Assembly (NCBI RefSeq): GCF_000003195.3
Contig: NC_012875.2
Coordinates: 13,661,405-13,725,404, forward strand
Direction of reading: 5' to 3'
Source: Sorghum bicolor
Lineage: Eukaryota > Streptophyta > Magnoliopsida > Poales > Poaceae
DNA length: 64,000 bases
In this document: piece after piece, positions 1 to 64,000 of the stretch
How the letters are laid out: every line of letters begins with the position of its first letter
How positions within the stretch are numbered: position 1 is the stretch's first letter
Program-made: the position numbers and the translations under genes
The notes under the pieces: model-generated
What the model was told of the DNA's origin: nothing
The model's database searches: none
The model's input: only the letters and a program-made list of their open reading frames with translations

Positions 1-3000
1 CTCGGCAAGAAATTTCAATCGAATTTTGAAGGCCTAAACGAATTCAAATAAAAAAGTTTTTGTCTACAAAGTTGTATAACTTCTCAAGATCTACAACATT
101 TATTTTGATCATTTCTTTATTTGACAAAGCCAAAACAAATTTATTTACGAATTTTACATCTCTCTTATAGTTTATGAAACTACAAGAGAGATATATAAGA
201 TTTTAGAAAAATATTAGAATCACCATGTCAGATGAACATATGACAAAATAACCTAAATAAACTCTGTAGATCTTTGAGAAATTATGAAATTTTGTATTTG
301 GCAACTTTTTTATTTGAGTTCATCTTGTGATGCAAAACCGCGTTTTTAATTGAAAATTTTAAATTTTGATTTTTTTAAACAACCTCGGATGAAAAAACTC
401 TCTAAATAAACTTTGTAGATCTCAAAAAGTTATGAAACTTTATAGTTGATAACTTTTTGTTTTGAAATCATTTTGTCATGCAAAAACTACATTTGAATTT
501 CTTAAATTTGAAAATTCTTTGCCGAGTGTTTTTCTTTGACACTAGGCAAAGACCTTCTTTGCCGAGTGTCAAAAATAAAACACTCGGCAAAGAAAATTTC
601 AAATCGAATTTTGAAGGCCTAAACGAATTCAAATTAAAAAGTTTTTAAAGACAAAGTTGTACAACTTCTCAAGATCTACAACATTTATTTTCATCATTTC
701 TTTATTTGACAAAGCCAAAACAAATTTATTTATAAATTTTACATCTCTCTTATAGTTTATGAAACTACAAGAGAGATATATAATATTTTAGAAAAATATT
801 AGAATGACCATGTCGGATGAACATATGACAAAATAACCTAAATAAACTCTGTAGATCTTGAGAAGTTATGAAATTTTGTATTTGGCAACTTTTTTATTTG
901 AGTTCATCTTGTCATGCAAAACCGCATTTATAATTGAAAATTTCAAATTTTGATTTTTTTTAAACAACCTCGGATGGAAAAACTCTCTAAATAAACTTTG
1001 TAGATCTCAAAAAGTTATGAAACTTTGTAGTTGATAACTTTTTGTTTTGAAATCATCTTGTCATCCAAAAACTACATTTGAATTTCTTAAATTTGAAAAT
1101 TCTTTGTCTAGTGTTTTTCTTTGACACTCGGCAATGACCTTCTTTGCCGAGTGTCAAAAATAAAACACTCGACAAAGAAAAATTCAAATCGAATTTTGAA
1201 GGCCTAAACGAATTCAAATAAAAAAGTTTTTAACTACAAAGTTGTATAACTTCTCAAGATCTACAATATTTATTTTGATCATTTCTTTATTTGACAAAGC
1301 CAAAACAAATTTATTTACGAATTTTACATCTCTCTCTTATAGTTTATGAAACTACAAGAAAGATATATAAGATTTTAGAAAAATATTAGAATCACCATGT
1401 GAGATGAACATATGACAAAATAACCTAAATAAACTCTGTAGATCTTGAGAAGTTATGAAATTTTGTATTTGCCAACTTTTTTTTTGAGTTCATCTTGTCA
1501 TGCAAAACCGTGTTTTTAATTGAAAATTGAAAATTTTGATTTTTTTAAACAACCTCGGATGAAAAAACTCTCTAAATAAACTTTGTAGATCTCAAAAAGT
1601 TATGAAACTTTATAGTTGATAAAATTTTGTTTTGAAATCATCTTGTTATGCAAAAACTACATTTGAATTTCTTAAATTTGAAAATTCTTTGCCGAGGCAA
1701 AGACCTTCTTTGCCAACTGTCAAAAATAAAACACTCGGCAAAGAAAATTTCAAATCTAATTTTGAAGGCCTAAACGAATTCAAATAAAAAAGTTTTTAAC
1801 TACAAAGTTGTATAACTTCTCAAGATCTACAACATTTGTTTTGATCATTTCTTTATTTGACAAAGCCAAAACAAATTTATTTACAAATTTTACATCTCTC
1901 TCTTATACTACTAGAGAGATATATAAGATTTTAGAAAAATATCAGAATCACCATGTCGGATGAACATATGACAAACTAACCACAATAAACTCTGTAGATC
2001 CTGAGAAGTTATGAAATTTTGTATTTGGCAACTTTTTTATTTGAGTTCATGTCATGCAAAACCACGTTGTTAATTGAAAATTTTAAATTTTGATTTTTTT
2101 AAACAACATCGGATGTAAACTCTCTAAATAAACTTTGTAGATCTCAAAAAGTTATGAAACTTTGTAGTTGATAACTTTTTGTTCTGAAATCATCTTGTCA
2201 TGGAAAAACTACATTTGAATTATTTAAATTTGAAAATTCTTTGCCGAGTGTTTTTCTTTGACACTAGGCAAAGACCTTCTTTGCCAAATGTCAAAAATAA
2301 AACACTCGGCAAAGAAAAATTCAAATCGAATTTTGAAGGCCTAAACGAATTCAAATAAAAAAGTTTTTAACTACAAAGTTGTACAACTTCTCAAGATCTA
2401 CAACATTTATTTTGATCATTTCTTTATTTGACAAAGCCAAAACAAAATAAAACACTCGGCAAAGAAAAATTCAAATCAAATTTTGAAGGCCTAAACGAAT
2501 TCAAATAAATAAGTTTTTAACTACAAAGTTGTATAACTTCTCAAGATCTACAATATTTATTTTGATCATTTCTTTATTTGACAAAACCAAAACAAATTTA
2601 TTTACGAATTTTACATCTCTCTCTTATAGTTTATGAAACTACAAGAGAGATATATAAGTTTTTAGAAAAATATTAGAATCACCATGTCGGATGAATATTT
2701 GACAAAATAACCAAAATAAACTCTGTAGATCTTGAGAAGTTATGAAATTTTGTATTTGGCAACTTTTTTATTTGAGTTCATCATGTCATGTAAAACCACG
2801 TTTTTAATTGAAAATTTTAAATTTTGATTTTTTAAACAACCTCGGATGAAAAAACTCTCTAAGTAAACTTTGTAGATCTCAAAAAGTTATGAAACTTTAT
2901 AGTTGATAACTTTTTATTTTGAAATCATCTTGTCATGCAAAAACTACATTTGAATTTCTTAAATTTGAAAATTCTTTGCCGAGTGTTTTTCTTTGACACT

Positions 3001-3065
3001 CGGCAAAGACCTTCTTTGCCGAGTGTCAAAAATAAAACACTCGGCAAAGAAAATTTCAAATAGAA
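1..3065. repeat. CACTA-type tandem repeat array, block 1
   Basis: AT-rich array of about 580-bp units. Unit starts, taken at CTCGGCAAAG or its variants, are near 1, 583, 1168, 1734, 2305, 2455 and 3040. The unit at 2305-2454 is an internally deleted 150-bp remnant. Each boundary carries TTTGCCGAGTGT in direct and inverted copies, a motif I know from subterminal regions of grass CACTA (En/Spm-like) transposons; no CACTA terminus or transposase is visible here. Units also hold TAGATCTTGAGAAGTTAT-like sequences, one inverted and two direct. The array continues left of the window. The last five bases (TAGAA) are the left target duplication of the solo LTR. It could also be a satellite derived from a CACTA element. 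Confidence 0.8.
158..192. repeat. hairpin within the array unit (long form)
   Basis: Inverted repeat of about 15 bp (ATCTCTCTTATAGTTT against AACTACAAGAGAGAT) with a 4-base loop. The same hairpin recurs in many units. Other units carry a shortened form lacking the middle, for example 1891-1920. Confidence 0.6.
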
Positions 3066-5629
3066 TGTAACACCCTAAAAAATTGTTTCTTTGCAAATAG
3101 AGCTAAAATAATTTATTTTGTATTTTTGTGCTCATGAGAATATAGGAAGAATAATATTTTTCATTAAAATAAAATTTATCATAAGATTAGTAATATGGTT
3201 GTGCATTCATGCTGGAGAATTTATTTTATTGTGCTGAGTGAGTTGATTAAAGCTCAAAAGTATTTCAAAAGATATTTTAAAATGGTTTGGAAAATGACTT
3301 TGGAGTAAAGGAAAGGAAATTAGAAAGTATAAAAAAAAGAAAGAAAACCTCTCACCCCTCTGTTCTGGCCGTAGGCCCAACTCTTCCTCTCCCGTTTCTG
3401 GTCTTGGCCCAGCAGCGTTCCCCTCGCCTCGGTCCAGAGAACGGCCCAGTTGGCCAGCCGCGGCCGCCCCATCTCTCTCCCTCCCCACCTCTTCTCTCAC
3501 TGCCAGCCAGGCCCCGCATGGCAGCCGCGTCGTCATCTCCTTCCTCGAGTCCGAGCAGGACCCGATTCCATGCCGAACTCAATCCCAGGAAATCCGCGAT
3601 TTCCTTGCCAAAGTGCCAAACCGAGCACCCTCCATGACCCCTATTTCAATCTTTCCATCCCCGAGAGTCGCCCCGGAGCCGCAGTTGGATCCCGCCGGGA
3701 AGCAGGGAAAGCCGCCTCCGTGAAATCCTTCCTCGGCTGTCGCGTTTCCGAATTCAAGGACTTGCCAAGCTTCGGATCGAGGTTACGAAGATGCCTAGCC
3801 CCTTCTCTTGCTCTCTACTGCGTTCTGACAATCCTACCGCGCTGCCGAACCTCGCAGGGGCCCAAGGATCCGCCCCATCTCGACGCCGGGTCACCCCGAG
3901 CTCCCTCTGCCCGCGATAAGACCCTGGGTGAGTTCGCGTATGACCACTCTATCTCCATGTGCAATTTCTGTCGAAAACCGAGACCGGTATCGCGTTTGGT
4001 AAAGCTCCGACGAGCCCTATCCATGGCGCCGCCGCGCCGGACCTCTGCTCCGGTGGCTGGCCGGCCGGTGGTCGCCCCAGATCGATCTTGTGCCGTCCGA
4101 TGAAAGATCAATGGCCAAGATTAGAAAATACCCCTTCGGGGTAACATTTGCTAAAGAGAGCCTGTAATATTTGAGTACTAACCCGCGATCCTAAAGTGTA
4201 TTCCCAAAATACGTTTTCTTTTTCCAAACACGCAAACAGCTCGGTTCAGTTTACAAATACATTATCAATATTTACAGATTTGCCACTGAAACTGTTTTAG
4301 CCATAAAATGCTCATTTTACATCCGATTTGGTCCATTCAAATTGCGTTGGATTCGTAATAATGAACTCTGCATGTTAATAATATTGTTTACTCAGTTTGA
4401 AACTTTTTAATTTCGTGATCCTATTTAATTAATTATTTATCTATAGGAAATCTTAGAAAATTCATATCTTCTCCGTTTCAACTCCGATTTTCGTGATCTT
4501 TATGTCTGTGAAATCGTAGCGATGCGTAGAATCATTTTATAAACTTTTCTCACTGTTTTTATATGATTGGTGTACTGTTCTAATTGTAGCCTTGTTTGTT
4601 TCATGTATGTTTCTTCGATTGTTTGTGTGATCGATGATCGTGATTAGACGGTGAATATTCTGTGGTGATCAAGAGTGCTACAACAAGCAAGATCAGTACT
4701 TGGACATTTAGCAGGATCAGCAAGAGCAATTGGATCAAGGCAAGTATAGCATTTGGATTTTATTTCTGTGACCATGATCTTGTGACTTGATTAATGTTTA
4801 AGCAACAAATGATAAAAATGACTCTTTAGCCACTTGATGATTTATCCGTAAGTGATAACCGGGACAACAGTGCAACCATGAGGGCTATAATGGCTCTGGC
4901 TTTAGTTAAGTATGAGTAACTTTTCTAGCTCGTTAGCGGTTACCCGTTGTGGCGCAATTGGGGAATAGCAGACCGTGGATTCCTGCGGGTGAATCACACG
5001 GACTGACTAATGAAACCAAGCGGCCCTAACTTATTAGACGAACCTTTGAAAGACTTCATAGTGATCCCTGCCGACCTCCCTAGGAAGGGGGTTAAGAGAC
5101 TAGCTACCTCGGGCGAAAGGGTAAATCATGACTCATGGGTAAAGATGTGCAACCTCTGCAGAGGGTTAAAAACTGGTATACTAGCCGTGCTCGCGGTTAT
5201 GAGCGGCCTTGGGGATTCTTGCTGCAACGATGATGATTCCTGTGTGTTAAATATGCTCATTATTATTGTTTAATGATTTACATAATTTATGTCACATTGA
5301 TCATGAGATTGTGGGAGCTATACAATCTAGTTGCTATACTTGTGGAGTTCGACATGGACTCACTCTTGCTATTTCCCCCAAACCTCAGGAGAAGTTTAGG
5401 CTTGTGATCAACCAGTCAGTTGGATCCTGTAGAGTGAAGTTAATACCCGAAGTTGGAGTTGTCTATCCGCTGTTTGATACTAAAGGTTATCTCTTTTATA
5501 CTAAGTACGTTATATAATTTATGCATTGTCTTTTGATATTACCCCTTATTTGTAGCTATATGTGAGATTTGGATTTTAAAACACACATATGGTGCATATC
5601 TTGTTTTGTCCTTAAAATCGGGTATTACA
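3066..5629 (+). mobile_element. solo LTR of a Ty3/Gypsy (Tekay-like) retrotransposon
   Basis: A 2,564-bp segment begins TGTAACACCC, ends GGGTATTACA, and is flanked by the perfect 5-bp duplication TAGAA (3061-3065 and 5630-5634). It sits in an array unit that resumes on the other side. There is no internal region, primer site or second LTR, so this is a solo LTR, normally left by recombination between the two LTRs of a full element. A GC-rich island lies at about 3350-4110 in otherwise AT-rich sequence. The block at 5140-5215 resembles the sense strands of the element A and C LTRs, which gives the plus orientation. The ORFs of up to 217 codons over the GC island run in several frames on both strands and look like composition artefacts. 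Confidence 0.93.
5140..5215 (+). promoter_or_regulatory. LTR block conserved among different Gypsy families
   Basis: Contains CCTCTGCAGAG, then ACTGGTATACTAGCCGTG, then GAGCGGCC. Diverged copies occur on the minus strand in both LTRs of element A (11391-11450 and 35191-35250) and of element C (about 40356-40418 and 55856-55919), although the surrounding LTR sequence is largely unalignable by eye. Persistence of one block in diverged LTRs suggests a functional element, but its role is unknown. Confidence 0.5.
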
Positions 5630-7323
5630 TAGAATTTTGAAGACCTAAACGAATTCAAATCAAAAAGTTTTTAACTACAAAGTTGTATAACTTCTCAAGA
5701 TCTACAACATTTATTTTGATCATTTCTTTATTTGACAAAGCCAAAACAAATTTATTTACAAATTTTACATCTCTCTCTTATACTACTAGAGAGATATATA
5801 AGATTTTAGAAAAATATCAGAATCACCATGTCGGATGAACATATGACAAACTAACCAAAATAAACTCTCTAGATCTTGAGAAGTTATGAAATTTTGTATT
5901 TGGCAACTTTTTTATTTGAGTTCATCATGTCATGCAAAACCACGTTTTTAATTGAAAATTTTAAATTTTGATTTTTTTAAACAACATCAGATGGAAAAAC
6001 TCTCTAAATAAACTTTGTAGATCTCAAAAAGTTATGAAACTTTGTAGTTGATAACTTTTTGTTTTGAAATCATCTTGTCATGCAAAAACTACATTTGAAT
6101 TTTTTTAAATTTGAAAATTCTTTGCCGAGTCGGTAAAGACCTTCTTTGCCGAGTGTCAAAAATAAAACACTCGGCAAAGAAAATTTCAAATCGAATTTTG
6201 AAAGCCTAAACGAATTCAAGTAGAAAAGTTTTTAACTACAAAGTTGTATAACTTCTCAAGATCTACAACATTTATTTTGATCATTTCTTTATTTGTCAAA
6301 GCCAAAACAAATTTATTTACAAATTTTACATCTCTCTCTTATAGTTTATGAAACTACAAGAGAGATATATAAGATTTTAGAAAAATATTAGAATCACCAT
6401 GTCAGATGAACATATGACAAAATAACCAAAATAAACTCTGTAGATCTCAAAATGTTATGAAACTTTGTAGTTGATAACTTTTTTATTTGAGTCCATCATG
6501 TCACGCAAAACCGCGTTTTTAATTGAAAATTATAAATTTTGATTTTTTTAAACAACCTCGGATGGAAAAACTCTCTAAATAAACTTTGTAGATCTCAAAA
6601 AGTTATGAAACTTTGTAGTTGATAACTTTTTGTTTTGAAATCATCTTGTCATGCAAAAACTACATTTGAATTTCTTAAATTTGAAAATTCTTTGCCGAGT
6701 GTTTTTCTCGGCAAAGACCTTCTTTGCCGAGTGTCAAAAATAAAACACTCGGCAAAGAAAATTTCAAATCGAATTTTGAAGCCCTAAACGAATTCAAATC
6801 AAAAAGGTTTTAACTATAAAGTTGTATAACTTCTCAAGATCTATAACATTTATTTTGATCATTTCTTTATTTGACAAAGCCAAAACAAATTTATTTACAA
6901 ATTTTACATCTCTCTCTTATACTACTAGAGAGATATATAAGACTTGAGAAAAATATTAGAATCACCATGTCGGATGAACATATGACAAAATAATCAAAAT
7001 AAACTATGTAGATCTTGAGAAGTTAAGAAATTTTGTATTTGGCAACTTTTTTATTTGAGTTCGTCTTGTCATGCAAAACCGCGTTTTTAATTGAAAATTT
7101 TAAATTTTGATTTTTTTAAACAACCTCGGATGGAAAAACTCTCTAAATAAACTTTGTAGATCTTAAGAAGTTATTAAACTTTGTAGTTGATAACTTTTTG
7201 TTTTGAAATCATCTTGTCATGCAAAACTACATTTGAATTTCTTAAATTTGAAAATTCTTTGCATGAGTGTTTTTCTCTAACAGTCGGCAAAGACCTTCTT
7301 TGCCGAGTCTCAAAAATAAAACA

Positions 7324-8475
7324 CTCGGCAAAGAAAATTTCAACTCGAATTTTGAAGGCCTAAACGAATTCAAATCAAAAAGTTTTTAACTACAAAGTAG
7401 TATAACTTCCCAAGATCTACAACATTTATTTTGATCATTTCTTTATTTGACAAAGCCAAAACAAATTTATTTACAAATTTTACTTCTCTCTCTTATAGTT
7501 TATGAAACTACAAGAGAGATATATAAGATTTTAGAAAAATATTACAATCACCATGTCGGATGAACAAATCACAAAATAACCAAAATAAACTCTGTAGATC
7601 TTGAGAAGTTATGAAATTTTGTATTTGGCAGCTTTTTTATTTGAGTTCATCTTGTAATGCAAAACCGCGTTTTTAATTGAAAATTTTAAATTTTGATTTT
7701 TTAAACAACCTCGGATGGAAAAACTCTCTAAATAAACTTTGTAGATCTCAAAAAGTTATGAAACTTTGTAGTTGATAACTTTTTATTTTGAAATCATCTT
7801 ATCATGCCAAAACTACATTTGAATTTCTTAATTTTGAAAATTCTTTTCTGAGTGTTTTTCTTTGACACTCGGCAAACACCTTCTTTGCCGAGTGTTAAAA
7901 ATAAAACACTCGGCAAAGAAAGTTTTAAATCAAAATTTAAAGCGCTAAACGAATTCAAATCAAAAAGTATTTAACTACAAAGTTGTATAACTTTTCAAGA
8001 TCTACAACATTTTCTTTGATCATTTCTTTATTTGACAAAGCCAAAATAAATTTATTTATAAATTTTACATCTCTCTGTGATACTACAAGAGAGATATATA
8101 AGATTTTAGAAAAATATTAGAATCACCATGTCGGACGAACATATGACAAAATAACCTAAATAAACTCTGTAGATCTTGAGAAGTTATGAAATTTTGTATT
8201 TGGCAACTTTTTTATTTGAGTTCATCTTGTCATGCAAAACCGCGTTTTTAATTGAAAAATTTAAATTTTGATTTTTTAAACAACCTCGGATGGAAAAACT
8301 CTCTAAATAAACTTTGTAGATCTCAAAAAGTTATGAAACTTTGTAGTTGATAACTTTTTGTTTTGATATAATCTTGTCATGCAAAAACTACATTTGAATT
8401 TCTTAAATTTGAAAATTCTTTGCCGAGTGTTTTTCTCGGCAAAGACCTTCTTTGCCGAGTGTCAAAAATAAAACA
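7324..8475. repeat. array dimer, copy 1
   Basis: Two adjacent units that look like the source or sister of the next two (8476-9631). Shared private variants are AAAGTAGTATAAC, TTACTTCTCTCTC or its one-base variant, ATTACAATCACC, GGCAAACACC, and a second-unit start reading AAAGTTTTAAATCAAAATTT. Confidence 0.65.
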
Positions 8476-9631
8476 CTCGGCAAAGAAAATTAGAAATCAA
8501 ATTTTGAAGGCCTAAACGAATTGAAATCAAAGAGTTTTTAACTACAAAGTAGTATAACTTCTCAAGATCTACAACTTTTATTTTGATCATTTCTTTATTT
8601 GACAAAGCCAAAACAAATTTATTTACAAATTATACTTCTCTCTCTTATAGTTTATGAAACTACAAGAGAGATATATAAGATCTTAGAAAAATATTACAAT
8701 CACCATATCGTATGAACATATGACAAAATAACCAAAATAAACACTGTAGATCTTGAGAAGTTATGAAATTTTGTATTTGGCAACTTTTTTATTTGAGTTC
8801 ATCTTGTCATCCAAAACTGCGTTTTTACTTGAAAATTTTAAATTTTGATTTTTTTTAAACAACCTCAGATGGAAAAACTCTCTAAATAAACTTTGTATAT
8901 CTCAAAAAGTTATGAAACTTTGTAGTTGATAACTTTTTGTTTTGAAATCATCTTGTCCTGCCAAAACTATATTTGAATTTCTTAATTTTGAAAAAAAAAT
9001 TTACGAGTGTTTTTCTTTGACACTCGGCAAACACCTTCTTTGCCGAGTGTTAAAAATAAAACACTCGACAAAGAAAGTTTTAAATCAAAATTTAAAGCCC
9101 TAAACGAATTCAAATCAAAAAATATTTAACTACAAAGTTGTATAACTTTTCAAGATCTACAACGTTTTCTTTAATCATTTCTGTATTTGACAAAGCCAAA
9201 ACAAATTTATTTATAAATTTTACATCTCTCTCGTATACTATTAGAGAGATATATAAGATTTTAGAAAAATATTAGAATCACCATGTCGGATGAACATATG
9301 ACAAAATAACCTAAATAAACTCTTTAGATCTTGAGAAGTTATGAAATTTTGTATTTGACAACTTTTTTATTTGAGTTCATCTTGTCATGCAAAAGCGCGT
9401 TTTTAATTGAAAATTTTAAATTTTGATTTTTTTAAACAACCTCGGATGGAAAAACTCTCTAAATAAACTTTGTAGATCTCAAAAAGTTATGAAACTTTGT
9501 AGTTGATAACTTTTTGTTTTGATATCATCTTGTCATGCAAAAACTACATTTGAATTTGTACAGTTTGAAAATTCTTTGCCGAGTGTTTTTGTCGGCAAAG
9601 ACCTTCTTCGCCGAGTGTCAAAAATAAAACA
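8476..9631. repeat. array dimer, copy 2
   Basis: Shares the private variants of the preceding dimer in the same order, so units 10-11 and 12-13 of the array probably arose by duplication of a two-unit block rather than of single monomers. Confidence 0.65.
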
Positions 9632-10825
9632 CTCGGCAAAGAAAATTTCAAATCAAATTTTGAAACCCTAAACGAATTCAAATCAAAAAGTTTTTAACTA
9701 CAAAGTTGTATAACTTCTCAAGATCTACAACATTTATTTTGATCATTTCTTTATTTGACAAAGCCAAAACAAATTTATTTACAAATCAAATTTATTTACA
9801 AATTTTACATCTCTCTCGTATACTACTACACAGATATATAAGATTTTAGAAAAATATTAGAATCACCATGTCGGATGAACATATGACAAAATAACCAAAA
9901 TAAACTCTGTAGATCTTGAGAAGTTATGAAATTTTGTATTTGGCAATTTTTTTATTTGAGTTCATCTTGTCATGCAAAACCGCATTTTGAATTGAAAATT
10001 TTAAATTTTGATATTTTTTAAACAACCTCGGATGGAAAAACTCTCTAAATAAACTTTGTAGTTCTCAAAAGTTAAGAAACTTTGTAGTTGATAACTTTTT
10101 ATTTTGAAATCATCTTGTCATGCAAAAACTATATTTGAATTTCTTAATTTTGAAAATTCTTTACCGAGTGTTTTTTTTAACACTTGGCAAAGACCTTCTT
10201 TGCCGAGTGTTAAAAATAACACTCGGCAAAGAACGTTTTAAATCAAAATTTGAAGCCCTAAACGAATTCAAATCAAAAAGTTTTTAACTACAAAGTTGTA
10301 TATCTTCTCCAGATCTACAACATTTATTTTGATCATTTCCTTATTTAACAAAGCCAAAACAAATTTATTTATAAATTTTACATCTCTCTATAATACTACA
10401 AGAGAGATATATAAGATTTTAGAAAAATATTAGAATCACCATGTCGGATGAATATTTGACAAAATAACCAAAATAAACTCTGTAGATCTTGAGAAGTTAT
10501 GAAATTTTGTATTTGGCAACTTTTTTATTTGAGTTCATCTTGTCATGCAAAACCGCGTTTTTAAATGAAAATTTTAAATTTTGATTTTTTTTACACAACC
10601 TCGGATGGAAAAACTCTCTAAATAAACTTTATAGATCTCAAAAAGTTATGAAACTTTGTAGTTGATAACTTTTTGTTTTGAAATCATCTTGTCATGCAAA
10701 AACTACATTTTAATTTCTTAATTTTGAAAGTTCTTTGCCGAGTGTTAAAAATAAAACACTGGGCAAAGAAAGTTTTAAATCAAAATTTGAAGCCCTAAAC
10801 GAATTCAAATCAAAAAGTTTTTAAC

Positions 10826-13702
10826 TGTCACACCCAATTTCAAGGAAGAAATTGAATGCATAAACTTATGTGCGCCCAGAGATCAATCACACACATAAGT
10901 CACAAATTAAATACCATCATCGCAGTGTTTACAACAAACGTAGTTATTACATCACAAAGTCTGGTATAACAGTAGAAATATAAATAAGATAATCTAAGGT
11001 AACTATCTCATGGCCCTCACACAGGGAAGGTCGACTGGTGAAGCACAAGCCTAATAGTCCTCCGGATAGTCCTCATAGCTTCCACCATGTGTTACCCATC
11101 CGGGATTTTTATCCAAAGAAAAGAAATATACAAGCGTGAGTACATCTCGTACTCTACAAGCATAGCATGAGGATTTATGAGGCTCAAACAGGCTAAACTA
11201 GGTTCACTGCATCAGCTTTTAGTAGGTCAGTGTTTTATCATTGATTATTATAGATTATGCTTAAGCTCCCAAATATCCCATATGATCAGTTATCAGAACC
11301 ATAGTAAGTCATTAAGTCACATTAAAGCATAATTATACATCATCATGTACCATAAAGCCATCAGGAACCAGTTATTCTGTGAGTTTTCTGGGCCGCTCGT
11401 GACCGTGAGCACGGCTGTTATAACAGTTTTACACTCTGCAGAGGTTGTGCACTTTCACCGTGAGTCGTGTTGCCCATATGCCCGGGATCCGTCGACCCCC
11501 AAACACTACCAATGTGAGCGGGCAGGGTACAGTATGAAGCTTTCCATAGGCCTATTCTAACCAGTTAGGGCCGCGAGGTTTCCTCGGCAGGCAGATGTAG
11601 AAAACCACCCTTTCCTATGGCACATTTCCATCGCGGCTATACTCATAGAAACAGGGGCAGCACTACACCCAAAGTGGCAAGCGCCTCTTGCGCCCTTTCG
11701 GGTAACCTCTAACGAGTTAGAAAAGATCCTATTACCGAGCTAAAGTCAGAGCCATGTGACTCTCCCGGTTGTACTGTAAGTCCCAGCTTTTGCCGACAGA
11801 TAAGTCCTTACGGAGGGTCTAGGACAACATGACCAACAGTCATTTGTACCATAGCCCTATGTTCCATTTATCATAATCATGTTTAATCAATTAACCATGG
11901 TTCCATCACTGATTTCAGATCATATATAATTGGAGTTAAAGCACTAGCACTTCTACCCATATGTAATAAAAACCCTTGGGAACAAGGTAATTGTCATCAA
12001 CAGCTAGGATGTCCTTATAGTTTGCAATATTATACACATGCAGGGTGAAATGCTTAGAAATGAGTAGGACAACAAGGTAGGCCCATGCTATACTTGCCTT
12101 GGTTCACGTACTCCTGCAGTTCTTGCTGGTCCTACTGGTCCCCAAAGAGCTCCGGACTCCCGAAATACTCCTCACCGTCTGGGCTCGATCAATACATCAC
12201 AATCGTCACGCATAACAAGACAAACATGCAAGAGAACAATTCCTAAAGTTAGAACAGTACACCAGGAGTAAATAAATTAAATAAAACTTTTCCAAAATCA
12301 TCTACGTGCTGCTACGATCACGTCAACGCGAAATTCACGAAAAACGGACTTACGACGCGAAAGTTACGCTTTTAACGGGATTTCAACAACAATCTATGGA
12401 CTTGTAATTAACTAGGAAATATAATAGTGGTAAACCTAAACAACAGTGGTACCAACACGAAGCTTACGAAATTACGAAACTAACGCAACTTGAACGGATC
12501 GATTCGGAGTTCAAACGACGATTTTATAGCTAAAACAATGTGGTGGCAATTCTGTAAATAAGGCAGAGTTTAAACGATTTTAAATAAATGAATTAAATCA
12601 TGAAAATTCTTCTGGCCGAGGACTGCGCGCGCGAAAAAGGGTTTCTAGGGGGGCTCTTTATCAAAATCGCCCCCGAAGGGGTATGGGGCTCTCTGGGCCG
12701 TTGATCTCTTGATGAACGCCTGAGATTAGAAGGGGGGAAAGGGGGGAGAGGATGGGCGGCGCTCCTGGCCGCAGGGGAGGAAGGCCGCGGCGGGCGCCAT
12801 GGCCGGCCGGGCCTGAGCTCGCCGGCGCAACCCCAACCGAGGCTACGGCGGACCGTTTTCTAAACCGAGACCGCTGGGAGAGAGAGGAGGGCGAGGGGAA
12901 TGCGTCCCCGGCCTTGGAACGATCCAGGAAGCACCCGAGCTACTGCGCCATGGCCGGCGGCGGAAAGCTTCTCCGGCGAGCGCGGCCGGAGCGATAGAGG
13001 ACCCCGTTTTGCTCGGGAATTGGATGGGGAGAGAGAGGGAAGGGAGAGGAAGCTCATCACGGCGCTAAATCGGAGCGAAACGGCTCTAGATGGAAGCTTC
13101 ACGCGGCGGGCGAAGAACTCCGGCGACGGTTCTCAGCGCGCTCGCGGTTGGGAGCAGAGCCGAGGGAAGAGAGGGGGAAAATGGAGAGAGGAAGACTCGG
13201 GCGCGTGGACTCCCTCCACTTGAAGCCGAGACGCGGGGGGGGGGGGGGCGGAGAACGTGGGCGCGCGGGAGAGCGGCTTCGGCGGTTTCCAAACGGGAGA
13301 GAGACTCGGGGCGGAGCGGTTGGCGGAAGGGGGTGGTCCTGACGGGTGGGCCCCACCCGTCCGCCAGGGAGAAAGAGGGGGAAGGGAGGGGAGCCTGCTG
13401 GGGTTGCTAGGCCACAAGGCCGAAAAGAAGGAGGGGGAAGAGAGAAAAACTTTTCCTTTTTATTTTCCAAACAAAATTTCCAAACTCTTTTCCAAATGAA
13501 TTTTTGAATTCAAATTCCTTTCTTCAAACCACTCATCCCATGAAAGAAGTGCACCAGCATGTATGCAACAACGTGTTTCTAATTTTCTATTAAATTTTAA
13601 TTTCCCAAAGTTTATTTATTTTCCTATATTTTTATGCTCACAAAATTATTTAATAAAGCCAAATTCATCTATTTTTAAAAGAGCCAAATTTTGGGTGTTA
13701 CA
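10826..13702 (-). repeat. element A 3' LTR
   Basis: 2,877 bp. In sense (minus) orientation it starts TGTAACACCC at 13702 and ends GTGTGACA at 10826. It holds a GC-rich, CpG-rich island at about 12700-13440 that yields many overlapping meaningless ORFs on both strands. The rest is AT-rich. Relative to the other LTR it lacks about 30 bp in the GC island. Confidence 0.93.
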
Positions 13703-13725
13703 ATTCTATCCCCCTTAAAAATAAT
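13703..13725 (-). other. element A polypurine tract
   Basis: Directly inside the 3' LTR. On the minus strand it reads as a purine run with AAGGGGGATAGAAT next to the LTR. It primes plus-strand cDNA synthesis and fixes the element's orientation. Confidence 0.8.
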
Positions 13726-13749
13726 CTCGTCCTCGAGATTGGGTGATGC

Positions 13750-15682
13750 TTACTCAAATAGTTGTGGATACGACTTTTTCAAATCCTCTTCTCTTTCCCA
13801 GGTGGCTTCATCTTCGGTACAACGATTCCATTGTACTTTACACATTTTTATAGTTCTGCTTCTTGTAACTCTGTCTGCAGTTTCCAAGATCTTTATCGGG
13901 TACTCTTCATATGTGAGATCTTCTTTAACGGTCAACTCTTCTATAGGAATCTGCTCTTCGGGTACCCGCAAACATTTCTTCAACTGAGAAACATGGAATA
14001 CATCATGTACACCTGACAAACTCTCAGGAAGTTCTAACTGATAGGCTACTTCTCCACATCTTGCAAGAATCCTGAAAGGTCCGACGTATCTCAGTGCTAG
14101 CTTACCCTTCACATTGAATCTCTTCACACTCCTCATTGGAGATACCTTCAGATATACAAAATCACCCTCTTTGAAGCTCAAGTCACTTCTTCGGGTGTCG
14201 GCATAACTTTTCTGCCTTGACTGTGCCACTCTTAGATTGTCCCTAATCATCCTCACTTGTTCTTCAGCACTTCTTAGGACGTCTGGTCCAAACACCTGTG
14301 TCTCACTAGTTTGATTCCAGAATAAAGGTGTCCTACACTTGCGACCATACAAAGCCTCAAATGGTGCCATCTTGAGACTCTTCTGGTAACTGTTGTAATA
14401 GGAAAACACGGCATACGGCAGACTTTTGTCCCAACTAGTGCCATACTGCAGAGCACAAGCTCTAAGCATATCCTCCAAGATCTGATTAACCCTTTCTGTC
14501 TGCCCATCAGTTTGGGGATGATAAGCAGAGCTAAAGTTTAGCTTAGTTCCCAAGGATCTATGTACTTTATGCCAAAAGTGCGATGTAAACTGAGTTCCTC
14601 GGTCGGACACGATCTTCTTTGGAACTCCGTGTAAGCACACAATCCTTTCCATGTACAGCTCGGCTAACCTTGCCCCTTTGTAGTTGGTTTTGACTGGTAA
14701 GAAATGTGCAACCATAGTGAGTCGGTCTACTATTACCCAAATGGAGTCATACCCACGTTGAATACATGGCAACCCGGTAATAAAGTCCATACCGACTTCT
14801 TCCCACTTCCATTCGGGTATCTGCATTGGTTGCAACAACCCTGCAGGTCATTGGTGCTCAGCTTTCACCCTCTGACAGGTGTCACACAAAGCAACATACT
14901 CTGCTACATCCCTTTTCAATCCATACCACCAATATCTCTCCTTTAGGTCCAAATACATCTTGGTACTCCCAGGGTGTATTGAATAAGCAGAGTCATGCGC
15001 CTCACGCAGAATTGTGTCTCGGATAGCCTTCACTTCAGGCACACATATCCTTTTCCCAAACCATAGGGTACCATTCTCATCTATCCTGAAGCCTGGTGCC
15101 TTTCCAAGCACTACATTAACTACTATCTCTTTTAATTTCTCATCCTCCAACTGACTCTTATGTATCTCTTGTTCCAATGTTGGCTCTACCTCTAGACCCA
15201 TGGTATGATTCACAAAGCCTATGTTGAGGTGTTCTATTTCGGCTCGCAACTCAGCTGGAATAAATGTCAGCTGAAGTCTGTTGACATAGTTTTTCCTACT
15301 AAGTGCATCTGCAACTACATTTGCTTTCCCAGGGTGATAATGCACTTCCAGGTCGTAATCCTTGATCAACTCTAACCAACGATGTTGCCTCAGATTCAGG
15401 TCTGACTGGGTGAAGATATACTTTAGGCTCTTATGGTCTGTGTAAATATCACACTTGTGACCAATCAAGTAATGCCTCCAGATTTTTAAGGCATGGACCA
15501 CTGCGGCTAGTTCCAGATCATGAGTAGGGTAATTCAACTCATGTTTTCTCAACTGCCTAGATGCATAGGCCACTACTCTCCCTTCTTGCATGAGCACACA
15601 ACCTAAACCTAAGCGAGAAGCAACACAATAGATGGAGAAGCTCTTGCTTAAGTCAGGTAAGGTCAACACTGGAGCTGTGGTC
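13750..15682 (-). pseudogene. element A pol, 3' part: RNase H, integrase, chromodomain
   Basis: C-terminal half of Gypsy Pol, one reading frame from the element B junction (15678-15682) to a stop at 13750. In order: RNase H ([12 protein letters not shown], then [10 protein letters not shown]), integrase zinc domain (HPGSTKM ... CDTCQRVK), integrase core ([25 protein letters not shown]) and a chromodomain (about 13760-13910, with VQWNRCTEDEATWE). Oddities: RNase H reads YCVAS where element C has YCDAS, so the first catalytic Asp is Val. An in-frame UGA at 14848-14850 separates the zinc domain from the core and fits a CpG C-to-T change of an Arg codon. The frame is otherwise open for about 640 codons. 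It is nonfunctional. Confidence 0.9.
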
Positions 15683-18600
15683 TGTAACACCCTAGGTGTT
15701 AAGCATGCACTTAGTCTCACCAAAGCCATGCATAAGCATTTCCATCAAGCATAAGCATCATGAGCATGACACTCTTTTCAAATTATGATTTGATGTGCTT
15801 CATTTCATAAGTTTTAAATATGTTAAAAATGTGGTGCTTGCTTCAAAAATTGTGAAATATTCAAACTAGGTTGGTTTATGTGTAAGAAGAATTAAGAACA
15901 TTTTTGTGCAAATTTTTGGAGCTATGGAAATTGAGAAATGGAATTTATACAAAATATCCAAAATAACTTTATTTAAAAACCTAGAACTAAGTTTTAATTG
16001 GTAATTCAAATTCTATTTAGAATTTGGTCTTACCTATTAAAGCAAAGTTGTAGAGTTTTTAGTTTGGCACCACTTTGCTTTTGGGTGAAAATGGTGAAAA
16101 TGATTTGAAAATGGTCAAAATGCTTTTGGAAGAGGATTTAAGAAAAGAAAATTTAAAAAAAAAATGGAAAAGGGAAAAGGGAGCGCTAGCAGGCCGCGGC
16201 CTTGCTTCTGGCCCACTGGCCGAAGCCGGCTCGGCCCGCCCGCGCTCTCCCCTCCCCCTTCCCCGCGCTCGCGCTCGCGTCCGCGCGCGGACGGCCTCGC
16301 CGCGACGCCGTGGCGCGCCGGCAGGACTCGGCCGCCGCGTGGCGGGCATGCGGCAGCGAGGACGCGCCCCGGTCGGCCACCAAAGCGCCCCGGTCGCGCT
16401 CGCCTCCGCCCCCGCTCCCATTTGCGCCCCTCAGCTCTCTCTCTCTCGCTCTCTCGCCCTCGCCCCGCACGCGCAGAGCGCCGCCGTCGCCATTGGAGCC
16501 CGAGCTCCGCCTCGGCTGTTCCTCCCCCGTGCGTGCGCCATTCTTCAATTAGTTCTTCCCCGAGCTTCGCCCTCGCTCCGCCGTTGCGAAACGCTCATCT
16601 GAGCGCTCGGTAAGGCACGGTGAGCCCCGCTCGCCCTCGCTTTCTTCTCCGGCGAGAGCTCCGCCGCCGCACGCGTGGTCCGCGCGTCTCCATGCCTTCC
16701 GGTGCTGCGTAGTTGGCGCATCGTGTTCGCCTTGGCACCGCGATGCTCGCAAGCCCCTCCAGCCACGCTCTACCGAGCCGGCGTCCCGTACCGACGACGA
16801 GCAGCGCCGCCGCTCCGCCATGGCCGGTGGCGAGCCTGCTCCGGTCCGTTTTAGGCCGCGCAAATGGGTGCCCTAGGTCCGCCGTGAGCCGTGGAGCGTG
16901 TAGAGCCGCTTGATTCGCCGAAAGGGGTCGCCGACGGTGAGCTCCAGCTCGCCGGAGCTCCTCCCCCTCTGCGCTCTGACCAGCGGGCCCGGCTGGCAGG
17001 CGGGTCCGCTCGTCAGCGGCCGCGGGTGCACTGCACCGGGTGCACCTAGCAGGTCTCGGGGTGGATTTGAATTGTTTTCAGAAAAATAATTTCCAGGAAA
17101 TGATTTAAATGTTCAAAAATCCATATCTTGATGAATATAGCTCCAAAAATGGTGAAATAAATTTTGGTGTGTTCCTTATTTCCAGATCTATAGCCTAGTA
17201 TGATTGCATGTCATGTTTGAGTAACTTTCCTGTAAGAATATAATTAATCCATGTTTTTCCTAAACTTGGAAAATGCATAGTAAATAAAATAGGGTTCAGA
17301 AAAATGTAAAACTTGTTTTGCTGGCTCTGCATGTGTGTTTAATCACTGAGAAAATATTGTTACATATTATTTGGTGTATAAATGAATTTATGGTAATTTA
17401 AATGCTTGCATGGCAGTGCTTTATGATTTTTAATAATTAAATGGGTCATGCAATAAATCTGGAAAATTTTGTGGGTGTTTCTTATGATATTAGATAAATT
17501 GTAAAAATATGAAATCTGTTGTTTGACACTTATATCACAGTAGGGTGATTTTACTTGCCTTATTAATTAATCTTGTGATTTTTGTGGCCCAAAATAAGTA
17601 TCCAAAAATCATGAAAAATTTACAGTAGACTTTATGCTTAGCTGGTAGTCTCCTGTAATTTTTGTGGAATTTATTGATGAACATAATTGCATTTGATTTT
17701 TTTCTATGGGCTTAGAAATGAATAAAGAAAACTATGAATGGTTGTATATATAGGGTGAATGGAGTAAGTTGGGTTTGGTGTATCTTTGAAGCATCATGGA
17801 GGTTGCTGGTTGCATTTGAAAAATAATTATAGAAGAGAATGTAATAGATGTTTGATTCAATTGTTTATTCTTGGATGATGTTGACTACCTTGTAATGAAC
17901 ATGACCAGGTGTATCATCCATGCATCATGTCATGGTCCTTTGGCACTTTCTCATACAAGCATCCACTCGGGCATCTCGCACTCCACTCATGAGCATATAT
18001 GCATCATACAAGCTCGCAGGAGAACGAAGTGGGACCCGAGGAACCCGAGGAGATACAGGAGCAGGAACCTCCGGAAGCACAGGAAACCGGAGAGGAATTG
18101 CAAGAGTGTCCGGATCACCGACCCAGCACCTTTGAGAAAGGCAAGCCCCGGAGCATTCTAAGTCTCCCTATTCTCGCTAACTTATATAAAGTGTTATACC
18201 TGTTCTACTGTATTGCATATTAAGTGATAGGAGTTGCCTGATACCGTTGCTGCATATGTACTCCTTGTTATCCCTACTCGTTTATCTACCTTGTCCTATG
18301 TAGACAGGCGCGGAGTCTATGCTTAGCTTGCTTAGTCCGGTAGAAGTCGGGTGATGTCCTGTCACCTGCGAGATATAGGTGGATACCTGCTTGTTTAAGC
18401 AGTGGTTGCTTGGGGAAAGAATTAACCAAGTGTGGAATGTAATTGGAGACCGGGCAGGGTCTTATGGTGGGTTGACCATGGTGCCCCTGCCTGTGTCGAT
18501 TAAGGACCGATCGTTGACGGCCCTCTTGTCATGTTGAACGCATGCCCCACACTTAGCTGGAAGGATAAGTCGTTCCGACCGCGAAGCCTGAACACTATCC

Positions 18601-19646
18601 GGGCCGGGAATCGAGCCGCCATGCGCTGTATTGGTGGTGATTGAGGAGAACGACGAGGGCGCGGCGCGCAACCTTGCTATACCTTGGATACCTCGGTCGC
18701 CGGAACGGTCCTCGGGTACTGGCGGTGCCTGCCGAACCCGCGAATTGGTCCTGGATAGTGTAATACGGTGATCTGTAGCTCACTTGATCAGTGAGTGTGG
18801 TTTGTGTGGGGAATACCTCGCCAGCTGGTTAGAAATCGATTCGAATCGCCATCGCTCCTGGATAGTGAGCACTTGACATGAGCCCTGTCCTCGTAGTAAG
18901 GACTATGGAACACTTGGGTTATAATGATGAATAGTTTTAAGAAATGCTATGATGAGGTACTATCATAGTCTCATACTTGCTTGTAATAGTGCAGGTGCAA
19001 ACCTAGACGATAGGTAATGATACTTTCAACTTGAGCCAATTAAAAGAAGAAAGACTTATGTAGGTTATGTTAGCGAAATACTGCGGTTTTGCAAAATGGT
19101 CGTCAACTACCCCACTATATAGCCTTCATGATCCTTGATGAGTCTTTATTTTAAGTTTATGACGGGTAAGTCTAGCTGAGTACCTTCTCGTACTCAGGGT
19201 TCTATTCCCATGTTGTTTTGCAGATGGTCAAATGTACTATGGTTATTGCATCCTCTGTCTGTACCCAGCTATGGGTGATGACTAGACCAAGGGCGATGGT
19301 CACTCCGTCTCTTCTTTTGCTTTTGTGGGAATGACCGAACTATGGCACTGTATCAGACTTATCGTGTGTGTTGTAATTTCAAACTATGAAGCTTCCGCTA
19401 CTTGAAGAACTTGGTTTGTAATAACTTTAAGCACTCCGAGGTATTTTATGAATGTTGAAATCTGGATGTACTTGTGGATGGCGGCCGCTAAACTTATTAC
19501 GATCTTGGCTGTTATGCGATGTGTGGTTTGAAATCCTTCGAGATTTCACGGACTACCGGGATTATATGGGCTTAAGCGTGATGGTTCGACTATGCAAATG
19601 GTCACTATTAGGATTAATCTCTTATAATTTGGTCGGTTCTGTTACA
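15683..19646 (+). repeat. element B 5' LTR
   Basis: 3,964 bp from TGTAACACCC to GGTTCTGTTACA. A GC-rich island at about 16180-17060 includes a CT-rich stretch near 16435-16460 and donor-like GTAAGG at 16610, followed by AT-rich intron-like sequence. TATA-like motifs occur at 17745-17753 and 18183-18190. I cannot say which is used. The ORFs over the island (16059-16913) lie in five or six frames and are not credible genes. Confidence 0.95.
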
Positions 19647-19648
19647 GC

Positions 19649-19660
19649 TGGCATCGGAGC
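19649..19660 (+). other. element B primer-binding site (tRNA-Met-like)
   Basis: TGGCATCGGAGC lies two bases after the 5' LTR. It differs at two positions from TGGTATCAGAGC, the usual plant Gypsy site complementary to initiator tRNA-Met. Confidence 0.75.
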
Positions 19661-20467
19661 AAGGTTTAGCGAGTTACTGTTCATAAGTACGTTCTAAACA
19701 AAATCTAAACCGGTCTAATGAAGGATTTTGGTAATTAATAAGGATCAAGGTGTTAAACTAAGTTTTGGAAAATTATCTAGTGTGCCATGGTCATATCCTT
19801 TATGCCCAGTTAAGGACTCTAAGGTGGCTAGTTAAGTACTGACTTGGGGGTTAATGCATCATATTTTCATTTCGTCGCTCATACGGCGTGCAAATAGTAT
19901 GAGTGCCATTCATTTGAGTGGTAATGTATGGATCAATTCTTCCTCTACGCCATGGTAAGTGGGAGTTGTGAGAGCATGATCGGATACACTGCCGGTCTAG
20001 GGGAGTGTTGTCAGGTGCTGTGTCATGCACACATGTTGGTGTGTCTTGGGAACAGTACCGCATGCTGGGAATTCCGTCCTGAGAGGCGATGCCGTCAATA
20101 GGGCGATGATGTGGGTAGTGGCACGTCACATGCATGGACGGGTGTCTGTGTATGTGAAGTGCATGGTTTTAAATTCTTGCTCTGCATGATCATATTGTGG
20201 GTGGGCTGAAATGAGTTTTCTGCAGGTACACTAACCACGTTCTCGCTTAGAACGCTAGTTACGTTATGAGAGAACGTTGTGTGCCACCGCGTATACCGCT
20301 TAGTGTTAACTTTTGTTTTCTAAGTTTGTGAGATCGTAAGTTCGTACATGCATCATGTGCATTTCATATCATTGCTTACTTTCCCCCTTAATTTAATCTG
20401 TCCCAATTCTAAATAAAATAACTGAAGGTAATCCTCACTCTTACCCACGGTATTCCATTTGCAGCAG
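19661..20467 (+). other. element B untranslated leader
   Basis: About 800 bp between the primer site and the extra ORF with no convincing coding sequence. It ends in CCATTTGCAGCAG directly before the ATG, which resembles a splice acceptor. A donor-like CAGGTAC occurs near 20223. Confidence 0.5.
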
Positions 20468-20554
20468 ATGGCACGCACTAGGCTCACCGCTCGCAAGTCC
20501 ACTGGTGGGCGGGCCCCTCGCCGTCCGTTGGCAGCTAGGAGCTCGCGACATAAG
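20468..20554 (+). other. segment encoding the histone H3-like N-terminal tail
   Basis: Codons 1-29. In H3 numbering (Met removed), 17 of positions 1-26 are identical to H3, including ART at 1-3, the unbroken TARKSTGG at 6-13, and APR at 15-17. K9 is kept in its exact ARKST context. Positions 4, 14, 18 and 23 are Arg instead of Lys, and position 27 is His. The comparison is with the universally conserved H3 tail known from histone biology. Confidence 0.88.
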
Positions 20555-21511
20555 AGCAAGTTCCTAGAGGAGTTTGGGATGCCCACTTTGCTTTGGAGGG
20601 TGCTCAGTTCGATGGGGTATCCCGAAGGAAGGGAGCCTCGCTACTATTGGGATAAGGAGCCGCTTGGTGATGAGACCCTGGTGGGGATCGAGGCAGTTGT
20701 CCCTACCAGTGGAGGAGACCCTGCTTGGGGCGGTTGGGTGTACGAGTCCCGAGGTGTCACGCCTTTCCACGGTGCCAGCAGGGCAGCTTTCGCAGTTCTG
20801 AGGGACCTCATGGAGAGGTTTCCACAGGAGCTGGCCCACGCCTTCGCTGGGGTGTTTCCCCGGGGTGACCCTTACACTTCGGTGTGGGATCAGTCCGAGG
20901 TGAATGCTCTAGAGAGGAGTGCGGATGAGGACCAGCACAGTGACAGTGCAGCTATGAGTGCCATGTACGCATTGATGAAGACCTATGGAGGCCTGGAGCG
21001 TTGTTTGGGTCGCTTGTCCGGGTCTCTTCTCACCGTCCAGGATGAGAAGCGTCAGTTGCAGCGTGAGTTTGACTCTGAGGTTGAGAGGCTACAGGCAGAG
21101 TTGGCTCGTGTGACCAGAGAGAGAGACCAGGCAGTCCAGAAGAACAGTGAGCTGAGTCAGGACCTGCTTGCAGTGCGGGAGCAGAAGGACAGGGTGACTA
21201 CTGCTCACAGGAACTGCGAGCGCATGCTAGTCCATGTGCTTGGACAGAGGAATGAAGCCTGGCACGAGGAGGACACTTTGAGGGCCCGACAGCTGGAGCT
21301 AGAGCAGCAGCTAGCTAATGCTGAGGAGTACAATGAGAACTTGCATGAGGAGATCCACCAGCTGCATAACCAGCTCCACCCTCACCACCTGCCTGGAGCA
21401 GCTGAGCTAGACTCTGAGGACGAGATGGACGCGGATCTCGAGATAGGGGCAGCTGCTAGTGGTGATGAGGATGAGGATGGCTCTGGCATGGACAGTGATC
21501 ATAGCGACTAG
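20468..21511 (+). CDS. extra ORF with histone H3-tail mimic, coiled coil and acidic tail
   Basis: 347 codons, from the ATG at 20468 to a TAG. I chose this ATG because the product then begins MARTRLTARKSTGG, matching histone H3 from its own initiator Met; the upstream TTG would add three residues. Residues 1-29 resemble only the H3 tail, and no histone-fold sequence follows. Residues 38-118 may form a small globular domain of alpha-beta-beta-beta-alpha type, with hydrophobic helix LLWRVLSSMGY, strands around 58-92, and an Ala-rich last helix around 102-118, loosely like a double-stranded-RNA-binding domain. Residues 186-306 have strong coiled-coil character. Residues 313-347 are acidic, with about 16 Asp/Glu. 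It lies between the primer site and gag, 324 bp upstream of gag. The frame is intact. I do not recognise the family, and its function is unknown. A nuclear or chromatin role, or interference with silencing, is inference. Confidence 0.85.
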   Translation: MARTRLTARKSTGGRAPRRPLAARSSRHKSKFLEEFGMPTLLWRVLSSMGYPEGREPRYYWDKEPLGDETLVGIEAVVPTSGGDPAWGGWVYESRGVTPFHGASRAAFAVLRDLMERFPQELAHAFAGVFPRGDPYTSVWDQSEVNALERSADEDQHSDSAAMSAMYALMKTYGGLERCLGRLSGSLLTVQDEKRQLQREFDSEVERLQAELARVTRERDQAVQKNSELSQDLLAVREQKDRVTTAHRNCERMLVHVLGQRNEAWHEEDTLRARQLELEQQLANAEEYNENLHEEIHQLHNQLHPHHLPGAAELDSEDEMDADLEIGAAASGDEDEDGSGMDSDHSD

Positions 21512-21835
21512 ATGCTAGGGCTCTAGAGCTAGTCTTTCCTCTTTTGTGATGTATGTTGCATGGCATGTCATGTACTTTTGGATCTGGGCTGTGTAAGACT
21601 TTATGAGTTGATGCTGGAAGTCCAGTGTATGTATGCTGGCAAGTTGGATGTACGCGAACCTTGTTGCGTGAATGTTAAGTAATCTGTTAGTGATGTTGTG
21701 CGTGGATGATGAGTTGTTGTGCCTTTGTTTATTGTGTGAATTTATTCCCTCAGTAAATTCAGTATGGCACGATTTTACACATTTTCTACCGGTTGATGGC
21801 GACTCCTAACGATTGCTTATCATTGGCGTATGCAG
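21512..21835 (+). other. spacer between extra ORF and gag
   Basis: About 320 bp with no coding sequence. It ends GCGTATGCAG immediately before ATGG of gag, again acceptor-like, which would allow gag to be made from a spliced RNA that skips the extra ORF. Confidence 0.5.
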
Positions 21836-22510
21836 ATGGTACAAACACGTGGCGGGGGTAACGGCAACCCGGGTCTTGGAGCAGGTACATCCGGAAATGG
21901 GGCTCAACGGATTGAGGACCGAGCGCCAACACCACCACCACCTCCCCCGTACACTGCGGATGTGTTTTTCGCGCAGTTTCTGGGAAGCCAACACAACATG
22001 GAGCAGATGCAGCGCAACATGGAAGAAGCTTTGCGCAACATAGCTGACAATACCCGTCGTGGGGATAATCAGGGTGGCCGGGAGGTCAACCAGTACAGTT
22101 CGTTCAAGGACTTCATGGATACCAAGCCACCAATCTTTAAGGAGGCCTTGGAACCGCTCGAAGCAGATGAGTGGATCAACACCATGGAGCAGAAGTTTCG
22201 TCTTCTCCGAATGACAGAAGAACTCAAGGCTGAATATGCGGCACATCAGTTACAAGGACCCGCTGGGATTTGGTGGTCCCATCACCGTACCACCTACCCA
22301 GAAGGGACCCCAATCACTTGGAACCGCTTCACCACCGCTTTCCGGGGAAATTACATTCCTCCTGGTGTGGTTGAAATGAAGGTTGGGGAGTTCATGAGGC
22401 TGTCCCAAGGGACGAAGTCTGTGAAGGAGTATCTATACGCTTTCAACAATCTCGCTCGCTATGCCCCTGAGTTTGTAAACACGGAGGCTAAGAAGATTGC
22501 TAGTTTCTAG
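21836..22510 (+). CDS. gag: element B gag, N-terminal part, ending in an in-frame UAG
   Basis: Gag is the structural protein that packages the RNA. The product starts MVQTRGGG, has a Gly-rich and Pro-rich N-terminus (PTPPPPPPY), and contains the Gypsy capsid region, with PLEADEWINTMEQKF and a C-terminal VKEYLYAFNNLARYAPEF, which matches the corresponding Gag regions of A and C. A second in-frame ATG lies six bases upstream (21830). I prefer 21836 because CAG-ATGG is shared with elements A and C. Translation stops at UAG 22508-22510 in the middle of the capsid region. The frame then continues openly into the zinc knuckle and Pol, so the UAG is either a recent nonsense mutation or, less likely, a read-through site. 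Confidence 0.88.
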   Translation: MVQTRGGGNGNPGLGAGTSGNGAQRIEDRAPTPPPPPPYTADVFFAQFLGSQHNMEQMQRNMEEALRNIADNTRRGDNQGGREVNQYSSFKDFMDTKPPIFKEALEPLEADEWINTMEQKFRLLRMTEELKAEYAAHQLQGPAGIWWSHHRTTYPEGTPITWNRFTTAFRGNYIPPGVVEMKVGEFMRLSQGTKSVKEYLYAFNNLARYAPEFVNTEAKKIASF

Positions 22511-25500
22511 AGAGGTTTGAATCCAAAGATGCTGAAGACCATGGGTACAGGGGCCAGGGCTACTTTCAATGCCTATATCAGCGACTGTCTGACCCAAGAG
22601 AACAATAACAACAACTACAGTGCATCCAAGTCTCGTAAGAGGGCTTTTGAAGCCGGATCATCTCAGTCCAGGGCACCAGTGGCAGGGCGACAGCAGTATC
22701 GTCCTCCTGCCCCGGGTGCTTGGTTCCGACCGCCGCAGAGAAGGAACACCGGGCATCCAACACAACAGAAGCCGTACAAGGTGGCGATAGCCCCTGCCAA
22801 GCCAAAGGCAATTCAAGCTGCAGCACCTGCCGCCAACAATGCGCCCAAGGGTCCATGTTATAACTGCCACAAGATGGGGCACTTTGCTAAGGAATGTCCC
22901 TACCCCAAGAGGCAGCAGCCAACATATCCAGCTCGTGTGCATCATACCTCGATTGAGGAAATCCCGGAAGGAGAACCGGTAACAGCTGGTATGTTTTCTG
23001 TCAACCAACATCTTGCAGTTGTTTTGTTTGATTCTGGATCGTCGCATTCTTTCATGAGTCAAGCATTTGCACAAAAGCATAATGAACCAGTTACAGATCT
23101 GGGCTATGGCTACCGCATCAGCTCAGCAGGGGCAGATGTGTTGACCAATAGAGTGGTCCGAGGGGCAACCCTGGAGATAAGTGGCCGAGTCTTTCGGGTA
23201 AATCTAGTGGTCATGCCTGGGTTAGTTTTGGATGTTATCATGGGCATGAAATGGATGAGAGAATGGGATGCGGTCATAGATACTGGAAAGAGGATGTTAT
23301 CTCTCAGAGAACCACAGGGCAGTAACTCTTTTCAAGTACCTCTGCCCCGTCGTCTTGACTTTGCTAGCATCTCCTGTGCTACGCACGTGGTCCCTTTACC
23401 ACAGATCCTAGTAGTCTGTGAGTTCCCCGATGTGTTTCCCGAGGAGTTACCAGGACTTCCCCCAGATAGGGAGGTAGAGTTTGTAATCGAGTTGATACCA
23501 GGTACAGCACCAATATCTAGAAGGCCGTACCGGATGCCACCAAACGAACTCGCAGAATTGAAGAAACAACTGAAGGAGTTACTAGAAAAAGGGTTCATCC
23601 GGCCCAGCTCGTCGGAATGGGGTTGTCCAGCGTTGTTTGTGAAAAAGAAGGATCAGTCGTTGCGCATGTGCGTGGACTATCGTCCACTCAATGCAGTGAC
23701 AATCAAAAATAAGTATCCCTTGCCAAGGATTGACATCCTGTTTGATCAGTTATCCAAGGCAAGAGTGTTCTCTAAGATAGATTTGAGATCTGGGTATCAC
23801 CAAATCAAGATTCGTCCGCAAGATATCCCAAAGACTGCTTTTTCCACCAGATATGGGTTGTACGAGTATCTTGTCATGTCCTTTGGGTTGACAAATGCTC
23901 CTGCATACTCTATGTATCTGATGAATTCAGTCTTTATGCCAGAATTGGATAAGTTTGTTGTGGTGTTTATCGATGATATTCTGGTATATTCAGAAAATGA
24001 GCAAGATCACGCCCAGCATCTGAGAATCGTGCTGACACGGTTACGAGAGCATCAGTTATATGCCAAGTTCAGCAAGTGTGAGTTCTGGTTAAAGAAAGTT
24101 CCTTTCCTCGGGCACATTCTGTCTGAAGAAGGAATTGCTGTGGATCCATCAAAAGTGCAGGAAGTCATGGACTGGAAGGCACCAACTTCGGTCTTGGAAG
24201 TTAGAAGTTTTCTTGGTCTGGCCGGGTATTATCGTCGTTTCATACCTGACTTCTCCAAGATTGCTAAGCCAATGACAAGTTTGCTACAAAAGGATCATAA
24301 GTTCGTCTGGACGGAGGGGTGTGAGTTAGCCTTCCGCACCTTGCAAAAGTTGCTAACCACTGCTCCCGTTCTGGCACAACCTAATATAGAGAAGCCTTTT
24401 GATGTGTTTTGTGACGCATCGAAGAGTGGCCTGGGGTGTGTGTTGATGCAAGATGGCAGGGTGATAGCTTATGCTTCCCGACAGTTGAGAAAGCATGAAG
24501 TCAACTATCCAACGCACGACCTTGAGTTAGCAGCAGTAGTACATGCTTTGAAGATCTGGAGACATTATCTGCTAGGAAATAAGTGTCACATTTATACCGA
24601 TCATAAGAGCTTGAAGTACATCTTCACGCAGTCCGAGCTGAATATGAGGCAACGACGGTGGTTAGAGCTAATCAAGGACTATGACCTGGAAGTTCACTAT
24701 CATCCAGGCAAGGCTAATGTAGTAGCAGATGCTCTAAGTCGTAAACCACACTGTCAAGTGGTTCAACCGTTGTTTGAAGATGGGTTCAATCTTATGCATC
24801 CCGAGGTCTTATGTCATATACAACTCAGTTGTTCACTCGAGGGTCAAGTCATTGAAGGTCAGGAAATAGACAAGGGTATTTTCCACATCAAAGAGAAGAT
24901 CAAAGATGACCCAAAGACTCAGTTTCGGGTTGATGAGAAGGGGGTACTGTGGTTCCAACAGCGGTTAGTGGTCCCAAAAGATCGAGAGTTGAAGAATCAC
25001 ATCATGGATGAAGCCCATCTCTCTAAGCTTTCTATTCATCCTGGTAGCAGCAAAATGTATCAAGATCTAAGGCCCCACTTTTGGTGGACCAAGATGAAGA
25101 AAGAAATAGCAGCTTATGTGGCCCGTTGTGACACGTGTTGCAGAGTTAAGGCCATCCATATGAAACCTGCAGGTCTGTTGCAACCGTTATCAGTTCCGGA
25201 GTGGAAATGGGAAGAGGTCAGTATGGACTTTATCACGGGTTTACCAACCACAAGGAAGGGGAATGACTCGATTTGGGTAATCATAGATCGATTGACCAAA
25301 TCGGCCCATTTCATCCCTGTGAAGACTCGTTACCGACCTCCTGAGTACGCCGATATATATATGGCTGAGATCGTCAAATTGCATGGTATTCCCAAAACTA
25401 TCATATCGGATAGAGGACCGCAGTTCACTGCTCACTTCTGGGAGCGCATGCATAAGAGCTTGGGGACCAGTCTGATAAGTAGCACGGCGTATCATCCCCA

Positions 25501-26302
25501 GACTTCAGGTCAAACCGAGAGGCTAAATCAAGTGTTAGAAGATATGCTGAGAGCCGATGTGCTATCATCCAAGGGATCATGGGAATCGTGGTTACCTTTG
25601 GCTGAATTCTCCTACAATAATAGTTATCAAGAGAGCATCAAGATGGCCCCGTTTGAAGCTTTGTATGGTCGAAGATGTCGAACTCCGTTAAACTGGGTTG
25701 AACCTGGTGAAAGAAGATACTATGGTATCGACTTTGTGAATGATGCCGAGAAAAAGGTGCAGATTATACAGCAACATATGCAAGCAGCGCAATCACGACA
25801 GAAGAGTTATGCTGATAAGAGAAGAAGGCCACTTGAATTCAACATAGGTGACTATGTGTACCTCAAGGTTACGCCAATGAAGAAAGTTCAACGTTTCCGA
25901 GTTCGAAGCAAGCTTGCACCCAGATATGTGGGACCATACCAAGTGCTAGAGAGGAAAGGCCCAGTGGCCTATAAGATTCAGTTACCTGAAGAGATGAGCT
26001 CGATCTTTCCGGTCTTCCATGTGTCGCAACTACGGAAATGTTTGAAAGTGCCTGAGCAAAGAATTGAACCCCGAGGGATCAAAATAAAAGCAGACTTAGA
26101 GTATAAAGAGCAGCCAGTGGGAATCGTGGATACCAAGGAGCGAGTAACCCGAAACAGAATTGTCAGAACATATAAGGTGGTGTGGAGTCATCATGACGAT
26201 AGGGATGCCACCTGGGAAACAGAGGATTACTTAAAAACAGTTTACCCAAAGTTTCATAAGAAATGGTTAGTAACCCAAAATCTCGGGACGAGATTTCCCT
26301 AA
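22511..26302 (+). CDS. pol: element B gag C-terminus plus pol polyprotein with chromodomain
   Basis: About 1,260 codons in the same frame as gag after the UAG. In order: zinc knuckle [14 protein letters not shown] (22856-22897); aspartic protease with LFDSGSS, DSG at 23030-23038; reverse transcriptase with FIDDIL, catalytic Asp pair at 23972-23977; RNase H with FCDAS (Asp codon 24413-24415) and [10 protein letters not shown]; integrase zinc domain (HPGSSKM ... CDTCCRVK, about 25036-25145); integrase core with Asp at MDFITGLP (25226), Asp at ISDRGPQF (25409) and Glu at GQTERLNQ (25517); and a C-terminal chromodomain at about 26099-26260 ([23 protein letters not shown]). The chromodomain keeps the central Trp but apparently not the other two aromatic cage residues of HP1, as reported for some chromovirus chromodomains. 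All visible catalytic residues are present. No start codon follows the UAG except TTG, so expression needs suppression or a gag-intact copy. Confidence 0.93.
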
Positions 26303-26313
26303 GGGGGGGAGGG
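26301..26313 (+). other. element B polypurine tract
   Basis: AAGGGGGGGAGGG, one base before the 3' LTR and overlapping the end of pol. It primes plus-strand cDNA. Confidence 0.85.
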
Positions 26314-26314
26314 C

Positions 26315-29300
26315 TGTAACACCCTAGGTGTTAAGCATGCACTTAGTCTCACCAAAGCCATGCATAAGCATTTCCATCAAGCATAAGCATCATGAGCATG
26401 ACACTCTTTTCAAATTATGATTTGATGTGCTTCATTTCATAAGTTTTAAATATGATAAAAATGTGGTGCTTGCTTCAAAAATTGTGAAATATTCAAACTA
26501 GGTTGGTTTATGTGTAAGAAGAATTAAGAACATTTTTGTGCAAATTTTTGGAGCTATGGAAATTGAGAAATGGAATTTATACAAAATATCCAAAATAACT
26601 TTATTTAAAAACCTAGAACTAAGTTTTAATTGGTAATTCAAATTCTATTTAGAATTTGGTCTTACCTATTAAAGCAAAGTTGTAGAGTTTTTAGTTTGGC
26701 ACCACTTTGCTTTTGGGTGAAAATGGTGAAAATGATTTGAAAATGGTCAAAATGCTTTTGGAAGAGGATTTAAGAAAAGAAAATTTAAAAAAAAATGGAA
26801 AAGGGAAAAGGGAGCGCTAGCAGGCCGCGGCCTCGCTTCTGGCCCACTGGCCGAAGCCGGCTCGGCCCGCCCGCGCTCTCCCCTCCCCCTTCCCCGCGCT
26901 CGCGCTCGCGTCCGCGCGCGGACGGCCTCGCCGCGACGCCGTGGCGCGCCGGCAGGACTCGGCCGCCGCGTGGCGGGCATGCGGCAGCGAGGACGCGCCC
27001 CGGTCGGCCACCAAAGCGCCCCGGTCGCGCTCGCCTCCGCCCCCGCTCCCATTTGCGCCCCTCAGCTCTCTCTCTCTCGCTCTCTCGCCCTCGCCCCGCA
27101 CGCGCAGAGCGCCGCCGTCGCCATTGGAGCCCGAGCTCCGCCTCGGCTGTTCCTCCCCCGTGCGTGCGCCATTCTTCAATTAGTTCTTCCCCGAGCTTCG
27201 CCCTCGCTCCGCCGTTGCGAAACGCTCATCTGAGCGCTCGGTAAGGCACGGTGAGCCCCGCTCGCCCTCGCTTTCTTCTCCGGCGAGAGCTCCACCGCCG
27301 CACGCGTGGTCCGCGCGTCTCCATGCCTTCCGGTGCTGCGTAGTTCGCGCATCGTGTTCGCCTTGGCACCGCGATGCTCGCAAGCCCCTCCAGCCACGCT
27401 CTACCGAGCCGGCGTCCCGTACCGACGACGAGCAGCGCCGCCGCTCCGCCATGGCCGGTGGCGAGCCTGCTCCGGTCCGTTTTAGGCCGCGCAAATGGGT
27501 GCCCTAGGTCCGCCGTGAGCCGTGGAGCGTGTAGAGCCGCTTGATTCGCCGAAAGGGGTCGCCGACGGTGAGCTCCAGCTCGCCGGAGCTCCTCCCCCTC
27601 TGCGCTCTGACCAGCGGGCCCGGCTGGCAGGCGGGTCCGCTCGTCAGCGGCCGCGGGTGCACTGCATCGGGTGCACCTAGCAGGTCTCTGGGTGGATTTG
27701 AATTGTTTTCAGAAAAATAATTTCCAGGAAATAATTTAAATGTTCAAAAATCCATATCTTGACGAATATAGCTCCAAAAATGGTGAAATAAATTTTGGTG
27801 TGTTCCTTATTTCCAGATCTATAGCCTAGTATGATTGCATGTCATGTTTGAGTAACTTTCCTGTAAGAATATAATTAATCCATGTTTTTCCTAAACTTGG
27901 AAAATGCATAGTAAATAAAATAGGGTTCAGAAAAATGTAAAACTTGTTTTGCTGGCTCTGCATGTGTGTTTAATCACTGAGAAAATATTGTTACATATTA
28001 TTTGGTGTATAAATGAATTTATGGTAATTTAAATGCTTGCATGGCAGTGCTTTATGATTTTTAATAATTAAATGGGTCATGCAATAAATCTGGAAAATTT
28101 TGTGGGTGTTTCTTATGATATTAGATAAATTGTAAAAATATGAAATCTGTTGTTTGACACTTATATCACAGTAGGGTGATTTTACTTGCCTTATTAATTA
28201 ATCTTGTGATTTTTGTGGCCCAAAATAAGTATCCAAAAATCATGAAAAATTTACAGTAGACTTTATGCTTAGCTGGTAGTCTCCTGTAATTTTTGTGGAA
28301 TTTATTGATGAACAGAATTGCATTTGATTTTTTTCTATGGGCTTAGAAATGAATAAAGAAAACTATGAATGGTTGTATATATAGGGTGAATGGAGTAAGT
28401 TGGGTTTGGTGTATCTTTGAAGCATCATGGAGGTTGCTGGTTGCATTTGAAAAATAATTATAGAAGAGAATGTAATAGATGTTTGATTCAATTGTTTATT
28501 CTTGGATGATGTTGACTACCTTGTAATGAACATGACCAGGTGTATCATCCATGCATCATGTCATGGTCCTTTGGCACTTTCTCATACAAGCATCCACTCG
28601 GGCATCTCGCACTCCACTCATGAGCATATATGCATCATACAAGCTCGCAGGAGAACGAAGTGGGACCCGAGGAACCCGAGGAGATACAGGAGCAGGAACC
28701 TCCGGAAGCACAGGAAACCGGAGAGGAATTGCAAGAGTGTCCGGATCACCGACCCAGCACCTTTGAGAAAGGCAAGCCCCGGAGCATTCTAAGTCTCCCT
28801 ATTCTCGCTAACTTATATAAAGTGTTATACCTGTTCTACTGTATTGCATATTAAGTGATAGGAGTTGCCTGATACCGTTGCTGCATATGTACTCCTTGTT
28901 ATCCCTACTCGTTTATCTACCTTGTCCTATGTAGACAGGCGCGGAGTCTATGCTTAGCTTGCTTAGTCCGGTAGAAGTCGGGTGATGTCCTGTCACCTGC
29001 GAGATATAGGTGGATACCTGCTTGTTTAAGCAGTGGTTGCTTGGGGAAAGAATTAACCAAGTGTGGAATGTAATTGGAGACCGGGCAGGGTCTTATGGTG
29101 GGTTGACCATGGTGCCCCTGCCTGTGTCGATTAAGGACCGATCGTTGACGGCCCTCTTGTCATGTTGAACGCATGCCCCACACTTAGCTGGAAGGATAAG
29201 TCGTTCCGACCGCGAAGCCTGAACACTATCCGGGCCGGGAATCGAGCCGCCATGCGCTGTATTGGTGGTGGTTGAGGAGAACGACGAGGGCGCGGCGCGC

Positions 29301-30277
29301 AACCTTGCTATACCTTGGATACCTCGGTCGCCGGAACGGTCCTCGGGTACTGGCGGTGCCTGCCGAACCCGCGAATTGGTCCTGGATAGTGTAATACGGT
29401 GATCTGTAGCTCACTTGATCAGTGAGTGTGGTTTGTGTGGGGAATACCTCGCCAGCTGGTTAGAAATCGATTCGAATCGCCATCGCTCCTGGATAGTGAG
29501 CACTTGACATGAGCCCTGTCCTCGTAGTAAGGACTATGGAACACTTGGGTTATAATGATGAATAGTTTTAAGAAATGCTATGATGAGGCACTATCATAGT
29601 CTCATACTTGCTTGTAATAGTGCAGGTGCAAGCCTAGACGACAGGTAATGATACTTTCAACTTGAGCCAATTAAAAGAAGAAAGACTTATGTAGGTTATG
29701 TTAGCGAAATACTGCGGTTTTGCAAAATGGTCGTCAGCTACCCCACTATATAGCCTTCATGATCCTTGATGAGTCTTTATTTTAAGTTTATGACGGGTAA
29801 GTCTAGCTGAGTACCTTCTCGTACTCAGGGTTCTATTCCCATGTTGTTTTGCAGATGGTCAAATGTACTATGGTTATTGCATCCTCTGTCTGTACCCAGC
29901 TATGGGTGATGACTAGACCAAGGGCGATGGTCACTCCGTCTCTTCTTTTGCTTTTGTGGGAATGACCGAACTATGGCTCTGTATCAGACTTATCGTGTGT
30001 GTTGTAATTTCAAACTATGAAGCTTCCGCTACTTGAAGAACTTGGTTTGTAATAACTTTAAGCACTCCGAGGTATTTTATGAATGTTGAAATCTGGATGT
30101 ACTTGTGGATGGCGACCGCTAAACTTATTACGATCTTGGCTGTTATGCGATGTGTGGTTTGAAATCCTTCGAGATTTCACGGACTACCGGGATTATATGG
30201 GCTTAAGTGTGATGGTTCGACTATGCAAATGGTCACTATTAGGCTTAATCTCTTATAATTTGGTCGGTTCTGTTACA
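26315..30277 (+). repeat. element B 3' LTR
   Basis: 3,963 bp, nearly identical to 15683-19646. Differences seen by eye include one base less in an A-run near 26790, T/C near 26834, G/A near 27293, G/C near 27346, C/T near 27667, and several near 29580-29630 and 30240. The GC island lies at about 26810-27690. Confidence 0.95.
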
Positions 30278-31463
30278 TGGTCAACCTCTTCTTTAACTCC
30301 TCAAAGTTAGCCTGGCATTTGTCTGACCAAACAAACTTAGCACTCTTCTCTAATAAGGTTGTCATGGGCTTAGCAAGTTTAGAGAATCCTTCAATGAATC
30401 TCCTATAATATCCGGCCAATCCCAGAAAGCTACGAATTTCACTCACATTGGTCGGGGGTTTCCAATTCAACACATCTTGCACCTTGCTGGGGTCCACGGC
30501 TACCCCTCCATTAGAGACCAAGTGTCCCAGAAAGGAGACCTCCTTTAGCCAAAACTCACACTTGCTTCTTTTGGCATATAGCTTATGTTCTCTAAGCTTT
30601 TGCAAGACTAGCCTCAGATGCTCTGCATGTTCCTCTTTAGTTTTGGAAAAGATGAGTATATCATCAATGAACACCACTACAAACTTATCCAAGAACTCCA
30701 TGAACATCTTGTTCATGAGGTACATGAAGTATGCGGGCGCATTGGTCAGCCCGAAAGATATAACTGTGTACTCATACAGGCCATACCTAGTAGTGAAGGC
30801 TGTCTTAGGTACATCCGAGGCACGGATTTTCAGTTGGTGATAACCGGATCGAAGGTCTATTTTTGAGAACACACAAGCACCTTTTAACTGATCAAACAGG
30901 TCATCAATTCTAGGAAAAGGGTACTTGTTTTTGATGGTTACTTCATTTAGTGACCGGTAATCCACACACATTTTCCTGGTACCATCTTTCTTATCGACAA
31001 AGATAACGGGTGCTCCCCAAGGTGATGAACTAGGACGAATAAAACCCTTCTCTAGCAACTCCTTAATTTGCTTCTTAAGTTCCTCTAGTTCATTCGCTCC
31101 CATTCTATAAGGTCTTTTAGCTATAGGTGCAGTTCCAGGTAAAAGTTCAATAAGGAATTCGATGTCTCGGTCAGGTGGCATACCTGGCAATTCATCAGGG
31201 AACACATCAGGGAAGTCATCCACCACTCGGTTCTCCTCGTTGACCTCATTAGTCAACTGGTTCACGGTAGCAGTTGGAGGTGCTTGCACTGCCACTTCTA
31301 CATAAATTCTATCTCCTTTAGGTGATGTTACTACCACAGACTTCTCTGGCACTGAATCACTGCCCGATGTTGCTTCATCGAATCCATCCCCAGGATAAGG
31401 TCAATACCAGAAGTTCTTAGCACAATGGGGTTTACTTTGAACTCTACCCCCCTTAGAGAAACA
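30278..31463 (-). pseudogene. element A pol, 5' part: protease end and reverse transcriptase
   Basis: Minus-strand continuation of element A Pol on the other side of element B. The reverse transcriptase includes [20 protein letters not shown], a FIDDIL catalytic motif (Asp pair at 30660-30665), and [11 protein letters not shown]. It runs open from about 31352 to the target duplication at 30278-30282, where B interrupts it. Upstream, the protease C-terminus ([10 protein letters not shown]) lies in another frame, so at least one more single-base shift separates it from the RT frame near 31350. No credible internal start exists; this is a broken part of a Gag-Pol frame. Confidence 0.88.
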
Positions 31464-32831
31464 CTAGTGGAGGGACTCCAATAGTTCGCTGGCATAGTAC
31501 CCCCCCGGTGAATTCACTAGCATTGAGTTTTTCATGGCACATAAAGCTATGCTATGTACTCTAACAAAAGCTTGCGAGATGAAAGAATGCGAAGCTCCGG
31601 AATCAAAAAGTACAGTAGCAGGGATGGAGTTGATACTGAACGTACCCAGCATGACCTCAGGTGCCTCCTGAGCTGATTCAGTAGACACATGGTTCACACT
31701 TCCAGTGTGGGGTGGTCGAGCACTGGACCTCTGATTGTTGTTCTGATTCTGTGGAGCTGAGGGGTTCTCCTTCTTCGGGCACTGATGGGCATAGTGACCC
31801 ACTTCACCACAACGGTAGCAAGCATTGGGGTTGTTTGCCACTGCTGTCTTCACTAGAGCATTGTTGGGCACACCTGGACATGGTGCCTGGGGGTTAGCTT
31901 GCTGCTGAGGGCGTTGATTACCAAACTGCTGCTGGTACTGGGGACGCTGCTGGTTCTGGTTTTGGCTGCGCGGAGGGTACTGGCCCTGATTCCACTGACT
32001 AGGGGGCCTCTGGTTCCTGGGAGGAAAGCCCTGCTGAGGAAACACGCGCGGACGAGTGTTGCTGCTAGATGCCTGCCCCTGAATCTTCCTCTTCTTAGCA
32101 TCCATCTCTTTGCGCTTATTGTCAATCACAATAGCGCGGTTCACAAGTTCCTGGAAGCTGGGGTAAACATTGGACATCAACTGCAGTTGCAGACCATCAT
32201 ACAGTCCTTTCAGGAAACGACGTTGCTTGTCAGAATCCTTGGCTACTTCACCCGGAGCGTAACGTGACAATTGAGCGAACTTGTCACGGTACTCAGCGAC
32301 AGTCATGGAGCCTTGCTTGAGAGCACGGAACTCCTCTTGTTTGAGCTCGATGAGCCCCTCTGGAATGTGGTAAGACCGGAAACTCTCGGTGAATTCCCTC
32401 CAAGTGACAGGTGGTGCGTTGTCTGGGCATCCATATTGGTAGGACTCCCACCACTCTTGTGCAGCACCTTGCAGTTGTCCGGAGGCATACAACACCTTCT
32501 CCATGTCATTGCACTGAGCAATGTTCAGCTGCTTCTCCACAGCTCTTAACCAATCATCAGCTTCTAAAGGGTCACTAGCATGTGTAAAAATAGGGGGACG
32601 TCCCTTCATGAACTCTCCCCTCTTATCTCGAACCTGGACCGGTGGTGGTACGACGGCGGGCTGGTGATCCAGGCGATCCATCATAGTTTGCATCAATTGA
32701 GTTTGCATCAACATGAGCTGCTCCATTGTCACAGGCTGTGGTGGTGGCGGTGGGTCCACCGGTGCGCCACGGCCACGTCCACGGCCACAGCCTCGACCTC
32801 GACCACGGCCTCTTCCTCCTTCATCAGCCAT
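31464..32831 (-). CDS. gag: element A gag with protease start, ending at a frameshift
   Basis: 455 codons from the ATG at 32831, which is preceded by ACAG as in B and C. The N-terminus is Arg/Gly-rich (GRGRGRGCGRGRGRG) followed by Pro-rich sequence, then the capsid region (PLEADDWLRAVEKQL, VAEYRDKFAQLSRYAP), a Gln/Asn/Pro-rich linker, zinc knuckle CYRCGEVGHYAHQC, and the aspartic protease active site [10 protein letters not shown]. The reading frame runs through the protease start and terminates soon after a run of seven Gs (sense strand, 31500-31506). Element C has GGGTGGG there, so a one-base gain in the homopolymer shifted the frame. Intact elements of this type usually fuse Gag and Pol in one frame. 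Confidence 0.88.
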   Translation of the reverse strand: MADEGGRGRGRGRGCGRGRGRGAPVDPPPPPQPVTMEQLMLMQTQLMQTMMDRLDHQPAVVPPPVQVRDKRGEFMKGRPPIFTHASDPLEADDWLRAVEKQLNIAQCNDMEKVLYASGQLQGAAQEWWESYQYGCPDNAPPVTWREFTESFRSYHIPEGLIELKQEEFRALKQGSMTVAEYRDKFAQLSRYAPGEVAKDSDKQRRFLKGLYDGLQLQLMSNVYPSFQELVNRAIVIDNKRKEMDAKKRKIQGQASSSNTRPRVFPQQGFPPRNQRPPSQWNQGQYPPRSQNQNQQRPQYQQQFGNQRPQQQANPQAPCPGVPNNALVKTAVANNPNACYRCGEVGHYAHQCPKKENPSAPQNQNNNQRSSARPPHTGSVNHVSTESAQEAPEVMLGTFSINSIPATVLFDSGASHSFISQAFVRVHSIALCAMKNSMLVNSPGGYYASELLESLH

Positions 32832-33511
32832 CTGTTTCCAACAAAGGAATGAGCTTTTAGAGGTCTTTCCATAATTAATAACTGATTATAATATCAAATA
32901 GACTTTGCTGAAATTTTTCTGGACAGGATGCAAAATCAGCAGTGCAGTATTTAACCCATAACTCGAGTTTCTGAGATCCAACAGAGGCGTGCCATACATG
33001 TTTCGAAAGCTTATAAAATTTGTTACAACTTTTGTTCAGACCACTTTTACAGATTCTGACATTATCTTGATCAAAAACAGGGGTAAAGCGAATCTGTTCT
33101 GTGTTCTAGTCTGCGCAATAGTCCCAGATTGTAACAAGGATATCTCCCAGATCCGAGCAGGTTTTGACATGGTTCCAGTTGCAAATGAGAGATACCGCAG
33201 TGTAGTTTCCTCCACAAAAATTTCAGAAATTTTGGACGTACCACTCCAGAGATAAAAACTAAACATCACAGGCTGCTCCTGAAAAATAGCACAGCAACAG
33301 CAGAATATACCAACCCAACTACGCATTCGATAATTAAACTTAAGGTAACAGAAGTTTGTAGATAAATCCACAACCTTCCAGCAGTCATTACAAAGATTCA
33401 AATCATGCAAATACACAAACAAATTCAACGGACACATCAATTGTTCACAAGCACTCCAAACTCAACTGACACAACGAGACTACGAAATAAAACAACTATG
33501 GCATCCTAGGC
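32832..33511 (-). other. element A untranslated region between extra ORF and gag
   Basis: About 680 bp, AT-rich, with no believable coding sequence on either strand. It has recognisable similarity to the region upstream of gag in element C (54375-55000), for example ACATG...GGAAAG/CGAAAG-type stretches around 33000 and 54500. Confidence 0.5.
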
Positions 33512-34441
33512 CTATGGTGCGTCGCCGGAGATGCTAGGAGGTGCGGTCTTCTTCTTGTAGAGTGGTGGCAACTCAAGCTGCTTTCTAAGGCTGTCCACCA
33601 TCTCCTGGACGCGATCTATGGAATCCTGCTGATCATGAAGCTCCTCCTGTAGGTCATCATTGGCCATCTGCAGGACATGCATATGCCTAACAGTTGCATC
33701 CAATGGCGTGTCAACCTCCTGCGGGTTCTCAATAGACCAAGTACTAATAGTAGAATCATGGCGAGGGAGGAACTTGTACTGGTCTGCTCTCATGGCCTCA
33801 TAGCGAAGGCCATGGTAGTGAGTGTAAGCGATCTGGGCGGCGTCCTCCATGCTGTCTTGTGCCTCAGCTCGCCTAGCAACGTGACCATGGATGCTCTCTA
33901 CCATATAGCTGTCATGTGCCTCATTCCCCACTATAATGGTAAGATCCGACCTCCAGTATGTGGCCTCATAGGGGTGTGTATACTCTGCACAGCAGTACCT
34001 AATGCCAATCTCCTTATCAGCATAGTAGGTATCCAACATTTCCCTAAGCAAGTTGTGGAAGTAGGCTGTCATTGAAGGATACTTGTAGTGGATGATGGTA
34101 GTCCATCCTGGGTTTTCTTCCTCAGGACCAGCTGGAGGCACCACCTCTGGTACAGCAGGGGCAGCAGGTGCGACTGATGGAGCTGGTGGTGCAGGTGCAG
34201 CAGGTGCCACTGGAACAGCTGGTGGCGCAGGTGCAGTGGGTGGAACAGGTGCAGCTGCTACAGGGGAGTCCATCCAGTTCTCATCATCATCATCCACCTC
34301 TGTCACCATCGCTGGGTCCTCTTCATCCATGGGGACAGTCTCGTTGTCGGAGATGTCCACCACTGGCTGGGACGGCTGGGGCGTGAACTGAGAGATGTAG
34401 CTCCTGGTGCTGGCACAGCGAGACCTCGTGACAGGCGGCAT
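33512..34441 (-). CDS. element A extra ORF upstream of gag, no H3-like tail
   Basis: 309 codons from the ATG at 34441, intact, in the same position as the extra ORF of element B (between primer site and gag). It starts MPPVTRSR. Residues 27-45 (VVDIS followed by acidic residues) resemble a SUMO-interacting motif. Residues about 59-107 are a Pro/Ala-rich linker, and about 110-215 a globular domain with alternating hydrophobic and Ala-rich parts. Residues about 245-292 have coiled-coil character (LQMANDDLQEELHDQQDSID). The domain order (variable N-terminus, domain, coiled coil) parallels element B, and both domains have a Tyr-rich strand, a Trp, and an Ala-rich last helix, so they may be distant homologues. 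I do not recognise the family. An intact frame in a copy whose pol is broken is notable but may be chance. Confidence 0.75.
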   Translation of the reverse strand: MPPVTRSRCASTRSYISQFTPQPSQPVVDISDNETVPMDEEDPAMVTEVDDDDENWMDSPVAAAPVPPTAPAPPAVPVAPAAPAPPAPSVAPAAPAVPEVVPPAGPEEENPGWTTIIHYKYPSMTAYFHNLLREMLDTYYADKEIGIRYCCAEYTHPYEATYWRSDLTIIVGNEAHDSYMVESIHGHVARRAEAQDSMEDAAQIAYTHYHGLRYEAMRADQYKFLPRHDSTISTWSIENPQEVDTPLDATVRHMHVLQMANDDLQEELHDQQDSIDRVQEMVDSLRKQLELPPLYKKKTAPPSISGDAP

Positions 34442-34610
34442 CTATAAATTTTATTTTAAGATTAGATCAATATTTTGGCAATAGAATAAGTAATATAAGC
34501 ATAATAAATTTTATAAAATAACAAAAAGTAGGGTAGAAAGCATTAAATAAATAAAACAAAGACACTATATCGACCATTGCTACCTAGGCTTGCGTCCTAC
34601 AGTCAACACG

Positions 34611-34622
34611 GCTTTGATACCA
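34611..34622 (-). other. element A primer-binding site (tRNA-Met)
   Basis: On the minus strand TGGTATCAAAGC, three bases inside the 5' LTR, one mismatch from the site complementary to plant initiator tRNA-Met. Confidence 0.85.
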
Positions 34623-34625
34623 ATT

Positions 34626-37536
34626 TGTCACACCCAATTTCAAGGAAGAAATTGAATGCATAAACTTATGTGCGCCCAGAGATCAATCACACACATAAGT
34701 CATAAATTAAATACCATCATCGCAGTGTTTACAACAAACGTAGTTATTACATCACAAAGTCTGGTATAACAGCGGAAATATAAATAAGATAATCTAAGGT
34801 AACTATCTCATGGCCCTCACACAGGGAAGGTCGACTGGTGAAGCACAAGCCTAATATTCCTCTGGATAGTCCTCATAGCTTCCACCATCTGTTACCCATC
34901 CGGGATTTTTATCCAAAGAAAAGAAATATACAAGCGTGAGTACATCTTGTACTCCACAAGCATAGCATGAGGATTTATGAGGCTCAAACAGGCTAAACTA
35001 GGTTCACTACATCAGCTTTTAGTAGGTCAGTGTTTTATCATTGATTATTATAGATTATGCTTAAGCTCCCAAATATCCCATATGATCAGTTATCAGAACC
35101 ATAGTAAGTCATTAAGTCACATTAAAGCATAATTATACATCATCATGTACCATAAAGCCATCAGTAACCAGTTATTCTGTGAGTTTTCCGGGCCGCTCGT
35201 GACCGTGAGCACGGCTGTTATAACAGTTTTACACTCTGCAGAGGTTGTGCACTTTCACCGTGAGTCGTGTTGCCCATATGCCCGGGATCCGTCGACCCCC
35301 AAACACTACCAAGGTGAGCGGGCAGGGTACAGTATGAAGCTTTCCATAGGCCTATTCTAACCAGTTAGGGCTGCGAGGTTTCCTCGGCAGGCAGATGTAG
35401 AAAACCCCCATTTTCTATGGCACATTTCCATCGCGGCTATACTCATAGAAACAGGGGCAGCACTACACCCAAAGTGGCAAGCGCCTCTTGCGCCCTTTTG
35501 GGTAACCTCTAACGAGTTAGAAAAGATCCTATTACTGAGCTAAAGTCAGAGCCATGTGACTCTCCCGGTTGCACTGTAAGTCCCAGCTTTTGCCGACAGA
35601 TAAGTCCTTACGGAGGGTCTAGGACAACATGACCAACAGTCATTTGTACCATAGCCCTATGTTCCATTTATCATAATCATGTTTAATCAATTAACCATGG
35701 TTCCATCACTGATTTCAGATCATATATAATTGGAGTTAAAGCACTAGCACTTCTACGCATATGCAATAAAAACCCTTGGGAATAAGGTAATTGTCATCAA
35801 CAGCTAGGATGTCCTTATAGTTTGCAATATTATACACATGCAGGGTGAAATGCTTAGAAATAAGTAGGACAACAAGGTAGGCCCGTGCTATACTTGCCTT
35901 GGTTCACGTACTCCTGCTGTTCTTGCTGGTCCTACTGGTCCCCAAAGAGCTCCGGACTCCCGAAATACTCCTCACCGTCTGGGCTCGATCAATACAACAC
36001 AATCATCACGCATAACAAGACAAACATGCAAGAGAACAATTCCTAAAGTTAGAACAGTACACCAGCAGTAAATAAATTAAATAAAAGTTTTCAATAATCA
36101 TCTACGTGCTGCTACGATCACGTCAACGCGAAATTCACGAAAAACGGACTTACGACGCGAAAGTTACGCTTTTAACGGGATTTCAACAACAATCTATGGA
36201 CTTGTAATTAACTAGGAAATATAACAGTGGTAAACCTAAACAACAGTGGTACCAACGCGAAGCTTACGAAATTACGAAACTAATGCAACTTGAACGGATC
36301 GATTCGGAGTTCAAACGACGATTTTATAGCTAAAACAATGTGGTGACAATTCTGTAAATAAGGCATAGTTTAAACGATTTTAAATAAATGAATTAAATCC
36401 TGGAAATTCTTCTGGCCGAGGACTGCGCGCGCGAAAAAGGGTTTCCAGGGGGGCTCTTTATCAAAATCGCCCCCGAAGGGGTATGGGGCTCTCTGGGCCG
36501 TTGATCTCTTGATGAACGCCTGAGATTAGAAGGGGGGAAAAGGGGGGAGAGGATGGGCGGCGCTCCTGGCCGCAGGGGAGGAAGGGCGCGGCGGGCGCGA
36601 TGGCTGGCCGGGCCTGAGCTCGCGGGCGCAACCCCAACCGAGGCTACGGCGGACCGTTTTCTAAACCGAGACCGCTGGGAGAGAGAGGAGGGCGAGGGGA
36701 ATGCGTCCTCGGCCTTGGAACGATCCGGGAAGCACCCGAGCTGCCGCGCCATGGCCGGCGGCGGAAAGCTTCTCCGGCGAGCGCGGCTGGAGCGATAGAG
36801 GACCCCGTTTTGCTCGGGAATTGGATGGAGAGAGAGAGGGAAGGGAGAGGAAGCTCACCATGGCGCTAAATCGGAGCGAAACCGGCTCTGGATGGAAGCT
36901 TCACGCGGTGGGCGAAGAACTCCGGCGACGGTTCTCAGCGCGCTCGCGGTTGGGAGCAGAGCCGAGGGAATAGAGGGGGAAAATGGAGAGAGGAAGACTC
37001 GGGCGCGTGGACTCCCTCCACTTGAAGCCGAGACGCGGGGGGGGGGCGGAGAACGTGGGCGCGGGGGAGAGCGGCTTCGGCGGTTTCCAAACGGGAGAGA
37101 GACTGGGGACGGAGCGGTTGGAGGAAGGGGGTGGTCCTAATGGGTGGGCCCCACCCGTCAGCTGCCAGGGAGAAAAAGGGGGAAGGGAGGGGAGCCGGCT
37201 GGGCCAGGCCCAAGAAGGAGGCGCGGGGCGCGCGGGGTTGCTGGGCCACAAGGCCGAAAAGAAGGAGGGGGAAGAGAGAAAAACTTTTTCTTTTTATTTT
37301 CCAAACAAAATTTCCAAACTCTTTCCCAAATGAATTTTTGAATTCAAATTCCTTTCTTCCAACCACTCATCCCATAAAAGAAGTGCACCAGCATGTATGC
37401 AACAACGTGTTTCTAATTTTCTATTAAATTTTAATTTCCCAAAGTTTATTTATTTTCCTATATTTTTATGCTCACAAAATTATTTAATAAAGCCAAATTC
37501 ATCTATTTTGAAAAGAGCCAAATTTTGGGTGTTACA
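34626..37536 (-). repeat. element A 5' LTR
   Basis: 2,911 bp, homologous to 10826-13702 along its whole length, with GC island at about 36400-37290. It holds a stretch of about 30 bp near 37200-37240 that the other copy lacks. Confidence 0.93.
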
Positions 37537-39792
37537 TTAACTACAAAGTTGTATAACATCTCAAGATCTACAACATTTATTTTGACCATTTCTTTATTTG
37601 ACAAAGCCAAAAATAAATTTATTTATAAATTTTACATCTCTCTCATACTACAAGAGAGATATATAAGATTTTAGAAAAATATTAGAATCACTATGTCGGA
37701 TGAACATATGACAAAAAAACCAAAATAAACTCTGTAGATCTTGAGAAGTTATGAAATTTTGTATTTGGCAACTTTTTTATTCGAGTTCATCTTGTCATGC
37801 AAAACCGCGTTTTTCATTAAAAATTTTAAATGTTTTTAAACAACCTCAGATAGAAAAACTCTCTAAATAAACTTTGTAGATCTCAAAAAGTTATGAAACT
37901 TTGTAGTTGATAACTTTTTATTTTGAAATTATCTTGTTATGCAAAAACTACATTTGAATTTCTTAAATTTGAAAATTCTTTGCTGAGTGTTTTTCTTTGA
38001 CACTCGGCAAAGACCTTCTTTGCCGAGTGTCAAAAATAAAACACTCGGCAAAGAAAATTTCAAATCGAATTTTGAAGGCCTAAACGAATTCAAATCAAAA
38101 AGTTTTTAATTACAATGTCGTATAACTTCTCAAGATCTACAACATTTATTTTGATCATTTCTTTATTTGACAAAGCCAAAACAAATTTATTTATGAATTT
38201 TACATCTGCCTCTTATAGTTTACGAAACTACAAGAGAGATATATAAGATTTTCGAAAAATATTAGAATCACCATGTCAGATGAACATATGACAAAATAAC
38301 CTAAATAAACTCTGTAGATCTTGAGAAGTTATGAAATTTTGTATTTGGCAACTTTTATATTTGTGTTCATCTTATCATGCAAAACCGCGTTTTTTAATTG
38401 AAAATTTTAAATTTTGATTTTTTTTAAACAACCTCGGATGGAAAAACTCTCTAAATAAACTTTGTAGATCTCAAAAAGTTATGAAACTTTGTAGTTGATA
38501 ACTTTTTATTTTGAAATCATCTTGTCATGTAAAAATTACTTTTGAATTTCTTAAATTTGAAAATTTTTTGCCGATTGTTATTCTTTGACACTCGTCAAAG
38601 ACCTTCTTTGCCGAGTGTCAAAAATAAAACACTCGGCAAAGAAAGTATTAAATCATAATTTGAAGCCCTAAACGAATTCAAATCAAAAAGTTTTTAACTA
38701 CAAAGTTGTATAACTTCTCAGGATCTACAACATTTATTTTGATCATTTCTTTACTTTACATAGCCAAAACAAATTTATTTACAAATTTGACATCTCTCTT
38801 ATACTACAAGAGAGATATATAAGATTTTAGAAAAATATTAGAATCACCATGTCGGATGAACATATGACAAAATAAACAAAATAAACTCTGTAGATCTTGA
38901 GAAGTTATGAAATTTTGTATTTGGCAACTTTTTTATTCGAGATCATCTTGTCATGCAAAACCGCGTTTTTAATTGAAAATTTTAAAATTTGATTTTTTTT
39001 AAACAACCTCGGATGGAAAAACTCTCTAAATAAATTTTGTAGATCTTAAAAAGTTAAGACACTTTGTAGTTGCTAACTTTTTGTTTTGAAATAATCTTGT
39101 CATGCAAAAACTACATTTCAATTTCTTAAATTTTGAAAATCCTTTGCCGAGTAATTTTCTAAGACACTCGGCAAAGACCTTCTTTGCCTGGTGTCAAAAA
39201 TAAAACACTCGGCAAAGTAAATTTCAAATCGAATTTTGAAGGACTAAACGAATCCAAATAAAAAAGTTTTTAATTACAAAGTCGTATAACTTCTCAACAT
39301 CTACAACATTTATTTTGATCATTTCTTTATTTGACAAAGCCAAAACAAATTTATTTACAAATTTTACTTCTCTCTTAGTTTATGAAACTACAAGAAAGAT
39401 ATATAAGATTTTAGAAAAATATTAGAATCACCATGTCGGATGAACATATGAGAAAATAACCAAAATAAACTCTGTAGATCTTGAGAAGTTATGAATTTTT
39501 GTATTTGGCAACATTTTTATTTGAGTTCCTCTTGTCTTGCAAAACCGCGTTTTTAATTGAAAATTTTAAATTTTGATTTTTTAAACAACCTCGGATGGAA
39601 AAACTCTCTAAATAAACTTTGTAGATCTCAAAAACTTATGAAACTTTGTAGTTGAAAACTTTTTGTTTTGAAATCATCATGTAATGCAAAAACTACATTT
39701 GAATTTCTTAAATTCGAAAATTCTTTGCCGAGTGCTTTTCTTTGACACTCGGCAAAGACCTTCTTTGCCGAGTGTTAAAAATAAAACACTCG
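37537..39792. repeat. CACTA-type tandem repeat array, block 3
   Basis: The array resumes exactly at the point where element A cut the unit that started at 10759; TTAAC at 37537-37541 is the right target duplication. Unit starts are near 38044, 38632 and 39208. The visible end is ACTCG (39788-39792), taken as the left target duplication of element C. The ORFs called on both strands at 39684-39877 cross the repeat/LTR junction and are not genes. Confidence 0.8.
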
Positions 39793-41645
39793 TGTCACAC
39801 CCATATTTTAAGAACAAAATAGGATGCATAAAAGACTCATATGTGCCCCACGAACAGTCGCACACATAAGTAGACAAATCTCAAATGTACCATTGCAGTG
39901 TTTATTACATAGCGAAACATAATAAATCACATAGTCTTATATAAAAATGATAATAATATTAAATAACGCTCTCGACAAAAGCTCCACACAGGAACACTGT
40001 TGACTGGTTGACTCCAAGCCTAGTACTCATAACGGTAGTCCTCATTCCAAACATCATCACTTGCATAACCTGGGGTGTTGGGAAATTGCAAGACTGAGCA
40101 CATATCGTACTCAACAAGTAAAACCAGGGGTTCATGAGGCTCAAATAGCTGACACTGGTTTGACTGCATTTAGCTTTTAATAGTGGATAGCATGTTTAAT
40201 CATTGGATAGCAAATATCAAGGTAGCATAAATAATCCCATAACCATAAGATCAATGTATACAAAAATTAGAATAACACATATAAAAAACATAATAAACCA
40301 TCATTTATCATCATTAGTGTTGTTCATCAGTGTCCATCTATTCCGTCAGTTTTCCGGGCCGCCCGTATCCGTGGTCACGGCTAGTATAGCAGATTTAACA
40401 CTCTGCAGAGGTTGTACATCTTTACCCATGAGTCATGATTTACCCTTTCGCCCGAGGTAGCTAGTCTCTTAACCCCCTTCCTAGGGAGGTCGGCAGGGAT
40501 CACTATGAAGCCTTTCAGAAGTTCGTCTAACATGTTAGGGCCGCAAGGTTTTCTTCACGAGCAGATATAGATACCCCCTTCCGAATGGCACAATGACGCG
40601 CAGCCTATACACATAGGGACAGGGGCTCACACTATACCCATGTCGGTTCAGCCCCTCTAGGGCCCTTTCGGGTAACCTCTAACAAGCTAGAAAAGGTCTT
40701 CATACTGAGCTAAAGCCAGAGCCATATAGCCCTCATGGTTGTACGAGTTGTCCGAGCTTTTGCTAAGGGATAAGTCCTTATGGAGGGTCAAGATCAATCT
40801 AGCAAAAGCTAGAGTTCTTTCCACCGTTTATGTTCAAGTTGCTAGAAAGCTTATTTTATTGTTTATTGTATATTCAAATATTCATGTTACAAGATCATGG
40901 ATTATAATAAAGCACTAGCAAGAACTACCCAAATGCATATCAAAATAGGTAACAAGGAATTCAGGATAACAATCATCTATGATTTTGCTAAGGTCATCAA
41001 GGTGGACACATGCATATGATATATGTATTAAAAGTGTGTAGGTAACAAGGATAATCCTAAGTTATACTTGCCTTGATCAAAGCTCTCCTGAGCCTACTGG
41101 TCTTCAAAGGCTTGGTCTTGATCACCAACGTATGGCTCACCGTCTATTCCCAAACATCAATCAACAACACGCAATCCAATGTTCCCGGGATCGTACGGTG
41201 CGGTTCCGAAACGAAGATGAAGATTGAACACGCTGACATGCGGGCCCCAGTTGTTGGTTAAAGAAAGAAGAGGGAGGTGAGGCCAGGCGCACGGGGGAGC
41301 AGGTGGGCCGAGCGCAAAGATGGAGGAGGGGAAAGGACTGCTGGGCTTCGGCCACTGGCCCCGTCCGAAGTCAGGGTTGTGTCCTTTTCTTTTTTTTTCT
41401 AATTTCTTTTCTGTTTTTATTTTTCCAAAGGTCTTTCAATAATAGTTTTGAGTTCTTTTAATTTTCAAAACACACAGCACAAAGTAAACCATGGCCAGCA
41501 TGAATGCACAATTACGTTTACTAAACTTATGATGAATTTTTAGTTCCAACAAAAAATATTTATTCACTAAATTAAATGCTCACAATAATACTTAAATAAA
41601 TCAAATTAAATCCTATTATTTGAAAATCAAATTTTGGGTGTTACA
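39793..41645 (-). repeat. element C 3' LTR
   Basis: 1,853 bp. In sense it begins TGTAACACCC at 41645 and ends GTGTGACA at 39793. It is shorter than the A and B LTRs and has only a weak GC-rich stretch near 41230-41360. It shares the block around 40356-40418 with A and the solo LTR. Confidence 0.92.
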
Positions 41646-41665
41646 AACTCTACCCCCTTAAAAGA
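41646..41665 (-). other. element C polypurine tract
   Basis: Minus strand TTTTAAGGGGGTAGAGTT, directly inside the 3' LTR. Confidence 0.8.
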
Positions 41666-41689
41666 ATCTCATCCTCGAGATTGAGCAGA

Positions 41690-42507
41690 ACTTACTCAAA
41701 CAAATATGAATATGATTTTCTCAGATCATCCTCTCTTTCCCAAGTTGCCTCTCCTTCCGAATACCGATTCCACTGCACTTTGCACATTCTAATAACCCGA
41801 CTTCTGGTGACTCTCTCAGTTGTCTCCAAAATTCAGACCAGATACTCTTCATAAGTGAGATCACCCTTAACAGAAAGCTCTTCCAATGGTATTTGCTCCT
41901 CAGGTACACGCAAACACTTCTTAAGTTGTGACACATGGAACACATCATGCACACCAGATAAACTTTTAGGCAACTCTAACTGATACGCTACTTCTCCACA
42001 CCTTTGCAAAACTTTAAACGGGCCAACATACCTTGGAGCTAGCTTTCCTTTCAAAACCTCTTCACACTCAGCATAGGTGATACTTTCAGATAGACATAAT
42101 CACCTTCCTCGAAAGCTAGTTCTCTCCTACGTGTATCTGCATAACTTTTCTGACGAGACTGAGCAACTCTCAGATTATCCCGGATAGCCCGCACTTGTTG
42201 TTCTGCATGTCTAAGCACATCCGTACCAAACACCTGAGTCTCCCCAGTTTGATTCCAAAACAAAGGTGTTCTGCACCTACGACCATATAATGCTTCAAAC
42301 GGTGCCATTTTAAGACTTTGCTGATAACTGTTGTTGTTGGAAAACTCTGCATATGGCAAACTCTTATCCCAACTGGTTTCATACTGCAAAGCACAAGCTC
42401 TTAACATATCCTCCAGTATCTGATTGATCCTCTCAGTCTGTCCATCTGTCTGTGGAAGATACGCTGTACTAAAATTCAACTTTGTTCCCAAGGAATCATG
42501 TACTACT
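41690..42507 (-). pseudogene. element C integrase C-terminus and chromodomain
   Basis: Minus-strand continuation of element C integrase after D1. It starts at the target duplication CTACT (42503-42507), has core sequence DGQTERINQILEDML, a frame change near 42052 just before [12 protein letters not shown], and a second break near 41835. The chromodomain (to about 41700) is spread over another frame. At least two single-base shifts inactivate it. Confidence 0.85.
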
Positions 42508-44157
42508 TGTTGGGTATTCTTAGCATCATTACCAAAAGTAGACTAAGTTCTCTAAATCTAGTAACGGTGCCAAAAATGCCAAACCTATCCCTCACACCCC
42601 TTAAGCCAAGTTGTCATCCCCAGCATGACATAAGAGACGCGGTATTGAAATATGCAATTGCTCTTCTAAATAAATAATGAATGGGATCTGCAAGCGCACA
42701 GATTAATACCGATGTAGCATTTTAATCGGGAAGTATTCCAGGTATCGTTATTTATATTTTTACCACTGGAAAGGGATTAACAATCATCAATATTGATTAC
42801 AGAATAGAATATGAGATTGAGTATCTATCATTGCATGTATAATTGAGAACATTTATCTAACTCTTTCATACAGGGATAAGTGTCACATAAAGGATATATG
42901 AAGTAATAAATAGTGACAAAGATAATTAATCTGATCTAGCCACATAATAAATATGATAAGCACCTCAATTAGATACTCTAGAAAGTCATTAGCATGGAAT
43001 TAGAATGAACTGCAAGAATATTCCCTAAGTTATTCTCAACTATATAGTCTAGCATTATCATAGTTAGTGCAAGCATACTTAGCAATCATTGTGAGACAAG
43101 ACTACGCCCATGCATAGTGATATTAGCAAGGTAAATGAAAAACATAGCAATCACTCCCCTGTAATAATATTGCTGTGCCAGCCCAATACACAAGAGGGGG
43201 ACTATATAAGAATCAATGAAGCTGTCACTATCACGAACTACCCCACAATCTGGCATATTGGGTACAAGATAAATACGGTGTAAGCACCACGCCTACACAA
43301 TATCTATCATTTACCCATGGATCCGATGGATAAACGCTATACGATCCTAAGCATGTATATAGATCCAATCTAACTAAGCCAAGTACATAACTATGATAAA
43401 CTAAGAACAATATAATCTTGAATATAAACAAGTAGAGCAAAGTCATAAGCAATATATTGAAGTAGAACAAAGTCATATTCATAATATTGAAGAACAAAGA
43501 TAATTAGAAAGCAATTAGAAGCACAATTAGAGAATTACCAAGAATCCTCTTGACAGATCCGGAAACCAATCGAAGATTGACTCCTTCTAGTTCTAATCCT
43601 CTGTAGCTATGCTAATCTAGATATCTAATTGATGTGGTGGCTCTAATCTTGATCAGAGGCTTCTTCTCCCTTGAAGAACAAAGAATTAGGGTTGAGAGGC
43701 TCTCTCCTCCAGGGGCCAGGGGGTCTGGTTTTATAGTCCCTTCAAGTGAATATGGGCCGTTGGATCAAACCGACATTGATTGAATGGTTATCCTTGATCC
43801 TTTAGGTCGGTGGAGATCTCCCACGAAGCAGAGTCCTGATTGGACTCTCAGAGGGGGCGGGCGCCCAGGGGAACAGGGCAGGCGCCCTGCCTCTGGCCCC
43901 GTTTCGTCTCCGCTTCGGTCTCATGGCTTCTGGAGTCTTCTAGATGTAAGATAATTGCGCGGCATGTTAATATCTCTATGTAATCCTGATGTGTGGGCCT
44001 TTCTTCCGTATTTCCTGATAACCCCCTGCAGAAATAGACAAACACCAAAACTCGTGGAATTCTGTCAGATAAAACCCTAAGTCTAGATGTTGATTTCATT
44101 TGGATCCTTTTCTTTGTTTATTTGATAATTAAATTTGATACTTAAGGACCGTCAACA
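42508..44157 (-). repeat. element D1 3' LTR
   Basis: 1,650 bp. It has a TATA box on the minus strand at 43729-43735. Compared with the 5' LTR it lacks five bases near 43265, which truncates the LTR ORF (43231-43482). Confidence 0.93.
43231..43482 (-). pseudogene. LTR-encoded hydrophobic ORF, truncated copy
   Basis: Same start and N-terminus (MNMTLFYFNILL) as the 133-codon ORF in the other D LTRs, but a five-base loss near 43265 shifts the frame and ends it about 50 codons early. Confidence 0.5.
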
Positions 44158-44172
44158 AACTCCCCCAAGCTT
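44158..44172 (-). other. element D1 polypurine tract
   Basis: Minus strand AAGCTTGGGGGAGTT next to the 3' LTR, identical to the D2 tract. Confidence 0.85.
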
Positions 44173-46317
44173 ACCTCTTGCTCGTCCCTGAGCAAGGATA
44201 TACTCAGCAATGGATGAGAAGTTGTTGCAATATCTTTAAAAATTGACGGTACACATGTTTTTTAAATAAGATCTCATCTCTGAGTTAGAGTAAACTGTCA
44301 AGACTTAAAACCTACTTACTTTACCTTTCACCACGGGACTTGTAACCGTCACTTCTGTCTTGAGTAGTTAAAAGATAGAACAGTCTAGTCAAGTGCCATG
44401 TCTCTTATTCTTGATCAGCTATAGCTCTAGAGTTTTTGCAGATTTTCAAATAAAACTCAGAGATTCCTTGTATGATTCTCTTAGATCTCTCTTTTGTGGT
44501 ATTTTTGGATCCTTACCAAGGCAGTGATGGTATATGCCTTCTCTCAAAAAGTATGTGGTATTTGTGGTATAAGGCATAGTGACATTGCCTTCTCTCTCAC
44601 CCTACTCTAATAAGGCTTTAATATCTAGAGCTCATAGGTGGGAGATAAAGTATACATACTTACAAGACATGTATTGCATAGTCAAACCATGGATCCAAAG
44701 AAACAAATCAATAAGTCAAATCAAGATGTGCATGTGTGGTAAATGAATGGTATACGGTGATGATTATGATAACAATGGTGGAAGTCTAATTCTACTTTTG
44801 CTCTTTGAGGGGATACATACCTTCCTTGCTTTTTGAATAGTGAGGAGAATGAGATGCTCTATATTTTTCTTTTCTCTCAGGTGGGTATCTTGTACCCCTA
44901 ATTCTACTGTCGGACACTTGTCCATTTTTACCTCTCGTCTCACTTTTTCTTTTCTTTCGAGGTTCCGGGCACTTGCCCCTTTTTATTTCCTCATATTTCT
45001 TTTTTTTAGAGCACTCATCTCTTGAGATAATATAGCAAGTGGTAGTAACAAGATAACTTGAGCATTTATTTCACAAGGGAAAAACAGAAATATTTTTGGT
45101 TATTCTCTCCCGGATTAGGAGTAGAATATTTTTGGGCGATTCTGGAGATGGAAATGGATGGATATATGTGGATGGTACTTCCGGAGTAGAAGTAGCATAT
45201 ATGAGTGAACGTGCAAGTGAATCTTGATTTAACGACATGACAAGCTCCTAAGGGTCTACACAGCTTGACCACACTCAATGCTCATAAGCAGTAAAAAGTA
45301 AATGTGTGGCTCAAAGTCTAGCAAACATGTATATATGGCTGTGGTAGGAATTTAAACTCTCATCATACAGGAACTCATCAAGCAATATTTTAAAGATTTT
45401 CCAAAGATAAAATTCTCCAGAATTCTAGCATCTCTAGGAACAGATAAACAGCAGCTCAACCTTCCCATATCATATCCGTTAACAACTTAGACTTCAGATC
45501 AAGTTTTCATCCCACAAGTTTAGGTCTAGAGCAAGCTTTAAATTATAACAGTTATATCTAAACTTTAGAGAGAACTTAAAGTGTGCAAATTAGGCAGAGC
45601 AACTATACATCATATCCATGCTAGAGTTTTATTATTAAGATACAGATTAGCATAGCCACTTTATTTATTTATTAAACACACTAAGCAAAAGATATATATA
45701 TATAATCACAAAATCTTTATTTGGTTTTTCCTGGTTTATGTATATTTATATTCTAAAATAGTATAAGTATAAAGATAGATAGAAATACTTATCGGGATAA
45801 ATGGGGGTGCTCTCCCTCAAGCTGAATTTTGACGTAATTTCTCTTGATGTAGCTAGCAGGTGGCAGAGGTGTATTTGAAAGTCGGTAGCATTCTGACAGC
45901 GATTAGAATGTCCTCCGTCTGCTAGTCTTCTTGATTCTTGAATTCTGTGGAGCTCAAATAGACAACAAAGCTTGTGGAACTGATTAAGTGTTAGCATAAA
46001 TATCTAGCCTTTATCATGTTGAGACTCCTTAATAATTAATACTCTCTATTTTTATATTTTTATTTTATAAAGCAGAAAAGAAATATTTATTTTATTTTTA
46101 TGCCACCACAGTGAATGTACTTATGGGTTTTATGCCACTCGTATACTCACATGGGGCTTACTGTTTTCATATTTTTATTTTCTTTTTAGGATAGTACGAA
46201 CATAATTAACTAAGTAAACTATTTGAAATAATTGAAAGAGAAAGGATAACTACCAAGTTTACCTCTTGGCAAGGCGTTCGGTGTTTTTAAGTCCTCCGAA
46301 CGGGACTCTCCGTTTTC
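44173..46317 (-). other. element D1 noncoding 3' region
   Basis: About 2.1 kb between the stop of the long frame and the polypurine tract, the place where RT and integrase sit in complete elements. It has only short ORFs on either strand and is AT-rich. It aligns with 60589-62740 of D2 throughout, so it is an old family feature and not a fresh deletion. A second polypurine-like motif (AGCTTGAGGGAG on the minus strand) is at 45812-45823. Confidence 0.7.
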
Positions 46318-47607
46318 TTAATTGTCCTAGGATTTGTTGGGTGGCGGAGTCGGTACTTCCGGCGGCGCCTCTTCTACATGTATAATTATCTTCTCTTTCC
46401 ATACCTGACTCAGTGCTATGGTCTCCTCTAGATAATTCTGTTTAAACTCTATGTCTTCTGACCTTATCACTTCTCCTTCATAGTCTGCCCATCCGTCCTT
46501 GATGATTTACCTCCTCTGGTTTCGGTTGCGTCTCTTTCTGACCTGCTTAGATTCTTCAACGATATAGTCAGGGTCAATAAAATAACGGCGTACCTTCTCT
46601 GAGGGGAAGTGCATATGGACTTCTCCGGTTCCAATGTAGATAATTGCTTTAACGGTGCTGAGGAACGGTCTTCCAAGGATGATGGGTGGATCATATTCGT
46701 CTTCTCCCATGTCAATAACTTGAAAGTCTGTGTAGACCAAATGATCGTCTATTTTGACTGGGACATCAGTTACTGTTCCTTTAACTTCTCGAAATGTCTG
46801 ATCTGCCATCTGGAGCTGAATGTATGTTGGTTGTAGGGGCATGGTTCCGAACAAGAGCCGATAGGTGACTGCGGCCATTATGTTGACGCCCAATCCGGTG
46901 TCGCAAAACGTCTTGTAGAAGCTGTATCCATTTATTGAGCAGTAGATGCTTGGCATTCCTGGGTCATCCTTCTTGGTCAAAAATGGTGACTTAAGTTGAT
47001 GATCTTGGCCTCCATGAACTGCAGTGACCATCTTAGCTGACTCGGTCCACACTTGCTTGTTCTTGTTCCTCCTGTTAGTCCTCTTCCTTGATTGACGTCT
47101 GGATTGATCTAGGATTTGTGTAGTCTTGTTCCTGAAGAAAAACGTCTCCTTTCTCCCTTTGATGTAGAAACTGATCTTGGCAGCACTGGCATAGATGACA
47201 GCTCCCGAGGTGTTTAAGAATGGCCTCCCTAAGATGATAGGTGCTCTCTCATCATTACCAGTCTCTACCACTACGAAGTCTGCTGGGGCGTACAAGGTAC
47301 CAACTCAGACACAAAGGTTCTTCAATATTCCTTTTGGAAAACTTAATGCCTGATCTGCAAACTACAAACACATGGTTGTTTCTAATAAAGGATATGTAAA
47401 GAATTTTTCATAGAGTACCCTGGGTATAATGTTGACGCTGGAGCCAAAGTCGCAGAGTGCTTCTGGAACGTCCACCATGCCGATGGAGATCGGGATGACG
47501 GGGTGTCCTGGATCGCCTCTCTTGACCAGCAGAAGGTCAGTAGTGAATTCAGTGACGGGGTTACTAGAATTATTACCTGCATCAAACATGTCTACAAGAT
47601 TTGCAGA
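46318..47607 (-). pseudogene. element D1 tandem aspartic-protease-like domains
   Basis: Downstream part of the long Gag-protease frame. Domain 1 (about 47130-47530) has PISIGMVDVPEALCDFGSS and PIILGRPFLNT. Domain 2 (about 46575-46980) has YCSINGYSFYKTFCDTGLG and PIILGRPFLST. Both share an ADQT motif, spacing and a final aromatic strand, so they look like a tandem duplication of a retropepsin-like domain. CD(F/T)G stands at the place of the usual D(S/T)G. The whole stretch is one frame without shifts, interrupted by in-frame stops at 47362-47364, near 47305, and near 46507. Compared with D2 these three fit sense-strand C-to-T changes of CAG, CGA and CAA codons. The frame ends at 46318-46320. 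Confidence 0.8.
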
Positions 47608-48969
47608 TTATAATCCTTCCGGTTGTGATGGTATACTGAGGTTAGTAGTAGGAACAGCAGCAGCTATTTGATTTAACTGAGATTCAATCATTTTATTAAA
47701 GCTAATTTGATTTTTGATGGCAGTAGAGAAATTATCCATTCTATTATTTATATTTTCTAGCATTTTATCATTAGATGCCAATTTCTTAGATAGGTTATCC
47801 ATTAGCTTTCCTTGATTAGACACTAACTCTCTCAGAGTTGGAAAATTATTATTATTGTTGTAAGAATTGTTACCTTGATAATTACCTGAGTAGTTAGGCC
47901 TCTGTTGATTCCAACCTTGATTTTGTTGAGGACGGTTGTAGTAGTAGTAGTAGTAGTTGTTGATGTAGTTCACATTCTCAAGCATCTCAGGGCAGTGATT
48001 GCCTGAGTGTCCAGTATCTCCACACTCCTCACAACTCATGTGAGAGTCGTAGATGTGCATAACTTCCTTCTTATCTCTAGCTCTATCATCGAGCTTCTTC
48101 ATGAGCAGGTCTAGCTTTGCAGATAGCATGTCTACCTCCTTGAGCTGATGCATACCTCCACCTCTCTTGCGTGTCTGGGTCCTTTCTTCATTCCAGCTTT
48201 GATTGGACGCCATCTTCTCCACAAGAGCTGTGGCTTGTGGTATAGTAAGTGATAAGAATGCTCCTCCAGCTGCAGCATCCATGGTCTCTCGGGCACTGTT
48301 GCCGAGTCCATGATAAAACGTCTGCATCAATATCCAGCTCTCCATTCCATGATGGGGACATTCTAGGATGTAGTCTTGGAAGCGTTCCCATGCTTGTGGA
48401 ACAGATTCATCATTTTGTTGCTGAAAACTTGTAATCTTCCCACGGGGAGCATTGGTCTTGCCCATGGGAAAGAACTTAGCCAGGAAGTTTGTTGAGCAGA
48501 GTGCCCACGTAGTATTCTTCTCCTTTGAAGCGTAGAACCACTGCTTCACTCTCCCTAACAGTGAGAATGGGAAGAGGCGAAGTAGTATAGCATCTTTGGA
48601 AACTCCTGATATGGTGAATGTGTTGCAAATCTCCAGGAAGTGTTGTAGATGAGCACTAGCATCTTCGTGTGCCTTCCCACAGAACTGGTTGGATTGCACC
48701 ATGTTGATAAGTCCAGGCTTGAGATCAAAGTTGCCGTCGATCTCTACAGCAGGTCCAGTGCGGATGTTGTCCGTAGTGGGAGCTGAGAACTCGCGGATTG
48801 ATTTGTTCGCCATGGCTTCAAACTCTGAAGACAAGTTCCGGTGATCTTCTTGATTGGATGAAGCTTCTTGCTGAAGTGTTGATGATCTCTTCTTGAGCTT
48901 GGCTCTTGTTTTTCTGAATAATGCTTCGGGATTGTCAACAAAATTTCCTCGAAGATGTCTTCTATTCAT
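47608..48969 (-). CDS. gag: element D1 gag
   Basis: 453 codons from the ATG at 48969 (MNRRHLRGN). Athila/Tat-type Gag: capsid region with FCGKAHEDASAHLQHFLEIC, LLRLFPFSLLGRVKQWFY, the DESVPQAWERFQDYI and CPHHG motifs, a zinc-knuckle-like CEECGDTGHSGNHC, then a Tyr/Asn-rich repeat tract and a coiled-coil-like C-terminus. The stop at 47608-47610 is TAA where D2 has GAA, so the original frame continued into the protease domains. An upstream in-frame extension to 49083 lacks Gag similarity. Confidence 0.88.
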   Translation of the reverse strand: MNRRHLRGNFVDNPEALFRKTRAKLKKRSSTLQQEASSNQEDHRNLSSEFEAMANKSIREFSAPTTDNIRTGPAVEIDGNFDLKPGLINMVQSNQFCGKAHEDASAHLQHFLEICNTFTISGVSKDAILLRLFPFSLLGRVKQWFYASKEKNTTWALCSTNFLAKFFPMGKTNAPRGKITSFQQQNDESVPQAWERFQDYILECPHHGMESWILMQTFYHGLGNSARETMDAAAGGAFLSLTIPQATALVEKMASNQSWNEERTQTRKRGGGMHQLKEVDMLSAKLDLLMKKLDDRARDKKEVMHIYDSHMSCEECGDTGHSGNHCPEMLENVNYINNYYYYYYNRPQQNQGWNQQRPNYSGNYQGNNSYNNNNNFPTLRELVSNQGKLMDNLSKKLASNDKMLENINNRMDNFSTAIKNQISFNKMIESQLNQIAAAVPTTNLSIPSQPEGL

Positions 48970-49103
48970 ACATTCCCCTGCATAAGATAAAAATAGAAAA
49001 ATATCGGGGTAAAACTGTATGAGAGAATAGATAAGCTCAATCATATTAGTGATGTGAATGATGACTCGAAAATCTATATCCATTCCTGATTAGTAATCAA
49101 CCT

Positions 49104-49121
49104 TCCCCGGCAACGGCGCCA
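49104..49121 (-). other. element D1 primer-binding site (tRNA-Asp)
   Basis: On the plus strand TCCCCGGCAACGGCGCCA, identical to the 3' end of plant tRNA-Asp(GUC) as I know it; the minus strand is the complementary primer site, eight bases from the 5' LTR. Confidence 0.9.
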
Positions 49122-49129
49122 AAAATGCT

Positions 49130-50784
49130 TGTTGGGTATTCTTAACATCATTACCAAAAGTAGACTAAGTTCTCTAAATCTAGTAACGGTGCCAAAAATG
49201 CCAAACCTATCCCTCACACCACTTAAGCCAAGTTGTCATCCCTAGCATGACATGAGAGACGCGGTATTGAAATATGCAATTGCTCTTCGAAATAAATAAT
49301 GAATGGGATCTGCAAGCGCACAGATTAATACCGATGTAGCATTTTAACCGGGATGTATTCCAGGTATCGTTATTTATATTTTTACCACTGGGAAGGGATT
49401 AACAATCATCAATATTGATTACAGAATAGAATATGAGATTGAGTATCTATCATTGCATGTATAATTGAGAACATTTATCTAACTCTTTCATATAGGGATA
49501 AGTGTCACATAAAGGATATATGATGTAATAAATAGTGACAAAAATAATTAATCTGATCTAGCCACATAATAAATATGATAAGCTCCTCAATTAGATACTC
49601 TAGAAAGTCATTAGCATGGAATTAGAACGAACTACAAGAATATTCCCTAAGTTATTCTCAACAATATAGTCTAGCATTATCATAGTTAGTGCAAGCATAC
49701 TTTGCAATCATTGTGAGACAAGACTACGCCCATGCATAGTGATATTAGCAAGGTAAATGAGAAACATAGCAATCACTCCCCTGTAATAATATTGCTCTGC
49801 CAGCCCAATACACGAGAGGGAGACTATATAAGAATCAATGAAGCTGTCACTATCACGAACTACCCCACGATCTGGCATATTGGGTACAATCGCAGATAAA
49901 TACGGTATAAGCAGCATGCCTACACAATATCTATCATTTACCCATGGATCCGATGGATAAACGCTATACGATCCTAAGCATGTATATAGATCCAATCTAA
50001 CTAAGCCAAGTACATAACTATGATAAACTAAGAACAATATAATCTTGAATATAAACAAGTAGAGCAAAGTCATAAGCAATATATTGAAGTAGAACAAAGT
50101 CATATTCATAATATTGAAGAACAAAGATAATTAGAAAGCAATTAGAAGCACAATTAGAGAATTACCAAGAATCCTCTTGACAGATCCGAAAACCAATCGA
50201 AGATTGACTCCTTCTAGTTCTAATCCTATGTAGCCATGCTAATCTAGATATCTAATTGATGTGGTGGCTCTAAACTTGATCAGAGGCTTCTTCTCCCTTG
50301 AAGAACAATGAATTAGGGTTGAGAGGCTCTCTCCTCCAGGGGCCAGGGGGTCTGGTTTTATAGTCCCTTCAAGTGAATATGGGCCGTTGGATCAAACCGA
50401 CATTGATTGAACGGTTATCCTTCATCCTTTAGGTCGGTGGAGATCTCCCACAAAGCAGAGTCCTGATTGGACTCTCAGAGGGGGCGGGCACCCAGGGGAA
50501 TAGGGCGGGCGCCCTGCCTCTGGCCCCGTTTCGTCTCCGCTTCGATCTCGTGGCTTCTGGAGTCTTCTAGATGTAAGATAATTGCGCGGCGCGTTAATAT
50601 CTCTATGTAATCCCGACGTGTGGGCCTTTCTTCCGTATTTCCTGATAACCCCCTGCAGAATTAGACAAACACCAAAACTCGTGGAATTCTGTAAGATAAA
50701 ACCCTAAGTCTAGATGTTGATTTCATTTGGATCCTTTTCTTTGTTTATTTGATAATTAAATTTGATACTTAAGGACCGTCAACA
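49130..50784 (-). repeat. element D1 5' LTR
   Basis: 1,655 bp, with TATA box (minus strand) at 50356-50362 and an intact LTR ORF at 49708-50109 downstream of it. Confidence 0.93.
49708..50109 (-). CDS. LTR-encoded hydrophobic ORF, D1 5' LTR copy
   Basis: 133 codons from ATG 50109. It begins MNMTLFYFNILL, has a strongly hydrophobic first 40 residues and another hydrophobic stretch near residues 110-125, so two or three membrane segments are possible. It lies about 250 bp downstream of the LTR TATA box, in the part that would be transcribed as the RNA leader. I know no similar protein. AT-rich DNA can give hydrophobic ORFs by chance. Confidence 0.4.
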   Translation of the reverse strand: MNMTLFYFNILLMTLLYLFIFKIILFLVYHSYVLGLVRLDLYTCLGSYSVYPSDPWVNDRYCVGMLLIPYLSAIVPNMPDRGVVRDSDSFIDSYIVSLSCIGLAEQYYYRGVIAMFLIYLANITMHGRSLVSQ

Positions 50785-51641
50785 CTACTTTCCAAAAAGT
50801 AGAGGTGAACTGAGTGCCTCGATCAGATACAATCTTCTTAGGCACTCCATGCAAACAAACTATCAGCTCCATATATAACTCTGCTAGTCGAGCTCCTGAA
50901 TCAGTGGTTTTGACTGGCAAGAAGTGAGCAACTTTAGTCAATCGATCCACTATTACCCATATTGAATCATATCCTCTCTGTGTACGAGGTAAACCCACTA
51001 TGAAATCCATGCCTACTTCTTCCCACTTCCATTCAGGAATCTTCATTGGTTTCACTCTCTGACAAGTATCACACAAAGCAACATACTCAGCTACATCTCT
51101 CTTTAACCCATACCACCAATACTTCTGTTTCAGATCTAGATACATCTTAGTGCTACCAGGATGAATGGAATATGTTGACTCATGAGCCTCTCTCAGAATC
51201 ATATCATGAATAGCCTTCACTTCAGAAACACATATCCTTTTTCCAAACCACAATACACCATTGTCATCTATTCTGAATCCTGGTGCTTTGCCTAGTACCA
51301 CATTCTGTGCTATCTCCTTTAGTTTCTCATCTTCCAACTGTCATTTCAATATCTCTTCTTCTAGAGTGGGAGTGACCTCAATCTCCATAGCATTCACAAC
51401 AATTCCTAGGTTCAAATATTCAAATTCAGCACACAACTCCTCAGATTCAGGTGTTGCCCGAAGCTCGTTAGCATATTTTTTCTGCTAAAGTGCATCAGCC
51501 ATGACGTTCGCCTTTCCAGGATGATAATGCACTTCCAAATCATAATCCTTTATCAGTTCCAACCATCTTCATTGCCTCAAATTCAGATCTGTCTGGGTGA
51601 AGATATACTTTAAACTCTTATGATCAGTATATATGTCACTC
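50785..51641 (-). pseudogene. element C RNase H end and integrase N-terminal part
   Basis: Integrase zinc domain ([11 protein letters not shown] ... CDTCQRVK) and start of the core (MDFIVGLP, VSDRGTQF) in one frame from about 51337 to the D1 junction at 50789. Compared with A, a short segment between the zinc domain and the core is missing. Upstream (51340-51640) the RNase H end is spread over frames, with stops near 51345 and 51485. The Asp residues of the core that are visible are intact. Confidence 0.85.
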
Positions 51642-53522
51642 TTATGCCCAATCAAAGTGTCTCCAAATCTTCAATGCATGAACCATAGTGGCTAACTCTA
51701 GATCATGAGTAGGATAATTCAGTTCATGTGTCCTCAACTGTCTAGATGCATATGCCACAACTCTACCTTCTTGCATAAGAACACAACCCAAACCCAGACG
51801 AGAAGCATCACAATAAATAGAGAAACTCTTACTCAGATCTGGCAATACCAACACAGGTGTAGTAGTCAATCTCTTCTTAAACTCCTCAAAACTAGCTTGA
51901 CACTTATCAGACCATACAAACTTAGCATTCTTCTCCAACAGAGCGGTCATAGGCTTTGCAAGTTTTGAGAACCCTTCAATGAATCTACGATAGTAACTAG
52001 CTAAACCAAGAAAGCTGCGAATTTCACTTACATCTTTAGGTGGTTTCCAGTTCAGCACATCTTTCACCTTACTAGGATCCACTGCAATACCACCATTAGA
52101 AACAACATGACCAAGGAAAGAAACTTCTTCCAACCAAAACTCACATTTACTACGCTTGGCATACAGCTTATGTTCTCTAAGTTTCTGTAAGATCAATCTT
52201 AGATGTTCAGCATGTTCTTCCTTGGTTTTAGAGAATACTAGAATATCATCAATTAAGACCTCCACAAACTTATCCAGATACTCCATAAATACTTTATTCA
52301 TCATGTACATAAAGTAAGCTGGTGCATTGGTCAAACTAAAAGACATAACTGTATACTCATACAACCCATACCTTATTGTGAAAGCTGTCTTTGGTATATC
52401 TGAATTCCGAATCTTCAATTGATGATAACCAGAACACAAATCAATCTTAGAGAACACACAAGCACCTCTTAGCTGATCAAATAAGTCATCAATCTTAGAC
52501 AGTGGGTATTTATTCTTGATAGTGACCTCATTAAGTGACCGATAATCAACACACATCCTCTGACTACCATCCTTCTTATCAACAAAGATAACTGGTGCAC
52601 CCCATGGTGATGAACTAGGACGAATGATCCCTTTATCTTGCAATTCCTTAATTTGTTTCTTAAGTTCTTCTAGTTCGTTAACCCCCATTCTATATGGTCT
52701 TTTAGCTATGGGTGCAGTACCAGGTAGTAATTCAATAATAAATTCAATGTCTCGGTCAGGTGGCATACCTGGCAATTCATCTAGAAAGACATCCGGAAAC
52801 TCATCCACTACCAGATTCTGAGGATCAACATCATCATTCAGTTGGTTCACTTTAGCTGTCAGTGGTGCTTGCACTGTTACATCAACACTGATTCGTTCTC
52901 CCTTTGGTGTTGTCAGAGCCACTACTCTCTCTTTGCATTTAATATCTGTCTCATATTGCTTCATCCAATCCAAACCCAAGATCACATCTATGCCTAAAGT
53001 TCTCATAACCATGGGACTGATAGGAAAATCTACCCCCCTTAAAGAAAGACTTGCTGACGGGCAACAATAAGAAACTGGTATAGTCCCACCCGGTGAATTT
53101 ACTAGCATAGGGGTTTTCATTGCAACTAGTGGAATGCTATGAACTCTAACCAATGCTTGTGATATGAATGTATGCGAAGCTCCAGAATCAAATAAAATTG
53201 TAGCAGGGATAGAGTTGATGCTGAACGTACCCATCATGATTTCTGGTCCCTCTTGAACTGTTTCCGCTGCCACATTGTTCACCTTTGCCGAATTAGGAGT
53301 GGATCTCCGGTCGTTGTTCTGCGGATTAAACTTCTCTGGGCAATCATAGGACATATGCCGTTCCTTCCCACAACGGAAACACTTGGTAGGAGTGTTAGAA
53401 GCACTTCTTTTCGTGGAGGTGGCATTTGAGTTCCCTGAGCGAGGTGTCTGCTGACCATGCTGCTGTGGATTATGGTTACATTGCTGGAATGGAGGACGTT
53501 GGTTCCCACTTTGTGATTGATT
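51642..53522 (-). pseudogene. element C gag end, protease, reverse transcriptase, RNase H
   Basis: Same frame as gag after the UAG at 53523-53525. It contains a zinc knuckle [14 protein letters not shown], protease [10 protein letters not shown], then reverse transcriptase with [20 protein letters not shown] and LIDDIL, and RNase H with [11 protein letters not shown] and its Asp kept. It stops at 51642 after KIWRH, where a short deletion relative to A shifts the frame inside RNase H. One residue in the RT palm, IDLCSGYHQ, has Cys where A and B have Arg. Confidence 0.88.
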
Positions 53523-54350
53523 CTAGAAACGCTGAGGTTGCTGGTTACGGTTCCACTGACTAACTGGTCCCTGGAACCTCTGCTGATAGCCTTGCTGAGA
53601 ACTGAAACGCTGACGGTTGTTGCTCCCAGAACCTTGTGCCAGCATCCTTATCTTCTTATCCAGAACCTTACGTATATTATCAAGCACAATAGCACGATTC
53701 ACAAGAGCCTGGAAGGTAGGATAGGTGTTTCCAGCCAACTGCAACCTGAGCTCATAGTAAAGACCTTTCATGAATAGACGCTGCTTATCAGCATCTTCCT
53801 TGACTTCATTCGGGGCATAGCGGGCCAACTGCTCAAACGTGTCATGATACTCTGCCACAGTCATAGAGCCCATCCTGAGTGATCTGAACTCTTCTTGCTT
53901 GAGCTCCATCATTTCCTCATTTATATGTCGAGCTCTGAAGTCTCTACAAAATTCCAGCCATGTGACAGGAGGAGCACTGTTGGGACGAGCAGCTTGATAT
54001 GACTCCCACCATGTCTGAGCTGCCCCCTGGAGCTGTCCAGAAGCATACAACACCTTCTCCAAGTCATTGCACTGTGCTATGTTCAGTTGCCTCTCCACGG
54101 CACGTAACCAATCATTTGCCTCCATGGGATCAACTGAGTGTGTAAATACTGGAGGTCTTCCCTTCATAAACTCCCCACGCTTGTCCTTCACATGAACAGG
54201 TGGTGGTGGTGGTGGTGGAGGTTGTCGCTGTAGGTGCTGCATGAAAACGTGCATCATCTCATTTTGGGTTTGCATGAGTTCCTCCACAGTGATTGAGGCA
54301 TTGCTACCATTGCCATGGCCTCTGCCTCTGCCTCTTCCCCTTGCTGCCAT
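53523..54350 (-). CDS. gag: element C gag, N-terminal part
   Basis: From ATG 54350 (MAARGRGRGRG). Another ATG lies six bases upstream, giving the same ATGCAGATGG context as element B. Arg/Gly-rich start, poly-Pro tract, capsid region (PMEANDWLRAVERQL, VAEYHDTFEQLARYAP), then a Gln-rich linker. It ends at a UAG (53523-53525) that fits a CAG-to-TAG change, after which the frame stays open into Pol. Confidence 0.88.
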   Translation of the reverse strand: MAARGRGRGRGHGNGSNASITVEELMQTQNEMMHVFMQHLQRQPPPPPPPPVHVKDKRGEFMKGRPPVFTHSVDPMEANDWLRAVERQLNIAQCNDLEKVLYASGQLQGAAQTWWESYQAARPNSAPPVTWLEFCRDFRARHINEEMMELKQEEFRSLRMGSMTVAEYHDTFEQLARYAPNEVKEDADKQRLFMKGLYYELRLQLAGNTYPTFQALVNRAIVLDNIRKVLDKKIRMLAQGSGSNNRQRFSSQQGYQQRFQGPVSQWNRNQQPQRF

Positions 54351-55277
54351 CTGCATTCCAAGGTATAGAATCATGTCTTAGTAACGTCAAACATGACAAT
54401 TACAAGAGATAACAGAATCTGAAATTTTCTGGGTAGCATCCAACATCAGCAGATCAGAAAATCAGTCATATCTCCAGTTCCAAAATTCAAAAGGATACAT
54501 GCTGTACACCGTTGGAAAGATAAAGAAACTATCTACAACTTTCATTTAGATCATATTAGCAGATTACAAAGTTAGGTTAATCAAAAACTGGGTACAACCG
54601 AAACTGTCCCAGAATTCCAGACTGCGCAGAAACTTCAACTTTAAACAGTCATAACTCACAGCTCATAATAGATAATATGATCATTCTTGTGGCATTGGAA
54701 AGATATGAAAGTCTACTTGTTCCCCAAAAATTTTAATGAACATTGCACGAACAGAATTTGATTTATACGAAAATCATTGCAGACTGCTCCAGAAATCAGC
54801 AAATGACAGAAACATAATTTTAACCAAACCCAACTACTTAGTTCATTAATCCTTATACCTTAGGCCTATAGACTAAATGAAATTGTAGAGAAAGTCCACA
54901 AGATCATTACAATCATTATAAAGATCCAAATCAAACATAAGCATAATAACAAACCAAACCAAGCATCAAAGGTTTCACACTTCAAGCATTGACTCAACTT
55001 GCGGTACTAACGTTCTCTTCCTATTATGGGTAAAGATTCTATAACTCCTATTTCAACGATGCCAGAAGGTGGTAAGAGAAGGTTCTAAAAGCATGTCAAG
55101 CAAGGAGTGGGGATGAGAACAAGTCTTTAAAATAAGCATCAAGGTGAAGATGAATAGCAGTGAAAAGGGTATAGTATAGGAGAAAATATCAAGGTTTATA
55201 GAACAAGGATTTTGTAGCAATTTCAAAACCTTAAGACGGCCAATTTCTAACTAGGCTTGCGTCCGACAGTCAACAAA
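54351..55277 (-). other. element C noncoding leader without extra ORF
   Basis: About 930 bp between gag and the primer site with no coding sequence. In element A the same interval is about 1,780 bp because it includes a 930-bp extra ORF. The flanking parts look alike in the two, so the ORF is a present/absent module. Confidence 0.6.
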
Positions 55278-55289
55278 GCTTTGATACCA
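55278..55289 (-). other. element C primer-binding site (tRNA-Met)
   Basis: Minus strand TGGTATCAAAGC, three bases inside the 5' LTR, same as element A. Confidence 0.85.
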
Positions 55290-55292
55290 ATT

Positions 55293-56147
55293 TGTCACAC
55301 CCATATTTTAAGAACAAAATAGGATGCATAAAAGACTCATATGTGCCCCAGAAACAGTCGCACACATAAGTAGACAAATCTCAAATGTACCATTGCAGTG
55401 TTTATTACATAGCGAAACATTATAAATCACATAGTCTTACACAAAAATGATAATAATATTAAACAACGCTCTCGACGGAAGCTCCACACAGGGACACTGT
55501 TGACTGGTTGACTCCAAGCCTAGTACTCATAACGGTAGTCCTCATTCCAAACATCATCACTTGCATAACCTGGGGTGTTGGGAAATTTCAAGAGTGAGCA
55601 CATATCGTACTCAACAAGTATAACCAGGGGTTCATGAGGCTCAACTAGCTGACACTGGTTTGACTGCATTTAGCTTTTAATAGTGGATAGCATGTTTAAT
55701 CATTGGATAGCAAATATCAAGGTAGCATAAATAATCTCATAACCACATGATCAATGTATAAAAGAATTAAGAATAAAACATATAAACAACATAATAAACC
55801 ATCATTTATCATCATTAGTCATGTTCATCAGTGTCCATCTATTCCGTCAGTTTTCCGGGCAGCCCGTATCCGTGGTCACGGCTAGTATACTAGATTTAAC
55901 ACTCTGCAGAGGTTGTACATCTTTACCCATGAGTCATGATTTACCCTTTCGCCCGAGGTAGCTAGTCTCTTAACCCCCTTCCTAGGGAGGTCGGCAGGGA
56001 TCACTATGAAGCCTTTCAGAAGTTCGTCTAACAAGTTAGGGCCGCAAGGTTTCCTTCGCAAGCAGATATAGATACCCCCTTCTGGATGACACAATGACGC
56101 GCAGCCTATACACATAGGGACAGGGGCTCGCACTATACCCATGTCGG
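55293..56147 (-). repeat. element C 5' LTR, partial
   Basis: The first 855 bp (plus-strand order) of the LTR, matching 39793-40650, cut by element D2 after GTCGG (56143-56147). About 1 kb of LTR should lie past D2, outside the window. Confidence 0.92.
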
Positions 56148-56548
56148 TGTTGACGGTCCTTAAGTATCAAATTTAATTATCAAATAAACAAAGAAAAGGA
56201 TCCAAATGAAATCAACATCTAGACTTAGGGTTTTATCTGATAGAATTCCACGACTTTTGGTGTTTGTCTATTTCTGCAGGGGGTTATCAGGAAATACGGA
56301 AGAAAGGCCCACACGTCAGGATTACATAGAGATATTAACGTGCCGCGCAATTATCTTACATCTAGAAGACTCCAGAAGCCACGAGACCGAAGCGGAGGCG
56401 AAACGGGGCCTGACCCTGGGCGCCCGCCCACCTCTTGAGTCCAATCAGGACTCTGCTTCGCGGGAGATCTCCACCGACCTAAAGGATGAATCTAAACCAT
56501 ACAATCTATGTCGGTTTGATCCAACGGCCCATATTCACTTGAAGGGAC

Positions 56549-56555
56549 TATAAAA
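56549..56555 (+). promoter_or_regulatory. TATA box of the D-family LTR
   Basis: GGACTATAAAACCAGACC, a strong plant TATA context, present in all four D LTRs (also 63178-63184 plus strand; 50356-50362 and 43729-43735 minus strand). It places the RNA start about 30 bp downstream. Confidence 0.7.
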
Positions 56556-56802
56556 CCAGACCCCCTGGCCCCTGGAGGAGGGAGCCTCTCAACCCTAATT
56601 CATTATTCTTCAATGGAGAAGAAGCCTCTGATCAAGATTAGAGCCACCATATCAATTAGATATCTAGATTAGCATAGCTACATAGGATTAGAACTAGAAG
56701 GAGTCAATCTTCGATTGGTTTCCGGATCTGTCAGGAGGATTCTTGGTAATTCTCTAATTGTGCTTCTAATTGTTCTTCTAATTATCTTTGTTCTTCAGTA
56801 TT

Positions 56803-57204
56803 ATGAATATGACTTTGTTCTACTTCAATATATTGCTTATGACTTTGCTCTACTTGCTTATATTCAAGATTATATTGTTCTTAGTTTATCATAGTTATGT
56901 ACTTGGCTTAGTTAGATTGTATCTATATACATGCTTAGGATCGTATAGCGTTTATCCATCGGATCCTTGGGTAAATGATAGATATTGTGTAGGCGTGGTG
57001 CTTATACCGTATTTATCTGCGATTGTACCCAATATGCCAGATCGTGGGGTGGTTCGTGATAGTGACAGCTTCATTGATTCTTATATAGTCCCCCTCTCGT
57101 GTATTGGGCTGGCAGAGCAACATTATTACAGGGGAGTGATTGCTATGTTTCTCATTTACCTTGCTAATATCACTATGCATGGGCGTAGTCTTGTCTCGCA
57201 ATGA
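56803..57204 (+). CDS. LTR-encoded hydrophobic ORF, D2 5' LTR copy
   Basis: 133 codons from ATG 56803 to TGA, full-length. It differs from the D1 copy at only a few residues, for example Asp/Tyr near residue 39 and Tyr/His near residue 110. It would be the first long ORF on the D2 transcript. Confidence 0.4.
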   Translation: MNMTLFYFNILLMTLLYLLIFKIILFLVYHSYVLGLVRLYLYTCLGSYSVYPSDPWVNDRYCVGVVLIPYLSAIVPNMPDRGVVRDSDSFIDSYIVPLSCIGLAEQHYYRGVIAMFLIYLANITMHGRSLVSQ

Positions 57205-57789
57205 TTGCTAAGTATGCTTGCACTAACTATGATATGCTAGACTATATAGTTGAGAATAACTTAGGGAATATTCTTATAGTTCATTCTAATACCATGCTAA
57301 TGACTTTCTAGAGTATCTAATTAAGGTGCTTATCATATTTATTATGTGGCTAGATCAGATTAGTTATCCTTGTCACTATTCATTACTTCATATATCTTTT
57401 ATGTGACACTTATCCCTGTATGAAGAGTTAGATATAATGTTCTCAATTATACATGCAATGATAGATGCTCAATCTCATATTCTATTCTGTAATCAATATT
57501 GATGATTGTTAATCCCTTCCCAGTGGTAAAAATATAAATAACGATACCTGGAATACTTCCCGGTTAAAATGCTACATCGGTATTAATCTGTGCGGTTGCA
57601 GATCCCATTCATTATTTATTTAGAAGAGCAATTGCATATTTCAATACCGCGTCTCTTATATCATGCTGGGGATGACAACTTGGCTTAAGTGGTGTAAGGG
57701 ATAGGTTTGGCATTTTTGGCACCGTTACTAGATTTAGAGAACTTAATCTACTTTTGGTAATGATGTTAAGAATACCCAACAAGCATTTT

Positions 57790-57807
57790 TGGCGCCGTTG
57801 CCGGGGA
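57790..57807 (+). other. element D2 primer-binding site (tRNA-Asp)
   Basis: TGGCGCCGTTGCCGGGGA, a perfect 18-nt complement of the tRNA-Asp(GUC) 3' end, eight bases after the LTR. Confidence 0.9.
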
Positions 57808-57941
57808 AGGTTGATTACTAATCAGGAATGGAATAAAAGATTTTGAGTTATCATTCGCATCACTAATATGATTGAGCTTATCTATTCTCTCATACAGTTT
57901 TACCCCGATATTTTTCTATTTTATCTTATGCAGGGGAATGT

Positions 57942-59233
57942 ATGAATAGAAGACATCTTCCAGGAAATTTTGTTGACAATCCCGTAGCATTATTCAAGAA
58001 GACGAGAGCCAAGCTCAAGAAGAGATCATCAACACTTCAGCAAGAAGCTTCATTCAATCAAGAAGATCACCGGAACTTGTCTTCAGAGTTCGAGGCCATG
58101 GCGAACAAATCAATCCGTGAGTTGTTAGCTCCCACTACGGACAACATCCGCACTGGACCTGCTGCAGAGATCGACGGCAACTTTGAGCTTAAGCCTGGAC
58201 TTATCAACATGGTGCAATCCAACCAGTTCTGTGGGAAGGCACACGAAGATGCTAGTGCTCATTTACAACACTTCCTGGAGATTTGCAACACATTCACCAT
58301 ATCAGGAGTTTCCAAAGATGCTATACTACTTCGCTTCTTCCCATTCTCACTGTTAGGGAGAGCGAAGCAGTGGTTCTACGCTACAAAGGAGAAGAATACT
58401 ACGTGGGCACTCTGCTCAACAAACTTCCTGGCAAAGTTCTTTCCCATGGGCAAGACCAATGCTCTCCGTGGGAAGATTACAAGTTTTCAGCAACAAAATG
58501 ATGAATCTGTTCCAGAAGCATGGGAGCGCTTTCAAGACTACATCTAGAATGTCCCCATCATGGAATGGAGAGTTGGCTATTGATGCAGACGTTTTATCAT
58601 GGGCTCGGCAACAGTGCCCGAGAGACCATGGATGCTGCAGCTGGAGGAGCATTCTTATCACTTACTATACCACAAGCCACAGCTCTTGTGGAGAAGATGG
58701 CGTCCAACCAAGGCTGGAATGAAGAGAGGACCCAGACACGCAAGAGAGGTGGAGGTATGCATCAGCGCAAGGAGGTAGACATGCTGTCTGCAAAGCTAGA
58801 CCTGCTCATGAAGAAGCTCAATGATAGAGCTGGAGATAAGAAGGAAGTTATGCACATCTACGACTCTCACATGACTTGTGAGGAATGTGGAGACACTGGA
58901 CACTCAGGAAACCACTGCCCTGAGATGCTTGAGGATGTGAACTACATCAACAACAACAACAACTACTACTACAACCGTCCTCAACAAAATCAAGGTTGGA
59001 ATCAACAGAGGCCTAACTACTCAGGTAATTATCAAGGTAATAATTCTTACAATAATAATAATAATTTTCCACCTTTGAGAGAGTTAGTGTCTAATCAAGG
59101 AAAGCTAATGGATAACCTATCTAAGAAATTGGCATCAAATGATAAAATGCTAGAAAATATAAATAATAGAATGGATAATTTCTCTACTGCCATCAAGAAT
59201 CAAATTAGCTTTAATAAAATAATTGAATCCTAG
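57942..59233 (+). pseudogene. element D2 gag, frameshifted
   Basis: Same Gag as D1, start MNRRHLPGN at 57942. Capsid motifs FCGKAHEDASAHLQHFLEIC and DESVPEAWERFQDYI, zinc-knuckle-like CEECGDTGHSGNHC, then an Asn/Tyr repeat tract of different composition from D1. One C is missing near 58545 relative to D1, so the first frame stops at 58547 and the rest lies in another frame. A UAG at 59231-59233 (CAG in D1) ends that part. Confidence 0.85.
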
Positions 59234-60588
59234 TTAAATCAAATAGCTGCTGCTGTTCCTACTACTAACCCCGGTATACCATCACAACCGAAAGGATTAG
59301 AATCTGCAAATCTTGTAGACATGTTTGATGCAGGTAATTGGAGTAACCCCGTCACTGAATTCTCCACTGACCTTCTGCCGGTCAAGAGAGGCGATCCAGG
59401 ACGCCCCGTCATCCCGATCTCCATCGGAATGGTGGACGTTCCTGAAGCACTCTGCGACTTTGGCTCTAGTGTCAACATTATACCCAGGGTACTCTATGAA
59501 AAATTCTTTACATATCCTTTATTAGAAACAACCATGTGTTTGCAGTTTGCAGATCAGACGATAACTTTTCCAAAAGGAATATTGAAGAACCTTTGCGTCC
59601 GAGTTGGTACCTTGTATGCCCTAGCAGACTTCGTAGTGGTAGAGACCGGAAATGATGAGAGAGCACCTATCATCTTAGGGAGGCCATTCTTGAACACAAC
59701 GGGAGCTATCATCTACGCTAATGCTGCCAAGATCAGTTTCTACGTCAAAGGGAAGAAGGAAACATTTTTCTTCAAGAACAAGACTACACAAATTCCAGAT
59801 CAATCCAGACGTGAGTCAAGGAAGAGGACCAACAGAAGGAACAGGAACAAGCAAGTGTGGACCGAGTCAGCTAAGATGGTCACTGTAGTTCATGGAGGCC
59901 AAGATCACCAACTTAAGTCACCGTTTTTGACCAAGAAGGACGACCCAGTAGTGCCAAGCATTTACTGCTCCATAAATGGATACAACTTCTACAAGGCAAC
60001 TTGTGACACCGATCGAGCGTCAACATAATGGCCGCAGTCACCTATCGACTCTTGTTCGGAACCATGCCACTAAGACCAACATACATTCAGCTCCAGATGG
60101 CAGATCAGACATTTCGAGAAGTTAAAGGAACAGTAACTGATGTCCCAGTCAAAATAGACGATCACTTTGTCTACACAGACTTTCAAGTTATCGACATGGG
60201 AGAAGACGAGTATGATCCACCCATCATCCTTGGAAGACCGTTCCTCAGCACCGTTAAAGCAATTATCTACATTGGAACCGGAGAAGTCCATATGCACTTC
60301 CCCTCAGAGAAGGTACGCCGTTATTTTACTGACCCTAACTATATCGTTGAAAAATCTAAGCAGGTAAGACAGAGACGCAACCGCAACCAGAGGAGGCAAA
60401 TCATCAAGAACGGATGGGCAGACTACGAAGGAGAAGTTGTAAGGTCAGAAGACGTTGAGTTTAAACAGAATTATCCAGAGGAGATTGAAGCACCAAGTCA
60501 GGTGTGGAAAATGAAGATAACTATACATGAAGAGGAGGCGCTGCCGGAAGTACCGACTACACCACCCAACGAACCTCAGGACAATTAA
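59234..60588 (+). pseudogene. element D2 tandem aspartic-protease-like domains
   Basis: Domain 1 (about 59380-59790) with ALCDFGSS (Asp codon 59456-59458) and IILGRPFLNT lies in the gag frame. Domain 2 (about 59935-60330) has YCSINGYNFYKATCDT, then a one-base loss near 60010 that shifts the frame before NIMAAVTYRLL. It continues through IILGRPFLST to a TAA at 60586-60588. In D1 the two domains are in one frame, confirming the shift is specific to D2. Confidence 0.82.
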
Positions 60589-62740
60589 GAAAATGGAGAG
60601 TCCCGTTCGGAGGACTTAAAAACACCGAACGCCTTGCCAAGAGGTAAACTTGGTAGTTATCCTTTCCCTTTCAATTATTTAAAATTAGTTTGCTTAGTTA
60701 ATCATATTCATACTATCCTAAAAAGAAAATAAAAATGTGAAAAAACAGTAAGCCCCATGTGAGTATACGATTGGCATAAAACCCATAAGTACATTCACTG
60801 TGGTGGCATAAAAATAAAATAAATATTTTTCTGCTTTATAAAATAAAAATATAAAAACAGGGAGTAATATCTATTAAGGAGTCTCAACATGATAAAGGCT
60901 AGATATTTATGCTAACACTTAATCAGTTCCACAAGCTTTGTTGTCTATTTGAGCTCCACAGAATTTAAGAATCAAGAAGACTGGCAGACGGAGGACATTC
61001 TAATCGCTGTCAGAATGCTGCTGACTTTCAAATACACCTCTGCCACCTGCTAGCTACATCAAGAGAAATTACGTCAAAATTCAGCTTGGGGGAGAGCACC
61101 CCCATTTATCTTGATAAGTATTTCTATCTATCTTTATACTTATACTATTTTAGAATATAAATATACATAACTATGGAAAAATCAAATAAAGATTTTATGC
61201 TTATATATATATGTCTTTTGCTTAGTGTGTTTAATAAATAAATAAAGTGGCTATGCTAATCTGTATCTAAAATAAAACTTAAGCATGGATATGATGAATA
61301 GTTGCTCTGTCTAATTTGCACATTTTAAGTTCTCTCTCAAGTTTAGACATAACTGTTATAATTTAAAGCTTGCTCTAGACCTAAACTTGTGGGATGAAAA
61401 TTTGATCTGAAGTCTAAGTTGTTAACGGATACGATATGGGAAGGTTGAGCTGTTGTTTATATGTTCCTAGAGATGCTAGAATTCTGGAGAATTTTATCTT
61501 TGAAAATCTTTAAAATGTTGCATGATGAGTTCCTGTATGATGAGAGTTCAAATTCCTACCACAGCCATATATACATGCTTGCTAGACTTTGAGCCACACA
61601 TTTATTATTTACTGCTTATGAGCATTGAGTATGGTCAAGCTGTGTAGACCCTTAGGAGCTTGTCATGTGGTTAAATCAAGATTCACTTGCACGTTCACTC
61701 ATATATGCTACTTCTACTCTGGAAGTACCATCCACATATATCCACCCATTCCATCTCCAGAATCACTTAAAAATATTCTACTCCTAATCCGGGAGAGAAT
61801 AACCAAAAATATTCTTGTTTTCCCTTGTGAAATAAATGCTCAAGTTATCTTGTTACTACCACTTGCTACATTATCTCAAGAGATGAGTGCCCTAAAAAAA
61901 AGAGAGAGGAAAAAAATATACGAGAAAATAAAAAGGAGCAAGTGCTCGGAACCTCGAAAGAAAAGAAAAAGTGAGACGAGAGGTAAAAATGGACAAGTGT
62001 CCGACAGTAGAATTAGGGGTACAAGATACCCACCCGAGAGAAAAGAAAAAGAAGAGCATCTCATTCTCCTCATAAAGTTTCAAAAAGCAAGGAAGGTATG
62101 TATCTCCTCAAAGAGCAAATGTAGAATTAGACTTCCACCATTGTTATTACCATCATCACCATACACCATTCATTCGCCACACATGCACATCTTGATTAAA
62201 CTTATTGATTGTTTCTTTGGATCCATGGTTTGACTATGCAATAAATGTCTTGTAAGTATGTATACTTTATCTCCCACCTATGAGCTCCAGATATTAAAGC
62301 CTTATTAGAGTAGGGTGAGAGAGAAGACAATGTTACTATGCTTTATGCCACAAATACCATATATATTGAGAGAAGGCATATACCATCACTGCCTTGGTAA
62401 GGATCCAGAAATACCACAAAAGAGAGATCTCAGAGAGTCATACAAGGAATCTCTGAGTTTTATTTGAAAATCTGCAAAAACTCCAGAGCTATAGCTGATC
62501 AAGAATAAGAGACATGGCACTTGGCTAGACTGTTCTATCTTTTAACCTCTCAAGACAGAAGTGACAGTTACAAGTCCCATGGTGAAGGTAAAGTAAGTAA
62601 GTTTTAATTCTTGACAGTTTACTCTAACTCAGAGATAAGATCTTATTTAAAAAGCATATGTATGTCAATTTTTTAAAAGATATTGTAACAACTTCTGATC
62701 CATAGCTGAGTCTATCCTTGCTCAGGGACGAGCAAGAGGT
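60589..62740 (+). other. element D2 noncoding 3' region
   Basis: Matches D1 44173-46317 on the other strand. I saw no RT, RNase H or integrase motif in any frame. An ORF of 202 codons (61625-62233) is not preserved in D1 (a fragment at 45066-45278) and looks fortuitous. A polypurine-like AGCTTGGGGGAG sits at 61083-61094. Confidence 0.7.
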
Positions 62741-62755
62741 AAGCTTGGGGGAGTT
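62741..62755 (+). other. element D2 polypurine tract
   Basis: AAGCTTGGGGGAGTT directly before the 3' LTR. Confidence 0.85.
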
Positions 62756-64000
62756 TGTTGACGGTCCTTAAGTATCAAATTTAATTATCAAATAAACAAA
62801 GAAAAGGATCCAAATGAAATCAACATCTAGACTTAGGGTTTTATCTGACAGAATTCCACGAGTTTTGGTGTTTGTCTATTTCTGCAGGGGGTTATCAGGA
62901 AATACGGAAGAAAGGCCCACACGTGAGGATTACATAGAGATATTAACGTGCCGCGCAATTATCTTACATCTAGAAGACTCCAGAAGCCACGAGACCGAAG
63001 CGGAGGCGAAACGGGGCCTGACCCTAGGCGCCCGCCCAGGTGATCAGGGCGCCCGCCCACCTCCTGAGTCCAATCAGGACTCTGCTTCGCGGGAGATCTC
63101 CACCGACCTAAAGGATGAATCTAAACCATACAATCTATGTCGGTTTGATCCAACGGCCCATATTCACTTGAAGGGACTATAAAACCAGACCCCCTGGCCC
63201 CTGGAGGAGGGAGCCTCTCAACCCTAATTCATTATTCTTCAAGGGAGAAGAAGCCTCTGATCAAGATTAGAGCCACCACATCAATTAGATATCTAGATTA
63301 GCATAGCTACATAGGATTAGAACTAGAAGGAGTCAATCTTCGATTGGTTTCCGGATCTGTCAGGAGGATTCTTGGTAATTCTCTAATTGTGCTTCTATTA
63401 TCTTTGTTCTTCAGTATTATGAATATGACTTTGTTCTACTTCAATATATTGCTTATGACTTTGCTCTACTTGCTTATATTCAAGATTATATTGTTCTTAG
63501 TTTATCATAGTTATGTACTTGGCTTAGTTAGATTGGATCTATATACATGCTTAGGATCGTATAGCGTTTATCCATCGGATCCATGGGTAAATGATAGATA
63601 TTGTGTAGGCGTGGTGCTTATACCGTATTTATTTGCGATTTTACCCAATATGCCAGATCGTGGGGTGGTTCGTGATAGTGACAACTTTATTGATTCTTAT
63701 ATAGTCCCCCTCTCGTGTATTGGGCTGGCAGAGCAACATTATTACAGGGGAGTGATTGCTATGTTTCTCATTTACCTTGCTAATATCACTATGCATGGGC
63801 GTAGTCTTGTATCGCAATGATTGCTAAGTATGCTTGCACTAACTATGATATGCTAGACTATATAGTTGAGAATAACTTAGGGAATATTCTTGTTGTTCGT
63901 TCTAATACCATGCTAATGACTTTCTAGAGTATCTAATTGAGGTGCTTATCATATTTATTATGTGGCTAGATCAGATTAGTTATCCTTGTCACTATACATT
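62756..64000 (+). repeat. element D2 3' LTR, truncated by the window end
   Basis: The first 1,245 bp of the LTR. It has an extra GC-rich stretch near 63040-63060 and lacks a short repeat near 63395 compared with the 5' LTR. TATA box at 63178-63184. Confidence 0.92.
63419..63820 (+). CDS. LTR-encoded hydrophobic ORF, D2 3' LTR copy
   Basis: 133 codons from ATG 63419, again full-length. The indel between the two D2 LTRs lies upstream of it. Confidence 0.4.
   Translation: MNMTLFYFNILLMTLLYLLIFKIILFLVYHSYVLGLVRLDLYTCLGSYSVYPSDPWVNDRYCVGVVLIPYLFAILPNMPDRGVVRDSDNFIDSYIVPLSCIGLAEQHYYRGVIAMFLIYLANITMHGRSLVSQ

Follow-up and report, generated by a model that had tools for sequence, protein, structure and literature searches.

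The window is the whole 64,000-nucleotide stretch of Sorghum bicolor DNA that was analyzed (NC_012875.2, positions 13,661,405 to 13,725,404). It contains an LTR retrotransposon whose 5' LTR and gag are separated by an extra open reading frame (ORF) that reads in the sense direction. The element has the following features.

15678..15682, no strand: left target site duplication TGGTC, found again just after the 3' LTR
15683..19646, plus strand: 5' LTR of ~3.96 kb; begins TGTAACACCC and ends GTTACA
19649..19660, plus strand: likely primer binding site TGGCATCGGAGC
20458..20467, plus strand: putative 3' splice site, tandem TTTGCAG/CAG, adjoining the ATG
20468..21511, plus strand: extra ORF (5' aORF/ORF0), 347 amino acids and the stop TAG at 21509-21511
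20468..20539, plus strand: H3 tail-like segment, Met and the residues aligned to H3 1-23
20579..20818, plus strand: fold like a double-stranded-RNA-binding domain (dsRBD), residues 38-117, from the predicted structure
20948..21376, plus strand: long, coiled-coil-like helix, residues 161-303, from the predicted structure
21377..21508, plus strand: acidic C terminus, residues 304-347, with 16 D/E and 0 K/R
21836..22510, plus strand: gag frame, ending at an in-frame stop; a putative acceptor TATGCAG adjoins its ATG
22517..26302, plus strand: pol, with protease, RT, RNase H, integrase, and a degenerate chromodomain
26315..30277, plus strand: 3' LTR
30278..30282, no strand: right target site duplication TGGTC

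Gag, protease, RT, RNase H, and integrase stand in gypsy order between LTRs with a 5-bp target site duplication, as in Ty3/gypsy elements. We assigned the element to the Tekay clade of the chromoviruses, the clade being named from structure and literature. The LTRs are 99.5% identical, with 19 mismatches and 1 gap. The in-frame stop at 22508-22510 parts gag from pol in this otherwise young copy. The primer binding site presumably resembles the initiator-tRNA-Met type. The end of pol is chromodomain-like. It matched Pfam Chromo with an E value of 0.0072 (16.7 bits; cut-off, 25.1), and phmmer gave E values of 7.7e-5 to 2m2l (an uncharacterised chain) and 0.0081 to Clr4. Each LTR contains a 149-codon open frame (16164-16613 and 26795-27244) that is probably non-coding. 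The extra ORF is abundant in sorghum, where 117 were scored among 3355 candidates in the 709-Mb genome.

Positions 20468-20554 of the window translate as MARTRLTARKSTGGRAPRRPLAARSSRHK. The preliminary description, made from the letters alone, read this as an N-terminal histone H3 tail mimic in a retrotransposon extra ORF, and the searches support it. Seventeen of the 26 residues after Met are identical to H3, TARKSTGG is intact, and the register holds from the initiator Met, as in the N-terminal tail of H3; all three match what had been reported. The 29-residue peptide was searched with phmmer against 177,635 distinct PDB sequences. It gave 133 matches with a best E value of 8.5e-7, and all 60 listed of the 133 were H3 or H3-type chains. 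The reverse search, with full histone H3 against the whole sorghum genome, gave 34 matches. The weakest of these (E value, 8.8e-4; C1:40206616) is itself a copy of the retrotransposon extra ORF. The match had been called hard to explain by chance, and E values significant in both directions (8.5e-7 for PDB and 8.8e-4 for the genome) rule out a chance resemblance.

No histone was found among the 11 Pfam families listed for the window protein at E values of at most 1, in agreement with the earlier statement that no histone fold follows the tail. The protein is not a histone. Its H3-like tail is followed by a predicted dsRBD-like part and a predicted long helix. The predicted structure of the dsRBD-like part has the alpha-beta-beta-beta-alpha order of a dsRBD. 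No dsRBD model was among the same 11 Pfam families at E values of at most 1, nor among the 25 listed of 98 Pfam families matched by 26 relatives. Foldseek gave no match to this part at E values of at most 0.001. Pfam matches to the ORF and its relatives were mainly weak and of coiled-coil type, and the window protein had none above the cut-off. Canonical dsRBDs bind RNA with the basic residues of a KKxAK motif at the start of helix 2. In a hand alignment of 33 sequences, the dsRBD-like part lacks this basic motif; K or R occupies the three aligned positions in only 7, 0, and 1 sequences, and the column following the third lysine position is K or R in 25 of the 33. The dsRBDs of plant DRB7.2/DRB4 and DCL4 share 14-15% identity with this part, which differs from them at these mostly non-basic positions.

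Relatives of the extra-ORF protein were retrieved in three protein searches. The first gave 42 proteins; the second, made with the short family, gave 308, of which 120 were listed; and the third gave 49. Nearly all came from metagenome-type sources, and the first search includes Miscanthus. We infer that they are from grass elements. Two scans of viral contigs confirmed no relative. The tail, scored as at least 9 H3 identities in 26, is carried by 57 of 185 proteins, the window copy included. Because gene calling or the end of a contig has truncated many N termini, a missing tail in such proteins carries no information. Eleven of the 57 have the long architecture. The other 46 belong to the short family, in which the tail is fused straight onto a coiled coil. 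P0171 and P0177 begin MARTKQTARKSTGGRAPRRQLA, which equals 19 of the first 21 H3 residues and differs by K14R and K18R. P0177 matched PDB H3 with a phmmer E value of 1.4e-6, and P0033, from the short family, did so with a value of 3.2e-4.

The lysines of the tail are kept unequally. K9 is present in 56 of the 57 proteins and K4 in 53 (7 of 11 long forms and 46 of 46 short forms). K14 is present in one protein, and K18, K23, and K27 are present in none. A basic residue (K or R) occupies position 14 in 56 of the proteins and position 23 in 44, against 5 for position 18 and 2 for position 27. The basic residues of an H3-type import signal, at positions 14 and 23, are therefore represented. A1, T6, A7, S10, P16, and L20 are also among the best-kept positions of the 57 proteins. 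These counts are not independent events, and since 46 of the 57 proteins are one family, the loss of K14, K18, and K23 may reflect few ancestral events. Acetylation of K9 is also possible, which leaves the tail with few acetylation sites but not with none.

The sorghum set contained 86 stretches: 33 cover the N terminus, and 53 are distinct ORFs, 8 of which have an internal stop. When only the first 120 bases are compared, 49 distinct sequences remain. Of the 86 stretches, 84 have K9, 84 have R14, and all have R23; R or H stands at position 18 in 85. K4 has been lost from this family, all 86 stretches having R there. Thirty-nine further copies, all new, were hand-picked from 150 scored mainly by the C-terminal coil, which avoids an N-terminal bias. 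The tail was kept (at least 14 of 26 identities) in 34 of them. It is also present in diverged relatives, so it is not limited to the window copy, and the preliminary description, for which copies lacking the tail would have counted against the mimic, holds here. Among the 34, L098 has its first residues replaced, L064, L077, and L089 have a changed start codon, and L069 has a stop at residue 27. In L063, L067, L073, L084, and L090 the tail is frame-shifted or cut, or the sampled stretch does not show it.

One sorghum copy, L061 (G000:C4:27027800-27029300), has lost, in frame, the greater part of the dsRBD-like region along with much of the coil. It retains the tail and the C terminus and so resembles the short family of metagenome proteins. 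As the sole candidate for a short-form family in sorghum it was rejected, since it has the appearance of a long-family member with an internal deletion.

Selection was measured on the 53 distinct sorghum ORFs, whose ranking by likeness to the query lowers pN. The pN/pS ratios were 0.10 for the dsRBD-like part, 0.17 for the linker, 0.10 for the coil, 0.12 for the acidic part, and 0 for a 7-residue hinge. The tail gave 0.23 with a 95% interval of 0.02-1.26, largely from the R/H site at codon 19. Over the whole ORF, nonsynonymous to synonymous (N:S) changes were 126:92 among singletons versus 17:73 among shared changes (p 3.3e-10). The same comparison gave p values of 0.0024 for the dsRBD-like part, 8.6e-6 for the coil, and 4.7e-4 for the acidic part; the linker was not significant (p 0.60). 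For the tail, in 86 stretches, the N:S counts were 21:15 among singletons versus 7:9 among shared changes (p 0.38, not significant), and splitting the test into two subsets gave p 1 in each. Thirty-three coil-picked copies contained 30 N and 20 S distinct tail changes. This is 0.47-0.66 of the neutral expectation, varying with the weight given to CpG sites. Between long forms, residues 1-21 are more alike than the rest of the protein in 49 of 55 pairs, which are not independent (4 lower and 2 tied). Purifying selection on the tail, proposed earlier as a check, is not significant within sorghum; the stronger evidence for constraint is that from the comparison between families.

The leader from the LTR to the extra ORF contains 24 ATGs, so unspliced RNA would be a poor message. 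TTTGCAGCAG adjoins the ATG of the extra ORF and could be a tandem 3' splice site. The sequence TTCCATTTGCAGCAG is identical at 54 of 60 fetched loci (58 places). The AG pair just upstream of the ATG would be consistent with splicing that leaves the tail in the mRNA, and alternative splicing may serve both the extra ORF and gag. The tandem GCAGCAG at 20458-20467 is of the NAGNAG acceptor type; two leaders are possible, with the protein unchanged.

The end of the tail was compared with host H3 genes. In the intron-bearing H3 genes L101, L102, and L104, the first coding exon begins with ATG and closes with ACC AAG, and GT follows K23. A fourth gene, L103, has the same boundary and a broken start. 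The acceptor tgcag abuts the ATG in L101, as in the element; L102 and L104 differ, so this holds for one of three genes. Among the 11 long forms, H3 identity is found in 8 at position 21, 1 at position 22, 0 at position 23 (R in 9), 1 at position 24, 0 at position 25, 9 at position 26, and 0 at positions 27-30. The coincidence of the tail end with the first-exon boundary is only suggestive, because the likeness proper ends at 21 and R26 agrees past the boundary. A sorghum copy, L108, reads ARTRLTARKSTGGRAPRHQLATR and retains Q19 and T22, as expected if certain lineages stayed closer to H3. Tail DNA matches sorghum H3 genes at 40-50 of 69 nucleotides. Codons are identical at 3-9 of 14-18 shared residues. 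The recoding p values were 0.009-0.61, uncorrected; 9 of 28 comparisons, which are not independent, fell below 0.05. These values do not support the idea that the DNA was captured recently from one of the present sorghum H3 genes. The modest codon agreement suggests that the capture, if any, was old and that the residues outlasted most of the synonymous likeness.

Our main reading is that the tail is the captured first coding exon of an H3.3-type gene, kept as a working H3 module that heads a nuclear protein of the retrotransposon; we give this about even odds (roughly 0.5). Removal of Met would present A1-R2-T3...T6-A7-R8-K9-S10 as H3 does. Arginines 14 and 23 would keep the basic contacts for histone-type nuclear import and would not be acetylatable. 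In the nucleus, K9 may be a substrate or, once methylated, a ligand of the H3K9 silencing machinery. Candidate partners are SUVH methyltransferases, chromomethylases, and other readers of H3K9me. The coiled coil may form oligomers, which would display many tails together. The dsRBD-like domain, of the kind that binds Dicer or DRB partners, may engage the small-RNA arm. The net output would most likely be weaker silencing of the element, with the protein as a decoy; the nearest alternative is chromatin docking. A more ambitious version, which we offer tentatively and think more apt to fail than to hold, makes the protein of grass chromoviruses a two-armed silencing antagonist that titrates the H3K9 methylation loop and the small-RNA arm. 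It would combine a captured H3.3 exon, constitutively imported, with K9 kept, K14, K18, K23, and K27 dropped, oligomers, and a Dicer/DRB-binding dsRBD.

The tail may instead be a histone-type nuclear localization signal only, imported by karyopherins of the Kap123/importin-4 kind, with K9 and the other residues as passengers. The Kap123 structure shows K14 and K23 as the lysines that matter most, K14R having a minor effect (PMC5677370, in excerpt), and the K/R pattern of the tail (14 and 23 basic; 18 and 27 rarely so) matches this need and this tolerance. Tekay extra ORF products of the grasses examined are also predicted to be nuclear (PMC11728184, in excerpt). The described import needs no K9, however, and H3 import is not reduced by K9Q or K18Q (PMC5677370, in excerpt), yet K9 is nearly invariant and A1, T6, A7, S10, P16, and L20 are well kept too. 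Import without a need for K9 argues for a second role that requires the K9 epitope, and we hold the import-only account to be possible and rather doubtful. Docking is clearly unlikely in our judgment. The tail would tether the protein to heterochromatin readers or to the element's own integrase chromodomain, with the coiled coil bringing the pre-integration complex along, and it would steer integration rather than block silencing. The chromodomain-like end of pol, although under the Pfam cut-off, favors such a role. A His stands at the residue aligned to a Clr4 Tyr that we take to be cage-forming, and a K9-methylated tail would be no obvious ligand here. In plant type II chromodomains the first cage aromatic is missing, as a rule together with the third (PMC3350952 and PMC6317226, in excerpt). 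The element's own chromodomain is accordingly a poor candidate reader, and with its degenerate cage it was set aside as less likely.

The two remaining accounts concern the origin of the tail. It could be a decaying relic, an H3 exon that a chance capture brought in along with its splice site and ATG and that serves as start codon and leader only; the likeness would then persist on account of how recent the capture was. The non-significant tail tests within sorghum are consistent with decay, and the codon comparisons below 0.05 may mark some remaining DNA likeness. Most synonymous likeness to host H3 is gone while the residues persist, though, and K9 persists where other lysines were lost. P0177 and the window protein share 86% of residues 1-21 against 44% of the rest. 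This makes a relic improbable. Convergence of an unrelated basic leader, under selection, toward an H3-like epitope, with no capture, would explain why DNA likeness to H3 genes is little over the recoded expectation. It sits poorly with the 19 of 21 identities of P0171 and P0177 in register from Met, and with the exon-like boundary and the acceptor position shared with one of three intron-bearing H3 genes. We regard it as very improbable.

The proposed H3 module can be set beside known histone mimics. Influenza NS1, SARS-CoV-2 ORF8 (ARKS), and G9a are viral and cellular examples, and they likewise copy the modifiable part of the H3 tail in a short segment. Some histone mimics are methylated at the K9-like lysine. 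The motifs of NS1, ORF8, and G9a are short and internal or C-terminal. The tail described here differs in having 21-23 residues at the true N terminus, in belonging to a retrotransposon, and in probably originating from an H3 gene. The mimicry by SARS-CoV-2 ORF8 is disputed (PMC10833455, in excerpt). Vandal DNA transposons encode anti-silencing proteins (PMC11728184, in excerpt). These are likewise extra transposon-encoded proteins, and they guard the element against silencing, as is proposed here; the element class is different. The Vandal protein is named VANC.

Grass chromovirus extra ORFs reportedly showed partial similarity to a histone H3 gene in work by Steinbauerova et al. in 2011 (Genetica). 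The preliminary description was aware of no comparable protein from a plant retrotransposon. That part needs correcting for the ORF, because the literature already covers the extra ORF of Tekay elements from sorghum and maize and gives it a weak structural match of DRBM type (PMC11728184, in excerpt). The Tekay/Retrosat2-type 5' aORF/ORF0 (Sb7, Sorsat2, and maize Tekay) has the same position before gag, and these elements share long LTRs and a long C-terminal helix with the window element (PMC11728184 and PMC3485330, in excerpt). The extra ORF of grass Tekay elements is itself already known. The word "histone" occurs 0 times in these two papers on grass Tekay extra ORFs and 0 times in a review of extra ORFs (PMC7264820). 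No retrotransposon H3 tail was described in the titles and abstract openings searched in the open-licence PMC literature. We believe the following to be new: the keeping of K9 with the other acetylatable lysines replaced and basic residues at positions 14 and 23; relatives whose tails are almost perfect; the exon-like boundary; a firmer dsRBD-like assignment beside the tail; and the testable mechanism to which these lead.

There is so far no agreed view of what the extra proteins of plant retrotransposons do. A tail that retains K9 without its neighboring acetylation sites, on a protein with a Dicer/DRB-type domain, raises the question of whether LTR retrotransposons fight heterochromatin by imitating histones. 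If they do, histone mimicry reaches from viruses to abundant plant mobile elements. A natural H3 tail with few lysines is also a possible tool.

The rest of the window contains other repeats. Frames like RNase H-integrase of another gypsy-type element lie on the minus strand at 13750-15729, directly beside the 5' LTR. Long satellite-like tandem arrays occupy 1-10746 and 37537-39792, with units of ~0.57 kb (estimated from self-comparison offsets) that are ~89-95% alike. Inverted copies at 42910-50785 and 56147-63995 are 94% identical over 7.9 kb. An LTR-like direct repeat is present at 42506-44157 and 49128-50784, with 97% identity.
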